From NCBI GenBank assembly GCA_945871085.1, contig CAMBVX010000006.1, forward strand, positions 1-52,045: a stretch of DNA of 52,045 nt, read 5' to 3'. Both the position numbers and the translations under genes were made by a program. Under the pieces are notes generated by a model. The model was not told where the DNA came from. It saw only the letters and a list, made by a program, of their open reading frames with translations, and ran no database searches. Positions within the stretch are counted from its first letter, which is position 1, and each line of letters starts with the position of its first letter. Shown here piece by piece: positions 1 to 52,045 of the stretch. Source of the stretch: Opitutus sp. GAS368 (GTDB lineage Bacteria > Verrucomicrobiota > Verrucomicrobiia > Opitutales > Opitutaceae).

Positions 1-2
1 CG

Positions 3-239
3 TATTTTATCGTGGCCCGCATTGAGCACCGGAACAGTGTGAGCGGGCGCAGGGTGGAGATCGTGACGCGCTACGAGGACTATCGGCCGGTGGACGGGGT
101 GTTGGTGCCGCACAAGGTCGCGGTGCTGTCAGACGGAAAGATCATGCAGTATACCGTGATCGAAAATGTGGAGGCGAACCCGCTGGTGACGGCGGAGACA
201 TTTGTGCGACCGCAGACGGTGCCGACGCAAAAACCATAG
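3..239 (+). CDS. C-terminal fragment of a LolA-like outer-membrane lipoprotein-sorting type protein (5' truncated by window edge)
   Basis: The reading frame is open from the first complete codon of the window to a TAG at 237-239, so this is the last ~78 residues of a longer gene that begins upstream. The readable part contains Y-x-D-Y-R-x-V-D-G-V-x-V-P-H followed by alternating beta-strand-like segments and a final F-x-x-P. In my experience this resembles the C-terminal strands of LolA-like 'outer membrane lipoprotein-sorting' proteins, which bind lipids or lipoproteins in the periplasm. No signal peptide can be assessed because the N-terminus is missing. A GTG at 12 is an internal codon rather than a convincing start. 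The family call is tentative; the existence of a real coding tail is well supported. Confidence 0.5.
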   Translation, partial: YFIVARIEHRNSVSGRRVEIVTRYEDYRPVDGVLVPHKVAVLSDGKIMQYTVIENVEANPLVTAETFVRPQTVPTQKP

Positions 240-452
240 CGGCCGGCGCGGGTTGACCCTGCTGGTGGGGAACCCGAGCGCGCCCGGGCGGCTCGTGAAG
301 GGTCAGCGTGTACTCCGTTGCCGTCGGCGAGATTCAGGCCGGGAGGGCGGCTCAAGCCTTTCAGCAACGCCGAGAGGTCTTGAAAATCGCAGGGTGCGAC
401 GAACCTGAGCGGAGTGATCTGAGTGAGCGGACCAAAGACGGGGGGGCACGCG

Positions 453-482
453 GCAATCCGGGGTTTCTGCAATCCGGGGTTT
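453..482. repeat. Short direct repeat (14 bases, twice, period 16)
   Basis: The 14-mer GCAATCCGGGGTTT occurs at 453-466 and again at 469-482, separated by CT. It lies in the ~285-base gap between the truncated first gene and the YhcH-like gene, about 40 bases upstream of the latter's start. It could be an operator-like tandem site or a simple slippage duplication; nothing else recognisable was seen in 240-524. Confidence 0.5.
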
Positions 483-524
483 CGCGGCTTGCCAGTGCGG
501 AGCGCGCCGAATGGAGTCGCGGAT

Positions 525-1022
525 ATGGCTCTCTATGGATCGATCAACAACGTGCGGGCGCGGATCGCCCCACTGCCGGGTTTCGACGTCGCATGGGCGT
601 ATGCGGACGAATTACTGCGCGCGGGTTCGCCCACGGCGGACCGGGTGCGGGCGATCGCGGTCGGGCAGCGGCAGCGGACGGAACTCGGCGGCGGCGTGTT
701 TGTGAGCGAAGAATGTTATCGGTCAAAGGCGCGGGCGGACGGTTTTTTCGAGTCGCACCGGAAGTTTATCGACGTGCAGATCATTCTCGAAGGAGTGGAG
801 CTGATGGAAGTGGCGGAGCTGGCGACGATGACCACGCGGCAAGCTTACAACCCCGAGCGGGATTTGATCACTTACGAGGATAATCCGGATGCCTCGTGGC
901 TGCGGGTGTTTCCCGGGCAGGCCGCAGTTTTTTTCCCGACGGATGTGCACATGCCGCAGTTGGTGGTGCGCGAGCCCGGCGGTGTGGTGCGCAAGTGTGT
1001 GATTAAGGTCCCCGTAGCCTAA
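525..1022 (+). CDS. YhcH/YjgK/YiaL family protein (DUF386)
   Basis: Product of 165 residues. It matches the YhcH/YjgK/YiaL cupin-like family: an N-terminal helix region (A-L-Y-G-S-I), then the conserved H-R-K-F-I-D-V-Q-I-I-L-E-G, a Y-x-x-x-R-D segment, and the F-F-P-x-D-V-H-M-P motif whose His and acidic residues form the metal site. E. coli relatives sit in sialic-acid or sugar-acid operons and are thought to act on sugar intermediates or as anomerase-like enzymes; the exact reaction here is unknown. The start at 525 is chosen because family homology begins there; an upstream in-frame ATG at 423 would add 34 low-complexity residues. It stands alone, 50 bases before rlmJ on the same strand. 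Confidence 0.85.
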   Translation: MALYGSINNVRARIAPLPGFDVAWAYADELLRAGSPTADRVRAIAVGQRQRTELGGGVFVSEECYRSKARADGFFESHRKFIDVQIILEGVELMEVAELATMTTRQAYNPERDLITYEDNPDASWLRVFPGQAAVFFPTDVHMPQLVVREPGGVVRKCVIKVPVA

Positions 1023-1072
1023 GGTGCTGAGTTTCGCGCGGTGGTGGCAGACCGCCGCAGCCAATCAAGCGG

Positions 1073-1954
1073 ATGAACTACCGACACCATTTTCACGCCG
1101 GAAATTTTGCGGATGTGATGAAGCACGCGCTGCTGATTCGGCTCGTGCGGGCCATGCAGAAAAAGGAAAAAGGTTTTCTCTACCTCGATACGCACGCGGG
1201 GCGCGGCGGTTATGATCTCACGACGGCGGCAACCGGCGACTCGCTCGCGCGGCAACCGGAATGGCCGGATGGCGTAGGGCGCCTGGTGGGCCGCGCAGAT
1301 TTGCCGGAGTCCGTAGCGGACTATCTGGCGGTGGCCCGGAGATTTGACGCGAGCCGCCGCGCGGGGGCGGACACGAACGACCACGGGGCGCTGAAATTTT
1401 ATCCGGGCTCGCCGTGGTTCGTGCGGGAGCTGGCCCGGCCGCAAGATCGCCTCGCGCTCTGCGAGCGGCAGCCGGACGAGTGCGCAGCGTTAAGGGAAGA
1501 GTTTCAGTTTTCACCGGGCACGAAGGTGCAGGAAATGGACGGCTACGTGGCGGTCCGTGCGCTGCTGCCGCCGCCCGAGCGACGCGCGCTGGTGTTGATC
1601 GATCCGCCGTTTGAGGCGCAGAACGAGTTTGCGCAGGTTGCGCGAGCGCTGAGCGAAGGATTGCGTCGGTTTCCCAGCGCGGTGTTGGCGGTGTGGTATC
1701 CACTGACGGAGCGGGCGCGAGTGGAGGATTTTTTTGCGGACCTGCGGACACTGCGTCCGCCGCCGACGCTCGCGGCGGAACTGATGATCGCGGGTGACGG
1801 CAGCACGATGAAACTGAAGGGCTGCGGACTCGTGGTGGTCAACCCGCCGTGGCAATTTGAGCGCGAAGCCGAGCCCATGCTGAGTTTTTTGAGTGAGGCG
1901 CTGGCGCAGGCACCGGGCGGCGGCGGGCGCGTGACGTGGCTGGTGGGCGAATGA
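1073..1954 (+). CDS. rlmJ: 23S rRNA (adenine(2030)-N6)-methyltransferase RlmJ
   Basis: Product of 293 residues (E. coli RlmJ is 280). The enzyme methylates A2030 of 23S rRNA with S-adenosylmethionine during ribosome assembly. The diagnostic N-terminus N-Y-R-H-x-F-H-A-G-N-F-A-D-V-x-K-H is present at residues 2-18. It is followed by the SAM-binding strand F-L-Y-L-D-T-H-A-G-x-G-x-Y-D-L, a Y-P-G-S-P segment, and the catalytic D-P-P-F at about residues 178-181 in L-V-L-I-D-P-P-F. A late G-C-G-L-V-V-V-N-P-P-W motif is also typical. Start ATG 1073 is set by homology. It probably forms a small transcription unit of its own; a long inverted repeat lies 90 bases downstream. Confidence 0.95.
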   Translation: MNYRHHFHAGNFADVMKHALLIRLVRAMQKKEKGFLYLDTHAGRGGYDLTTAATGDSLARQPEWPDGVGRLVGRADLPESVADYLAVARRFDASRRAGADTNDHGALKFYPGSPWFVRELARPQDRLALCERQPDECAALREEFQFSPGTKVQEMDGYVAVRALLPPPERRALVLIDPPFEAQNEFAQVARALSEGLRRFPSAVLAVWYPLTERARVEDFFADLRTLRPPPTLAAELMIAGDGSTMKLKGCGLVVVNPPWQFEREAEPMLSFLSEALAQAPGGGGRVTWLVGE

Positions 1955-2043
1955 GAACGCTGATGAGTGAGGAGATGATGAGTGCGACGTCCGCGGGATC
2001 GGCCGGGCGGCATCAAAGTCGGTCGCGCGCCCAGTAATCGTTC

Positions 2044-2137
2044 TCTTTCCTCTTTCTCTTAATCTTTCTCTCCGGCCGACAAGCCTCTCCGAGCCGGAGC
2101 CCTGACGAATGAGAAGGATAAAGAGAAAGAGGAAAGA
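2044..2137. repeat. Long imperfect inverted repeat (27-base arms, 40-base spacer)
   Basis: The pyrimidine-rich arm at 2044-2070 and the purine-rich arm at 2111-2137 are reverse complements at 25 of 27 positions (17 of 17 in the outer part), separated by 2071-2110. It sits between rlmJ (ends 1954) and the Uma2 gene (starts 2228). It could form a long hairpin or cruciform, but there is no T-run directly after either arm, so it is not a standard intrinsic terminator. No gene was seen in the 273-base gap that holds it. Confidence 0.8.
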
Positions 2138-2227
2138 TTGGCGGAACGACTTTGACACTGTCCCGCGGGATCGGCTGGGCGTTGAGCGAGGTTTTGACAT
2201 GAAGTGCGCGGCGCGCACGCTCGGAGC

Positions 2228-2782
2228 ATGCAATCTGTCGCAACCGAGCTCGTCACGGTGGCCGACTATCGGGCGATGCCCGAGGGGCCGCCGTATCACC
2301 AATTGATCGAGGGAGAACTTATCATGGCACCATCACCGAGCAGTTTTCATCAGGATGTCGTGGGGAATATTTATTTTTTGCTCCGGCACCATGTCATGAA
2401 ACATCGCCTGGGAAAAGTCTGCATCGCTCCGCTCGACGTCTATTTGGCGGAGACCAGCGTGGTGCAGCCGGATGTTTTTTTTCTAACCAACGCCAGCTTA
2501 CCGCTGCTTGAGTCCGATGGTGTGCATGGTGCGCCTGATTTGGTGATCGAGATCGTGTCGCCGTCGAATGGCTGGTTGGATAAGAAGCGCAAGCGGCCGA
2601 TTTATGCGCAGTGCGGCGTGAAGGAGTTGTGGCTGGTTGATCCGGCGATGGAGCTGATCCATCGCTATGATTTTACGATCGATGTCGCGAAGCCGGTGCG
2701 GATCGTGGACAGCGAGGAGAGTTTCGAGACGCCGCTCGTGCCCGGATTAATGATCAACGCGGTCGACGTATTTCAGCGTTAG
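2228..2782 (+). CDS. Uma2 family (PD-(D/E)XK-like) endonuclease
   Basis: Product of 184 residues. It fits the Uma2/DUF820 family, common in cyanobacteria and PVC bacteria, with a restriction-endonuclease-like fold but no settled biological role. Visible family features are P-Y-H-Q-L-I-E-G-E-L near the start, the H-Q-D-V helix, V-V-Q-P-D-V-F-F, P-D-L-V-I-E-I-V-S-P-S (acidic active-site residues on a strand) and K-R-x-x-Y-x-x-x-G-V-K-E-L-W-L-V-D-P. The start at 2228 is preferred over an in-frame ATG at 2204, which would add eight residues not expected in the family. No partner gene is adjacent. Confidence 0.85.
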   Translation: MQSVATELVTVADYRAMPEGPPYHQLIEGELIMAPSPSSFHQDVVGNIYFLLRHHVMKHRLGKVCIAPLDVYLAETSVVQPDVFFLTNASLPLLESDGVHGAPDLVIEIVSPSNGWLDKKRKRPIYAQCGVKELWLVDPAMELIHRYDFTIDVAKPVRIVDSEESFETPLVPGLMINAVDVFQR

Positions 2783-2860
2783 GCTCGTGGGGTGTGGCCC
2801 CAGGCCGCGCAAGTGAGTGGGGCGAGCCGACGCGGGGCCGTCGGAGAAACGAGGGCCGCG

Positions 2861-3088
2861 TTACGCGAATTTTTGGCGGACGACGAGGAAGAGGACCGCG
2901 CTGGCGATGAGGTCGGTGAGGCCGACGGCGAGACGGAGCGGGAGCGGGATACGCGTGAGGAAGGCGAGCACGACGATGCCACCGAAGGCGAGCACGGTCG
3001 CGAGGATGAGCATCTGTTTGCGCAGGCGAACGCGCTTGGCGGGATCAGCCGCAGGCGTGCTGGCGGGATTTGAGGAGGGATCGGGCAT
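2861..3088 (-). CDS. Small membrane protein, two predicted transmembrane segments
   Basis: Product of 75 residues. A Pro/Ser/Ala-rich N-terminus is followed by a short basic stretch (R-x-R-L-R-K) and two hydrophobic segments at about residues 26-44 and 48-70, ending in R-Q-K-F-A. The positive residues before the first helix and at the extreme C-terminus suggest both ends are cytoplasmic. It starts 40 bases after the stop of the GAF histidine kinase on the same strand, so it is probably the last gene of a glnD-kinase unit. No family was recognised. The topology and the operon position make a real gene likely. Confidence 0.6.
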   Translation of the reverse strand: MPDPSSNPASTPAADPAKRVRLRKQMLILATVLAFGGIVVLAFLTRIPLPLRLAVGLTDLIASAVLFLVVRQKFA

Positions 3089-3128
3089 CGAGGGATGTGG
3101 GCGCGGTCGACAGGTCGGAGGCCTGACC

Positions 3129-4832
3129 CTATTTCGCCAAGGGGAGGAGCAGGCGCATCGTCGTCCCTGCGGGGCTCGTTGAGAGGAGCAGGATGTCGCC
3201 GTGGTGCGACAGGAGAATGCGTTTCGCAATCGCGAGGCCGAGGCCAGTGCCGTCGGGTCGGCCCGAGAGAAACGAATCGAAGATGCGTTCGCGGATGGGC
3301 TCCGGAATCCCAGTGCCGGTGTCGGTGAGGTCGAGAATCGCGAAGTGGGCAGCGGTCGGGCTGTCAGCCCGAGCTGTGAGCGTGATCGTGCCGCCATCGG
3401 GCATGGCCTGCGTGGCGTTGATCAGCAGGTTGAGGAGGACCTGCTGGATTTGGCCTTTGTGCGCTTCGATGAAGAGCGGGCCTGCCGGTGGTTCGAAACA
3501 GAGCAACACCTTACTTTGCGCGAGCTTGAGCCGCACGAGCACGAGGGTGTCGTCGACGATGTCGGCGAGCGACCAACGCGAGTGCAGGCTGGTCGGGGCC
3601 TTGGCGAAACCGAGCACGCGGGTGACGATGGACTCGAGCTGATCGAGTTTTTCGCCGATGACGCGCATGTCGGTGCGCCGCGGATCGCCCGCGGGGAAGT
3701 CGAGATCGAGGCCGCCGTGGAGGAGCTTGAGGACGGTGAGGGGATTACGGATCTCGTGCGCAATCTCGGCGGCGAGGAGACCGAGGGTGGTGAGGCGTTC
3801 GTTTTTCCGGAGCACATCTTCGCGTTTGAAAATCCGGGCGTAGAGCCGCGCGTTTTGCAGGGCGACGGCACCGAGGCCGGCGAGAGCGGCGCAGAGGCGC
3901 TTCTCATCGTTGTCGAAGCGATGCGGGCGGTCGGTGAACACCGCGAGGACGGCGAGCACTTCGCCCTCGAACAGCAGTGGGCTCACGAGCACGGAGCGGA
4001 GCGAGGGATCGCGGGGAATGTCAGTGAGGTCGATGAATTCGCGTGATTGAACGTCGACAAACGAAACCTGCCGTTGGGTGCGGATCGAGGCGCCGACCAG
4101 GCAGGCGTTGAGGGGGTGGTGGCCACTCGGGAGCGGCGTGATGGTGCTACTCGTCAAAGACGCACACTGCACCGAGTCCGTGGTGGCCTCGTGGAAATAG
4201 AGGGCGGCGGCGCGGGCCTGCATCATGTGGCGCGCTTCGCGAGTCAGGGAGTCGAGTAGATCCTGTTGTTCAAATTTTGCGACGAGGGATTGGCCGACGG
4301 TGACGAGGGATTCGAGCTGGCGGGCTTTGTTGCGGAGGTGCCCGAGAGTCCAGAGACGTTGCATCACGCGGGCGGCCTCGGCGGCGAGGGTTTCGAGCTG
4401 CTTAAGGTCGGCGGACGTGAAACCGGAGAGCGTGTCGCTCTCGAGGTCGATGACGCCGATTACGTGGTCGCCGTCCATGATGGGTGCTGCCATTTCGCAA
4501 CGACATGCGGGCCGGACGCCGATGTAGCGCGGCTCTAGGGAGACGTCGGGTGCGAGGAGCGAGCGATGGTTGAGCACACACCAGCCGGTGATGCCGTGGC
4601 CGAGCTTGATGGCGGAATAACCGACTCCCGTGGGCAAGCCGGTTTGCACTTCGGTTTCAAGGCGGGCCGTATCCGGGCTGAGCAGCGCGATGGAGCCGGC
4701 GTTGGCGCGAAACGTGGCGACGAAGAGATCGAGCATCTCGCGCAGGGCGACTTGGGGATCGTCGACGCGCGTGGCGAGCGCGGCCACGCGGTAAAGCGCC
4801 GGTAGAAGGTTGGCGTCGGGCATCGCGTCCAT
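3129..4832 (-). CDS. Soluble GAF-GAF sensor histidine kinase
   Basis: Product of 567 residues. Two GAF-type sensor domains are inferred at about 25-160 and 185-335; the first has the typical G-H-G-I-T-G-W and A-A-P-I-M-D-G-D-x-V-I-G-V-I-D-L-E-S. They are followed by a HisKA dimerisation helix with the phospho-acceptor His359 in A-H-E-I-R-N-P-L. The ATPase domain has the N box (L-L-N-L-L-I-N-A-T-Q-A), D-T-G-T-G-I and G-T-G-L-G-L-A-I. No transmembrane segment is seen, so it is cytosolic and probably binds a small ligand. No response regulator is adjacent. It lies 66 bases downstream of glnD, which invites a link to nitrogen or energy signalling, but that is inference. Confidence 0.9.
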   Translation of the reverse strand: MDAMPDANLLPALYRVAALATRVDDPQVALREMLDLFVATFRANAGSIALLSPDTARLETEVQTGLPTGVGYSAIKLGHGITGWCVLNHRSLLAPDVSLEPRYIGVRPACRCEMAAPIMDGDHVIGVIDLESDTLSGFTSADLKQLETLAAEAARVMQRLWTLGHLRNKARQLESLVTVGQSLVAKFEQQDLLDSLTREARHMMQARAAALYFHEATTDSVQCASLTSSTITPLPSGHHPLNACLVGASIRTQRQVSFVDVQSREFIDLTDIPRDPSLRSVLVSPLLFEGEVLAVLAVFTDRPHRFDNDEKRLCAALAGLGAVALQNARLYARIFKREDVLRKNERLTTLGLLAAEIAHEIRNPLTVLKLLHGGLDLDFPAGDPRRTDMRVIGEKLDQLESIVTRVLGFAKAPTSLHSRWSLADIVDDTLVLVRLKLAQSKVLLCFEPPAGPLFIEAHKGQIQQVLLNLLINATQAMPDGGTITLTARADSPTAAHFAILDLTDTGTGIPEPIRERIFDSFLSGRPDGTGLGLAIAKRILLSHHGDILLLSTSPAGTTMRLLLPLAK

Positions 4833-4898
4833 GGGGCGAGTCGGCCCAGCGCACGCGGGGTGCGCAAGGTAAAGTTGAGGTCGCGAGCCGCGACGGGT

Positions 4899-7721
4899 TT
4901 ATGTTCCGCTCGCCAGAGCGGCCGGAGCCGGTGCGGGGGAGATCACCTCGGTCATGGCATCGCGGAGGGCGACGAGGCGCTCGGGGCTGTCGACGGGTTG
5001 GTGATTGGCGCTCTCGATGTAAAACGTGTCGATTGCGACGCCGCGTTCGGTCCCGATGCGTGCGAACGTGATGTCGAAGGCGTGGTCGCAGATGATCTTC
5101 GCGAGCCGATAGAGGAGGCCGATCTGATCGCGCGCCTGGATTTCCACGATGGTGCGCTGCATCGAGAGCTCATGATAAACATCCACGGTGGGAGGAAACG
5201 AGCTGTGCAAGGTTTCTCCGGTCGACGAGGCGAGGTAGCGCGTCGAAGCGATTTTTTTGGCCTGCGCGGCGATGTCGGGGAGCAAGTCGCGGTTGGCCAC
5301 GAGCGCTTCCTCGATGGTGCGGGCGAATTTCTCCTGGGCGGCGGCACTTTGCACGACGCCCCGGCCGGGCTCGACGACGTAGAAAGTGTCGATCGCGATG
5401 TGGTCGGTGCGGGAAATGACCTTTGAGCCGAGGATACTCAGGCCCGCGACGCTGAAGGCGCCGGCGAGTTTGTAGAAGAGGCCGGCGCGATCCCACGTCA
5501 CGACGTTGACGACGGTGAGCGAGCGGTTGAGGTCGTCTTTCCATTCGATGACAGGTTTCAACGAGCCGACGGAATCGGCAGTCGTGATCGACTGAAAGAG
5601 CCGGTTGACCATCTGGATATGCAGGGCGATCTCGGCGGAGTCCGTGTGGACGAAATAGCGGTCGGGGAGGAGACCGAAGTGCGCGTTGATCTCGTCCGCA
5701 CTGATGCCGGGGATAGTTTTCGCGATGAGTGCCTGATGGGTCATTTTTTTCTTTTCCTGGTGGCTGGCGTCGAGCGCCGCGCCAAGTTTAAGTCGCTCAA
5801 GGGTGGAGCGGTAGAGGGTCGTGTGCAACGTGTCCTTGTAACTATTCCACAAGTCCACGGCGGTGCCGCGGGCGTCGCAGAACGTATGGACGTAAAGGTG
5901 CCGCAAGCGCTCGGTGTCGCCCACAAGTTCGGCAAAGGAAGCGGAGGTCTGAGGGTCATCGACATCTCGCTTCTGCCAGAAGCGTGCCATCGCGAGATGA
6001 TTTTTGATCGTGAACAACACGAGCTCGCGGCCCTCGGTCGAAACGCCGAAACGTTCCAGCAAGGGACCGGCGAGGCGGACGCCGCTCTCGGAATGGCCTT
6101 GGATGGCTTCGGCCTTGCCGATGTCGTGGAGCAAGAGCGTGAGATACAGCAGCGCCGGATCGCTGCTTTCGTGGAGGGCGGCGCGATACTTGAGGGTGAT
6201 GGGTTCGGCCTCGGTGAAGACGCGGTCGAGTTCGCGGATCGCGCTGAGCGTATGCACATCGGCGGTGTAACGATGGTAATACTCGTGCTGGACCAAGCAG
6301 GTAAGGCCGTCGAATTCTGGGATGAAACGGCCCAGCACACCCAGCTCGTGCATCTGGGCGAGGGCGGGATGGACCGCGCCCACTTCGGAGAGGATGGCAC
6401 GGAAACAGATGCCGGCGTCGGCCGAACGCGCGACTTCGGGTGTCAGGCGCGGGAGCTCGGCGCGGACGAGCTGCGCGAGATGAAAATCGAGCGTGGCGTC
6501 GAGTTGCTGGCTGTGGCGAAACACCCGCAGGAGGCGCACGGGATCCGTGCTGAAGACATCGGGATTCTCCGCGGCGAGTTCCCGGCCGCGGAGGACGAAA
6601 CCATCGAGGCGTTTGGAACGGGTGAAACGCGTCGCGCGGAGCCGTTCGCGAAAGGACCCGCCGCCCTCGCCGTTGGCACCGCCGCGGCCGATGCTCAGCG
6701 CGAGCCGATCTTCGACGAGCTTCGACACCCGGAACACCGCCTGCGCCGCGCGGTAATAATCCTGCATGAAGTGCTCCACCCGGGGCAGCATTTCGACCTC
6801 GGTGTAACCGAGGTTTTGCGCGATGCGCGGCTGGAGATCGAGATTCATGACATCCGTCGCGCGGGTGCTCATAAAATGGAGGTCGTTGCGGACGCGCAGG
6901 AGGAAGTCGTAGCCCCGGCGGAACGCCGCGAGGTCCTCGGCGCGCAGGTAGTTTTGCGCGGCGAGCTCGTCGATGGAAATGATGCCCAGCTTCACGCGGG
7001 CCATCCACACGGCGTTCTGGTAGTCGCGGAGGCCACCGACGCCATTCTTGATGTCGGGTTCCTGATTGAAAACGGTGTTGGCAAATTTCGCGCGGCGGCT
7101 CGTCTGGTCGTCCAGTCGCGCGGCGATGTAGCCCTTGGGGTCTTCGCTGACGTAGTAGCTGCGGTAGGCCTGCGAAAACGTATCGTAGAGTTTGGGTGAG
7201 CCGGCGATGAGCCGCGCTTCGAGGAGGGCGGTCTTCGATTGGATTTCCCGGCGGGCTTCGTCGAAGGCCTCGTCGATCGTGCGGGTGGAGTGGCCGACTT
7301 TCAGCCCGCAATCCCAGAGAATGTAGAGGATTTCGTTAGTGAGATGTGCCTGGAGGGGCTTGGCGGCGGCCGGCTTCGTCTTCGTTGGGAAGAGAAACAT
7401 CACGTCGATATCACTGAGGGGGCTGAGCTCGCCGCGCCCGTAGCCACCGAGTGCCACGAGGGCCACAGGGGCAGGCAAGGGGCCGACGTTGCGCGCGTAG
7501 GCTTCAATCGCGTAGTTAAAAAGGTGAGTGAGCAGGGCGTCGATCAGTGCGGCGCGATTGTGGGTCGTGGCGAGGCCGGTGGCCCCCGCTTCGTGGCGGG
7601 CGCGCAGGGCGGCGGTTTCGACCTTCAGGAATTCCTTACAGGCGGCCAGTCGCGTCGGGACGGGCACTTCGCCGCTGAAGCGGAGCCGGTCGGTGGCGGG
7701 TGGCGGAGGGAGTGCAGGCAT
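4899..7721 (-). CDS. glnD: [Protein-PII] uridylyltransferase / uridylyl-removing enzyme GlnD
   Basis: Product of 940 residues (E. coli 890). GlnD uridylylates and de-uridylylates PII proteins in response to glutamine and so controls nitrogen assimilation. The nucleotidyltransferase motif G-G-Y-G-R-G-E-L-S-P-L-S-D-I-D lies at about 92-106 with the metal-binding D-x-D. The central HD hydrolase domain contains L-L-L-H-D-I-G-K followed by G-H-S. Two C-terminal ACT domains, which sense glutamine, begin near D-R-A-G-L-F-Y-K-L-A-G-A-F and D-Q-I-G-L-L-Y-R-L-A-K. The start at 7721 is chosen because an upstream in-frame ATG (7772) adds 17 residues unlike the family. It is divergent from valS, and the 127 bases between them must hold both promoters. 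Confidence 0.95.
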   Translation of the reverse strand: MPALPPPPATDRLRFSGEVPVPTRLAACKEFLKVETAALRARHEAGATGLATTHNRAALIDALLTHLFNYAIEAYARNVGPLPAPVALVALGGYGRGELSPLSDIDVMFLFPTKTKPAAAKPLQAHLTNEILYILWDCGLKVGHSTRTIDEAFDEARREIQSKTALLEARLIAGSPKLYDTFSQAYRSYYVSEDPKGYIAARLDDQTSRRAKFANTVFNQEPDIKNGVGGLRDYQNAVWMARVKLGIISIDELAAQNYLRAEDLAAFRRGYDFLLRVRNDLHFMSTRATDVMNLDLQPRIAQNLGYTEVEMLPRVEHFMQDYYRAAQAVFRVSKLVEDRLALSIGRGGANGEGGGSFRERLRATRFTRSKRLDGFVLRGRELAAENPDVFSTDPVRLLRVFRHSQQLDATLDFHLAQLVRAELPRLTPEVARSADAGICFRAILSEVGAVHPALAQMHELGVLGRFIPEFDGLTCLVQHEYYHRYTADVHTLSAIRELDRVFTEAEPITLKYRAALHESSDPALLYLTLLLHDIGKAEAIQGHSESGVRLAGPLLERFGVSTEGRELVLFTIKNHLAMARFWQKRDVDDPQTSASFAELVGDTERLRHLYVHTFCDARGTAVDLWNSYKDTLHTTLYRSTLERLKLGAALDASHQEKKKMTHQALIAKTIPGISADEINAHFGLLPDRYFVHTDSAEIALHIQMVNRLFQSITTADSVGSLKPVIEWKDDLNRSLTVVNVVTWDRAGLFYKLAGAFSVAGLSILGSKVISRTDHIAIDTFYVVEPGRGVVQSAAAQEKFARTIEEALVANRDLLPDIAAQAKKIASTRYLASSTGETLHSSFPPTVDVYHELSMQRTIVEIQARDQIGLLYRLAKIICDHAFDITFARIGTERGVAIDTFYIESANHQPVDSPERLVALRDAMTEVISPAPAPAALASGT

Positions 7722-7848
7722 GAGGAAAGCGGGGAATAAGCAATAACCGGCAACCATTAGGCAATCTCCCAATCACGGTGCCGCACGCCACGCTTGCATC
7801 GCTCCCTGGCCCACGGTTTTCTCGTCGGTTCCTAACCTGAACCGACCT

Positions 7849-10587
7849 ATGGCCGAGATCACCAAGAGCTACGAATCCCGCGACGTTGAGAAAAAATGGT
7901 ATGCCGCTTGGCAGGCCGCGAATGCCTTTGCCGGCCGGGTTACCCCGGGCAAGGAGCCCTACTCGATCGTGATCCCGCCCCCGAATGTCACGGGAGTGCT
8001 GACCATGGGACACGTGCTCAACAACACGATCCAGGATGTTTTGATCCGCCGCGCGCGCCTTGAGGGCAAGTCGGCCCTCTGGCTACCTGGCACCGACCAC
8101 GCTGGCATCGCGACGCAGAACGTCGTCGAGCGTCAGCTCCGTCAGACCGAAAAAAAAACCCGCCGCGACCTCGGTCGCGAAAAATTCCTCGAAAGAGTCT
8201 GGTCCTGGCGCGACGAAAAAGGCGGAAAGATTCTCGAACAACTCCGCGCGCTCGGCACCTCGTGCGACTGGGAGCGCACGCAGTTTACGATGGACCCGCA
8301 CTACTCGCAGGCGGTGCTCACGGCGTTTGTTGATCTCTTCGGCAAAGGAAATATCTACCGCGGCAAGCGGATGGTGAACTGGTGTCCCGTCTCGCAGACT
8401 GCGCTCTCGGACGAAGAGGTGAACATGAAGCCGGTGAACGGCTCGATCTACCGGGTGCGCTACGAGCGGACGGATGCGCCGGGGGTGTTCGTCGAGGTCA
8501 AGACCACGCGGCCCGAGACGATTCCGGGTGACGTCGCCATCGCGGTGCATCCCGAGGACCCGCGTTACGCCGGGTGGATTGGAAAAACCGTGCGTCGCGC
8601 CCTCGGGCCGGCGGCGGAAATCCCGATTATTGGCGATGCGGCGGTCGACCAAGCGTTCGGCACCGGCGCGCTGAAGATTACTCCGGCGCACGACAAGGTC
8701 GATTTTGAGATCGGCCAGCGTCACCATCTTCCAATCATCGACGTGCTTGCGGCGGATGGAAAACTCAACGCGTTTGCCGGCCCTGAGCTCGCTGGACTCG
8801 ACCGTTTCGCCGGTCGCAAGAAAGCCGTCGAGTTGCTCAGCGCGAGCGGTGCCCTCGTCGCTGAAGAACCCTACGCGAACAACGTCGGCTATTCCGAGCG
8901 TGCCGATGTGCCGATCGAGCCGCGACTCACGTGGCAGTGGTGGCTGCGTTACCCGCGAGTCGCAGAGGCCAAGGCGGCGGTGCGCGACGGCCACATTCAG
9001 TTTCACCCCGAGCGTTGGAGCAAAGTTTACCTGCACTGGCTGGAGAACATCCAAGATTGGTGCATCAGCCGCCAGCTCTGGTGGGGGCACCGCATTCCGG
9101 TTTGGTATCGGAACGGCCTCGACAAAGAGAAACTCACGGAGGCCGATCTCCGCGATGCGACGAAAGTCCACGTCTCGCTCACCGGTCCGGCCGATCCGGA
9201 AAACTGGACGCAAGAGGACGATGTGCTCGACACGTGGGCGTCGTCATGGCTTTGGCCCTTCGCGACGATGGGCTGGCCCGACGAGGACAAGATGAAGGCG
9301 CAGGGCCTCGATTATTTTTACCCGACGACGACGCTCGTGACGGGGCCGGACATTATCTTTTTCTGGGTCGCGCGCATGATTATGGCCGGACTTGAGTTCA
9401 TGCGGCCGGGTGAAGCGCTGGAGCGGCGCATTCCGTTCAAGCATGTTTACTTCACCGGCATCATTCGCGACCAGCAGGGCCGCAAGATGTCGAAGTCCCT
9501 CGGCAACTCGCCCGACCCGCTCGATCTCATCACTGCCTACGGTGCCGATGGCCTGCGCTTCGGCATCGTGTCGATCGCGCCGCAAGGGCAGGACATCCGT
9601 TTTCAAGAAGACCGGATCGAGAGTGGTAAGAATTTTTGTAACAAGCTGTGGAATGCGTGCCGGTTCCGCCAGATGAACGGCGAGGCGGGGGACAACTCGT
9701 CGCTCTCGACGATTTTGTCGCGCCTCTCGCCGGAGAAATTTGACGCGGACGACCACGCCATTCTTCAGCGCCTGCTCGCGACGACGCGCGAGGTGGAACG
9801 GTGTTTCGTTGAATTCGAATTCAGTGCGGCGGTGCAGGCGCTCTACGGATTTTTCTGGAACGATTTTTGTGACTGGTATGTGGAAGTCTCGAAGTCGAAA
9901 CTCCAAGCGGCCGACACCAAGGCCACCTGTCTCGCGATCCAAGATATGGTCCTGCGCCAGACGTTGCTGCTGTTGCACCCCTTCATCCCCTTTATCACCG
10001 AGGAACTGTGGCACCAACTCGGCTACGGACCCGAAGGCAGCTTTATCGAGGACGTTCAGATCAGCAACGCCGCGCAGATCGCCGACGCCGCGGGGTTGCA
10101 CGGCGTCGTGCTGAACGCTGCGGCTGCCGCCACGATCGAGACGCTCAAGGAACTCGTCTCGAAAGCGCGCGCGCTCAAAGCCGACCACAACCTCGCGAGT
10201 CGGCGTGACGTGAATTTTTTTCTCATTACAGCCGACCGCGAGTGGCAAACCGTCGAAGGCAACCTCGCAAAGCTCACGCGGATGTGCGGCGCGGCGAGCC
10301 TCGAGCGCCGCGAGCAAGTCGACGGCGCGCCGGCTGCGGTGACCGTGCTCGGCACGCTCTATCTGGATCTCGCGAGCACGGTCGATGCCGGGGCCGAGAA
10401 AGTGCGCCTATCGAAAGAACTCGACCAACTCTCGAAGCACATTGCCGGCACCGAGGCGCGCTTGTCCAACGAGGCCTTCGTCAGCAAAGCCCCGCCCGCC
10501 GTCCTCGACGGTGCGCGCAAGCAACTCGCCGATCAAAAGGCGAAGCGTGGGGAGCTGGAGCGGCTGTTGAAATCCCTGGGGGGGTGA
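7849..10587 (+). CDS. valS: Valyl-tRNA synthetase
   Basis: Product of 912 residues (E. coli 951). It is a class Ia aminoacyl-tRNA synthetase that charges tRNA-Val. The HIGH-type motif is T-M-G-H at residues 52-55, preceded by P-P-P-N-V-T-G. The KMSKS motif G-R-K-M-S-K-S-L-G-N is at about 544-553. The editing domain carries T-T-R-P-E-T-I-P-G-D. The W-C-I-S-R-Q-L-W-W-G-H-R-I-P-V-W segment is typical of Val/Ile enzymes. A C-terminal coiled coil rich in Lys/Glu (about 840-908) is the ValRS tRNA-binding arm. The start is fixed by homology, with M-A-E-I-T-K-S-Y aligning at the family start. Confidence 0.97.
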   Translation: MAEITKSYESRDVEKKWYAAWQAANAFAGRVTPGKEPYSIVIPPPNVTGVLTMGHVLNNTIQDVLIRRARLEGKSALWLPGTDHAGIATQNVVERQLRQTEKKTRRDLGREKFLERVWSWRDEKGGKILEQLRALGTSCDWERTQFTMDPHYSQAVLTAFVDLFGKGNIYRGKRMVNWCPVSQTALSDEEVNMKPVNGSIYRVRYERTDAPGVFVEVKTTRPETIPGDVAIAVHPEDPRYAGWIGKTVRRALGPAAEIPIIGDAAVDQAFGTGALKITPAHDKVDFEIGQRHHLPIIDVLAADGKLNAFAGPELAGLDRFAGRKKAVELLSASGALVAEEPYANNVGYSERADVPIEPRLTWQWWLRYPRVAEAKAAVRDGHIQFHPERWSKVYLHWLENIQDWCISRQLWWGHRIPVWYRNGLDKEKLTEADLRDATKVHVSLTGPADPENWTQEDDVLDTWASSWLWPFATMGWPDEDKMKAQGLDYFYPTTTLVTGPDIIFFWVARMIMAGLEFMRPGEALERRIPFKHVYFTGIIRDQQGRKMSKSLGNSPDPLDLITAYGADGLRFGIVSIAPQGQDIRFQEDRIESGKNFCNKLWNACRFRQMNGEAGDNSSLSTILSRLSPEKFDADDHAILQRLLATTREVERCFVEFEFSAAVQALYGFFWNDFCDWYVEVSKSKLQAADTKATCLAIQDMVLRQTLLLLHPFIPFITEELWHQLGYGPEGSFIEDVQISNAAQIADAAGLHGVVLNAAAAATIETLKELVSKARALKADHNLASRRDVNFFLITADREWQTVEGNLAKLTRMCGAASLERREQVDGAPAAVTVLGTLYLDLASTVDAGAEKVRLSKELDQLSKHIAGTEARLSNEAFVSKAPPAVLDGARKQLADQKAKRGELERLLKSLGG

Positions 10588-10658
10588 ACCCGGGAGCGCG
10601 GGCGTCACGCCGGCAACCGCTTCCTGACCGGCTCTACGCCGTAGCTACCGTTCGGGCC

Positions 10659-10894
10659 AGGAAGACTTTTGTGGCCCGTTGGGGCAACCGTCTCGCCCTG
10701 CGCATTCCTCGCGACCTTACGGCCAAATCCCGCCTGACCTCAGGAGTGGGGGGCGAGCCAGCAACCAAGAGTGATGATTTTGTCGTGCGCCGGAGTGCGC
10801 CCAACTACGATTTGTCCGTCCTCCGGGCCGGCGTGCGCCCCGGCAATCGCCCCGAGGAGATCGCGACGGGACAGCGTTGGGCCAAGAGCTGTGA
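10659..10894 (+). pseudogene. Decayed MazE/AbrB-fold antitoxin
   Basis: In one frame this stretch reads K-T-F-V-A-R-W-G-N-R-L-A-L-R-I-P-R-D, the classic swapped-hairpin DNA-binding sequence of MazE-type antitoxins. It continues to S-A-P-N-Y-D-L-S-V-L and G-V-R-P-x-N-R-P-E-E-I-A-T-G, the toxin-binding tail of the family. Two lesions are visible. The codon where the family starts with Met is AGG (10659-10661). After A-T-G at about 10870 the expected tail (T-A-L-G-Q-E-L then TGA at 10892-10894) is in the next frame, consistent with loss of one base. No intact toxin gene follows. The rest of the 487-base gap between valS and gmd (10588-11074) contains no other recognisable gene. Confidence 0.7.
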
Positions 10895-11074
10895 TGAGAT
10901 AAAAAATCGCGGGCCCGAGCGGGGCGATTGGGAAGACGCGCAGGGATGGCCCGCCGACGCGGCGAAGCGGCGGGAGCGCGGCGCGGTCGATTTTATCCAA
11001 GTCGCGGCTGAAATATTCCATCGCCGAGGCTTGCCCGCCTTGCGGCGCCACCGGTAAGCTCCACGTCCCCTTTC

Positions 11075-12109
11075 ATGAAAAAAGCCCTTATCACCGGCAT
11101 CACGGGTCAGGACGGATCGTATCTCGCCGAGCTCTTGCTCGCCAAAGGTTACGAGGTCCACGGCGTGATCCGCCGCGCCTCGACGTTCAATACGAGCCGC
11201 ATCGATCACCTCTACCGTGACCCGCACGTCAACGGGGTGAAACTCCACCTTCACTACGGCGACCTCGCCGATTCTGTGCAGATGGTAAAACTCCTTTACC
11301 AGCTTCAGCCGGATGAGATCTACAACTTAGGCGCGCAGTCGCACGTGCGCGTCTCGTTCGATATTCCGGAGTATACGGGCGATGTCGTGGGCCTCGGCGC
11401 GGTGCGCATCCTTGAGGCGATCCGCGAGGCCGGCCTAATGAAGAAGTGTCGATTCTACCAAGCCTCCTCGTCTGAGATGTATGGCAAGGTGCAGGAGGTT
11501 CCCCAGACGGAGACGACGCCCTTCTGGCCGAGGTCGCCCTACGGTTGCGCGAAGATGTATGCCTACTGGCTCACGGTGAACTACCGTGAGAGTTACCATC
11601 TCCACGCGTCCAACGGCATTCTGTTCAACCACGAGAGCCCGCGCCGCGGTGAGACGTTTGTGACGCGGAAGATCACCCGCGCGGCCACGCGCATCAAACT
11701 CGGCCTCCAGGACAAACTTTACATGGGGAACCTCGAGGCCCGCCGCGACTGGGGTTACGCCAAGGAATACGTCGAGATGATGTGGGTGATGCTCCAACAG
11801 GACCAGCCCGACGACTACGTGGTGGCGACGAACGAGACGCATACCGTGAAGGAATTTATCCAAGAAACGTTTGGATTGCTGAATCTCGATTGGGAGCAAC
11901 ACGTCAATTACGATGCCCGCTACGAGCGACCCGCCGAGGTGGAGTTGCTGATTGGCGATCCCGCGAAAGCCAAGCGCCAGCTCGGCTGGGAGCCGAAGGT
12001 GAAGTTCAAGGAACTCGTGAAAATCATGACCGCAGCGGATCTCGAACTCGCCCAACGCGAGGCGCAGATCGCGGCACTGCCGGCGCCGTCCTCCGCACTG
12101 TTGGCATGA
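11075..12109 (+). CDS. gmd: GDP-mannose 4,6-dehydratase
   Basis: Product of 344 residues. It converts GDP-D-mannose to GDP-4-keto-6-deoxy-D-mannose, the first step of GDP-L-fucose (and GDP-rhamnose type) synthesis, in the cytosol. It is an extended short-chain dehydrogenase with the NADP-binding [12 protein letters not shown] at residues 8-19. The S-S-S-E-M-Y-G-K-V catalytic-loop segment and the Y-x-x-x-K pair in S-P-Y-G-C-A-K are present. It also has the Gmd-specific N-H-E-S-P-R-R-G-x-x-F-V-T-R-K-I and [14 protein letters not shown]-x-A motifs. The stop overlaps the next start by 4 bases (ATGA), so it is translationally coupled to fcl. Confidence 0.97.
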
Positions 12110-13041
12110 AAATCTTCATCGCAGGTCACCACGGGATGGTCGGTGGCGCGCTCGTGCGCCGCTTCTCGCGCGAGGCGGGCACGACGCTCCTGCTCCGCAC
12201 GCGCCGCGAACTCGACCTGACGTCGCAGGTCGCGGTGGAGGCATTTTACGCCGCGGAAAAACCCGACGTTGCCATCATTGCCGCAGCCAAGGTCGGCGGT
12301 ATCCACGCGAACCACACTTATCCGGCGGAGTTCCTGTTTGAGAATCTCGCCATCGCGACCAACACGATCCACGGCGCCTACAAACACGGGGTGAAGCGCC
12401 TGCTCTTCCTCGGCAGTTCGTGCATTTATCCGCAGCTCGCACCGCAACCGATGCCCGAGGATTGTTTGCTCTCGGGTCCGCTGGAGCCGACCAACGAGGC
12501 CTACGCCATCGCCAAGATCACGGGTCTCAAGCTCGCCCAATCCTACCGGAAGCAGTTCGGCGTGATGTTCCACTCGGCGATGCCGACCAATCTCTACGGT
12601 CCCGGGGACAACTATCACCTGCAGAACTCTCACGTGCTGCCCGCGCTGATTCGTAAGTTTCACGAGGCGAAAACCGCCGGCCGCGCCGAAGTCGTCGCGT
12701 GGGGCACAGGCACGCCGAAGCGCGAATTCCTCCACGTCGACGACCTCGCTGATGCGTGCGCGTTTCTGGTGGCGCTCGAAAATCCGCCGGACTGGATCAA
12801 TGTCGGCACGGGCACGGATGTGACGATTCGCGAGCTCACGGCATGCGTCGCTGCCGTCACAGGTTTTTCCGGACAGATCGTCTGGGACGCCACGAAACCC
12901 GACGGCACTCCGCGCAAGCTGCTGGATGTTTCGCGTCTCTCGGGTCTCGGCTGGCAGGCCAAGATTGCGCTCCGCGAAGGCGTGGCGAAGACCTACGCGA
13001 GTTTTCTGGCGGAGACCGCCTCCGGCGCGCTGCGGTCTTAA
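12106..13041 (+). CDS. fcl: GDP-L-fucose synthase (GDP-4-keto-6-deoxymannose epimerase/reductase)
   Basis: Product of 311 residues. It performs the 3,5-epimerisation and NADPH reduction that complete GDP-L-fucose synthesis from the Gmd product. Visible motifs are G-H-x-G-M-V-G at residues 7-13 (NADP binding), [16 protein letters not shown], the Y-x-x-x-K pair in N-E-A-Y-A-I-A-K, and [11 protein letters not shown]. The start ATG at 12106 lies inside the gmd stop (ATGA overlap). The gmd-fcl pair supplies activated fucose for surface polysaccharide; no glycosyltransferase is adjacent. Confidence 0.96.
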
Positions 13042-13053
13042 AACGACGTGCGG

Positions 13054-13428
13054 TCAGCTCTGCGTCTTGAGCTGTTCGAGCAAGGTGAGAAAACGGGGAT
13101 GGGCCTTGAGTGCCTCGAGATCCGGGTCCTGCGCCATCCAATGAAAGTCGCGATAGCCCAGGTCGATCGCGGAGCGGAGAGCGCGGAGGGCATCGGCTTT
13201 GCGTTTCGTGAGTGCGAGACTGCAGGCGAGATTGTAGTGGGCGGTGGCGTTCGCGGGTTGGAGCTTCACCAGCTTCCGGTCCATCTTCAGCCCGTCGGCG
13301 ATCCTGCCGTGTTGGGTGTAAAGGCCCCCGAGGATTTCGACGACTTCGGTGTAGGCGGGGTCGCGGCCCAGCACCGACTCAAAAAAGCTGATTTCAAACG
13401 CGTGATCGTGGGTTCGTGCCTTGGCCAT
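13054..13428 (-). CDS. Small tetratricopeptide-repeat protein
   Basis: Product of 124 residues. It contains about two to three TPR-like helical pairs, most clearly the segment around P-A-N-A-T-A-H-Y-N-L-A-C-S-L-A-L and the following A-L-R-A-L-R-S-A-I-D-L-G-Y. It ends with D-P-D-L-E-A-L-K-A-H-P-R-F, a sequence common at the end of TPR arrays. No signal peptide or membrane segment is seen, so it is probably a cytosolic scaffold or partner-binding protein. It converges with fcl (12-base gap) and lies downstream of the Fur-like gene on the same strand (30-base gap). A partner cannot be named. Confidence 0.8.
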   Translation of the reverse strand: MAKARTHDHAFEISFFESVLGRDPAYTEVVEILGGLYTQHGRIADGLKMDRKLVKLQPANATAHYNLACSLALTKRKADALRALRSAIDLGYRDFHWMAQDPDLEALKAHPRFLTLLEQLKTQS

Positions 13429-13458
13429 AGGTCGAGAAAAATTTACCGGAGTGTCCGC

Positions 13459-13923
13459 TTAGCCGCGTCGCGGGCACGTGCCGCTTTGGCGGAAAATGTC
13501 GCAGTTTGCGCTGACCTGAAGGCGTTGCGAGGCGGGGGTCAGGCCCAGTTTCGATGAGACGGTGCTGCTATACCACTCCATGAACGGTGCGCTGATCTCG
13601 AAAATTTTCTCACAGTCGACGCAGACGACCTGCGCGACTTGGGTGGTGGCACCATCGCGATTGGGGCGGTAGAATTTCTCACCCGAGCCGATATCCACCT
13701 CTCGCAGCAAGGCGCTGGCAGTCATGATGGGCAGCGTCCGGTAGATGGTCGCACGCGAGACGGAGTCATCCAGCTTGCGGGCGTGATCGAGCAGTTGGTC
13801 GGCCGTGAAGTGCTCCTCCAGTGTGAAGGCGGCATCGAAGATGGCCAGTCGCTGACTGGTCGCGCGGAGCCCTTTTCTCACAAGGAATTTTCCGAATTTT
13901 TCGCGGGCTGCGGTGATACTCAC
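13459..13923 (-). CDS. Fur-family transcriptional regulator with a degenerate metal site
   Basis: Product of 154 residues from the GTG at 13923; an in-frame ATG at 14076 would add a Pro/Arg-rich 51-residue leader overlapping priA. The winged-helix DNA-binding half is canonical: G-L-R-A-T-S-Q-R-L-A-I, E-E-H-F-T-A-D-Q-L and V-S-R-A-T-I-Y-R-T-L. The dimerisation half has only part of the expected ligands. C-V-D-C is present, but the preceding His cluster of Fur/PerR/Zur is replaced by a Thr/Gln/Ala stretch, and the late S-H-R-L is S-Q-R-L. The second Cys pair is widely spaced (N-C-D-x7-C). It is therefore likely a repressor with altered or absent regulatory metal binding. It is divergent from priA. 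Confidence 0.85.
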   Translation of the reverse strand: MSITAAREKFGKFLVRKGLRATSQRLAIFDAAFTLEEHFTADQLLDHARKLDDSVSRATIYRTLPIMTASALLREVDIGSGEKFYRPNRDGATTQVAQVVCVDCEKIFEISAPFMEWYSSTVSSKLGLTPASQRLQVSANCDIFRQSGTCPRRG

Positions 13924-14028
13924 AACGCGACTGTTTCGTGCGTGCGCGGGGGGTGTCAATGCGTTCGTGGGCGCGCGACGAGGCTTCGGGTTTGCGTTGT
14001 CGCGGACGCGGGGGCGTGATGCGAGGCG

Positions 14029-16266
14029 ATGATCGTTGGGGTCCACCCGCTCGCCGGTTTTGACAAGGTCCTCCACTACCGTGTGCCTGAAACATTGGGC
14101 GCGGCCGTGGGGGTGGGATCGCTCGTGCGCGTGCCCATTGGGAACACGCTGCGGCTCGGGATCGTCGGCGAGCTCGGTCCGCCGAGTGATTTTCCGGTGG
14201 AGCGGCTAAAGTCGCTGGCGCAAGTGGTGTATCCGTTCCCGGCGTTGCCGCGCGACTTGCTCGCTTTGGCACGCTGGATGGCCGGCTACTACGCGTGCGG
14301 GCTCGACAGTATTATCGAGACGATGATTCCGGCACCGGTGCGCAACGGCGCGGGCTTGAAGCAGGAGAAGCAGCTTTCGTTGGCGCAGCGGCTAAGTGCC
14401 GAGGAATTGGCCGCGTTGGAGAAAAAGGCACCGCAACAGGCGCGGCTCTACCGCTGCATTGAACAGCAATTTCGTCCGCAAAAAAAAACGCTCGTGCTCG
14501 CGCGACTCGACCTGACCGCGGGGGTGGCGGCGGCGCTGGTGAAACGGGGTGTGCTGCGGGAGGAAACGCAACGCATCGAGCGCATCGCCTACGACGACGA
14601 CCACTCGTCGGGTGAACTGGTCGCCTCCCAGCCACATGCCCTCAACCTGGAACAACAAGCGGCGGTCGATGCGATGACGGCGAGTTTGGGCGAGGGGAAA
14701 TTCGGGGTCACGCTGCTCCACGGCATCACGGGCTCGGGCAAAACCGAGGTCTATTTGCGCGCGATCGACACGGCCCTGAAGTCCGGCGGCGGGGTGATTT
14801 TTCTGGTGCCGGAGGTGGCACTGACACCGCAAACGGTCGCACGGCTGCGCTCGCGGCTGGAGGCGATTGCGCCGGGGCACCGGTGCGTGGTGTGGCACAG
14901 TCATCTCAGCGAAGGTGAGCGGCTCGACGGCTGGCTGGCGCTGGCCACGGGGGAGGCGCAGGTGGTCGTGGGAGCGCGTTCGGCGGGGTTTGCGCCGGTG
15001 AAAAACCTTAAGTTGATCGTGGTCGATGAGGAGCACGAGCCCGCCTATAAGCAGGACGAGACTCCGCGTTACCACGGCCGCGACGTGGCGGTGATGAGGG
15101 CGAAACTCAATGGGGCGGTGTGTCTGCTCGGGTCGGCCACGCCGTCGTTGGAGAGTTTTCGCAATGCGCAGACGGGGAAATACCGACTCGTGGAACTCAA
15201 GGAACGGGTGGATTCGCGCAAGTTGCCCTTCATCGACATCGTCGATCTGCGCGTCGAGGCGATGAAGCAACGGTCGTTGCCGCTGCTGTCCGGGCGACTG
15301 GTGCGCGCGATGCAAGACCGCTTTGAGAAGCGGGAGCAGACGATCTTGTTTATCAACCGCCGCGGCTACTCGTCGTCGATGTTGTGCACAAAATGCGGTC
15401 ACACGGAGGAGTGTTTGCATTGCAGTATCGCCCTGACCTACCACCGCTCGGATGAAACGCTGCGGTGTCATCTGTGTGGGGCGCAGAAGCCCGCGCCGCT
15501 GCGCTGTCCGCAGTGCGCGGAGCCGGATATCCGGTGGAAGGGACTCGGCACGCAGCGCATCGAGGAAGCGGTGAAGCGCGTGCTGCCGCGGGCGAAGATC
15601 GAGCGGATGGATACCGACACCATGTCGAAGAAGAATCGTTTTCGAGAGGTGCTCGCGCAGTTTCGCGCGGGGAGAATCGATGTGCTCGTCGGCACGCAGA
15701 TGATCGGCAAGGGGTTGGATTTTCCCAACGTCACGCTCGTGGGGCTGGTCGATGCGGACATGTCCATGCACGTCCCGGACTTTCGGGCCAACGAGCGCAC
15801 CTTCCAGTTGCTCGTGCAGGTGGCGGGTCGAGCGGGGCGCGGGGATCGGGCGGGCGAAGTTGTGGTGCAAACCTTCACGCCGCAGGCGGAGGCGATTCAG
15901 TTTTCGCGTCACGCCGACTTCGCGGGCTTTGCGGCGTCGGAGCTGAAGATTCGCAAAGATTTTCACTACCCGCCGTATCGCCACTTGATTCATCACCTCT
16001 TTCGCGGGCCGAACCCGGAGAAGCTCAAATTCTTCGCGGAACAGTGGGCGAAGCTGGTGGAGAAAACGCTCGGGGATCGCGTCGAGTTGCGCGGGCCGTC
16101 GGCGTCACCAATTGAGAAAATCAAAGACGAGTATCGGTGGCAGCTGTGGTATTTCACGAATACGGTCACGAAAGTTGTGCCGGAACTGATGAAATTACGC
16201 GCGGGATTTGCGTGGTCGGACGACATCACGCAGGTGCTCGATGTCGATCCCGTCAACCTCGTCTGA
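14029..16266 (+). CDS. priA: Primosomal protein N' (replication restart helicase PriA)
   Basis: Product of 745 residues (E. coli 732). PriA recognises stalled or D-loop forks and reloads the replisome. The N-terminal 3'-DNA-end binding domain has H-Y-R-V-P and G-S-L-V-R-V-P-x-G. The helicase core shows Walker A (G-I-T-G-S-G-K-T-E-V-Y), the DEEH box in V-V-D-E-E-H-E-P-A-Y-K-Q-D, and G-S-A-T-P-S-L-E-S. Zinc ligands are C-T-K-C-G-H, C-L-H-C, C-H-L-C-G and C-P-Q-C. The late helicase motifs include G-T-Q-M-I-G-K-G-L-D-F-P and Q-V-A-G-R-A-G-R. The start at 14029 aligns with the family N-terminus. It converges with the permease gene, whose stop is 3 bases away. Confidence 0.96.
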   Translation: MIVGVHPLAGFDKVLHYRVPETLGAAVGVGSLVRVPIGNTLRLGIVGELGPPSDFPVERLKSLAQVVYPFPALPRDLLALARWMAGYYACGLDSIIETMIPAPVRNGAGLKQEKQLSLAQRLSAEELAALEKKAPQQARLYRCIEQQFRPQKKTLVLARLDLTAGVAAALVKRGVLREETQRIERIAYDDDHSSGELVASQPHALNLEQQAAVDAMTASLGEGKFGVTLLHGITGSGKTEVYLRAIDTALKSGGGVIFLVPEVALTPQTVARLRSRLEAIAPGHRCVVWHSHLSEGERLDGWLALATGEAQVVVGARSAGFAPVKNLKLIVVDEEHEPAYKQDETPRYHGRDVAVMRAKLNGAVCLLGSATPSLESFRNAQTGKYRLVELKERVDSRKLPFIDIVDLRVEAMKQRSLPLLSGRLVRAMQDRFEKREQTILFINRRGYSSSMLCTKCGHTEECLHCSIALTYHRSDETLRCHLCGAQKPAPLRCPQCAEPDIRWKGLGTQRIEEAVKRVLPRAKIERMDTDTMSKKNRFREVLAQFRAGRIDVLVGTQMIGKGLDFPNVTLVGLVDADMSMHVPDFRANERTFQLLVQVAGRAGRGDRAGEVVVQTFTPQAEAIQFSRHADFAGFAASELKIRKDFHYPPYRHLIHHLFRGPNPEKLKFFAEQWAKLVEKTLGDRVELRGPSASPIEKIKDEYRWQLWYFTNTVTKVVPELMKLRAGFAWSDDITQVLDVDPVNLV

Positions 16267-16269
16267 GGT

Positions 16270-17505
16270 TCAGTCCGACCGGAGGGCCTCGACCGGACTG
16301 AGGCGTGAAGCCCGGAGGGCGGGATAGAATCCGGCGACAATTCCGACGAGACCGCTGAAAACGACACCGATGGCGAGAGCGGCGGGCGAGAGTTCGGGAC
16401 GGTTTGAGGCGATGACGATTTTTTGGAGCAACGTGATCAGTCCGATGCTCGCGATCATGCCGATGAGCCCTCCGGCGAGAGCGAGGGTGATGGTCTCGGC
16501 GAGGATCTGCACGAGGATGTCCCGACGTTTGGCGCCGAGCGCGCGCCGGACCCCGATTTCCCGGACGCGTTCGTTAACCGATGCGAGCATGACGTTCATG
16601 ATGCCGATGCCCCCGACGATGAGCCCGATGATCGCGACCCCGCCCAGCGAAAAGACGTAGCTGCGTTGCGTTTCTTCAAAGCGGTGGAGCAAATCTTCCC
16701 GGGTCTCGAAACGGATGTCCTGAATGCCGCGATGGGTGTGGGTCAGCACGTTGTTAATCTGGTCGAGCACGAGCGGGATGTCGGCGACGTCCGCGACTTT
16801 GACGTTCAAGACATCGACGTTTTCATCGATGCGAAACAGCGTTTGCAGGGTCGTGAGCGGAATGAAGACGGCGGAATTCTTGGAGCTATAACCGCCGCCG
16901 GCGCCGAGCGAATTTTGATATTCCCGCAACACGCCCACGACAGTGAACGGCTGGCCATTGATGGTGATCGTGCGGTCGAGTGCATCGATGCCGCGGGGAA
17001 AGAGCTGGTCGACAATGCCGGCCCCGAGCACGACGACTTGGGTCTGGAGTTCGTTGTCGAGTTCGCCGATGGAGCGGCCCATCGCGACGTCGAAGCGATC
17101 CATGATGAAGGTCGCCGGCAAGACACCCCGGACATTTTGCCCGGTGGCCCGGCCTTGATACGCCAGTCGGCCGCCGCCGGGGATCGTGACTTCGGCGGTG
17201 ACGCGTTGGGCCAGGGGGACGGCGTTGAGAATTGCCTCGACGTCGTTCATGGTTCGCCCCGGCGAGAGCTTAGCGATTTCGCGTTGAGCCTCGGGGGCGG
17301 GACGCGAGAGGACGCTGATGCGTTCGATCCCGCCGGTCTCGTAGATCATCGTTTCCCAGCCGCGGAGGAGGCCCTTGACGACGCCGAGCATACCCACGAG
17401 GGCCGCCGCGCCGAGGACGATGCCAAACAGGGTAAGGAAGGAGCGGAGCTTGTGCGCGAGGACTTCGTTCCAGCCGCTCGCGATGCCCATCGTCAAGAGT
17501 CGCAT
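16270..17505 (-). CDS. MacB-like ABC transporter permease (FtsX superfamily)
   Basis: Product of 411 residues from 17505; an alternative ATG at 17541 adds 12 residues and would overlap the adaptor gene. Topology is the MacB/LolC/FtsX type: one N-terminal membrane helix (L-R-S-F-L-T-L-F-G-I-V-L-G), a large periplasmic core domain, and three C-terminal helices. The signature V-N-E-R-V-R-E-I-G-V-R-R-A-L-G-A-K follows the second helix. E. coli MacB carries its ATPase in the same chain; here there is none, and no ABC ATPase lies in the adjacent genes, so the nucleotide-binding subunit must be elsewhere. It follows the periplasmic adaptor by 10 bases and probably acts with it in export or mechanotransmission. 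Confidence 0.9.
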   Translation of the reverse strand: MRLLTMGIASGWNEVLAHKLRSFLTLFGIVLGAAALVGMLGVVKGLLRGWETMIYETGGIERISVLSRPAPEAQREIAKLSPGRTMNDVEAILNAVPLAQRVTAEVTIPGGGRLAYQGRATGQNVRGVLPATFIMDRFDVAMGRSIGELDNELQTQVVVLGAGIVDQLFPRGIDALDRTITINGQPFTVVGVLREYQNSLGAGGGYSSKNSAVFIPLTTLQTLFRIDENVDVLNVKVADVADIPLVLDQINNVLTHTHRGIQDIRFETREDLLHRFEETQRSYVFSLGGVAIIGLIVGGIGIMNVMLASVNERVREIGVRRALGAKRRDILVQILAETITLALAGGLIGMIASIGLITLLQKIVIASNRPELSPAALAIGVVFSGLVGIVAGFYPALRASRLSPVEALRSD

Positions 17506-17515
17506 GGGCGCGGGT

Positions 17516-18706
17516 TCAGGGTTCGATGCGGCGTTTGCCACGGGCCTTCAGTGGAGCGGTCGGCTTGGCGATCGGGATTTCGCCGGTGTATTCCAAGGGT
17601 CGCATGAGGGCGACGAGCTCGCCGGTGACCAAACCGGAAATGATTTGGACCCGACGGGTATCGACGATACCGATGTCGATGCCGCGTACCTCGAAGGTCT
17701 CACCCTTGTTTGCAAAGACATAACGGACCGAGTCGGCGTTGGAAAACACGGCGGAGAGCGGAACGGCCGGTACGTTTTCGACATGGGCGAGCGTAAACAT
17801 TACGGTGGCGGACATGCCGGGGCGAAGACGCGGGTCGGTTTCGTCGACGACGACATCAACCGGAAATACCCGGGTGCGATCACCGGTGGATTCGGTGGCG
17901 ACGGTGGCGATCCGCTTGATCTCTCCGTTGAGCATCATGTTTCGCAGCGAGTCGACGCGGACGCGGGCGACATCGGCCACTTTCAGCCGGGCGACGTCAA
18001 TCTCGTTGATATTGGTGCGGACCATCAGCGCGCTGAGATCGGCCACTTCGCCGAGGAGGGTGCCGCCGTTTTGGGCGGCGGCGCTGGTGACGAGCTGGCC
18101 CTCGGTGAGATCGCGGAGCAGGAGCGTGCCGTCGTGGGGAGCGCGGATGACAGTTTTGGCGAGCTTGTCGCGCAAGTTGGCGGCGCGGGCCTCGTAGACG
18201 GCCGCGTCGTTTTCGGTGAGCGAGAGCGTAGTGCGGGTTTCCTCAAAGTCTTTCGCGGTGATCAGCTCGCGTGTTTTCAGATCTTTTTGCCGCTCAAATT
18301 CACGTTTGGCGCGCGCGACCTTCAGTTTCGAAGCTTCGATGTTGCGGTCGGATTCTTGGAGTTGAGTGAGGATATCTTGCTGGTCCAGTCGGAGGAGTTC
18401 TTGGTCACGCTTCACGCCTTCTCCGTCGATCACAGAGATTTTCATGATCCGGCCGCTGATCTCTGCGCGCAGCTCCGTGGAGAACACGGCACGCAGTCGA
18501 CCCACGGCGACAATTTCCTCGGCGATGTTGGCCACCTTGACGGCTGCGGTGGGGATCTTGGCCTCGCGCTTGGTGCCGAACAACCCGGGGCCGATTTGCT
18601 TCCACACGACCCGCCCGCCCCAGCCGGCAGCGGCGAGAACCGCTACGGTAATCACGAGTTGGAGAGTAACTTTAAGGGGCGAGGATTTTTTGGGGGAAAA
18701 AGCCAT
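17516..18706 (-). CDS. Periplasmic adaptor subunit (HlyD/MacA-like)
   Basis: Product of 396 residues. It begins with a cytoplasmic basic stretch and one membrane anchor (about residues 15-33), then a barrel-sandwich/lipoyl half (I-A-E-E-I-V-A-V-G-R-L). A long alpha-hairpin follows (about 85-180, with repeated L-x-x-L-Q-E-S-D and K-x-A-R-A-K-R-E-F-E). The second lipoyl half contains T-V-I-R-A-P-H-D-G-T-L, then a beta-barrel region ends in R-P-G-M-S-A-T-V. This is the membrane-fusion protein that links an inner-membrane transporter to an outer-membrane channel. It lies between a TonB-dependent receptor and a MacB-like permease, all on the same strand, which suggests one transport unit. Confidence 0.92.
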   Translation of the reverse strand: MAFSPKKSSPLKVTLQLVITVAVLAAAGWGGRVVWKQIGPGLFGTKREAKIPTAAVKVANIAEEIVAVGRLRAVFSTELRAEISGRIMKISVIDGEGVKRDQELLRLDQQDILTQLQESDRNIEASKLKVARAKREFERQKDLKTRELITAKDFEETRTTLSLTENDAAVYEARAANLRDKLAKTVIRAPHDGTLLLRDLTEGQLVTSAAAQNGGTLLGEVADLSALMVRTNINEIDVARLKVADVARVRVDSLRNMMLNGEIKRIATVATESTGDRTRVFPVDVVVDETDPRLRPGMSATVMFTLAHVENVPAVPLSAVFSNADSVRYVFANKGETFEVRGIDIGIVDTRRVQIISGLVTGELVALMRPLEYTGEIPIAKPTAPLKARGKRRIEP

Positions 18707-18788
18707 GGAATCGGAGAGACGGGTGATGGGGGTTTAGGTGACAGTCTGCCGCGAGATATTAGGCTGAATTTTGCGACTGAGAAGACCG

Positions 18789-20831
18789 CTAGAATCCCCA
18801 GCTGACTCCGGCGCTGGGCAGCAGGGGAAGTTGCTCGCGGGGTTTGCGAACGTTGGTGACGAGGGTGCCGTTGACCGTGACGTTGTGGTTATAGCCCACG
18901 ACGTTGGTCCGATCATAGGCATTGAAGATGTCGACAAACACGCGGAGGTCGCCTCGTGACAGTTTAATGCGGCGGGTCGCCCGGAGATCCAGACGGTGGT
19001 AGTCTGGCAGGTCCAGTCCGTAGACCGGACCGTTGGCCGAGACGAGACTGCGGCGACCGTTGGTGAGCGCAGCGAGTGAATAGACCACATCGGTCGTTGG
19101 CCAACCGCTGTGATACTGCCAGGACGCGCTGAATTGCCAGCGGGCGTTGAGCGCGTAGGTGATGTCGCCGTAAATCGTGTGGCGTTGGTCGCGGGAGCGG
19201 GGGACCCAGCGGCCGGCGAGGAGCTCCTCCGTGCGGGCGAGCACGTAGCTGACGTTCCAGCGAAGATTTTGCCCGGTGCGGCCGGCCACGAGAAATTCGA
19301 CGCCGCGGGCGCGCGCGCTCGTCGGGGCGAGGCTGACGCGATCAGTCTGAGTCTCAGGGAAGAGGTCGTAGCCATTGTCGAGATTTTCCCAGCGGGGTCG
19401 CAGGCGTGAGGTGAGTCGCTCGTAGGCTTCGGCGCGGAGATTCACGTTGCGCGTGACGGGAAATTCCAGCCCGAGCACCCGATGTTCGGCGAATTCGGCG
19501 CGACGAAAACGCGTGTCGCCATCGGCGATGGCCAACTCGTGAAGCCGTTGCGGTTGAAAATATGCACCCCACGCGGCCCGGACCGTCGCCCGGCCGACCG
19601 TCAGCGCAGCGTTGAGGCGGGGACTGGTCTGTGATCCGGAGGGGAGGTCTTGCCGGTCGAAGCGCAGGCTCGGCTCAATCACGAGCGAGGCGAACGGGCG
19701 AACGCGGGTGGAAACGAAACCACCGAGCGAATCGCTCTCCGGGCTGGGCGCGGCCTTCGTGGCTACGGTAAGGGTCGTCACCCGGCCGGCCACGACGTCG
19801 TTGGATTGGCGGGCGAGCGCGTAGTTGTAGTGAGCTTGGCCCGATTTTGCCTCCAGCCCGGCGCGCACGAGGGCGCGTTCGCCGAGTTCCAGGGTCCATT
19901 CATTGCGCAGGCCGACGACGTCGAGGTCGCGTTGATCGCTCAAAGAAAAAGGAAACCCGTCGAGCGTCCCGGTGCCGCGGCGATTCCACGTGAGGCGGGT
20001 GAACGACAGCACGGCCTCGCCGGTGACGTCGCGGCCCAAAGCGCCCTGCCAGCGAGTCCACACGTAGTCGCTGTTATAGCTGCTGTTGAGGGACGGGTTG
20101 TTGGTGCGCTGATACGTGAGCGTGTCGCCGGCGTGGAGCGCGTGGAGTGACACGGTGTGCCCGGGGGCAACTTGGTAGGCCACTTGGGCCGTCAGATCGT
20201 AGTAGCGCGGAGTGATTTCGTCATCACGACCAGAGACACGGAGGGCGACATCGGGATAGCCGCGACGCGCGGCGGCGAGCCAGCGTCCACGGCCTTGGGC
20301 GAACACCCCCAGATTACTTCCGCCGATCCCGGTCAGACTGAGATTCAACGTCGTCTGGGGAGTGGTGGCGGTCTTAGTCTCCATCGTTAACACGCCGGCG
20401 AGATGATTCCCATAGTCAGCGGTAAATCCTCCCGTGGTCAGATCCAGCCGGTTGATCGTCTGGGGATCGACGATGGACAGCGCGCCATCAACGTCTTTGA
20501 GGTGAAACGGCTCGATCAATTCGACGCCGTCGAGGCGGGCCAGAACTTGAGAATTCGGAGCGCCCCGCACCCAGAAACGGGCGGTAAAATCATCCGCCGC
20601 CAGACCCGGCAGGCGCGCGATGGAGCGATAAAGGTCGTCGCCGATTTGCGGGAGCGTCTCCAATTCCGCGCTGGTGAGCGTGGCACCGACGGAGGTTCTT
20701 TGCTCGGCGACACCAAACTTGCTGGGGGTGACGATCACCTGGTCGAGCGCCACGGTTGGCTCGGCGCCGAGTGCGCCAGAGCACGAGAGTAAGACTAAGG
20801 TGAAAAGGGTTACGCGGGGCAGGAAGCGCAT
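18789..20831 (-). CDS. TonB-dependent outer-membrane receptor
   Basis: Product of 680 residues from the ATG at 20831, which gives a good signal peptide (basic start, hydrophobic V-T-L-F-T-L-V-L-L-S-C, cleavage near A-L-G-A). An upstream ATG (20945) adds 38 residues that would bury the signal. After cleavage comes a TonB-box-like D-Q-V-I-V-T, then the plug domain with L-x-R-L-D-G-V-E-L and G-G-F-T-A-D-Y-G-N-H-L-A-G. A 22-strand barrel region follows and ends in the C-terminal Phe typical of outer-membrane proteins. It imports a large or scarce ligand using the TonB system; the substrate is not evident. It is the first gene of the unit that continues with the periplasmic adaptor and permease. 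Confidence 0.92.
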   Translation of the reverse strand: MRFLPRVTLFTLVLLSCSGALGAEPTVALDQVIVTPSKFGVAEQRTSVGATLTSAELETLPQIGDDLYRSIARLPGLAADDFTARFWVRGAPNSQVLARLDGVELIEPFHLKDVDGALSIVDPQTINRLDLTTGGFTADYGNHLAGVLTMETKTATTPQTTLNLSLTGIGGSNLGVFAQGRGRWLAAARRGYPDVALRVSGRDDEITPRYYDLTAQVAYQVAPGHTVSLHALHAGDTLTYQRTNNPSLNSSYNSDYVWTRWQGALGRDVTGEAVLSFTRLTWNRRGTGTLDGFPFSLSDQRDLDVVGLRNEWTLELGERALVRAGLEAKSGQAHYNYALARQSNDVVAGRVTTLTVATKAAPSPESDSLGGFVSTRVRPFASLVIEPSLRFDRQDLPSGSQTSPRLNAALTVGRATVRAAWGAYFQPQRLHELAIADGDTRFRRAEFAEHRVLGLEFPVTRNVNLRAEAYERLTSRLRPRWENLDNGYDLFPETQTDRVSLAPTSARARGVEFLVAGRTGQNLRWNVSYVLARTEELLAGRWVPRSRDQRHTIYGDITYALNARWQFSASWQYHSGWPTTDVVYSLAALTNGRRSLVSANGPVYGLDLPDYHRLDLRATRRIKLSRGDLRVFVDIFNAYDRTNVVGYNHNVTVNGTLVTNVRKPREQLPLLPSAGVSWGF

Positions 20832-21160
20832 GGTGCGGAATTCATCAACGATGGGAGAGCGAGGAAACTGTGCGAGCACGAACGGGGCGGCGATGCACCT
20901 ATCAGTTACGACGCTACCTAAAAGCAGGTTTGCGAACGGGTTCACGCGTCACGTTGGATTCGACTTCCACCGTTCCGGGTCTTGAACGGGGTGCGGCAGC
21001 GGAAGCGACGTGGGAGGGAGATAATAATCCTGGTTGAATGGGGACTGATTGTTTTCGGCAATCCGCTCGGTCCTGCAAAAGTCTCTTCCCGTGCGCTTGC
21101 AAATCACTCAACCTGCGGCGCAATGACTCTCGATCCTACTCGCCCAACGAGCGGCAATCC
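20832..21160. other. Divergent intergenic region between the TonB receptor and mpl
   Basis: These 329 bases carry no convincing coding region. They must contain the outward promoters for the leftward TonB receptor unit and for rightward mpl. No riboswitch consensus (for example a B12 box), Fur-box-like palindrome or REP element was found by eye. Confidence 0.6.
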
Positions 21161-22624
21161 ATGAACCACGCGAAGACTCGCCGGAAGATTTACTTTATGG
21201 GAGTTGGTGGCACCGCGATGGGCAACGCTGCGCTCCTGGCACGGGCGGCGGGGCACGATGTGCTGGGGGCGGACACGGGCGTTTATCCGCCGATGAGTGG
21301 CGTGCTAGCGGCCGCCGGGATTGAGCTCCACGAGGGCTATGATCCGGTGCGTTTGGAGAAAATCGCCCCCGACGTGGTCGTGATCGGCAACGCGATGTCG
21401 CGGGGAAATCCCGAGGTCGAATGGCTTTTGGACACCCGGGCGGTGCGGTTTACATCGTTGCCGGCTTTTTTGCACGACGTGGTGCTGCAAACCCGCCGGA
21501 ACATTGTGGTGGCCGGAACTCACGGGAAAACGACCACCACCTCGCTAGCGGCGTTTCTCCTGCGTGAAGCAGGGCGTGATCCCGGTTTTTTGATTGGTGG
21601 CGTGCCGCAGGATCCGCCAATGGGCAGCCATCTGGGTGCGGAGGGCGATCCGTTTGTGATCGAGGGCGACGAGTATGACAGCGCGTTCTTCGACAAGCGG
21701 AGTAAGTTCATCCACTACGCACCCCACATCGCAGTGCTCAACAATCTCGAGTTCGACCACGCGGACATCTTTCGCGATCTCAGCGATGTCCAGCGCACGT
21801 TCACGCATTTTTCCCGCATCGTGCCCCGCAACGGCTACATCGTGCTGAACGGTGACGACACCAACCTGCGTGCGCTCGGGGCGATGGGGTGGACCCACGT
21901 TGTCCGCGTGGGGGTCGGGGAGAGCTGTGACACCCGGATCGTCGATTTTTCCGAGTCTGCAGCCGGGGCGGAGTTTAGTTTGTTTTGGCGCGGCCAAGTG
22001 TGGGCCCACGTGAAATGGTCGCAGCCGGGGATTTTCAACGCGCGCAACGCCGCCATGGCGGCGACGGCGGCTGGGCTCGCACTTGACGCCGGAAATCCGG
22101 CGAGCCTGAGTCTCGCGCCACTCGCGAGATTCCGCGGAGTGAAGCGACGGCAGGAGATTCTGTGGTCGACGAAAACACTGACGGTCATCGAGGATTTCGG
22201 TCACCATCCCACGGCTTTGGCGGAGACGCTGCAGTCATTTCGAGCGCGTTTCCCCGGTGCGATCCTGACGGCGGTGTTTGAACCGCGAAGCAACACGGCG
22301 CGGGTCAAGACGCTCCAGGCCGCCTTCATGCGGGCCCTCGCGCTGGCTGACGAAGTTTACATCGGTGCCATTAACCGACCGGAAAAACTCCGCGAAGACG
22401 AGCGCTTGGATCCCGAGGCGATCGTGCAACAACTCGAAGCGCAGGGCCTAGAGGGCTATTTTTCCCAGACTAATGCGGCTTTGTTGCAAATGCTCATGGC
22501 GAATACGTTGAAGGTGGCGCAATCAGCGGCGAGCAGACCGAGGTTGGTGGCGTTTTTTACCAACGGATCGTTCGACGGTATTATCGGCGAATACGTCGCT
22601 GCGGCGAAAGCGACCGCGAGCTAG
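21161..22624 (+). CDS. mpl: UDP-N-acetylmuramate:L-alanyl-gamma-D-glutamyl-meso-diaminopimelate ligase (Mpl)
   Basis: Product of 487 residues. Mpl attaches the recycled tripeptide L-Ala-D-Glu-meso-DAP to UDP-MurNAc in peptidoglycan recycling, using ATP in the cytosol. N-terminal Rossmann motif G-V-G-G-T-A-M-G is at about 16-23, the P-loop A-G-T-H-G-K-T-T-T-T near 120, and the Mur-ligase E-G-D-E-Y-D-S-A-F-F-D-K and N-L-E-F-D-H-A-D-I-F motifs follow. E-D-F-G-H-H-P-T-A and E-P-R-S-N-T lie in the C-terminal domain; E-G-D-E-Y-D-S-A-F-F-D distinguishes Mpl from MurC. The start at 21161 is set by homology; the frame stays open upstream. Its TAG overlaps the opposite-strand kinase stop at a shared CTAG (22621-22624). 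Confidence 0.93.
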   Translation: MNHAKTRRKIYFMGVGGTAMGNAALLARAAGHDVLGADTGVYPPMSGVLAAAGIELHEGYDPVRLEKIAPDVVVIGNAMSRGNPEVEWLLDTRAVRFTSLPAFLHDVVLQTRRNIVVAGTHGKTTTTSLAAFLLREAGRDPGFLIGGVPQDPPMGSHLGAEGDPFVIEGDEYDSAFFDKRSKFIHYAPHIAVLNNLEFDHADIFRDLSDVQRTFTHFSRIVPRNGYIVLNGDDTNLRALGAMGWTHVVRVGVGESCDTRIVDFSESAAGAEFSLFWRGQVWAHVKWSQPGIFNARNAAMAATAAGLALDAGNPASLSLAPLARFRGVKRRQEILWSTKTLTVIEDFGHHPTALAETLQSFRARFPGAILTAVFEPRSNTARVKTLQAAFMRALALADEVYIGAINRPEKLREDERLDPEAIVQQLEAQGLEGYFSQTNAALLQMLMANTLKVAQSAASRPRLVAFFTNGSFDGIIGEYVAAAKATAS

Positions 22625-24201
22625 ACCGGCGCAGCCAGCGGGACGGGCTGCTGCACGGAGGGAACTGCGGGCTGCGTGAGCGCCACAAAGTTTCCCAGCA
22701 TCGTTTTGAATTTCTTCAAGTCGAGCGGCTTGGTGAGGTGCTCGTCCATGCCAGCAGCCAGGCACTTTTCGCGGGTGCCTTTGCTAATCGCTGCAGTCAG
22801 CGCGATGATCGGGGTGCGCCGGCCCCTGGTCTCGGCAGCCCGGATACGTTGGGTGGCCGTGAAACCATCGAGATCCGGCATGTGCAGATCCATTAAAATG
22901 GCGTCGTAGGGTTTGGTGAGGGCCAGCCGGACGGCATCGCCGCCGCCGCGGGCGATTTCGGGATCAAAGCCGTGGCGTTGCAAGAAGACCTCCAAAAGGA
23001 AACGATTGGTTTCCATATCATCGACGACGAGGATGCGCGGACGGCGAGCTGGTACGAAGGCGCTGGACGACAGTTCGACGGGGGTTTCATCCGGTAGGGC
23101 TACGGCTGCGGCGGGTAGGCTAAACGAGAATTCGGAACCTTCGTCAGGCACACTGTGGAGTGAGATGGCTCCTCCCATCAGTCCGACCAGACGTTGGCAA
23201 ATCGCCAACCCGAGACCCGTGCCGCCGTAGCGACGGGTCGTGGAGGCATCGGCTTGAACAAACATCGTGAAAAGATTTTTTTGCTTCGCGGCGGGGACGC
23301 CGATGCCGGTGTCAATGACCCGGACGCCGAGAGAACCAGCCACGGCGCCGGCCGCGGGCGGTTGCCAAGTCAGGAAGAGAGTCACCGAGCCGCGGGTCGT
23401 AAACTTGATGGCATTGTCGATGAGGTTGATGAGGATTTGGCGGAAGCGCAGCGGATCGCCGGCGATCAGCAGCGGGTTGACGATTTGGGCTTCAAAGCGG
23501 AGCTCGATTTTTTTCTCCAGCGCGCGCGCGCTGAGGAGCCGCAGCACCTCGTGGGCGGTTTCGACTGGGGCGAACGGCAGACGCTCAAGCATGAGTCGGC
23601 CCTCCTCGATCTTGGAGAGATCGAGGACGTCATTGATTAACGCGCTCAGACGTGCGCCCTCACCGGTGATGGTGCCGAGGTAGCCGCGCTGGACTTCATC
23701 GAGGCGAGTTTCAGCCAAGAGGTTGGCAAAGCCCATCACGGCATTGAGCGGAGTCCGGATCTCGTGGCTCATCACCGCGAGGAAATCGCCCTTGGCGCGG
23801 TTGGCCTCATCGGCGGCCACCTTGGCGCTTTGCAGTGCACGCTCGGTGTCGGCGTGTTGGCGAATCTCGGCCCGCATGAGGGCCAGCAGCGTTGAATTCG
23901 TGACCAAAACGGCGATGAGAAAGGCGGTGCCAGCAAGGGCGCTGGCTCGTGCGATCAGGACAGAGGTGTGGCGCGCTTCGACGGGAAAATCCATTGCCGT
24001 GCCAACCCACTCGGCGAGCAATGCACCGCCGGTGGCCAGCACGAGAACAAGGCAGCACGTCGCGGGGGAAAATTCCTGCTCAGCGTGTCGGCGTCGCACC
24101 CACCAGCGACACACACCACAGGTCGTCAAGGCCAAGGCCGCGAGGCAGACCACGTCGAGGCGGTAGCGGAGCAGAGTGTCGAGCTGGGGGGCAGAAAACA
24201 T
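22621..24201 (-). CDS. Membrane-bound hybrid histidine kinase with receiver domain
   Basis: Product of 526 residues from 24201 (an ATG at 24249 adds 16). Three hydrophobic segments lie in the first ~105 residues, suggesting a simple membrane sensor with no extended extracellular domain. A short coiled coil leads to the HisKA helix with F-L-A-V-M-S-H-E-I-R-T-P-L-N (phospho-His at ~146). The ATPase domain follows with D-N-A-I-K-F-T, D-T-G-I-G-V and G-T-G-L-G-L-A-I. A C-terminal receiver domain has V-V-D-D, the phospho-Asp in A-I-L-M-D-L-H-M-P-D-L-D-G and the K-P-L switch Lys. There is no Hpt domain or separate regulator next to it. It sits 126 bases downstream of rimO on the same strand. Confidence 0.92.
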   Translation of the reverse strand: MFSAPQLDTLLRYRLDVVCLAALALTTCGVCRWWVRRRHAEQEFSPATCCLVLVLATGGALLAEWVGTAMDFPVEARHTSVLIARASALAGTAFLIAVLVTNSTLLALMRAEIRQHADTERALQSAKVAADEANRAKGDFLAVMSHEIRTPLNAVMGFANLLAETRLDEVQRGYLGTITGEGARLSALINDVLDLSKIEEGRLMLERLPFAPVETAHEVLRLLSARALEKKIELRFEAQIVNPLLIAGDPLRFRQILINLIDNAIKFTTRGSVTLFLTWQPPAAGAVAGSLGVRVIDTGIGVPAAKQKNLFTMFVQADASTTRRYGGTGLGLAICQRLVGLMGGAISLHSVPDEGSEFSFSLPAAAVALPDETPVELSSSAFVPARRPRILVVDDMETNRFLLEVFLQRHGFDPEIARGGGDAVRLALTKPYDAILMDLHMPDLDGFTATQRIRAAETRGRRTPIIALTAAISKGTREKCLAAGMDEHLTKPLDLKKFKTMLGNFVALTQPAVPSVQQPVPLAAPV

Positions 24202-24327
24202 CGGGTCAGTTTCTGCGAGCAAGCTGGCGCCCGCTCCTGCCCCGGGCAAAAGGCGGATTTACTTATTCGTTACTTAGCGCGGCCTAAGTGTTGCTACGCG
24301 GCGCTGGCGTAGCGCGGAGGTTTTTTC

Positions 24328-25743
24328 TTACTGCGCCTGCTTCGCGATCTTGCGCGTCACCGGTTCTTGTCCGGCCGGGAGCGCGAGCAGATCGTAGTCT
24401 TCGTAGCCGGTGATTTTTACGTTCACGAATGCGCCGACGGGCAAAGTGAGCGGCACGTAGATGCGGCCGTCGATATCGGGGGCGTCGGCCTCGCCGCGCG
24501 CGACGCCGGGCTCTTCGATCAGAGCTTTCAGGGTGCGGCCGGTGAAATTTTTGCTCACCGCGGCGGCGATTTCCTTTTGGAGTTTCATCACGCGGTGCCA
24601 GCGGGCTTCCTTCACTTTGGGCACGATCTGATTTTCCATCTTCGCGCCGCGCGTGCCCTCTTCCTGCGAGTAGCGGAAGACACCGAGGCGCTCGAACTTC
24701 GTCTCGCGGATGAACTCGCAGAGTTCATCAACGTCCGCCTCGGTTTCACCAGGAAAGCCGACAATAAACGTGGTGCGGATGGCGATGCCGGGGATGCCCG
24801 CCCGGATGCGCTTGAGGAGATCGCGAATGTAGGCGGAGGACGTTTCACGCTGCATCTGGCCGAGCATGTGATCGCTGATGTGCTGGAGCGGAATGTCGAT
24901 GTAGCGCGCGACCTTCGGGCACTCGGCGATGGTCTTGATGAGTTCGTCGCTCCAGTGCGCTGGGTGAGTGTAAAGCAGGCGAATCCAGAAATCTCCCTCA
25001 ATGGCATTGAGCTCACGGAGGAGGGTGGTGAGGGCGGAGCCGCGGGAAGAGTCGACGGGCGTGCGCGGGTTCGGACGTTGTTCCCAGGTGTCCATGCCGA
25101 AGAACGTCGTGTCCTGCGAAATCAGATTCAGTTCCTTGACGCCTTCGTGGACGAGCTGGCGCGCTTCGGCGACGACGCTCGCGATGGTGCGACTGCGATG
25201 GCGGCCGCGGATTTGCGGGATAATGCAAAACGTGCACGGGTGATTGCAGCCCTCGGCGATTTTAATGTAGGCAAAATGTTTCGGTGTGAGGCGGAAACGC
25301 GGCGTGTCGTAGTCGGGGATGTAGGTCGATTTGCCTTCGATAAATGTAAGCGGACCGGCTTTCGCCGAGCGGTCATTCGCGTAGAGGCCTTCAATGATGG
25401 GGGCTACTTTTGTGACCTGATCGAGTCCGATAAACGCGTCGACTTCATCATGCAGCGAGGTCGAAAGATCTTTGGAGAATCGCTGGGACATGCAGCCGGC
25501 GACGATGAGTTTTTGCTCCTTGCGGCGTTTCGTCATGCCCCGGTTCTGGTGAACTTCGAGGATGTGCCCGATGGATTCCTCCTTGGAGGAGTCGATAAAC
25601 GAGCAGGTGTTGACGATGACGACGTCCGCCTGCTCGGCGTCCGGGATCACGGTCATGCCGGCTTGGTGCAGGTGGCCGATCATGATTTCGGAATCGACCA
25701 GATTCTTGGCGCAACCGAGGGAGATGAGACTGACTTTGAGCAT
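24328..25743 (-). CDS. rimO: Ribosomal protein uS12 (Asp88) methylthiotransferase RimO
   Basis: Product of 471 residues. RimO is a two-cluster radical-SAM enzyme that adds a methylthio group to an Asp of ribosomal protein S12. The N-terminal UPF0004 domain has the three cluster cysteines in L-G-C-A-K-N, V-N-T-C-S-F and V-A-G-C-M-S. The radical-SAM motif C-N-H-P-C-T-F-C sits in the family-typical A-E-G-C-N-H-P-C-T-F-C-I-I-P-x-I-R-G. The RimO-specific I-S-Q-D-T-T-F-F-G and Y-T-H-P-A-H-W segments are present. A C-terminal TRAM domain ends in I-T-G-Y-E-D-Y-D-L. The start is fixed by M-L-K-V-S-L-I-S-L-G-C. A strong terminator immediately upstream separates it from the small basic gene. Confidence 0.96.
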   Translation of the reverse strand: MLKVSLISLGCAKNLVDSEIMIGHLHQAGMTVIPDAEQADVVIVNTCSFIDSSKEESIGHILEVHQNRGMTKRRKEQKLIVAGCMSQRFSKDLSTSLHDEVDAFIGLDQVTKVAPIIEGLYANDRSAKAGPLTFIEGKSTYIPDYDTPRFRLTPKHFAYIKIAEGCNHPCTFCIIPQIRGRHRSRTIASVVAEARQLVHEGVKELNLISQDTTFFGMDTWEQRPNPRTPVDSSRGSALTTLLRELNAIEGDFWIRLLYTHPAHWSDELIKTIAECPKVARYIDIPLQHISDHMLGQMQRETSSAYIRDLLKRIRAGIPGIAIRTTFIVGFPGETEADVDELCEFIRETKFERLGVFRYSQEEGTRGAKMENQIVPKVKEARWHRVMKLQKEIAAAVSKNFTGRTLKALIEEPGVARGEADAPDIDGRIYVPLTLPVGAFVNVKITGYEDYDLLALPAGQEPVTRKIAKQAQ

Positions 25744-25774
25744 GGCGAGTCGGGGGGCGGGCGGCGGCAGTGAA

Positions 25775-25804
25775 TGAAAAAACCGCGGCCGGAAGACCGC
25801 GGTT
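25775..25804 (-). terminator. Intrinsic terminator of the 32-residue basic protein gene
   Basis: Read leftward, a perfect 8-base stem AACCGCGG / CCGCGGTT (25797-25804 with 25781-25788) with an 8-base loop runs directly into six T residues (A-run 25777-25782 on the given strand), then ATTCA. It lies 27 bases after the small gene's stop and 31 bases before rimO, so transcripts of the small gene should end here. Confidence 0.88.
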
Positions 25805-25830
25805 AAGGGGAGGCTTGGGCCGGACGAAGG

Positions 25831-25929
25831 CTACTTCTTCTTGGCGGCGAGTTTGGCGCGGGCCTTCTTGCGCTTCAGGTAGGAGGCGCGGCGTTTACGT
25901 TTGATGTGCTTGTTCAGTTGTTGACCCAT
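25831..25929 (-). CDS. 32-residue highly basic protein, conserved-type small ORF
   Basis: The product is M-G-Q-Q-L-N-K-H-I-K followed by a Lys/Arg-dominated helix-like tail ending in four residues A-K-K-K. About half of all residues are Lys or Arg, with no acidic residue at all. It resembles small basic proteins I have seen next to rimO or ribosome-related genes in Verrucomicrobia, but I cannot name a family. The charge pattern suggests RNA or ribosome binding. A dedicated intrinsic terminator follows 27 bases downstream, strongly supporting an expressed unit. The ATG at 25927-25929 is the only start giving this compact product; no clear Shine-Dalgarno sequence precedes it. Confidence 0.75.
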   Translation of the reverse strand: MGQQLNKHIKRKRRASYLKRKKARAKLAAKKK

Positions 25930-26123
25930 GGTGTTTTGAAGTGTGAGAGGGGGCGATGTTTCATAGCGCACCGGGCGAGTCAAGCGCCGCGCTGGACTTC
26001 GCGCGGACTTCGGGTGGGCGGCGCGAGCCCTCACGCTTCGTTTTTTGACGCGACACGGGCATAGATTGAACACTACGGTGGGAATTTGCCTCGATCCCTC
26101 GTTTCGTAATTGCCCCAGTAACC

Positions 26124-27362
26124 ATGACAATCTCCGTCTTCCCCCACGTTGCCCGCTTTTCGCTGGTGCTCGCGCTCATGCTGCCCGCCCTCGTGCTCGC
26201 GGCCGATGCTCCGAAAGGCGCGCCAAAAAACACGAAGAAGGCCGCCGCGCCCGCCCTCAAGTTTCGCGTGCAGCAATTGCACGTCGACAATAACGAGGGC
26301 TGCGCCGTCGCGGACTTCGATCGCGATGGCAAACTCGACGTCAGCGCGGGTGAGTTCTGGTATGCCGGACCTGATTTTAAAACGAAGCGACCGCTGCGGA
26401 AACTGGAGCCATTTCAGAAGGACTACCTCACCAATTGTGGTGAGCACGCCTACGACGTGAACGGCGACGGGTTTCCCGATATCGTCAGCGGCGCGTTTGG
26501 CGATACGAAGATCACTTGGTATGAAAATCCCGGTGCCGCTGGATTGAAGTCGAGTGCGTTGTGGGCGCCGCGTGTATTGATCGACACTGGCTTGGCGCAA
26601 AACGAGTGGACCGATTTCCGCGATCTCGACGGCGATGGGATCCCCGAATACGTCGTCAACTCCTATGGCCCCGCCAACGCCGTCATGGCCTATCGCTTCG
26701 CGAAGGGTGAAAAGGGCGAACCCATTCTCAAGCCGTGGATGATTCAGGCTGGCGCGCCGTTCGTGAACGGTCACGGCATCGGCTTCGGCGACATCAACGG
26801 CGATGGGCTCGAGGATATTCTCTACGGCAACGGCTGGTATGAGCGTCCAAAAGAGGGCGCGCTGACGAAGCCGTGGAAGCGCCACGCCGACTGGACGTTT
26901 CCCCATGCCAGCACGCCGATGATCGTGGTCGACCTGAGTGGTGATGGCCGCAACGACTTCATCTGGGGTCACGGTCACAACTACGGGCTCTATTGGGAGC
27001 AGCGGATGGACGACAACAAGGATGGCAGCACGAATTGGCGGCACAACGTGATCGACGACAAAATTTCACAGAACCACTGCCTCGTCTGGGCCGACATCGA
27101 CAACGACGGCAAGCCGGACCTCATCACGGGTCGTCGCTTCAAGGCGCACAGCGGGAATGATCCGGGTGACAGCGAGCCGGGCTGCGTCGTGTTCTACAAG
27201 TGGAACCAAGCGACGCGCGCGTTCACGAAACACATGATCGCCGACAACGGGCCGGGCATCGGTCTGCAGATCCGCCTCGTCGATCTCGATGGCAACGGGT
27301 GGAAAGACATTGTCGTCGCCGGCAAGAGCGGGACGCATGTTCTCTGGAACGACGGGAAGTAG
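26124..27362 (+). CDS. Secreted FG-GAP/VCBS-repeat protein (beta-propeller)
   Basis: Product of 412 residues. A signal peptide is clear (hydrophobic F-S-L-V-L-A-L-M-L-P-A-L-V-L-A-A, cleavage after about residue 27), followed by a Lys/Ala-rich linker. Seven calcium-loop motifs follow at regular spacing: D-F-D-R-D-G, D-V-N-G-D-G, D-L-D-G-D-G, D-I-N-G-D-G, D-L-S-G-D-G, D-I-D-N-D-G and D-L-D-G-N-G. This is the pattern of a seven-bladed FG-GAP/VCBS propeller. Such proteins are abundant in PVC bacteria and are extracytoplasmic; some have carbohydrate-related activities, but no catalytic signature is seen here. It precedes the haem-binding protein by 128 bases on the same strand and is probably functionally linked. 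Confidence 0.9.
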   Translation: MTISVFPHVARFSLVLALMLPALVLAADAPKGAPKNTKKAAAPALKFRVQQLHVDNNEGCAVADFDRDGKLDVSAGEFWYAGPDFKTKRPLRKLEPFQKDYLTNCGEHAYDVNGDGFPDIVSGAFGDTKITWYENPGAAGLKSSALWAPRVLIDTGLAQNEWTDFRDLDGDGIPEYVVNSYGPANAVMAYRFAKGEKGEPILKPWMIQAGAPFVNGHGIGFGDINGDGLEDILYGNGWYERPKEGALTKPWKRHADWTFPHASTPMIVVDLSGDGRNDFIWGHGHNYGLYWEQRMDDNKDGSTNWRHNVIDDKISQNHCLVWADIDNDGKPDLITGRRFKAHSGNDPGDSEPGCVVFYKWNQATRAFTKHMIADNGPGIGLQIRLVDLDGNGWKDIVVAGKSGTHVLWNDGK

Positions 27363-27490
27363 TCGCCCGGTGGCGCGGGTCGCGTGAGTGAAATGCGTAA
27401 CCGGAGTGGGCCAGAACGTGCTCGCTTCCGGAGGGCACTCTCTGACGAACTCGGCATGTCTTTTTTCCTGTAAGTTTCCTCCTATCCTCT

Positions 27491-30400
27491 ATGATTTGTT
27501 ACCCACGTCTTGCCTTGGTGCTTTGCGTTGCAGTGTGCGCTGCGTTTGCGGCGGAGAAGCCGGCTGCGTTTGAGCTGCGCGATGGCGACCGCGTCGTATT
27601 CCTTGGCGACACGCTGATCGAGCGCGAGCAAGCCCACGGCTGGGTCGAGCTTATGCTCACGTCGCGGTTCCCGGAGCGCAACGTGACCTTCCGCAATCTT
27701 GGTTGGAGTGGCGATACGCCCGTGGGCGAATCGCGCTTCGGCCTGAGCCTCCTGCAAGCGGGCAAGGAACCGGCGAATGAAGGCTGGACGCAACTTGTGA
27801 AGCAAATCGAGGATGCCAAGCCGACGGTGGTGTTGGTGGGTTACGGCATGGCGGCGTCGTTTGAGGGTGAGGCCGGTCGGGAGAAATTCAGAACGGAATA
27901 TCAACGCTTGTTGGACATGATCGCGAAGATTTCCCCCGGTGCGCGGGTGGTGCTCGTCGGGACGGTGCGCCATGAGACGCTCGGTGCACCGTGGGCCAAT
28001 CCCGTCCGCCACAACGCCGAACTTGAGCGCACGTCGGCTGTCGTGCGGGAGATTGCAGCGCAGCGGTCGGCGACGTTTTTTCCGCTGTATGATGCCTTGC
28101 GCGCGCCGATGGAGCGGGCGACCGCGGCCAACGGTGGCAAGCTCACGGACAACGGGATCCACCTTAATAGCGGCGGCTATCGGGCGGCGGCCGAGGCGCT
28201 GGAAGACCAGTTGTTTGGGGCTGGCCAGCCCGGAGCGTGGCGGGTGAGCACGGCGGTGGAACCGCTACGGCAGGCGATCCTCCGCAAGAACGAATGGTTT
28301 TTCCACCGCTCGCGGCCGGCGAACATGGCTTACATTTTCGGCTTCCGGAAGCGGGAGCAGGGCAACAACGCCGTCGAGGTCCTGAAGTTCGACGGCTTTG
28401 TCGTCGAGGAGGAGAAACGTATTGCGCTGCTGCGCGGTTTGAAAGCGGGGGTGAGTGTCCCCGAGATCCCGCGTCGCGTGGGTAACCTCGTCACAAAATC
28501 CACGCCGCAACCGCATCCGCGGTTCACACTCGATGACGCGGTGGAGGTCACCTTGTGGGCGGAAAATCCGCTGCTAAACAAACCGCTGCACATGAACTTC
28601 GATCCGCAGGGTCGGCTCTGGGTCGCGAGCTCCGCGGTGTATCCGCAGATCGAACCGGGGCAGGCGCCGACGGACAAAATTATCGTGCTCGAAGATACGA
28701 CCGGCGCAGGGCGCGCGGACAAGGCCACCGTGTTTGCGGACGGTTTGCTCATCCCGACGGGTGTCGAACCGGGCGACGGCGGCGTCTACGTCGCGCAGAG
28801 CACGGAGCTGTTGCACTTCAAGGATACGAATGGCGACGGCAAGGCGGACGTGCGGCGGATTGTGCAGAGCGGCTTTGGCACCGAGGACACGCATCACAAT
28901 CTGCACTCGTTGCGCTGGGGCCCCGACGGGCGTCTCTATATGAATCAATCGGTCTACACCCGCACGGACACGGAGACGCCGACGGGGATCGTGCGGCTGC
29001 GGGCGGGCGGGATCTTCCGGATGGATCCCCGCAACCAGGAAATGGAGATCCTCTACCGCGGCTGGATCAATTCCTGGGGCTACCAGTTTGATGAATTTGG
29101 GCAATCGTTTGCCACGGACGGCGCCGGCGGTGCCGGGGTGAGCTGGGCGGTGCCGGGGGCGACCTACCGCACGCTCGCACCCGCGCGGCGGGAATTGCAG
29201 AGCGTGAGCCCCGGGGCGTATCCAAAATTCTCGGGCCTCGAGGTGATCCGGAGCACGCATTTTCCCGACGATTGGCAGGGCGATATGATTACGTCCGACT
29301 TCCGCGCGCACCGGGTGGTGCGCTTCAAGATTTCCGACCAAGGCTCCGCCTACGTCACCAAGGAAATGCCGGATGTGATGCGCACGACGGACAGCACATT
29401 TCGTCCGCTCGACGTGAAGCTCGGGCCCGACGGGGCGATCTATCTCGCGGATTGGAGCAATCCGATCATCCAGCACGGCGAAGTGGATTTTCGCGACACG
29501 CGGCGCGACAAAGAACACGGACGCATCTGGCGTATCGCCGCGAAGGGCCGCGCGGCGTTCGCGCAGACGGATTTTACGAAATTGGACAACGGGGCGTTGC
29601 TCGATCGGTTGCTCTCGAAAAACGGCTATGAGCAGGCGCAAGCAAAGCGTGTGCTCGTGGAGCGCGGTCCCGAGCGAGTGAAGGCGGACTTGGCCTGGTG
29701 GACGGCGAAGCAGACCGTGCCCGCTGCGCGGATGCAGGCGTTGTGGGCGCAGCAGGCGTTGAATCTGCCGGTGGCCGCGCTCGTTGCTGAACTCGTCGTC
29801 ACGAACGATCCGCGGATTCGCGCGGCGGGTGTGCGGGTGTTGCCGGTGGCGGATTCCCTCGCGCCGCTGACGAAATTGGTGACCGATGCGAATCCGCGGG
29901 TGCGGCTCGAAGCGGTGCGGGCGCTAGGCAAAGTCGGGACGGCCCGCGCGGCGGAGTTGGCGTTGACGATTTTGGACCAGCCGATGGATGCGTTTCTCGA
30001 CTACGCCCTGTGGCTCACGCTGAACGAGCTCGCCGCGCCTTGGCTCGCGGCCGTGCGCTCGGGCGCGTGGAGTTTTCAAGGTCGCGAAGCGCAGCTCGCG
30101 TTTGGACTCAAGGCGGTGGAGCCCACCCTCGCGGGTGACGTGCTCGCGCAATTGCTCACGGATCGCACGCTGCCGCGGGATGGCTCGGGTCCGTGGATTG
30201 AACTCATCGGCTCGGCGGGCGGTGCACGCGAGCAGCGACGGTTGTTTGAGACCCTGCTGGCGAACGGCTTTGACGAGCTGGCGGCGCCGCGCGCGTTGGC
30301 GGCATTGGCTGACGCGTCGCGATTGCGCGGCGTGAAGCCCGACGGAGATTTGGCGAAGTTGGCGACGCTCTTGGAATCGGCGTCGGGGACGACGCGACGC

Positions 30401-31777
30401 GCCGCGCTGCCCCTCGTGGGTACGTGGAAACTTGCGCCGCTGACGCCGTTGGTGGCGCGGCGTGCGAGTGAGGTGGCGACGACCCCGGCGGAGCGGACAG
30501 CGGCGTTGGGGGCGCTGCGTGAATTGGGCGGAGCGGCGGTGATCGCGGAGCTGCGGAAGCTGTCGCGCGGTGCCGCGAGTTCGGCGATTCAGCGCGAGGC
30601 CGTCGTCGCGCTCGCGGGCGTGGACCTCGCGGCGGCGATGCCGGACGTGTTGGCGGTGCTCGCGGCGACGACGGTCGAGGCGGACGCCCAGGCGCTTTGG
30701 CGGGCGTTGCTGGGGGTGAATGGGGCCAGCGTGCGTCTGGCGAGGGAACTACCGAAAGCGACGTTGCCGGCGGCGGTGGCGAAGGCGGGGTTGCGCCCCG
30801 CGCGCGAAGGCGGACAAAACCAACCGCTCGTGCAGGCGCTGATTAAGAGCGCCGGCCTGACTTTGTCCGAGGCGCAGCTCACGCCGGAGGAATTGCAAAC
30901 GCTCGCCCGTCAGGCGCTCGCCGTCGGGGATGCGGCGCGCGGCGAAAAAATCTACCGACGACCGGAACTCGCCTGCATGGCGTGTCACGCGATCGGTGGT
31001 GCCGGCGGCAAGGTTGGGCCGGACATGACCAGTATCGGCGCGAGTGCGCCGACGGATTATCTTGTCGAATCACTGCTCTATCCCAGTGCGAAAATCAAAG
31101 AAGGTTATCACTCCGTGATTATCACGACGAAGGACCAGCAGGAGTTGAGCGGGATGATTGTGCGCGAGACGGCGACGGAGATTGTGCTGCGCAACGCGGC
31201 CAACCAAGAAGTGCAGGTCGCGGTAAAGAATGTCGCGAAGCGGACCAGTGCGGGTTCGTTGATGCCGGCCGGATTGATCGACGGCCTGTTGCCCGAAGAG
31301 CGACTGGATCTCGTGAAGTTTCTTTCGCAGTTGGGGCGGCCGGGTGAATTCGACGCGGCGAAGGGCGGCGTCGCGCGGGCGTGGAATTTATATACGGTAA
31401 CGAGCAAGAATCAGCACCTCGGAGTCGAGCGGGTCGTGCGCGGTGATGATACCCTGGTAGGCTGGGAGCCGGCGCTTTCGCTCGTGAGCGGGGTGCTGCC
31501 GGGGGAACTCATGGCGTCGGCCTATACGGCCATCGCCAATTCACGCGGCCTGTATGCGGCCACGCGGTTCGAAGCGGCGCGTGGTGGAAAAGTGAACTTC
31601 ACGGTCGGCGGTGGACTGAAAGATGTGTGGCTGAACGGCGTGCCGGTGAAGGCAGGGGCGCAGATGACGGTCGAGGCGCGAGCCGGCGTGAATACGCTGG
31701 TCTTGCAACTCGACGAAGCACAGGTGCGGCTGGGACTCACGTTACGATCCGGCGAGGTATCGTTTGTGTCCCCCTGA
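27491..31777 (+). CDS. PVC-type secreted haem-binding (CxxCH) multidomain protein
   Basis: Product of 1428 residues with a signal peptide (cleavage near residue 20). Domains in order: an SGNH/GDSL-like fold (about 25-235); a six-bladed 'membrane-bound dehydrogenase' beta-propeller typical of the PVC group (about 330-700, with H-M-N-F-D-P-Q-G-R-L-W-V and G-P-D-G-A-I-Y-L-A-D-W); a HEAT-like helical region (about 720-1100); and a c-type cytochrome domain with C-M-A-C-H at about 1161-1165 followed by G-P-D-M-T. A C-terminal beta domain ends the chain. It is likely a periplasmic or surface dehydrogenase passing electrons to the covalent haem. The hydrolase Ser of G-D-S is Thr (G-D-T), and the block III Asn is absent, so the SGNH domain is probably not catalytic. 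Confidence 0.9.
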   Translation: MICYPRLALVLCVAVCAAFAAEKPAAFELRDGDRVVFLGDTLIEREQAHGWVELMLTSRFPERNVTFRNLGWSGDTPVGESRFGLSLLQAGKEPANEGWTQLVKQIEDAKPTVVLVGYGMAASFEGEAGREKFRTEYQRLLDMIAKISPGARVVLVGTVRHETLGAPWANPVRHNAELERTSAVVREIAAQRSATFFPLYDALRAPMERATAANGGKLTDNGIHLNSGGYRAAAEALEDQLFGAGQPGAWRVSTAVEPLRQAILRKNEWFFHRSRPANMAYIFGFRKREQGNNAVEVLKFDGFVVEEEKRIALLRGLKAGVSVPEIPRRVGNLVTKSTPQPHPRFTLDDAVEVTLWAENPLLNKPLHMNFDPQGRLWVASSAVYPQIEPGQAPTDKIIVLEDTTGAGRADKATVFADGLLIPTGVEPGDGGVYVAQSTELLHFKDTNGDGKADVRRIVQSGFGTEDTHHNLHSLRWGPDGRLYMNQSVYTRTDTETPTGIVRLRAGGIFRMDPRNQEMEILYRGWINSWGYQFDEFGQSFATDGAGGAGVSWAVPGATYRTLAPARRELQSVSPGAYPKFSGLEVIRSTHFPDDWQGDMITSDFRAHRVVRFKISDQGSAYVTKEMPDVMRTTDSTFRPLDVKLGPDGAIYLADWSNPIIQHGEVDFRDTRRDKEHGRIWRIAAKGRAAFAQTDFTKLDNGALLDRLLSKNGYEQAQAKRVLVERGPERVKADLAWWTAKQTVPAARMQALWAQQALNLPVAALVAELVVTNDPRIRAAGVRVLPVADSLAPLTKLVTDANPRVRLEAVRALGKVGTARAAELALTILDQPMDAFLDYALWLTLNELAAPWLAAVRSGAWSFQGREAQLAFGLKAVEPTLAGDVLAQLLTDRTLPRDGSGPWIELIGSAGGAREQRRLFETLLANGFDELAAPRALAALADASRLRGVKPDGDLAKLATLLESASGTTRRAALPLVGTWKLAPLTPLVARRASEVATTPAERTAALGALRELGGAAVIAELRKLSRGAASSAIQREAVVALAGVDLAAAMPDVLAVLAATTVEADAQALWRALLGVNGASVRLARELPKATLPAAVAKAGLRPAREGGQNQPLVQALIKSAGLTLSEAQLTPEELQTLARQALAVGDAARGEKIYRRPELACMACHAIGGAGGKVGPDMTSIGASAPTDYLVESLLYPSAKIKEGYHSVIITTKDQQELSGMIVRETATEIVLRNAANQEVQVAVKNVAKRTSAGSLMPAGLIDGLLPEERLDLVKFLSQLGRPGEFDAAKGGVARAWNLYTVTSKNQHLGVERVVRGDDTLVGWEPALSLVSGVLPGELMASAYTAIANSRGLYAATRFEAARGGKVNFTVGGGLKDVWLNGVPVKAGAQMTVEARAGVNTLVLQLDEAQVRLGLTLRSGEVSFVSP

Positions 31778-32425
31778 TCCACGCGGGAGGTGTCATCAGC
31801 ACGCGCGGCGCGCCGAAGGGGTTGGCGCGTGGCACGGATGTCTCGCCCGTGGAATTCGCGAGGTCCGTAAATACGGGCCAAATGCCGATGCTAACCGGGG
31901 CAACTGGCAATCCGCAGATACGCTTGGGACAGGCACCGGGTCGATTTGCGGGGGGGAGCTGCGGGCCGGAGGTAACCCATGCTCATGGCAACGACCGTGA
32001 CCGAAAATAATCTCGTGAGTATTCCGGCGGAGATTGCGCGTGAGTTCGATATTCATCCCGGGACGGGGCTGGCTTGGACCAAGGCGGGTGGCCGGCGCGC
32101 TATTTGGCGCGGCCGCCTGGCAGTGCGCGGCGCGCGACCGCTGGATCGGCTGGACGGCGGCGCAACGCCAGCGCGGCCTTGCCCGGCGTCGCCAACCAGG
32201 CGCGCACCCCCTTAACCCCGCTTCGGTTGACACGTATTGGCCGGGACGCTTGCCGCTACGCGGGGTGAGATTTCGGCTCAAGTTTGATCAAACCCAGACG
32301 ATCATTCCTCGGGTGGGCTCCTCGCTTCATGTTGCACCCTATTTTCCCTCCGTCCTCACGCCCGTGCGTGCGTCCGCGACTCCGCGGGCGGTCCGTGCCC
32401 ACGTTGCCTTGATCCTTCTACACCC
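31778..32425. other. Gene-poor region between the haem protein and the HDOD gene
   Basis: Apart from the AbrB-like remnant, these 648 bases hold only a degenerate half of a REP-like palindrome at about 32240-32262 (GGGACGCTTGCCGCTACGCG). No intact gene was recognised; the other open frames are Arg/Pro-rich and look non-coding. Confidence 0.55.
31979..32215 (+). pseudogene. AbrB/SpoVT-like antitoxin, truncated or frameshifted
   Basis: A good Shine-Dalgarno sequence (GGAGG, 6 bases before the ATG) leads into M-L-M-A-T-T-V-T-E-N-N-L-V-S-I-P-A-E-I, which fits the swapped-hairpin AbrB fold. It continues to D-I-H-P-G-T-G-L-A-W at about residue 32. After that the sequence becomes Arg/Ala/Gly-rich and matches nothing expected in any of the three frames, so the C-terminal half is lost or scrambled. 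The frame still runs to a stop at 32215 (78 codons) and may be translated. No toxin gene follows. Confidence 0.5.
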
Positions 32426-33310
32426 ATGAGCCTCCCCTCCACGTCTGTCATGAAACCTTCCAAAGAAAAATTTCTCGCCGCGCTGAGTGAGATTGAAAAA
32501 TTCAGCCCCGCGCCGGTGATCCTCAGCAGTGCGATGAAGCTTCTGCGTGACCCACAGTCGGACCTCGAGAGCATCGCGACGCTGGTGGGCCGGGATACCG
32601 CGTTGATGGCGGACCTGCTGCGTTGCGCCAACAGCGCTTATTACGGCGGGGAAAAGAGCACGACGGTTTTTGAGGCAGTGCAGAAGATCGGCCTCCGCGA
32701 AACCATGCGGCTGCTGAATCTCGCGGTGGCGCGGATTGTGAGCGGGCGCGATCTCGCCTGCTACGGAATTCACGGCACGGATTTCTGGTCGGAGAGCCTG
32801 TTCAATGGTCTGTTCATGCATGTCTTGGCCCGTGAAACCAACGGCACCGATCCTGAAGAAGCCTACACGGCGGGTCTCCTGCGCTTTATCGGCCGGCTCG
32901 CGATCAACCAAACCATTGAAAATCTGCACGGCGGTCTGTTCTGGAATGGGCAGGAATCCATTTCGCAGTGGGAACTCGAGAACGTGGGCCTGATGCAAGC
33001 AGAGGCGGGCGCGCTGTTGCTGGCCAAGTGGCGTTTCCCCGAAGCCACGGTGTTGGCCGTGGGCGCGCAGGATGCGCCGGCGACCTTGGCCGAAGGGAAC
33101 TGGTTGGCCGAGGCGTTGTATTTCTCATCCGCACTGCTGCCGCACGGTCTGGGCACGCCCTTCCTGCCAGAGGTTGGGCCCACGTGGGAGGCGTCCCCGA
33201 TCGTGAGCGAATTCATCAACCGCCATGACCTGAGCACGGAGGCGGTGAACACGATGCTGCAGGCCACGAGCACGGCGTTTGAGGAAATCCGGGTGAATTT
33301 TGGGGCCTGA
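32426..33310 (+). CDS. HDOD domain protein
   Basis: Product of 294 residues. The HDOD domain, a hydrolase-dead relative of HD domains found in signalling proteins, covers about residues 20-220. Recognisable features are the opening L-S-E-I-E-K-F-S-P-A-P-V-I-L-S, the D-L-L-R-C-A-N-S-A-Y-Y-G segment and V-Q-K-I-G-L-R-E-T-M-R-L-L-N-L-A-V. A-Y-T-A-G-L-L-R-F-I-G-R-L-A-I takes the place of the HD motif. HDOD proteins couple nucleotide or two-component signals to motility, biofilm or cell-cycle output; the partner is not evident. A second start at 32450 is possible. It stands alone, followed by a tandem REP block. Confidence 0.9.
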   Translation: MSLPSTSVMKPSKEKFLAALSEIEKFSPAPVILSSAMKLLRDPQSDLESIATLVGRDTALMADLLRCANSAYYGGEKSTTVFEAVQKIGLRETMRLLNLAVARIVSGRDLACYGIHGTDFWSESLFNGLFMHVLARETNGTDPEEAYTAGLLRFIGRLAINQTIENLHGGLFWNGQESISQWELENVGLMQAEAGALLLAKWRFPEATVLAVGAQDAPATLAEGNWLAEALYFSSALLPHGLGTPFLPEVGPTWEASPIVSEFINRHDLSTEAVNTMLQATSTAFEEIRVNFGA

Positions 33311-33333
33311 GTCGCGGGGTGGGGACTTGCTTG

Positions 33334-33564
33334 GATTTTCGGAACGGCAGGCAGGGACGCCTGCCGCTACGCGGAGGCAGAAAGAGAACGAGAACGAGAA
33401 CGAGAACGAGTAGGATCGGAGTAGCCACAGGCCTCTGTGCCTGTGGGGGTTGGGGTGCTCAGGGATTTTCGGAACGGCAGGCAGGGACGCCTGCCGCTAC
33501 GCGGAGGCAGAAAGAGAACGAGAACGAGTAGGATCGGAGTAGCCACAGGCCTCCGCGCCTGTGG
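33334..33564. repeat. Tandem pair of REP-like double-hairpin units with an internal hexamer microsatellite
   Basis: Two ~115-base units begin at 33334 and 33464. Each has a hairpin CGGCAGGC-6-GCCTGCCG (33345-33366; 33475-33496) ending in CTAC, then a GAGAAC microsatellite (four copies in the first, two in the second). A second hairpin CCACAGGC-6-GCCTGTGG then follows, preceded by GTAG (33425-33446; 33543-33564). The two units are otherwise nearly identical, so one arose by duplication. They fill most of the 303-base gap between the HDOD gene and the MptE-like gene; no coding region was seen there. Confidence 0.9.
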
Positions 33565-33613
33565 GGCTCGGGCGGATTTGCGGAACGGGCAAGCGATGCC
33601 GACGGGCCGCAGC

Positions 33614-34222
33614 CTACTGCGCGATCGCCCACTCGTAGCTGACTTTTTCAAAACAAGTGAGCGTCGAGTCGGCGCTACAGTTATACACCTTCACGCCCTG
33701 GTGCTCGAGCATCGCGGCCGATTGTTCGAACGCTTTGCGCATGCGCGGATACTCCGACTGGTCGTGCGTGCGCGAATGAAAATCGTGGCCGAAGAAATGC
33801 GTTTTTTCGCCCTGGTTCTTCAGGTCGAGTCCGAGATAAAAAATCTCCTTGAAGCCCATGTAGACCGCCACCTGCAGGCCGAAATACGAGACGGTATAGC
33901 CGGAATAAATCCCCGCGGCCAGGTCATGGCTGAAACCTTCCGCGCCGAGGAGTTTCAACGGGATGCCGAAGGGGCGATCCGCAAAGGTGAACAGATACCG
34001 GGATTTTTTCAGCATGTCGGGGAATTCCGTGAAGATCCGCGCATCCATGGTGCAATGGTAGTGCGTATCGGGAAAAAGGATCGCGGAGCGGTTGAGGCCC
34101 ATGACGAGGCGGCGGCGCAAGGGGGTGAGATCCAGTCCACCGAGGGATGGACCCGAGGAGAGGATGAAGAGCCGCTTGCCTTCATGGAGATCCTGGAAGT
34201 CGCGGATCTTATGTGGAGCCAT
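33614..34222 (-). CDS. MptE-like / DUF115-type protein (motility-accessory-factor-like fold)
   Basis: Product of 202 residues from the ATG at 34222; an ATG at 34252 adds 10 residues. The opening K-R-L-F-I-L-S-S-G-P-S-L, followed by V-M-G-L-N-R-S, is the nucleotide-binding start of DUF115/MptE-like proteins. That superfamily includes Maf motility accessory factors and sialyltransferase-like enzymes. The middle has G-Y-T-V-S-Y-F-G-L-Q-V-A-V-Y-M-G-F-K-E-I-F-Y-L-G-L-D, the conserved 'whole-chain' segment of the family, followed by H-F-F-G-H-D-F-H. It is predicted to transfer a sugar or related group in the cytosol. It overlaps the sialidase-like gene upstream by 14 bases and is probably translationally coupled to it. 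Confidence 0.75.
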   Translation of the reverse strand: MAPHKIRDFQDLHEGKRLFILSSGPSLGGLDLTPLRRRLVMGLNRSAILFPDTHYHCTMDARIFTEFPDMLKKSRYLFTFADRPFGIPLKLLGAEGFSHDLAAGIYSGYTVSYFGLQVAVYMGFKEIFYLGLDLKNQGEKTHFFGHDFHSRTHDQSEYPRMRKAFEQSAAMLEHQGVKVYNCSADSTLTCFEKVSYEWAIAQ

Positions 34223-35183
34223 GGCCGAGGAGGTGGGCGGGGAAGGCGACATATTTGATCATGCGGCGGTTGAAGGTGTAGACGCCGCGGACCATGTGGT
34301 CACGACCGAGGATAAATGACGGATACGAGACTTCGAAAGGCGCGGAGTCCAAAACATAGGTGCCCGACCAACTGCGGCCGCTATTGGGCGAAAGGGAAAT
34401 CGCAAGGGGCGTGCGTTGATTTTCAATCGGATTGTGGATGAGCGCCAAGCGCCCGCCCGCAGTGACAGCGGAGAGACCACTGAGCGGGTTGATCAACGCC
34501 GTCTGCTCGGGTGGCGCCCACGTCTGGCCCTGGTCTTTCGAGGCGCTGCGCCACATACGGCCCGGGGCGCTGGCGGCCCGGAAATAGATGTCCAAGTTGC
34601 CCCGGGGATCGGCGAGGATCACGGGCTGGATCAGGTCAGGCTGGGTGAATCGGTGAAATTCATCCCAGTCCGCATAAGGGGCGCTGGCCTTGAGTAGAAT
34701 CGTCCGGTTCATGGACTCGTCATAGGCGGGCAACAGCAGGTCGGCGTTGGGCAGACACACCGGCGGGTGGCGAACCATGAGCCCCGCCCGCGCACCGAGG
34801 TCCGTGGGTCGCGACCACGTCTGGCCGTCGTCCGTGCTGGTGAGCAGATGGAGGGCGGCGCTGTTCCACCACGTGTTCCGGAGCGCGACATAGAACAGCA
34901 GGAGGGGCCCGTCCTTGGTCTGATAGAGCACGGGGTTGCCCAGGGAGGAGGCCGCACTGGCGAGCACAATTTTGGTCGGAGACCAGGCCCGGGCGTCTTT
35001 GGTCCGGCGGGCCGAGACGAGAATTGCGCCGATGTTTTCTTTTTCCGGATACGCATACCAGACGGTGAGCAGGTCGCCGCCGGCCGTCTCCACGATCGTC
35101 GCGGAGTGGCCGTGGTGGACGCCACCGTCGGGATTGTAGAGGAAAGCGGACTCGCTCAGGGACTCGCGAAAGAGGGTTTCCAT
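34209..35183 (-). CDS. BNR/Asp-box sialidase-like protein
   Basis: Product of 324 residues. It has the beta-propeller layout of the sialidase (BNR) superfamily with three Asp boxes: S-T-D-D-G-Q-T-W, S-K-D-Q-G-Q-T-W and S-P-N-S-G-R-S-W. An N-terminal H-H-G-H-S-A-T-I-V-E and conserved aromatic and Asn residues between blades also fit. There is no signal peptide or membrane anchor, so the product should be cytosolic, which is unusual for a sialidase acting on host glycans. It may act on an intracellular glycoside or have a non-hydrolytic role. It overlaps the MptE-like gene, implying a shared function around an acidic or nonulosonic sugar, which is inference. Confidence 0.8.
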   Translation of the reverse strand: METLFRESLSESAFLYNPDGGVHHGHSATIVETAGGDLLTVWYAYPEKENIGAILVSARRTKDARAWSPTKIVLASAASSLGNPVLYQTKDGPLLLFYVALRNTWWNSAALHLLTSTDDGQTWSRPTDLGARAGLMVRHPPVCLPNADLLLPAYDESMNRTILLKASAPYADWDEFHRFTQPDLIQPVILADPRGNLDIYFRAASAPGRMWRSASKDQGQTWAPPEQTALINPLSGLSAVTAGGRLALIHNPIENQRTPLAISLSPNSGRSWSGTYVLDSAPFEVSYPSFILGRDHMVRGVYTFNRRMIKYVAFPAHLLGHGST

Positions 35184-35339
35184 TAAGAAGAGGGGCGACG
35201 ACGTGAATCAATCAGAACTAGCCGGAATGGTCTGCCTGCGTGATCTCCGCGTGGACGAGGATGAATTCACCCGCCGCCGGAGGTGAACCCTGCTAGCGGC
35301 ACCTCCGAGGCAGTCGGGAAAAATATGCGCAGGCGGGTT

Positions 35340-35777
35340 TCACAACCCGTGCTTCGCGCGATTTCTTGAGCGGATTTCTTCCAAGGCGATGAGGAGGCCC
35401 AGCGCTTGTCCTGCGGTCAGGCGTGCCGGGTGAAAACTCGAGCTGGCGGAATAGCGATAGAGAACCTCCTGCCTTATCGCCGCCAAATCCACGTCACCCA
35501 TGGCCCAACCCGGGAATGTCCTTTCGGTGACCGCGCGGTATTCAATCAGAGTAATGTTTTTGTGGCGCTTATCCCGATGGAAATTGGCGTTGAGTTGGTT
35601 CACGGCGGCCGCGGGGCCCTCGATCACTTGAAGAAACTGGGTCGCATCGAAGCACAGAAATCCGGTGATTTGGTTCAACGGGTTCGTCTTTTCGGCCAAA
35701 CGGATGATGTCCCGAATTAACTCCAAGCTGGAGAGGACGGCCGACTCGCTGCAATAAATCAAACGGACAAGGTTCAT
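35340..35777 (-). CDS. BLUF-domain blue-light photoreceptor protein
   Basis: Product of 145 residues: an N-terminal BLUF domain (about 1-95) plus a short C-terminal helical cap. BLUF domains bind FAD and switch hydrogen bonding on blue light. The key residues are all present: Tyr8 (L-I-Y), Asn32 (N-x4-I-T-G), Gln50 in F-L-Q-V-I-E-G, and Trp91 and Met93 in F-P-G-W-A-M. The R-D-K-R-H loop is also typical. There is no attached EAL, GGDEF or cyclase domain, so the output must go through a separate partner. It stands alone, with 500 bases of repeat-containing DNA upstream. Confidence 0.93.
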   Translation of the reverse strand: MNLVRLIYCSESAVLSSLELIRDIIRLAEKTNPLNQITGFLCFDATQFLQVIEGPAAAVNQLNANFHRDKRHKNITLIEYRAVTERTFPGWAMGDVDLAAIRQEVLYRYSASSSFHPARLTAGQALGLLIALEEIRSRNRAKHGL

Positions 35778-36022
35778 GGTGGGTAAACTAGGGTGAGGTG
35801 GTGACGGGCACAGAAAAGGTGAACCGCGTGAGAAACTCAGTTTTTACGAGTGGAGGAACGGATTCATTCGGTCAGCATCTTGGCGGGATTGGACGCAGAG
35901 TGCATTTACCTAGGACCCATGCTGCGGGCTTGAGGTGAAATCGGACGTGGGGACAGGCAAGCGCATCGATGGGTGAGTATCGGCACGGGGCGCGTGGTCT
36001 TGAGGGAAAATCAACGGGCGTT

Positions 36023-36033
36023 GGGGGGGGGGG
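36023..36033. repeat. Homopolymeric run of 11 G
   Basis: Eleven consecutive G residues lie in the ~500-base gap 35778-36277, upstream of the BLUF gene on the opposite strand. The rest of this gap holds a REPIN-like inverted pair (36121-36184) and no recognisable gene. Such a tract is prone to slippage and to sequencing error. Confidence 0.8.
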
Positions 36034-36120
36034 CGTCCGCGCAGAGGATTTGGAATTGGTGGAGAAGCAGCCCCCGCGGACATCGCGTTAGACCGAGCGC
36101 CGCAAGTGTTCGGACTTTGG

Positions 36121-36184
36121 GTAGCGGCAGGCGTCCGTGCCTGCCGGCACTCGAAATCGGCAGGCGCGGACGCCTGCCGCTACA
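36121..36184. repeat. REPIN-like inverted pair of REP hairpins
   Basis: Two hairpins of CGGCAGGC-6-GCCTGCCG (36125-36146 and 36158-36179) are separated by 11 bases and bounded by outward GTAG (36121) and CTAC (36180-36183). This head-to-head arrangement with GTAG feet is the hallmark of REPINs mobilised by RAYT transposases. It lies in the intergenic region downstream of the AarF-kinase gene. Confidence 0.9.
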
Positions 36185-36277
36185 ACTGCGAAACGTCCAA
36201 TTCTCAAGGGACGTTGGTCTCACCAGGTGCCGAGCCGGATCGCTCCTCGCGGGGAGGGGAAGCGGTTCGGCCCACCG

Positions 36278-37834
36278 CTACGCGAGCCAGACGCGCACGA
36301 GCTTGGCGCCGTCAGCGAGTGAGAACAATTCGCCCGGGGCGTAGCGGCGGCGTTTGGCGTCGGCGGCGATCGTAACCAGATTGATCGCACGCTCGGCGAG
36401 CCGGCTGCGCAACTCGTGCGGGACCAAGTCGGGCAAGTTATCCGTCGCGCCGGCGCCGAAGGTGAGGGCGACTTTCGTGGTGCCGTTTTCGACGACGCAG
36501 ATGTGGAGGGTTTCGGAAAGCATGGGTGGGGAGGGTGGAAGAGTAGCGGCAGGCGTCCCTGCCTGCCGTTCCGAAAATTCCCGATCCCCACAGGCACGGA
36601 GGCCTGTGGCTACGCCGGAGGCCGCGGCCCAGTCCACGGGCGCATCGAGAATTTTCAGGTAGTGGAGGAGGCCCTGAAACGCGCGGAGAATAAAAATCAT
36701 CTCGGGTGGGCCGGCGGTGCGGAACGTCATGCGGTCGTCGCCGAGAGCTTCGCCGAGGCGCTCGCGTAGGTGCCACTGCGCGACGTCGAATTTTCCCGGG
36801 GTCGTGAACGGCGTGGTGAGCGCGGCACCGACGGCCGGGAGTTTGGCGGCCAAGCGGGCCAAGACGGCGGGATCGAAGCCCATCTGAATAAAACGCGCCC
36901 GGATGCTGTCGGCATCCGGCGTGCCCGTAAGCGCATCGTCCACCAGCCCGCGGATCGCGGCTTGGATGGGTGGCGGCACGTGTTTGACGCAGCCAAAGTC
37001 GAGGAGACCGACCGTGGGGCGACCGTCGATGTGCAGGAAGCGATAGTTGCCGGGATGCGGGTCGGCGTGGAGCAGGCCCCACGCAAAGACGCCGGTGAAA
37101 AAAAGTTCGACGAGGCTGGCCGACAGGGCGGCGCGGTCGGCGGCGGGCCAGAGTCGCGCGGTGGCGAGCGACTCGCCTTGCAGCCACGTGGTGGTGAGGA
37201 GATGTTGGCCGCTCAAGGCAGGCACGACAGTGGGCAGGGCGATCGTGGAACGTAGGGTGCGCCCGAGCTCGCCGAAGCGGGTGAGCGAGGCGGCTTCGCA
37301 GCGGTAGTCGAGCTCGCGGCGGAGGGATTCACCGATCTCTGCGCGATACGCCTTGAGGTCGAAGCCGCGGCGGAGATCGCCGACGGGGGCCGTGAGCCAG
37401 CCGAGGGCGCGGAGGTCGAACTCGACCGTATCCGCAATTCCGGGATGCTGGATCTTGACGGCGACGGTGCGGCCGTCGAGGAGGGTGGCGCGATGGACCT
37501 GACCGATGGAGGCGGAGATGCCGACCGGGGCGAAGGCGGAGAAAAAAATGTCGAGTGGACCGCCGAGTTGGCGCGCGACTTCGGCGCGGGCGGCGGGGGC
37601 GGAGAGCGTGGGCTCGTTTTCGGTGAGCCTGGTGAACACGGGATCGGACGCCTCGATTTCGCTGAAGGCGAGGAGCTGGCCGATTTTCTGCGGAAGCCCG
37701 TGCAGCAGGCCGAGCCGGTCGACGAGGCGGCGGCGGGCGACGTCGCGGGCGGGCCCCGGGCGCCGCGCACGAACGCCGGCCAGATCACGCGCGAGGAGGC
37801 CGAGTTGGGCGGTGCGTTTTAGGGTGGCATTCAT
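36278..37834 (-). CDS. AarF/ABC1/UbiB-family atypical kinase with a REP-encoded linker and an extra C-terminal domain
   Basis: Product of 518 residues from the ATG at 37834; an ATG at 37906 would overlap hemA. The ABC1 kinase core has K-I-G-Q (the KxGQ motif), V-A-V-K-I-Q-H-P-G, R-R-E-L-D-Y, H-A-D-P-H-P-G-N and L-L-D-F-G, so ATP binding looks intact. UbiB-type kinases support quinone or lipid homeostasis. After the kinase core (about residue 405) the frame crosses a REPIN-like repeat encoding S-G-V-A-T-G-L-R-A-C-G and E-R-Q-A-G-T-P-A-A-T. It then enters an 80-residue domain (M-L-S-E-T-L-H-I-C-V-V-E-N-G). That domain may originally have been a separate gene (36278-36523) or a native C-terminal domain; no stop separates the two parts now. 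It follows hemA by 31 bases. Confidence 0.85.
   Translation of the reverse strand: MNATLKRTAQLGLLARDLAGVRARRPGPARDVARRRLVDRLGLLHGLPQKIGQLLAFSEIEASDPVFTRLTENEPTLSAPAARAEVARQLGGPLDIFFSAFAPVGISASIGQVHRATLLDGRTVAVKIQHPGIADTVEFDLRALGWLTAPVGDLRRGFDLKAYRAEIGESLRRELDYRCEAASLTRFGELGRTLRSTIALPTVVPALSGQHLLTTTWLQGESLATARLWPAADRAALSASLVELFFTGVFAWGLLHADPHPGNYRFLHIDGRPTVGLLDFGCVKHVPPPIQAAIRGLVDDALTGTPDADSIRARFIQMGFDPAVLARLAAKLPAVGAALTTPFTTPGKFDVAQWHLRERLGEALGDDRMTFRTAGPPEMIFILRAFQGLLHYLKILDAPVDWAAASGVATGLRACGDREFSERQAGTPAATLPPSPPMLSETLHICVVENGTTKVALTFGAGATDNLPDLVPHELRSRLAERAINLVTIAADAKRRRYAPGELFSLADGAKLVRVWLA
36544..36614. repeat. REPIN-like repeat inside the AarF-kinase reading frame
   Basis: Hairpin CGGCAGGC-6-GCCTGCCG (36547-36568) and hairpin CCACAGGC-6-GCCTGTGG (36588-36609) are bounded by outward GTAG (36544) and CTAC (36610-36613). 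The whole element is translated in frame as the linker of the kinase gene on the minus strand. Confidence 0.9.
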
Positions 37835-37865
37835 CGCACGGCTGATGGGTGGGGCCGCTGGGCGC

Positions 37866-39188
37866 TCAGGCGTGGTCTCGCGCCCAGCGCCGCAAGCCGC
37901 GCGCATGGCCGGTGAGCAGGCGTTGAAACGTGTGGTTCAGGAAACGTTCGAGTTTGGCGGTATCGGCCGCCGGGCCGTGGGCGAAGCTCTGGGCCGCTTC
38001 GTGGCTCAGGGCTTGGGCGGCCAGAAAGAGTTTCTTGAGGAGACCTTCGACGGGATGGCTGGCGCACCAGACATCCCACGCGGCCAGTTCTTCGGCGACG
38101 ATAACCTCCACGGCGGGCACGGCCGCGCGCCGCGCGGTGAGGGCGAGCTCCTGCCGCCCACGGAGCGTGTCGATGTTGAGGACTTCGTAACTGGAGCCCG
38201 TGGCGATGTTGCGCGGCACGCCGGCGTCGAGCAGCAAGGGCCGCGAGTTGGCCGGGAGGGTGTCCAGCAACTCGCGGGTGAGCACGGGCGCACGGCAGGC
38301 GGTGGCCGCGATGATAAAATCAGCTTGAGCGAGAGTGGCGGGCAGGGCGGCCCAATCGCTGACGCAGCCAGCGCAGTCTTGGGCTAGCGACTCGGCGCGG
38401 GCGCGAGTGCGGTTGATGAACGTGAGTGAGCGGTGGCCGCCCTTCGCGAGGTGACGGGCGATGTCGCGGGCAATATCGCCCGCACCAATGATCAGCACGC
38501 GGGGCGACTGGCCGGCGGCGCGCAGGGGGATTTCCCGCTCGGTGACGAGGGCGGCGATGGCGGAGCCGAGGCTGGCCGAGCCGCGGCCGATGGCGGTATC
38601 GTGGCGGGCGCGCTTGGCGGCCCGCAGTGCTTGGACGACGGTGTGCTGGAGCCAGGAGCCGAGGGTCCCGGCCTGTTCGGCGAGGCGCAGGGCCGTTTTG
38701 ACCTGACCGAGAATCTGCGTGTCGCCGAGGATCGCGGAGTCCAATCCGCAGGTGACGCGCAACAGGTGTCGTGCGGCACGGGAGCCGGATTCCTGATAGC
38801 GCTGACATTGTGCGTGGAGAATGTGGGCGTGGGGCCGCAGTGTGCGCACGGCAGTCAGCAGCGGGTCAACGGCCGGCACGTGGGCGGGAGCGGCGACGTA
38901 GAATTCAGTGCGGTTGCAGGTTGAGAGCACGAGCAGTTCAAGGTCGGGCGATGCGGCGGTAAAGGTGCGCATCAACGCGACGGCTTCCTCGGCGGTGAAC
39001 GTGAGGGATTCGCGGACGGCCACCGGAGCCGTGCGAAAGCTGACCCCGAGGAGATGCAGTTCCTTGCGCGCAGCGTCGGCGGGGGGGAGACGGCAGGCAG
39101 GGAGGCCTGCCGCTACGCCGGAGGGATCGGTGGAGGAACGGCAGGCAGGGACGCCTGCCGCGATGGGGTCGTCCAGGGTGGGTCTCAC
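37866..39188 (-). CDS. hemA: Glutamyl-tRNA reductase with a REP-derived N-terminal extension
   Basis: Product of 440 residues from GTG 39188, whose GTGA overlaps the TGA of the upstream gene. HemA reduces Glu-tRNA to glutamate-1-semialdehyde, the first committed step of haem synthesis. Core motifs are L-G-V-S-F-R-T-A-P-V, the catalytic Cys91 in L-S-T-C-N-R-T-E, L-D-S-A-I-L-G-D-T-Q-I-L-G-Q-V-K and the NADPH site I-G-A-G-D-I-A-R. In E. coli the catalytic residue is Cys50, so this protein is about 41 residues longer at the front. That extra part is exactly the stretch encoded by two REP hairpins (A-A-G-V-P-A-C-R and A-A-G-L-P-A-C-R). No ATG, GTG or TTG occurs between the repeats and the conserved core, so 39188 is the nearest standard start. 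The other in-frame candidate (39404) lies deeper in the upstream gene. Confidence 0.92.
   Translation of the reverse strand: MRPTLDDPIAAGVPACRSSTDPSGVAAGLPACRLPPADAARKELHLLGVSFRTAPVAVRESLTFTAEEAVALMRTFTAASPDLELLVLSTCNRTEFYVAAPAHVPAVDPLLTAVRTLRPHAHILHAQCQRYQESGSRAARHLLRVTCGLDSAILGDTQILGQVKTALRLAEQAGTLGSWLQHTVVQALRAAKRARHDTAIGRGSASLGSAIAALVTEREIPLRAAGQSPRVLIIGAGDIARDIARHLAKGGHRSLTFINRTRARAESLAQDCAGCVSDWAALPATLAQADFIIAATACRAPVLTRELLDTLPANSRPLLLDAGVPRNIATGSSYEVLNIDTLRGRQELALTARRAAVPAVEVIVAEELAAWDVWCASHPVEGLLKKLFLAAQALSHEAAQSFAHGPAADTAKLERFLNHTFQRLLTGHARGLRRWARDHA
39091..39160. repeat. Two REP hairpins forming the 5' end of hemA
   Basis: Hairpins CGGCAGGC-6-GCCTGCCG lie at 39091-39112 (loop AGGGAG, followed by CTAC) and 39139-39160 (loop AGGGAC, followed by CGAT rather than CTAC). 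They are in the same orientation, 26 bases apart, and both are inside the hemA reading frame. Confidence 0.9.
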
Positions 39189-39928
39189 GAAAACGAAGAA
39201 CCCACCGGGATAAACGAGCGCGGGCCGAAATAGTCGATGTAGCGCGCGGACCAGTGGCTCCACTGGCGGCCTTCGTCGCCTTTCCAGGCGTGATAGTGCC
39301 GCACGCAGCTTTCGTAGAGCGCTTGGGCGGGGACGAGCGTGTCGGCGGCCGGGTCGCCCAGCTCGAGGGAGAAATGGGTTTTCTCGTGCTGATACTCCGA
39401 CCACGGGCAGACATACAGGCGCACGCGGTCGAGCCGACCATCGACCCGGCCGTCGAGGCGGCGATCCTCGAGAATCAGATCAAGGCGATCACGTTTGCTG
39501 GGGTCCCCGAGCACTTTGCGGCCAAAGGAAAGGGTGAGCCCTTCGTATTGGGCTTCGGCCGAAGCGTGGTTGTGATAAAATGTGAAGACCATCAGCGCAG
39601 GGTCGGCGAGGAGTTCGTTGACGAAGCTCTGATAGTTCGCCGGCACCAATGGCAGGAGGTGAGTGAGGAGCGGCGTAACCGGGGCGAAATAGTCCGGGTC
39701 GTCCCGTTGATTTTGCACGTGAGTGCGAAAGACATTGAGGCCGTATTTATTCCAAGCGCGCGACCAGCCCAGGCCCTTGCCCTGGCGTTGCTGTTCGAGG
39801 GCGTTCATGATTTTCCGCAACAGCCAGTTGGGGCGCTGTTGCAGGTTCAGCTCGCGCATGAGGGCGGGCAGTGAGAGATCCTCGACACGGAGCGAGTCGG
39901 CATCGAGGGGGAGAGTGGCGGTGGACAT
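39185..39928 (-). CDS. Protein of unknown function upstream of hemA
   Basis: Product of 247 residues, not recognised. It is hydrophilic with no signal peptide or membrane segment and contains many aromatic residues: N-W-L-L-R-K-I-M-N-A-L-E-Q-Q, L-G-W-S-R-A-W-N-K-Y-G, P-A-N-Y-Q-S-F-V-N-E-L-L, F-T-F-Y-H-N-H and F-G-P-R-S-F-I-P at the end. The Arg/Asp-rich R-L-D-G-R-V-D-G-R-L-D-R-V-R repeat (about 155-170) is distinctive. Its stop overlaps the hemA GTG by 4 bases, implying translational coupling, so a role near haem synthesis or its control is possible. A REP hairpin lies 45 bases upstream of its start. Confidence 0.8.
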   Translation of the reverse strand: MSTATLPLDADSLRVEDLSLPALMRELNLQQRPNWLLRKIMNALEQQRQGKGLGWSRAWNKYGLNVFRTHVQNQRDDPDYFAPVTPLLTHLLPLVPANYQSFVNELLADPALMVFTFYHNHASAEAQYEGLTLSFGRKVLGDPSKRDRLDLILEDRRLDGRVDGRLDRVRLYVCPWSEYQHEKTHFSLELGDPAADTLVPAQALYESCVRHYHAWKGDEGRQWSHWSARYIDYFGPRSFIPVGSSFS

Positions 39929-39972
39929 GTAGGGGCGTGAGCGGGACGGAAATCATCGAGCGAGACACGGGA

Positions 39973-39998
39973 CGGCAGGCACGGAGGCCTGCCGCTAC
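39973..39998. repeat. Single REP hairpin
   Basis: CGGCAGGC-6-GCCTGCCG (39973-39994, loop ACGGAG) is followed by CTAC at 39995-39998. It lies 10 bases after the stop of the chemoreceptor gene (read leftward) and 45 bases before the unknown gene, a typical REP position at a transcript end, where it could also stabilise the mRNA. Confidence 0.88.
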
Positions 39999-40008
39999 CC
40001 GAACCTCG

Positions 40009-42450
40009 TCACTTCTTGAGATTGGCTCCGTCGACAATCGTCTTGAGGGTGGCGGAGAGCTTGGCGAGTTCCTGGGCGGCGGAGAGGGTGTTGTTGGCGC
40101 CCTCCGTCGTGCTCTTCGCGGCCGTCGAGACGTTGGTGATATTTTTCGAGATCTCGGTGCTGCCCTTGGCGGCTTCGGTGGCATTGCGGGCGATCTCGTT
40201 GGTCGTGGCCGACTGCTCTTCCACGGCGCTGGCGATGGTGTTGGAGATGTCGTTGATCTGGCCGATGACCTTGGCGATTTCGGCGATGGCCGTGACGGCC
40301 CGCTTGGTGTCGCCCTGAATCGCCTCGATCTTGCCGCTGATGTCTTCGGTGGCGGCGGCGGTTTGTTTGGCGAGTTCCTTGACCTCGTTGGCGACGACCG
40401 CGAAGCCCTTGCCGGCCTCACCGGCGCGAGCTGCCTCGATGGTGGCGTTGAGCGCGAGGAGGTTGGTCTGCTGGGCGATGGACGTGATGACCTTGATGAC
40501 CTTGCCGATCTCGATGGAGCTCTCCCCGAGTTTGGCGACGGTCTTGTTGGTGTCTTCGGCGACTTTCACGGCGGAGGTCGCGACGCGGGCGGCGTCGTTG
40601 GCGTTCTTGGCGATTTCCTTGACGGAAGCACTCATCTCTTCGGCCGAGGTGGCGACAGTGGCGACGTTCTTCGAGACCTGCTCGGAGGCGGCGGCGACGA
40701 CGTTGGATTGGGCGGAAGTTTCCTCGGAGTTAGAACTCATCTGCTGGGCGACCGCAGAAAGTTCCTCCGAAGCCGAGGCGAGGGACTGAGCGGTCGACCC
40801 GACGGAATCCAAGGTGACCTTGAGGCTCGCCGTGACGGCCAGTTCGCGTTTTTCGGCGGCCAGCTTCTCGGTGATGACGGACCACGTGGCCATGGAGCCG
40901 AGGAAGTTTTTGTTGCTGTCGTAGATGGGGCTGACGAGGAGATCGAGGGTCTCGGGACCGACCTGGATGTGGGCGGTCCGGGGCAGGTTCTTCGGGTCGG
41001 CGAGCACTCCGCGCTGATAACTGGGGTTTTTGTGGAAGACGTCGATGTTCTGGCCGACCATCTTGTCCACCGAGACCGGCAGGTATTGCTGGATCGTGCG
41101 CAGCGTCCGGGTGGAGGCCGGATTGATGTAGCGGATCGCCAGATCCTTGTCGGCAAACATGATGTTAACCGGGGCCTGATCCATCATGGAAATGATGCGG
41201 GCCATCTCGACGTCGGTGCGGAGTTTTTCGGTGATGACGGACCACGTGACCATGGAGCCGAGGAAGACCTTGTTGTGATCGTAAATCGGGCTGACGAGGA
41301 GATCGAGGGTCTCGGGGCCGACGACGATATTGGCCTTGCGGGGGAGATTTTTCGGATCGGCGAGGAGACCGCGTTGGTAGCTGGGGTTCTTGTGGAAGAT
41401 GTCGATGTTCTGGCCGAGCATCTTATCCGCAGAAATGGGCAAGTATTGCTGGATCGTCTTGAGCGTCGCGACGGACGCGGGATTGATGTAGCGAATGATC
41501 AAATCCTTGTCGGCGAACATGAGGTTCGTCGGTGAATTATCGTTCATCGAGGCATACCGTTGGTTGACCAACTGGAGGGCCTTGGCCGCGGTGGTTTCGG
41601 TGGCGAACTTCACGACCTTGGAAGGCACGCCGTCGGCGTCAAAAACAGGGTTGTAGCTGGCTTGGATCCAGACCTCTTTCCCTCCTTTGCCGATACGCTT
41701 GTATTCGGCGGCCTGGAATCGGCCCGCCGCGAGATCGCTCCAGAATTGGCGGTACTCCGCACTTTCGCGGTAGGCTGGTTCGACGAACATGCTGTGGTGC
41801 CGGCCTTGGATTTCTTCGAGGGTGTAGCCGAGCGTTTTGAGAAAGTTCTCATTCGCGTCCAGAATGGTGCCGTCGAGCTCGAATTCGATGACGGCTTGCG
41901 ATTTGCTGATCGCGTCCATCTTGCCTTGGAGATCGGCGAGTTGGGCAGAAGTATCATGGTCGATTGCGGCAACGACGGGGGCAACACGGGGAGCAGCCTT
42001 CTTGGCGAGGCGATTGGTGGGAGCGATAGCTTTCATGGATTTCGAATTCGGGGCACTGGGAGTGGGAGTGTTAACAATAGCAGCGGCGAGCGGACCAACC
42101 GCGGACATGACTTCGGCAATGAGGGCCTTGGAAACGCCCAGGGCTTTCAACGTGGAGGCAAGATGGAGGGCGACCTGGCCGAAATGTTTTTCCTGGATGG
42201 GGAAACGGGCGTGGGCGCGTTTCATCTCCGGACCTTTGTAGATCGCGGGGCCGCCGAGGGCGGTGGTGAAAAAAGCCTTCTGCTGTTTTTTCATCCGCAC
42301 CATGTCGGTTTTTTTGAAGAACTCGAGGAGCAGGGGATCGGCGAGCACGCGGACGTAGAAATGTTCGACGGCGGCGTCGATGGACGCGGCCCCGCCAAGG
42401 CGGGCGAACAGGGAGGTGGCGCTGACGGTGGACATATCGGGTGAGATCAT
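40009..42450 (-). CDS. Soluble chemoreceptor: truncated haemoglobin - PAS - PAS - PAS - MCP signalling domain
   Basis: Product of 813 residues with no transmembrane segment. Residues ~12-127 are a group-I truncated (2/2) haemoglobin: F-A-R-L-G-G at 15-20, distal Tyr32 (B10), Met53 (E7) and Gln57 (E11), L-G-G-P, and proximal His80 in M-K-R-A-H-A-R. A Pro/Lys linker (~128-165) follows, then PAS1 (~186-290). Two near-identical PAS repeats lie at 307-410 and 427-530 (F-A-D-K-D-L-x-I-R-Y-I-N-P-A-S and [12 protein letters not shown] in both). The MCP hairpin is at ~690-735 ([15 protein letters not shown]). No C-terminal docking pentapeptide is seen. The start overlaps the stand-alone globin stop (ATGA). 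It is likely a cytoplasmic haem-based O2/NO or redox receptor feeding the CheA/CheW encoded here. Confidence 0.93.
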
Positions 42451-42851
42451 GGATTGGAGGTGGCTGGGGTGTTGACGATGTCGGCGGCGAGTGACCCGAC
42501 GGCGGTCATGACCGCAGTGATGAGATCGGCGGGCACGGTGAGGGCCGCCAGTGTTTCGCGGAGGTGAGTGGCGATGAAGTTGAAGTGGCTTTCCTCGATG
42601 GAGAACCGGGCATGGGCCCGCTTCATGGCGGCGCCCTGATAGACGGCTGGTCCACCCAGCGCTGTGCTGAAGAAATCTTTGCCGTGTTTTTTCAGGACTG
42701 GCATGTTTACGTGGGCGTAAAAGTCCCGCAGTCGCACGTCCGCGAGCACGCGGAGATAAAATTGTTCAACGGCGGCGTCGATGGCCGCGGCACCGCCGAG
42801 GCGGGCGAACAGGGATGGGGTGCTGGACAGGGGGATTTCGGTCGCAGTCAT
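42447..42851 (-). CDS. Stand-alone truncated (2/2) haemoglobin
   Basis: Product of 134 residues, a group-I-like truncated haemoglobin clearly paralogous to the N-terminal domain of the next gene. [14 protein letters not shown] (15-28), distal Tyr32, [11 protein letters not shown] and proximal His80 in M-K-R-A-H-A-R are present. The distal helix differs from its sister: Leu53 (E7), His56 and Gly57 (E11) replace Met, Gln and Gln. Such globins bind O2 or NO. Start 42851 is set by homology. It ends in an ATGA overlap with the chemoreceptor, so the two are co-translated. It may buffer or scavenge the ligand that the receptor senses, or be an ancestral copy from which the fusion arose. Confidence 0.93.
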
Positions 42852-42962
42852 GGGTCGATGAGTAAGTTCGGCTGATCGGAGAGGATCTTTAGCGATTCTT
42901 TGATTTAATTTTTGGCCGAGGGAGCGAAGTGGTGCCGGCCGCACGCATCGGGCGGATACTGG

Positions 42963-43032
42963 TGTCGCGGCCGCGTCCCTGCCTGCTGGGCCGGGAAACT
43001 CGAACCCCACAGGCGCGGAGGCCGGTGGCGAC
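42963..43032. repeat. Degenerate REPIN-like remnant
   Basis: The stretch retains GCGTCCCTGCCTGC (half of the first hairpin) and CCACAGGC-6-GCCGGTGG (43007-43028, one arm mismatch) with a decayed foot. It occupies the 291-base gap between the small membrane gene and the stand-alone globin. Otherwise this gap contains no recognisable gene. Confidence 0.65.
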
Positions 43033-43142
43033 GCGAGCAGCGCGGCCCAGCAACCGTCACGATCCGGAGGATACAGCGGGCGCGAAAAAAAGCGGCCACC
43101 GGTACAGCACCGCCGCGGCCGGCCGCACACGGACGACGGCCG

Positions 43143-43376
43143 TCAGACCAACGGCACCGCGTGAAAGCAATAACGGTGGCGGGCGCGAGAGGAGCGCAAC
43201 GTCCAGCGCCGCGCGTGCGTCACCTCACGGTTGATGGAATGCCGTCGAGGGGAGGGGAGCGCGATGGCACGCACGGGAGCACCCAGATCACGGGTGTAAC
43301 TCATCGCGTCGAACCGCCGATAGCAGACTGCCGCAGCGATGACCGACAGGGTAAAGATCAGGATAAGCGGGAGCAT
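43143..43376 (-). CDS. Small single-pass membrane protein in the chemotaxis cluster
   Basis: Product of 77 residues. An N-terminal hydrophobic helix (L-P-L-I-L-I-F-T-L-S-V-I-A-A-A-V, about 2-19) is followed by a strongly basic tail with many Arg and His. It starts 2 bases after the cheW stop (TGA-CC-ATG), so it is positioned for coupled translation. No family was recognised. The Arg-rich tail could be cytoplasmic by the positive-inside rule. It may be a real accessory protein or a fortuitous frame; the tight spacing favours the former. Confidence 0.45.
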   Translation of the reverse strand: MLPLILIFTLSVIAAAVCYRRFDAMSYTRDLGAPVRAIALPSPRRHSINREVTHARRWTLRSSRARHRYCFHAVPLV

Positions 43377-43378
43377 GG

Positions 43379-43840
43379 TCAGGCGACTTTCGTCAGTCCG
43401 GCGGATGTTTTTTCGTGCAAGTCCACGGTCTGATCCGTGTCGATGATGAGCAACAACCGGTCTTTGAGTTTGTAGACGCCGCGCACGATTTGGCGGGCGG
43501 CACCGGTGAGCGTTTCGGGCGGGCGCTCGTAGGTGCTTTCATCCACCTCGAGCACGTCGCCGATGTCATCGACGAGCAGGCTCACCGCGCCGTCGTCCGT
43601 GCGAACGACGACGTTCATGGGGAGTTGGTCGGCCGGCCGTTCGGTCAGCACCAAGCGACGGCGGAGATCAATGGCGGTGACGATTTGGCCGCGCAAATTA
43701 ATGAGACCGCTCACGACGGGCGACGCGAGGGGCACGCGGGTCATTTCCTGAAAGCGGATAACTTCTTGGACGCGCAGGACATCAACGCCGAAGAACAAGC
43801 CATCGACGTAGAAAGTGCAGAATTGATTGTTAGTGCTCAT
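43379..43840 (-). CDS. cheW: Chemotaxis coupling protein CheW
   Basis: Product of 153 residues. CheW links receptors to CheA in the array. Family features are F-Y-V-D-G-L-F-F-G-V-D-V-L-R-V-Q-E-V-I, then V-S-G-L-I-N-L-R-G-Q-I-V-T-A-I-D-L-R-R-R-L, and V-S-L-L-V-D-D-I-G-D-V-L-E-V-D near the end. The P-L-A-S-P-V receptor and CheA-contact loop is also present. It is 40 bases downstream of cheA and 2 bases before the small membrane protein. Confidence 0.94.
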   Translation of the reverse strand: MSTNNQFCTFYVDGLFFGVDVLRVQEVIRFQEMTRVPLASPVVSGLINLRGQIVTAIDLRRRLVLTERPADQLPMNVVVRTDDGAVSLLVDDIGDVLEVDESTYERPPETLTGAARQIVRGVYKLKDRLLLIIDTDQTVDLHEKTSAGLTKVA

Positions 43841-43880
43841 GGGAGTTTAGGGTCTGGGGTCTCGGGGTCGCGATCCGCTT

Positions 43881-46187
43881 TTAGGCGGCGAGGGAGGCGT
43901 GGGCTTCGGCGGCGCGAACGAGTCCGGGCACATCGAGCAAATCGGTGACGCGGTCCTGCACGACCGCAGAACCGAGGATGCCTTGCGACGCGGAGGCGCG
44001 CTTGATCGTGACGGACTCGTTCACAATGTCGTTGATCTGACTGACGACCAAACCGTAGCTGCGGCCCTGCTCGGCGTAGACGACGACCTGCAGAATATCA
44101 GACGGTTCGTCTGGCGTGACCCGGCCGGCCACGTGGTCGGCCACACGAATGAGCGGGAGAATCTGGCCCCGATACTGCACGACTTCCGTAGCGCCGGTGC
44201 GCTCGACGCGGGAAACGGGGAATTCTTCGAGGCGGGCGGCGAGCGCCAAGGGGATCGCCATGCGGCGGTCTTTGCCGACGCTGAAGAGGAGGAGGGTCTG
44301 ACGCTGGTCGGCGTCGGATTGGGCGCGGGCCTTGGTATCGATGACCGGGCGATCGCGGGTCTCGGTGACGACGTTGGCGTGCTGCGCCAAGCCGACGACA
44401 TCGAGAATCAGGGCGACGCGGCCGTCGCCCATGATGGTGGCACCGGCGAAACTGGAAATGCCTTTGAGTTGTTTCCCGAGCGGCTTGACGACGATTTCCT
44501 CGGTATCGTTGATTTCGTCGACCACGAGGCCGAAGGGGCGACCGTCGGCCTGCAGCACGATGATGTTGATAACATCGTCCATGGCTTGGGCGGCATTTTT
44601 TGGCACCCCGGCCTTCACCTTAAACTGTTGGTTGAGGTAAGCGAGGGGGAGCAGGTGGCCGCGCAAGCGATAAACGGCCGCGCCGTAAAGTTGTTCGATC
44701 CCTTTGCGGGCTTGGGTGCCTTCGAGTCGCACCAGCTCGAGCAGGCTGACCTGAGGGATGGCGTAGCGATCACCGCCGCTGGTGACGATCAGGGCGGGGA
44801 TGATCGCGAGGGTCAGCGGGATCTTGATTTTCAGGGTGGTGCCCTGGCCGGGTTGCGACTGGAGGTCGATCGAGCCGCCGATTTTCTCGATATTGGTTTT
44901 CACGACATCCATGCCGACGCCGCGGCCGGAGACGTTCGTGATTTTGTCTGCGGTGGAGAGACCCGGGAGGAAAATCAGGTTGAGGGCCTCGCGTTCGGTG
45001 AGTCGCGCGGATTGTTCGGCGGTGATGAGATGCTGGGCAACCGCCTTGGCTTTCACGCGGTCGAGGTTGATGCCGCCGCCGTCATCCATGATCTCGATGT
45101 TGACCTGGCCGCCCTCGTGATACGCGCGCAGGGAGAGAAGCCCTTCCTCCGCTTTGCCGACGCTGAGCCGCTTGGCGGGCGACTCGATGCCGTGGTCGAT
45201 GGAGTTACGGACGATGTGGGTGAGGGGATCTTTGATCGCTTCGATGATGGTGCGGTCGAGCTCGGTGGTTTGACCGGCCATGACGAGGCGCACCTTCTTG
45301 TTCAGCTCGTGGGAGACATCGCGCACGATGCGGGGAAATTTTCCCCAGACGTTGCCGATGGGCTGCATCCGGGTTTTCATGACGCTCTCTTGGAGTTCGG
45401 TGGTGATGATGTTGAGCCGTTGGGCGGCGGTCATAAGCGCGGCCTGATCAAACTGCGTCGTGTTCGCCACGATTTGATTGCGGGCCAAGACGAGCTCGCC
45501 GACCAAGTTCATCACCTTGTCGAGTTGGGAAATGTCCACCCGGATGGCATTGTCGGCCACGCTGGACTTGCCGGCCACTTCAACGGAGGCGCTGGCGGAA
45601 ACGGGGGGCGCTGCGTGGAGGGTGGTGGGGGTGGGCGCGTCGCTGGATGCCTGCACGCTCGCGGGTGCGGTCATGACGACCGCGCCGGCGACTTCGGGCG
45701 CGACCGCTAGGACGGCCACGACGGGCTCATCATCGTCAAAGAGACCGAAGACAGGTTTTTCAACGGGAGCGGGCGCGGCCGCGATGGCGGGAGCGACTTG
45801 GAGTTGAACTAATTTGGCGAGCAAAGCGGAGTGGTCGGAGGTGCCGTCGGTGCCGGTGGCCTCGAGGGTGCGCAGCATACCGCGCAGCGCGTCGGACAGC
45901 GCGAGGAGCGTTGTGATCATCTCCGGGGTGGAGTGGAGCTTGCCGTCGCGCAAGAGACTGAGGAGGTCTTCGCCGACATGCGCGGTGTGTTCAATGTGGC
46001 CCAGACCGAGGCAGCCGGCCGTGCCCTTCAGCGTGTGGATGACGCGGAAAATATTGTTCATCGAATCCGGACCGGTCTGGCCCTGTTCGAGGGCGAGCAG
46101 TTCGCGGTCGAAACGGTCGAGGCCTTCGTGGCTTTCGAGCAAGAGGTCTTTGACGAGTTCCTGTTGCAGAGTTTCGTTGATGGCCAT
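43881..46187 (-). CDS. cheA: Chemotaxis histidine kinase CheA with two CheW-like domains
   Basis: Product of 768 residues. The P1 Hpt domain has the phospho-accepting His51 in V-I-H-T-L-K-G-T-A-G. An Ala/Val/Pro-rich linker (~130-200) replaces a clear P2 CheY-docking domain. P3 dimerisation begins at I-S-Q-L-D-K-V-M-N-L-V-G-E-L-V. The P4 ATPase carries R-N-S-I-D-H-G-I-E, D-D-G-G-G-I and G-R-G-V-G-M-D-V-V. Two CheW-like regulatory domains follow (around R-Y-A-I-P-Q-V-S-L and F-S-V-G-K-D-R-R-M-A-I-P), instead of one as in E. coli. It sits between cheY2 and cheW and is the central kinase of the cluster. Confidence 0.95.
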   Translation of the reverse strand: MAINETLQQELVKDLLLESHEGLDRFDRELLALEQGQTGPDSMNNIFRVIHTLKGTAGCLGLGHIEHTAHVGEDLLSLLRDGKLHSTPEMITTLLALSDALRGMLRTLEATGTDGTSDHSALLAKLVQLQVAPAIAAAPAPVEKPVFGLFDDDEPVVAVLAVAPEVAGAVVMTAPASVQASSDAPTPTTLHAAPPVSASASVEVAGKSSVADNAIRVDISQLDKVMNLVGELVLARNQIVANTTQFDQAALMTAAQRLNIITTELQESVMKTRMQPIGNVWGKFPRIVRDVSHELNKKVRLVMAGQTTELDRTIIEAIKDPLTHIVRNSIDHGIESPAKRLSVGKAEEGLLSLRAYHEGGQVNIEIMDDGGGINLDRVKAKAVAQHLITAEQSARLTEREALNLIFLPGLSTADKITNVSGRGVGMDVVKTNIEKIGGSIDLQSQPGQGTTLKIKIPLTLAIIPALIVTSGGDRYAIPQVSLLELVRLEGTQARKGIEQLYGAAVYRLRGHLLPLAYLNQQFKVKAGVPKNAAQAMDDVINIIVLQADGRPFGLVVDEINDTEEIVVKPLGKQLKGISSFAGATIMGDGRVALILDVVGLAQHANVVTETRDRPVIDTKARAQSDADQRQTLLLFSVGKDRRMAIPLALAARLEEFPVSRVERTGATEVVQYRGQILPLIRVADHVAGRVTPDEPSDILQVVVYAEQGRSYGLVVSQINDIVNESVTIKRASASQGILGSAVVQDRVTDLLDVPGLVRAAEAHASLAA

Positions 46188-46201
46188 GGGAGGGGAAGGG
46201 G

Positions 46202-46570
46202 TTAGGCGGGCAGGACTTTGGCGACGATCGCGAGGAGTTGTTCTTGGCTAAACGGTTTGACGATCCAGCCCGTGGCTCCCGCGGCTCGACCGAGCATTTT
46301 TTTGGCGGGATCGGACTCGGTGGTGAGCAAAATGATCGGAGTGCGGGCGAAGGCCGGCAGCGCGCGCAACTGGCGCGTGAGCTCGAGGCCATCCATGTTG
46401 GGCATGTTGACGTCGGTGAGGACGAGATCCACGGGGCGCTGGCGGAGCACGGTGAGGGCTTCCACGCCATCGCCCGCTTCAAACACTTCGTGGCCGGCAC
46501 CCTTCAAAGTGAAGGCGACCATTTTTCGCATGGTGGCGGCGTCGTCCACGGTGATGATTTTCTTACTCAT
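46202..46570 (-). CDS. cheY: CheY-like single-domain response regulator (second copy)
   Basis: Product of 122 residues: a lone receiver domain with the acidic pocket V-D-D (residues 8-10), phospho-Asp53 in L-T-D-V-N-M-P-N-M-D-G, conserved Thr83 and Lys105 in V-K-P-F. There is no output domain. It is 14 bases upstream of cheA. With the other cheY of the cluster it suggests division of labour, one acting as output and one as a phosphate sink, but which is which cannot be told from sequence. Confidence 0.93.
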   Translation of the reverse strand: MSKKIITVDDAATMRKMVAFTLKGAGHEVFEAGDGVEALTVLRQRPVDLVLTDVNMPNMDGLELTRQLRALPAFARTPIILLTTESDPAKKMLGRAAGATGWIVKPFSQEQLLAIVAKVLPA

Positions 46571-46747
46571 GGAGAGGGCGAAAGAGCGGAGGAAAAAGGA
46601 ACCCCGGATGTGATCGCCGGCCGATCAGGTGCGTCGAAGTCATAAAATGCGCGAGGAGGTCGGTGGCGGATAAACGAGGAGCGAGCGGGGTAACGTCTTA
46701 TCGGCTGCGTGGGAGCCGACTTGAGCGAAATTGTTTTGGATCCATGA

Positions 46748-48772
46748 TCAGGCAGAAAGGCGTTGATCGGGATTCGCTGGATCCGCCGGCATGGCGGATG
46801 GAGCCGATGGAGGGTCGAGCCACAGATCAACGACGGGCGCCGGGGACGGTGTCGCGGGAGGTGTGGCGGGGCTGGGACAGAGAGAGTCGAAGCCGAAGAG
46901 CTCGATGTCGCCTTGGGCGGGGGGGGCGCCGTCGGAACCGAACAAATCGACGTCTCCGGTGACCGGCTGGGCGGCCACAGGAGGAGCCGCTAAGCCCAAG
47001 GCTTGGCGGTGCACCGCCCCTTCCGAAGCCATCGTGTAGTAAGTGAAAAAATGGTCGGTCAAGCCGGTCAGCTCGACGGTGAGACCCGAGTGGTCTGCGG
47101 CGGATCGGGCGGCGGCGGTGAGTCCGGACACGGCGGCCTGGAGCTGGGCCAAGGGCTCATGCGCGATCTTGACGAAATCGGCCTGCTCGGTGGCCGTGCG
47201 CGTCTGGGCCTCCAGTTGCGGTAACAGTTCGCCGATGCTGTGCAGCACTTTCAGCGCACTGTCCCGATAGTCATGCAGGCCGGCCGTGTTCCCCTGGGCA
47301 GCGGTCAGCAGTGTTTGGTTGAATGCACGGCTGCGCTCACGAATGCCGCCGAATGCGATCACGATTTGATTCAGCCCGGTGGTGAGGGAGTCGAGTTCGA
47401 CGCCTAGGCTCGCGCTGAGCCGGCTTGTTTCCCGAGAAATCGCACTCGTCTGCGCCGAGAGAATGTCGAGCCCGGTGCCTTGTCCGACGTGGGCGGACTG
47501 CACTTCGGCGTTGAGGCCGATGAGTTGAATTTCAAACGCGAGATTCCGGATGAAGCGCGTGAAGTGTGACGTCATCCGCCCCACGGGCTCGATGGTTTGG
47601 TGGGATTCGGTGGCGAAGTCCTCTGCTTCACCGACGAGCCGTTGCACATCGGCGAGAGAGTCGAGGAGGATCTGGATGGCCCCGTCGACGCCAGTGGTCA
47701 CGTTGTCGAGGTCACGCAAGGCGATGCAGTCACCGTCCAGTGCGGCCATCTGCTGGATGATACCCTGCAATCCGGCGCTGAGTGTCGCGCCCGCTTGAGC
47801 GAATTCGGTATCCATCGTCGCGATTTGCGCGACGCACACTTGACCGGACTGCTGGAGAAAGCGGAGGGTGCGGCCGGCGGCGGCGCGATCAGGAGACAGG
47901 GCGGAAACGCCGGTCTCCATCTCCGCCAGAATCTTGCGCGTGTGCTGCAGCTTTTGGGTAAAAATGTCGAAGAACTGCAGTGACATGACGACGCGCCCCG
48001 TTTCCGTGGCGACAGTTTTGCTGACGTCGGCGAGGCGGGTGTCGCGATCCCGATTCTTTTCGTAGCCGGCCTTCATTTGCGTGAGGGATCGCGTCAAATG
48101 AGTGCGGAGCGCGGCGACGGATTGTTTTGCCTCTACGGCCTTTTTGCCGAGTTGAGCGATGGCCCGCTGCAAGATGCCCTGAATGTCGCGAATGAGTTGA
48201 AATTTATCGCGAAACTCGGCTTCGACCTGTTGGCGCACGCGCTCGATTTCCAGGGCGAGCGCCTGAAACATGGTCTGCACTTCGGGGGCAAGGGCGGCCG
48301 ATTCGATACGAAAGAGTGTCTGCACGTAGGTGAGCGGTGCCAACGTGCGCGCTAAGTCCTGCTCGGCCCCGAGCGCGTGCTCAATTTGCGCGGTGATGGC
48401 GTGGAGCTGGGTAACGAGCGCGGCGGTCGCGCCCACGTTGCCCTCGACGAATTCGATGCCGCGCCAGATCTGCTCAGCGGTCGCCTCGATCAGGATTTCG
48501 CCGCCGCCTTGGCCAAGGGCCAAAGCGATCAGGCCCTCGCCGTGGTTGACGAGTTCCTGTCCGGTGTTGGTGGTGCGCTCCACGGTATTGCTGACCTCGA
48601 TGAAGCGGGCCTCGATTTCCCCCATGACCTGATCCAGCTCGGCGGTCGCCGCCCGGATCTGAGCGAGATGGGGTGGCAATTCCCGGCGCAGGCGCGACGA
48701 GAACGGCAAGTAGCGCGCACAGCGTCGGGCTAATTTTTTCCGCCAAGCTTGGGTTTGCGCGACGAGCCTCAT
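46748..48772 (-). CDS. Sensor-less MCP-like coiled-coil protein of the chemotaxis cluster
   Basis: Product of 674 residues from ATG 48772 (ATGA overlap with the cheR stop). It is almost entirely helical and Ala/Gln/Leu-rich, with no membrane or sensory domain. A segment at about 411-450 (I-Q-L-I-G-L-N-A-E-V-Q-S-A-H-V-G) resembles the signalling hairpin tip of chemoreceptors. A helix at 264-280 reads S-L-Q-F-F-D-I-F-T-Q, with Asp269 and Gln273 spaced as in the CheZ phosphatase active site. The Pro/Ala-rich C-tail carries repeated short acidic motifs: G-D-V-D-L-F-G, G-D-I-E-L-F-G and V-V-D-L-W-L-D. Its operon place between cheR and cheY2 makes a core chemotaxis role likely; possible roles are adaptor, receptor-like scaffold or CheY phosphatase. 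Confidence 0.8.
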   Translation of the reverse strand: MRLVAQTQAWRKKLARRCARYLPFSSRLRRELPPHLAQIRAATAELDQVMGEIEARFIEVSNTVERTTNTGQELVNHGEGLIALALGQGGGEILIEATAEQIWRGIEFVEGNVGATAALVTQLHAITAQIEHALGAEQDLARTLAPLTYVQTLFRIESAALAPEVQTMFQALALEIERVRQQVEAEFRDKFQLIRDIQGILQRAIAQLGKKAVEAKQSVAALRTHLTRSLTQMKAGYEKNRDRDTRLADVSKTVATETGRVVMSLQFFDIFTQKLQHTRKILAEMETGVSALSPDRAAAGRTLRFLQQSGQVCVAQIATMDTEFAQAGATLSAGLQGIIQQMAALDGDCIALRDLDNVTTGVDGAIQILLDSLADVQRLVGEAEDFATESHQTIEPVGRMTSHFTRFIRNLAFEIQLIGLNAEVQSAHVGQGTGLDILSAQTSAISRETSRLSASLGVELDSLTTGLNQIVIAFGGIRERSRAFNQTLLTAAQGNTAGLHDYRDSALKVLHSIGELLPQLEAQTRTATEQADFVKIAHEPLAQLQAAVSGLTAAARSAADHSGLTVELTGLTDHFFTYYTMASEGAVHRQALGLAAPPVAAQPVTGDVDLFGSDGAPPAQGDIELFGFDSLCPSPATPPATPSPAPVVDLWLDPPSAPSAMPADPANPDQRLSA

Positions 48773-49608
48773 GGTTTGGCGGCGGTCGCGACGTGCTGGT
48801 AAACCGTCGTATTGCCATGGGAGACGGCCGCCCACGCGGGATCGAGGTTGAGCGTCGTTTCCGCGGTGCCCAGAAAGAGGGAGCCTTGCGGTTGAAGACA
48901 GGCACGGATTTTTTTCAAAATGGCCTGTTTGGTCGGAACATCGAAATAGATCATGACATTGCGGATGAGCACGATGTCGAACGGAGGGAAAATGGGCCAC
49001 GGCTCGATCAGATTCATGGCGCGAAACTCGATGCCCTGCTTGAGCTCGTCCTTCACGATCCAGCGGTCGCCTTGTTTCTGGAAATATTTGAACAGCAGAG
49101 GAGCGGGCAGGCCACGGTTGACCTCAAATTGATTGTAACTCCCGGTCCGGGCCTGGGCGAGCACGGTGGGTGAAAGATCGGTGGCGAGAATGGAGACGTT
49201 CCATTGGGCGAGTTGCGGGAAGTTTTCCCGCAAGAGCATCGCCAAGGTATAGGGTTCCTGCCCGGTCGAGCACGCGGCCGACCAGATCGTGAGTTTGCGC
49301 AGGTGGGCCCGCTGCTCGAGCAGGCGCGGGATAATGGTTTTCCGCAGCGCCTCGAAGGGTTGGAAGTCGCGGAAGAAAAATGTTTCGTTGGTCGTCAGCG
49401 CGTCGATCGTCTTCGAATGGAGCGCGCTGGAGGCCGGACTTTTCTGCATCAGGGCGATCAGCTCGCCGAGGTTTTTGCAGCCCTGGCTGTGGATGAGCGG
49501 AGCTAATCGCGACTCGATGAAATATTCTTTGCCGGGGTCGATCACGATGGCTGCGCTGCGTTTCGCAAAGTCGCGCACGTAGGCAAATTCTAGAGTGGAG
49601 ATGGCCAT
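48769..49608 (-). CDS. cheR: Chemotaxis protein methyltransferase CheR
   Basis: Product of 279 residues. CheR methylates receptor Glu side chains with S-adenosylmethionine. Family features are the helical N-terminal domain, then T-T-N-E-T-F-F-F-R-D (about 92-101), the SAM motif W-S-A-A-C-S-T-G-Q-E-P-Y-T-L-A-M, I-L-A-T-D-L-S, and I-R-N-V-M-I-Y-F-D near residue 217. L-F-L-G-T-A-E-T comes near the end. It lies 16 bases downstream of cheB and overlaps the MCP-like gene by 4 bases. Confidence 0.96.
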   Translation of the reverse strand: MAISTLEFAYVRDFAKRSAAIVIDPGKEYFIESRLAPLIHSQGCKNLGELIALMQKSPASSALHSKTIDALTTNETFFFRDFQPFEALRKTIIPRLLEQRAHLRKLTIWSAACSTGQEPYTLAMLLRENFPQLAQWNVSILATDLSPTVLAQARTGSYNQFEVNRGLPAPLLFKYFQKQGDRWIVKDELKQGIEFRAMNLIEPWPIFPPFDIVLIRNVMIYFDVPTKQAILKKIRACLQPQGSLFLGTAETTLNLDPAWAAVSHGNTTVYQHVATAAKP

Positions 49609-49624
49609 GGGAGAGTGTGGTAGG

Positions 49625-50713
49625 TTAGGTCAGGCGAGAGGAGCCGAGGTGGAAGCGACGCATGACTTCACCGCCTAATTGCGGCAGGGGCAGGACCTTT
49701 TCGGCGAGGCCTGCTTGCGCGACGTAACCGGGCATGCCCCAGACGACGCTCGTGGCTTCGTCTTGGGCCAAGGCCCGCCCGCCGCGTTCGCGGATATGCT
49801 GGCAGCCGCGCAAACCGTCCTGCCCCATGCCCGTCATGATGAGCGCGAGAATGGATGAGCCGTAGACGTTCGCGACACTCCGGAACAGCACATCCACGGC
49901 GGGGCGGCAGGAATTTTCCGGGGGTTCGTTGTGCAGGCGGATTCGCACCAGCAGACCTTCGCGGCGGACCTCCATGTGGCGACCGCCGGGGGCAATATAG
50001 ACACTGCCCGGTTCGACCAACTGACCCTCTTCGCCCTCGTAAAATTTATTGGGAGAATTTTTCCCCAGGCGTTCGGCGAGCATCTTCGTGAAGAGCGGGG
50101 GCATATGCTGCACGATCACGGTGGGCACGGGCAGAGCGCTGGTGATGTCGGAAAAAAGGGCGGCGAGCGCATTGGGGCCGCCGGTGGAGCAGCCGATCGC
50201 GAAGACTTGGGGGACGGCGGTGCTGGCCGGCGGCGGAGCGAGTTTGATGCCATGTGCGCCGGTCGAGCTGGGGAGCGTCGCGACGCTGGCAGTGGGTGGT
50301 AGAATCACCCGACAGTGCAGCTTGATTTTGGGAATCAGTTCAGATTTTAGCCGCTCGATTCCCTCCATGACATTACCGACGTTGGCCGGTTTGGTCACGT
50401 AGTCGGTCGCCCCGGCCGCGAGTGCATCCAAGGTGCTGCCGGCCCCCCGCATGGTCAACGTGCTGAACATGATCACGGGGAGCTTGGGGTAGGTCTTGCG
50501 GAGCTCGCGCACCGTCTGCAACCCGTCCATCTCGGGCATCTCGACGTCCATCGTGATGAGGTCGGGATTGACCTGCGGGATTTTCTGCAGGGCGATTTTT
50601 CCGTTCGCGGCGGATCCGACGACTTCGATATCGGGATCGGAGCTGAGGGCTTCGGTGATCATTCGCCGGATCACGACGGCGTCATCGACAATCAACACAC
50701 GGATGCGGGGCAT
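49625..50713 (-). CDS. cheB: Chemotaxis response regulator / protein-glutamate methylesterase CheB
   Basis: Product of 362 residues from ATG 50713; an alternative at 50749 would overlap cheY by 17 bases. The receiver domain has V-D-D at 9-11, phospho-Asp56 in T-M-D-V-E-M-P-E-M-D-G and a T-K-P switch. The methylesterase domain shows the Ser-His-Asp triad in I-G-C-S-T-G-G-P, V-Q-H-M-P-P and M-G-Q-D-G. CheB removes methyl groups from receptors and, with CheR, provides adaptation. The presence of both argues that receptors of this cluster are methylated, although the globin receptor lacks the C-terminal docking pentapeptide. Confidence 0.95.
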   Translation of the reverse strand: MPRIRVLIVDDAVVIRRMITEALSSDPDIEVVGSAANGKIALQKIPQVNPDLITMDVEMPEMDGLQTVRELRKTYPKLPVIMFSTLTMRGAGSTLDALAAGATDYVTKPANVGNVMEGIERLKSELIPKIKLHCRVILPPTASVATLPSSTGAHGIKLAPPPASTAVPQVFAIGCSTGGPNALAALFSDITSALPVPTVIVQHMPPLFTKMLAERLGKNSPNKFYEGEEGQLVEPGSVYIAPGGRHMEVRREGLLVRIRLHNEPPENSCRPAVDVLFRSVANVYGSSILALIMTGMGQDGLRGCQHIRERGGRALAQDEATSVVWGMPGYVAQAGLAEKVLPLPQLGGEVMRRFHLGSSRLT

Positions 50714-50732
50714 GGATGGGGCGGTTGGGCGG

Positions 50733-51101
50733 TTAAGCAATGGCGCCAAGGACTTGGAGTTTATCCCGGAGCATTTCCTCGGTCATGGGCTTCATCAAAA
50801 AATCCGTGGCCCCGGCCTCGAGGGCCTGACCGATATCCTCCATGGTATTGTGCGACGTAATCATGAGGATCTTCATCTCCGCGTAGGCCGGATTGGTGCG
50901 CACGGCCTTAACGAAATCTAGTCCGCACATCCGCGGCATGTCCCAGTCGACGAGCACCAAGTCCAACGGCAGATTTTTTTCCAACTGCTCGATGCCTTGA
51001 ATGCCGTCCTCCGCCTCCAAGATATTGCTGGTGAATTCGAGGAGATAGGACGCCAAGAGCTTCCGCATGGTGCGGGAGTCATCGATCACGAGAATTTTCA
51101 T
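50733..51101 (-). CDS. cheY: CheY-like response regulator, first gene of the chemotaxis cluster
   Basis: Product of 122 residues from ATG 51101; an in-frame ATG further up (51170) is unlikely because it adds a 23-residue non-family leader. The receiver pocket V-I-D-D is at 5-8, phospho-Asp52 sits in L-V-D-W-D-M-P-R-M-C-G, and Lys is in L-M-K-P-M. The W-D-M-P variant is typical of flagellar CheY proteins, hinting that this one may be the motor-binding output. It is 19 bases upstream of cheB and preceded by a possible sigma-28-type promoter. Confidence 0.94.
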   Translation of the reverse strand: MKILVIDDSRTMRKLLASYLLEFTSNILEAEDGIQGIEQLEKNLPLDLVLVDWDMPRMCGLDFVKAVRTNPAYAEMKILMITSHNTMEDIGQALEAGATDFLMKPMTEEMLRDKLQVLGAIA

Positions 51102-51194
51102 TTTATAAGAGTGTGGAGGTGCTTTTCTGAGCGGCCTTGAGTCCGCACCGAAAACGCTACCCGCAGGCAACCTGCAGGATTCGCTGTTTCCTTT

Positions 51195-51221
51195 CCATCG
51201 GCAGGAAAGCGATGGGCTTGA
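51195..51221 (-). promoter_or_regulatory. Possible sigma-28 (FliA)-type promoter of the chemotaxis cluster
   Basis: Read leftward, TCAA (51221-51218) is followed by 15 bases and GCCGATGG (51202-51195). The sigma-28 consensus is TAAA-N15-GCCGATAA, so the -10 element matches 6 of 8, the spacing is exact and the -35 matches 3 of 4. It lies about 93 bases before the first cheY start. The match is by eye and could be chance in GC-rich DNA. Confidence 0.4.
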
Positions 51222-51258
51222 GTAATTTCACCAACGACCGGCGGATTCGCCCGGAAAC

Positions 51259-51423
51259 CTAAGCGGAGAAGGGGCTCGATGCGCTGAATGACTCGGGGCT
51301 GGGCCCGATCACCCCCGGAACGGCGAGATTTTCATCCAGGGTGAGAATGAAGAGGTCGGCCAGTGCACTGAGAACCCGATGATGATAAAAACCGGTCCAC
51401 GAACGGCCTTCAAAATGATCGAT
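51259..51423 (-). pseudogene. C-terminal remnant of an IS4/IS701-type transposase
   Basis: The last ~55 codons of a DDE transposase remain: I-D-H-F-E-G-R-S-W-T-G-F-Y-H-H, then a hydrophobic L-S-A-L-A-D-L-F-I-L-T and a TAG at 51259. The H-F-E-G-R-S-W-x-G-x-x-H-H segment is characteristic of the C-terminus of IS701/IS4-group transposases. Everything upstream of this motif is missing: immediately beyond 51423 the sequence becomes the coding region of an NAD-kinase-like gene on the other strand. It is a non-functional insertion-sequence scar. Confidence 0.75.
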
Positions 51424-51466
51424 CTGCGAAACCCGCCTGGAGGAACTCAAGGTGCGGTGCAACACG

Positions 51467-52045
51467 ATGAGCCAGGCGCGAGTCTACATTCAGCCGCAAG
51501 GCGGCAACTTCGAAGACTACAAACAGGAGGACGCTGTGTATCACGCCGCCGTTCAGCTGGCGCACCAACAGTTGAGTTTGCCCGGTCGCGTCCAGGTCGT
51601 GCCGCGCACGTTCATCCCCCATTTCATCTTTGGACCGGATGACATTGGGCTCGCCGTCGGTCAGGACGGGTTGGTCGCCAACACTCTGAAATACATGCTC
51701 GGGCAGCCGCTCGTCGGCGTTAACCCCGATCCGGCCCGGGACGAAGGCCAACGGTTGCCCTTTCGCGTGCCAGGCCTCGCCAAGGTCATACGGGAGGTGT
51801 TTCGCGGCAGCCGACCAACGAAGGCGGTCACGATGGCAAAGGCGTCCCTCAATAACGGGCAATCACTCTATGCCGTGAACGACATCTTCGTCGGAGCGAA
51901 GACTCATGGTTCGGCACGCGACACGATTCACCACGACGACCAGACCGAGCGCCACTCGTCGAGCGGAGTCATCATTTCCATCGGAATGGGCACGAGTGGT
52001 TGGCTGACCAGCCTGCTGGCCGGGGCGCGCGCCATCACCGCAGCC
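51467..52045 (+). CDS. NAD-kinase-like protein, 5' end disrupted, 3' end cut by the window
   Basis: The frame is open from 51419 to the window end; the first ATG is at 51467 (193 residues visible). The chain contains F-G-P-D-D-I-G-L-A-V-G-Q-D-G-L-V-A-N, the family's nucleotide-binding G-x-D-G loop. G-V-N-P-D-P-A-R, Y-A-V-N-D-I-F-V-G, H-G-S-A-R-D and S-S-S-G-V-I-I-S-I-G-M-G-T-S-G-W are typical of divergent NAD(+)/NADH kinases annotated as 'sugar kinase'. Homology appears to begin earlier, at T-R-L-E-E-L-K (51431), but the family N-terminus is absent and the DNA before ~51425 is a transposase remnant. The gene is therefore probably 5'-truncated by an insertion-sequence event, and whether it is still expressed is unclear. 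Confidence 0.7.
   Translation, partial: MSQARVYIQPQGGNFEDYKQEDAVYHAAVQLAHQQLSLPGRVQVVPRTFIPHFIFGPDDIGLAVGQDGLVANTLKYMLGQPLVGVNPDPARDEGQRLPFRVPGLAKVIREVFRGSRPTKAVTMAKASLNNGQSLYAVNDIFVGAKTHGSARDTIHHDDQTERHSSSGVIISIGMGTSGWLTSLLAGARAITAA

Follow-up and report, generated by a model that had tools for sequence, protein, structure and literature searches.

In the genome of Opitutus sp. GAS368, one gene encodes a chemoreceptor that begins with a truncated (2/2) group-I haemoglobin and continues through three PAS domains to a methyl-accepting signalling hairpin. This is probably an Aer2-type gas or redox chemoreceptor of the cytoplasm that has acquired the truncated haemoglobin at its N-terminus and could hold up to three haems. 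The window, by which we mean the whole 52,045-nucleotide stretch of DNA that was analysed, also carries che genes and a divergent glutamyl-tRNA reductase (Table 1). A preliminary description of this DNA had placed a globin receptor here and left its strand unstated; the frame is present, on the minus strand.

Table 1. Receptor, domains and neighbouring genes in the window, in order of position.
Feature	Position	Strand	Basis
AarF/UbiB (ABC1) kinase-like protein	36278..37906	minus	Pfam, comparison
Second, divergent glutamyl-tRNA reductase (homologous part), motif STCNR kept	37866..39059	minus	TIGR01035, tree
Conserved 247-aa protein, no known family	39185..39928	minus	Alignment, tblastn
Chimeric chemoreceptor ORF, 813 aa	40009..42450	minus	Pfam, PDB sequence comparison
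MCP signalling domain, residues 615-780	40111..40608	minus	Pfam
PAS3, residues 418-530, Aer2-type haem-PAS candidate, His473 and Trp523	40861..41199	minus	PDB sequence search, motif
PAS2, residues 300-406, Aer2-type haem-PAS candidate, His353 and Trp403	41233..41553	minus	PDB sequence search, motif
PAS1, residues 182-292; nearest solved 3ewk (listed as Sensor protein) and E. coli-type Aer 8dik	41575..41907	minus	Pfam, PDB sequence search
Truncated (2/2) group-I globin domain, residues 13-127; Tyr32 (B10), Gln57 (E11), His80 (F8)	42070..42414	minus	Pfam, PDB alignment, model
Stand-alone truncated globin, 134 aa; Tyr B10, Gly E11, His F8	42447..42851	minus	Pfam, alignment
cheW	43379..43840	minus	Pfam
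cheA	43881..46187	minus	Pfam
cheY-type single receiver	46202..46570	minus	Pfam
750-aa ORF without known family, true start probably internal	46748..49000	minus	Pfam, tblastn
cheR	48769..49608	minus	Pfam
cheB	49625..50749	minus	Pfam
Second single receiver	50733..51170	minus	Pfam

The truncated globin and its receptor

The preliminary description had assigned residues 12-127 to a group-I truncated haemoglobin and proposed a profile search. That search gave a significant match of residues 13-126 to Bac_globin (PF01152; E 7.2e-22, 78.3 bits against a cut-off of 21), and the globin domain scanned alone reached 82.5 bits. The closest PDB sequence is Mycobacterium tuberculosis HbN (1idr, E 8.9e-26; 42-45% identity). 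Receptor residues 32, 57 and 80 align with HbN positions 33, 58 and 81, which we take to be Tyr B10, Gln E11 and His F8 (for the first two, structure titles carry these names as well), in agreement with the residues first named. An AlphaFold model of residues 1-137, built from a ten-row alignment, has a mean pLDDT of 88.7, and its top Foldseek match is again HbN (TM 0.83 by query, 0.89 by target). In VIA-align, the model gives Z scores of 19.8-22.2 with HbN, 12.1-21.5 with other group-I globins and at most 18.0 with group II; rows of 3/3 globins score 11.2 or less. HemAT is absent among the Foldseek and VIA-align matches listed, which we did not count as evidence. As modelled, then, the fused globin has the group-I 2/2 fold.

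The Pfam family of the 3/3 sensor globins, Protoglobin (PF11563), scores 15.5 bits over 48 residues where its cut-off is 25, and it stays below that cut-off in relatives too (L023, 22.5 bits; L052, 17.3; L050, 13.1). NCBIfam has no truncated-globin match to either globin of the window, the best being a flavohaemoprotein model at 12 bits. The fused globin is a group-I 2/2 globin and not a 3/3 sensor globin, so the difference in class from HemAT that had been pointed out earlier stands.

Pfam places MCPsignal at residues 615-780 (E 4.2e-34) and several PAS families between it and the globin, which bears out the three PAS domains and signalling hairpin read from the letters. A linker of about residues 127-165 follows the globin, the boundaries of the PAS domains are approximate, and the tip of the hairpin is E672. 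By its MCPsignal domain and che-gene context the protein is a methyl-accepting chemoreceptor. No membrane helix is evident, again as described before: the hydrophobic peak (1.69) is globin helix H, and the highest 19-residue mean elsewhere is 0.98, so that the receptor looks soluble. A model of the full-length receptor was unusable (mean pLDDT 44, five-row alignment) and gives no inter-domain geometry. A promoter and terminator scan returned one promoter-like site, which is on the plus strand; terminator-like sites were about as frequent as in shuffled sequence.

The stand-alone globin gene overlaps the receptor start by ATGA, the coupling that had been reported, and its product is 59% identical to the fused globin. 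The fusion itself occurs in four genomes: that of the window (G000), G020 of the same family (labelled Opitutaceae), and two metagenome-assembled genomes that we call by the record labels of the bins holding L050 and L052, Pedosphaera and Actinomycetota respectively. The proteins of G000 (813 aa) and G020 (803 aa) are globin-PAS-PAS-PAS-MCP, that of L050 (698 aa from its likely ATG) is globin-PAS-PAS-MCP and that of L052 (752 aa) globin-PAS-GAF-MCP. Tyr B10, Gln E11 and His F8 are present in all four chimeras. Gln at E11 is also found in 37 of 45 other globins, a chosen list that includes two pairs of identical rows, and in none of three che-linked stand-alone globins, which have Gly, Val or Leu.

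Aer2-like PAS domains and a proposed mechanism

PAS1 resembles two solved proteins, 3ewk, which we take to be MmoS, and 8dik; both are presumably flavin proteins, and from this likeness PAS1 is possibly a flavin PAS. For PAS2 (E 0.001) and PAS3 (E 0.01) the only PDB sequence matches are 6ceq, 3vol and 4hi4, all Aer2. Each has a histidine within the motif FHKNP and a tryptophan 50 residues later. The four chimeras have six Aer2-type PAS copies between them, and every one carries this pair at a spacing of 50-51 residues (49 in 3vol). We assume that this histidine corresponds to Aer2 H234 and the tryptophan to position 283, which fits the observed spacing. The available portion of a 2026 review states that Pseudomonas aeruginosa Aer2 binds haem b via H234 (PMC13401364), and accessible parts of other articles report that Aer2 haem is coordinated by a conserved His with O2 stabilised by Trp (PMC9855816) and that 6CEQ is Vibrio cholerae Aer2 (PMC8694187). 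PAS2 and PAS3, tandem copies with 80% DNA identity over 300 nt, are thus of Aer2 type by homology to the Aer2 haem-PAS and by the ligand-His and O2-site Trp positions. A regular expression for this pattern did not match the receptors of L093 and L095. The Aer2 nature of the two domains goes beyond what the preliminary description recorded.

Both the PAS and the MCP parts of the receptor score with the Vibrio Aer2 equivalog model NF041847, at 257 bits against a cut-off of 1200 (L050, 173.5; L052, 151.8), a shortfall that we count against the Aer2-type reading. No HAMP family was detected by Pfam at E 1 in the receptor or in four relatives scanned. On these sequence comparisons, the receptor has an Aer2-like core but is no Aer2 equivalog, and the globin accordingly appears as an addition to a receptor of haem-PAS type. 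Both PAS2 and PAS3 have the positions of the haem-binding His and of the Trp at the O2 site, so that as many as three haems may sit in one receptor.

In the mechanism that we propose, PAS2 and PAS3 probably hold haem b and the globin would bind haem as well. Binding of O2 and/or NO, or a change in haem redox state, would alter kinase output through the MCP hairpin, which is expected to control the CheA encoded beside the receptor. The globin could sense directly, or it could set the local O2 or NO that PAS2 and PAS3 meet. Haem supply might be supported by the neighbouring glutamyl-tRNA reductase. A dedicated haem-, gas- or redox-sensing array had been proposed from the sequence alone; the two Aer2-type PAS domains and the neighbouring glutamyl-tRNA reductase paralogue now speak for it, and the array itself is still something that we infer.

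Origin, neighbourhood and competing readings

A separate-gene form of the system exists in G064, placed by the classification tool in the genus of G020, where one cluster holds cheA, cheW, a gene for a free truncated globin of 126 aa and one for a 566-aa PAS-PAS-MCP receptor that has the His and Trp of Aer2 type. The N-terminus of this receptor, MKA...TNR, resembles a 10-residue stretch inside the linker of the window receptor, and L050 has AMKATPT there; the stretch is short and of simple composition, and weakly suggests that fusion put the globin ahead of what had been the start of a PAS-MCP protein. At L093 (7340-9741) of G119, which belongs to another family of the order, a PAS-MCP gene reaching the contig end is preceded, at a distance of some 60 bases, by a diverged truncated globin. 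Over residues 128-185, which take in the linker, A180 is the sole invariant position in five receptors, and A143 and A180 are the only ones in the four chimeras. Such weak conservation is unlike that of a rigid signalling helix and counts against our preferred reading.

Globin trees bear on whether the fusion has a single origin. In a 52-row tree (49 loci were entered; L013 and L120 gave no match, and L003 was dropped as a duplicate of the gene of L024), seven che-linked globins fall on one side with support 47/89. When L093 and ten further rows, most of them on long branches, were removed, the six remaining che-linked globins are set apart from 35 others at 66/91, which is not strong. A constraint that groups the four chimeras by themselves was not rejected (p-AU 0.105).

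Because the linker is hardly conserved and a separate-gene form exists, a serious rival is that sensing falls to the haem-PAS domains and that the globin assists them, as a tethered O2 carrier or NO dioxygenase controlling local O2 or NO. The HbN-like distal pocket with Tyr B10 and Gln E11 would suit this role, as would the free globin of the G064 cluster and the second, free copy in the window. We nevertheless hold it to be somewhat unlikely: retention of the covalent fusion in four genomes argues for more than mere presence, and no flavin- or NAD(P)H-dependent gene of globin-reductase type was recognised among the window proteins scanned. Within the Aer2-type reading that we prefer, too, the globin may be accessory rather than the main sensor.

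Upstream of the globin-receptor pair, separated from the stand-alone globin by 527 bases, lie cheW, cheA, a receiver, the 750-aa ORF, cheR, cheB and a further receiver. All members of the cheW-cheA-cheY-cheR-cheB cluster described before are therefore present, together with an additional receiver gene. The output would be flagellar taxis, because the host genome has four Flagellin_N matches above cut-off. It could instead be something else, such as biofilm formation or development, since other outputs are known for some Che systems (PMC3447774, in its accessible part). The two single receivers would be compatible with such an output, as would the 750-aa ORF, which belongs to no known family and has counterparts at other che loci; set against the flagellin matches and a set comprising cheR, cheB, cheW, cheA and a cheY-type gene, we think it rather doubtful.

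By tblastn, the 750-aa ORF has relatives at L049, L050, L051, L095, L096 and L097, six of the nine related loci that were compared. Near the che cluster there is also a BLUF blue-light sensor protein (35340-35777, minus strand; PF04940, E 3.1e-25). By eye, the product of 34209-35183 (minus strand) resembles a BNR-repeat or sialidase-type protein. Short palindromic repeats with the core GGCAGGC..GCCTGCCGCTAC are scattered over 32230-43040, with up to seven copies per family in the 16 kb searched and some within called ORFs.

On the other side of the receptor, the window glutamyl-tRNA reductase scores 236.1 bits with TIGR01035 against a cut-off of 209.55 and so belongs to this family; the cysteine of its STCNR motif is presumably the catalytic one. 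The host genome has another copy, on contig C2. Reductase genes at che loci occur in five of eight chosen genomes, and all five also carry another copy, although the che-locus protein of G485 lies under the family cut-off (200 vs 209.55 bits). In a 13-row tree, the five che-locus reductases split from the eight others with support 100/99; the program flags L157 (G485) for its long branch and the row of the window for its letter composition, and the split stays, at 100/100, after L157 is dropped. The 247-aa protein, 57-65% identical to relatives in three other loci, returned nothing notable from Pfam, NCBIfam or PDB; across the four loci aligned, the 247-250-aa proteins share invariant motifs including RQWSHWS and DYFGPR.

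The reductase, the AarF gene and/or the 250-aa gene lie near all five che loci with an Aer2-type PAS receptor (L049, L050, L051, L052 and L094, defined by a che core and Aer2-type PAS at least 60% identical to the window's) and near none of three without one (L095, L096 and L097). The latter are a non-random set of further search matches or loci of the same genome; L051 and L096 share a genome, and the stretches are 12-20 kb. L093, at a contig end and with no che core, was excluded from this nine-locus comparison. All three genes are present in L050, L051 and L094. L049 has AarF and the 250-aa gene, and L052 has the reductase alone (28.5% identical). That no che-locus reductase was found in G020, and that L052 has only the reductase, we count against the preferred reading.

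The distinct branch of the che-locus reductases, and the second copy in all five genomes that have one, could also mean that the receptor responds not to gas but to haem or to how its synthesis stands, so that the array would tune behaviour to haem supply. This we judge improbable, as Aer2 haem is a bound cofactor according to the accessible portions of PMC13401364 and PMC9855816, and as the reductase gene is missing from the che locus of G020.

The fusion is recurrent but rare. Our screen was a globin-domain search followed by open-frame length and the MCP hairpin motif. Short loci extend about 1.5 kb past the globin, so that L001 does not include the hairpin of the window receptor itself, and long proteins were screened by frame length; a diverged MCP could thus escape. 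Among relatives of the window genome, 19 of 141 had a globin match and two a fusion; a phylum sample gave 29 of 387, with the same two fused (G000 and G020). The relatives search listed eight further genomes of the genus to which the window belongs, all without the chimera. For the Actinomycetota-labelled bin, 20 of 346 genomes of its phylum (E 1e-12) and two of 58 of its order (E 1e-15) matched, the single fusion each time being that of the bin itself. The same holds for the class of the Pedosphaera-labelled bin (14 of 236 matched at E 1e-12, one fused, the bin itself), whose family has no other member in the collection. Most truncated globins found are unfused; this, and the lack of the chimera in those eight genomes of the genus, we also count against our preferred reading. 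A scan of genome contigs with two short patterns gave at least eight loci, at least three of them fused (L049, which is G020, L050 and L052), a lower bound limited by the two patterns. Viral contigs, scanned with a single sequence and hence only to the depth of close relatives, yielded nine candidate stretches, none of which was confirmed.

The 642-aa frame of G767 (L114) was rejected as a chimera: its globin is near the C-terminal end of the ORF and it has no MCP hairpin motif. Longer truncated-globin ORFs in the phylum of G485 include two globin units in one frame (L115, G574) and globins with an extra N-terminal region (L119, G805; L129, G767).

The host assembly, a metagenome bin, has 630 contigs and 4.26% contamination, yet an assembly or frameshift artefact of this one bin is rejected as practically out of the question, given that the same fusion is an uninterrupted frame in four distinct genomes, each time among che genes. 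A wider reading, which we put forward tentatively and would not yet call probable, is that these loci form a distinct haem-based chemosensory class across Verrucomicrobiota and Actinomycetota. Its receptor, truncated-globin-coupled and multi-haem (globin and two PAS), would have Che proteins of its own, and a dedicated, diverged glutamyl-tRNA reductase would serve haem supply; the 2/2 globin would have been recruited first as a free protein and then fused.

Significance and relation to known systems

Truncated haemoglobins are widespread, with many of their roles unsettled. The globins of HemAT-type sensors are 3/3, and Aer2 uses haem-PAS domains. The fusion to a chemoreceptor, with its separate-gene relative, ties one truncated haemoglobin to signalling in a testable way. 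If the reading is true, chemoreception gains a second globin class, and a receptor with three haems would offer a clean way to study how a single molecule combines sensors that differ in affinity. The glutamyl-tRNA reductase linked to it hints at a sensory island dedicated to haem.

The preliminary description knew of no 2/2-globin chemoreceptor. Neither did our full-text literature search find one, its coverage being without the 2017 review of multidomain truncated haemoglobins (PubMed 28394017) that is likeliest to list one. There is none in the accessible portions of PMC3770913, PMC1592074, PMC7082302, PMC1457004, PMC3287990, PMC13401364, PMC8694187, PMC9855816, PMC12805357, PMC4648194, PMC8788690, PMC6710368 and PMC3680402, and the word 'truncated' is absent from the main text, as available, of the 2026 aerotaxis review (PMC13401364). 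The globin class, haem-PAS chemoreceptors and truncated-globin fusions are each known; in the literature covered we found no earlier description of their combination.

With HbN the fused domain has in common the fold, Tyr B10, Gln E11 and His F8, whereas HbN is a single-domain protein and the window domain is part of a chemoreceptor. HbN is an NO dioxygenase. Like HemAT and other globin-coupled sensors, the window receptor has an N-terminal globin and an MCP output in one chain with no membrane helix, and sensing of O2 or another gas is likely common to both. The HemAT globin, however, is of the 3/3 sensor family, whereas that of the window is 2/2 group I, followed by a hardly conserved linker and with three PAS domains between globin and MCP. 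Truncated-haemoglobin chimeras with an antibiotic monooxygenase, a nitrate reductase or a protein kinase are known from the available part of PMC7082302; they join a 2/2 globin to a functional domain as the window receptor does, and none named there is a chemoreceptor. The Aer2 receptors of P. aeruginosa, Vibrio and Leptospira are homologous to PAS2 and PAS3 and have the haem-ligand His and O2-site Trp positions, and several haem-PAS domains per chain, as predicted for the window receptor, are described for V. vulnificus Aer2 in the accessible text of PMC13401364. Compared with Aer2, the window receptor shows no HAMP family in Pfam, falls far below the Aer2 model cut-off, and adds a truncated globin and an Aer-like PAS1.
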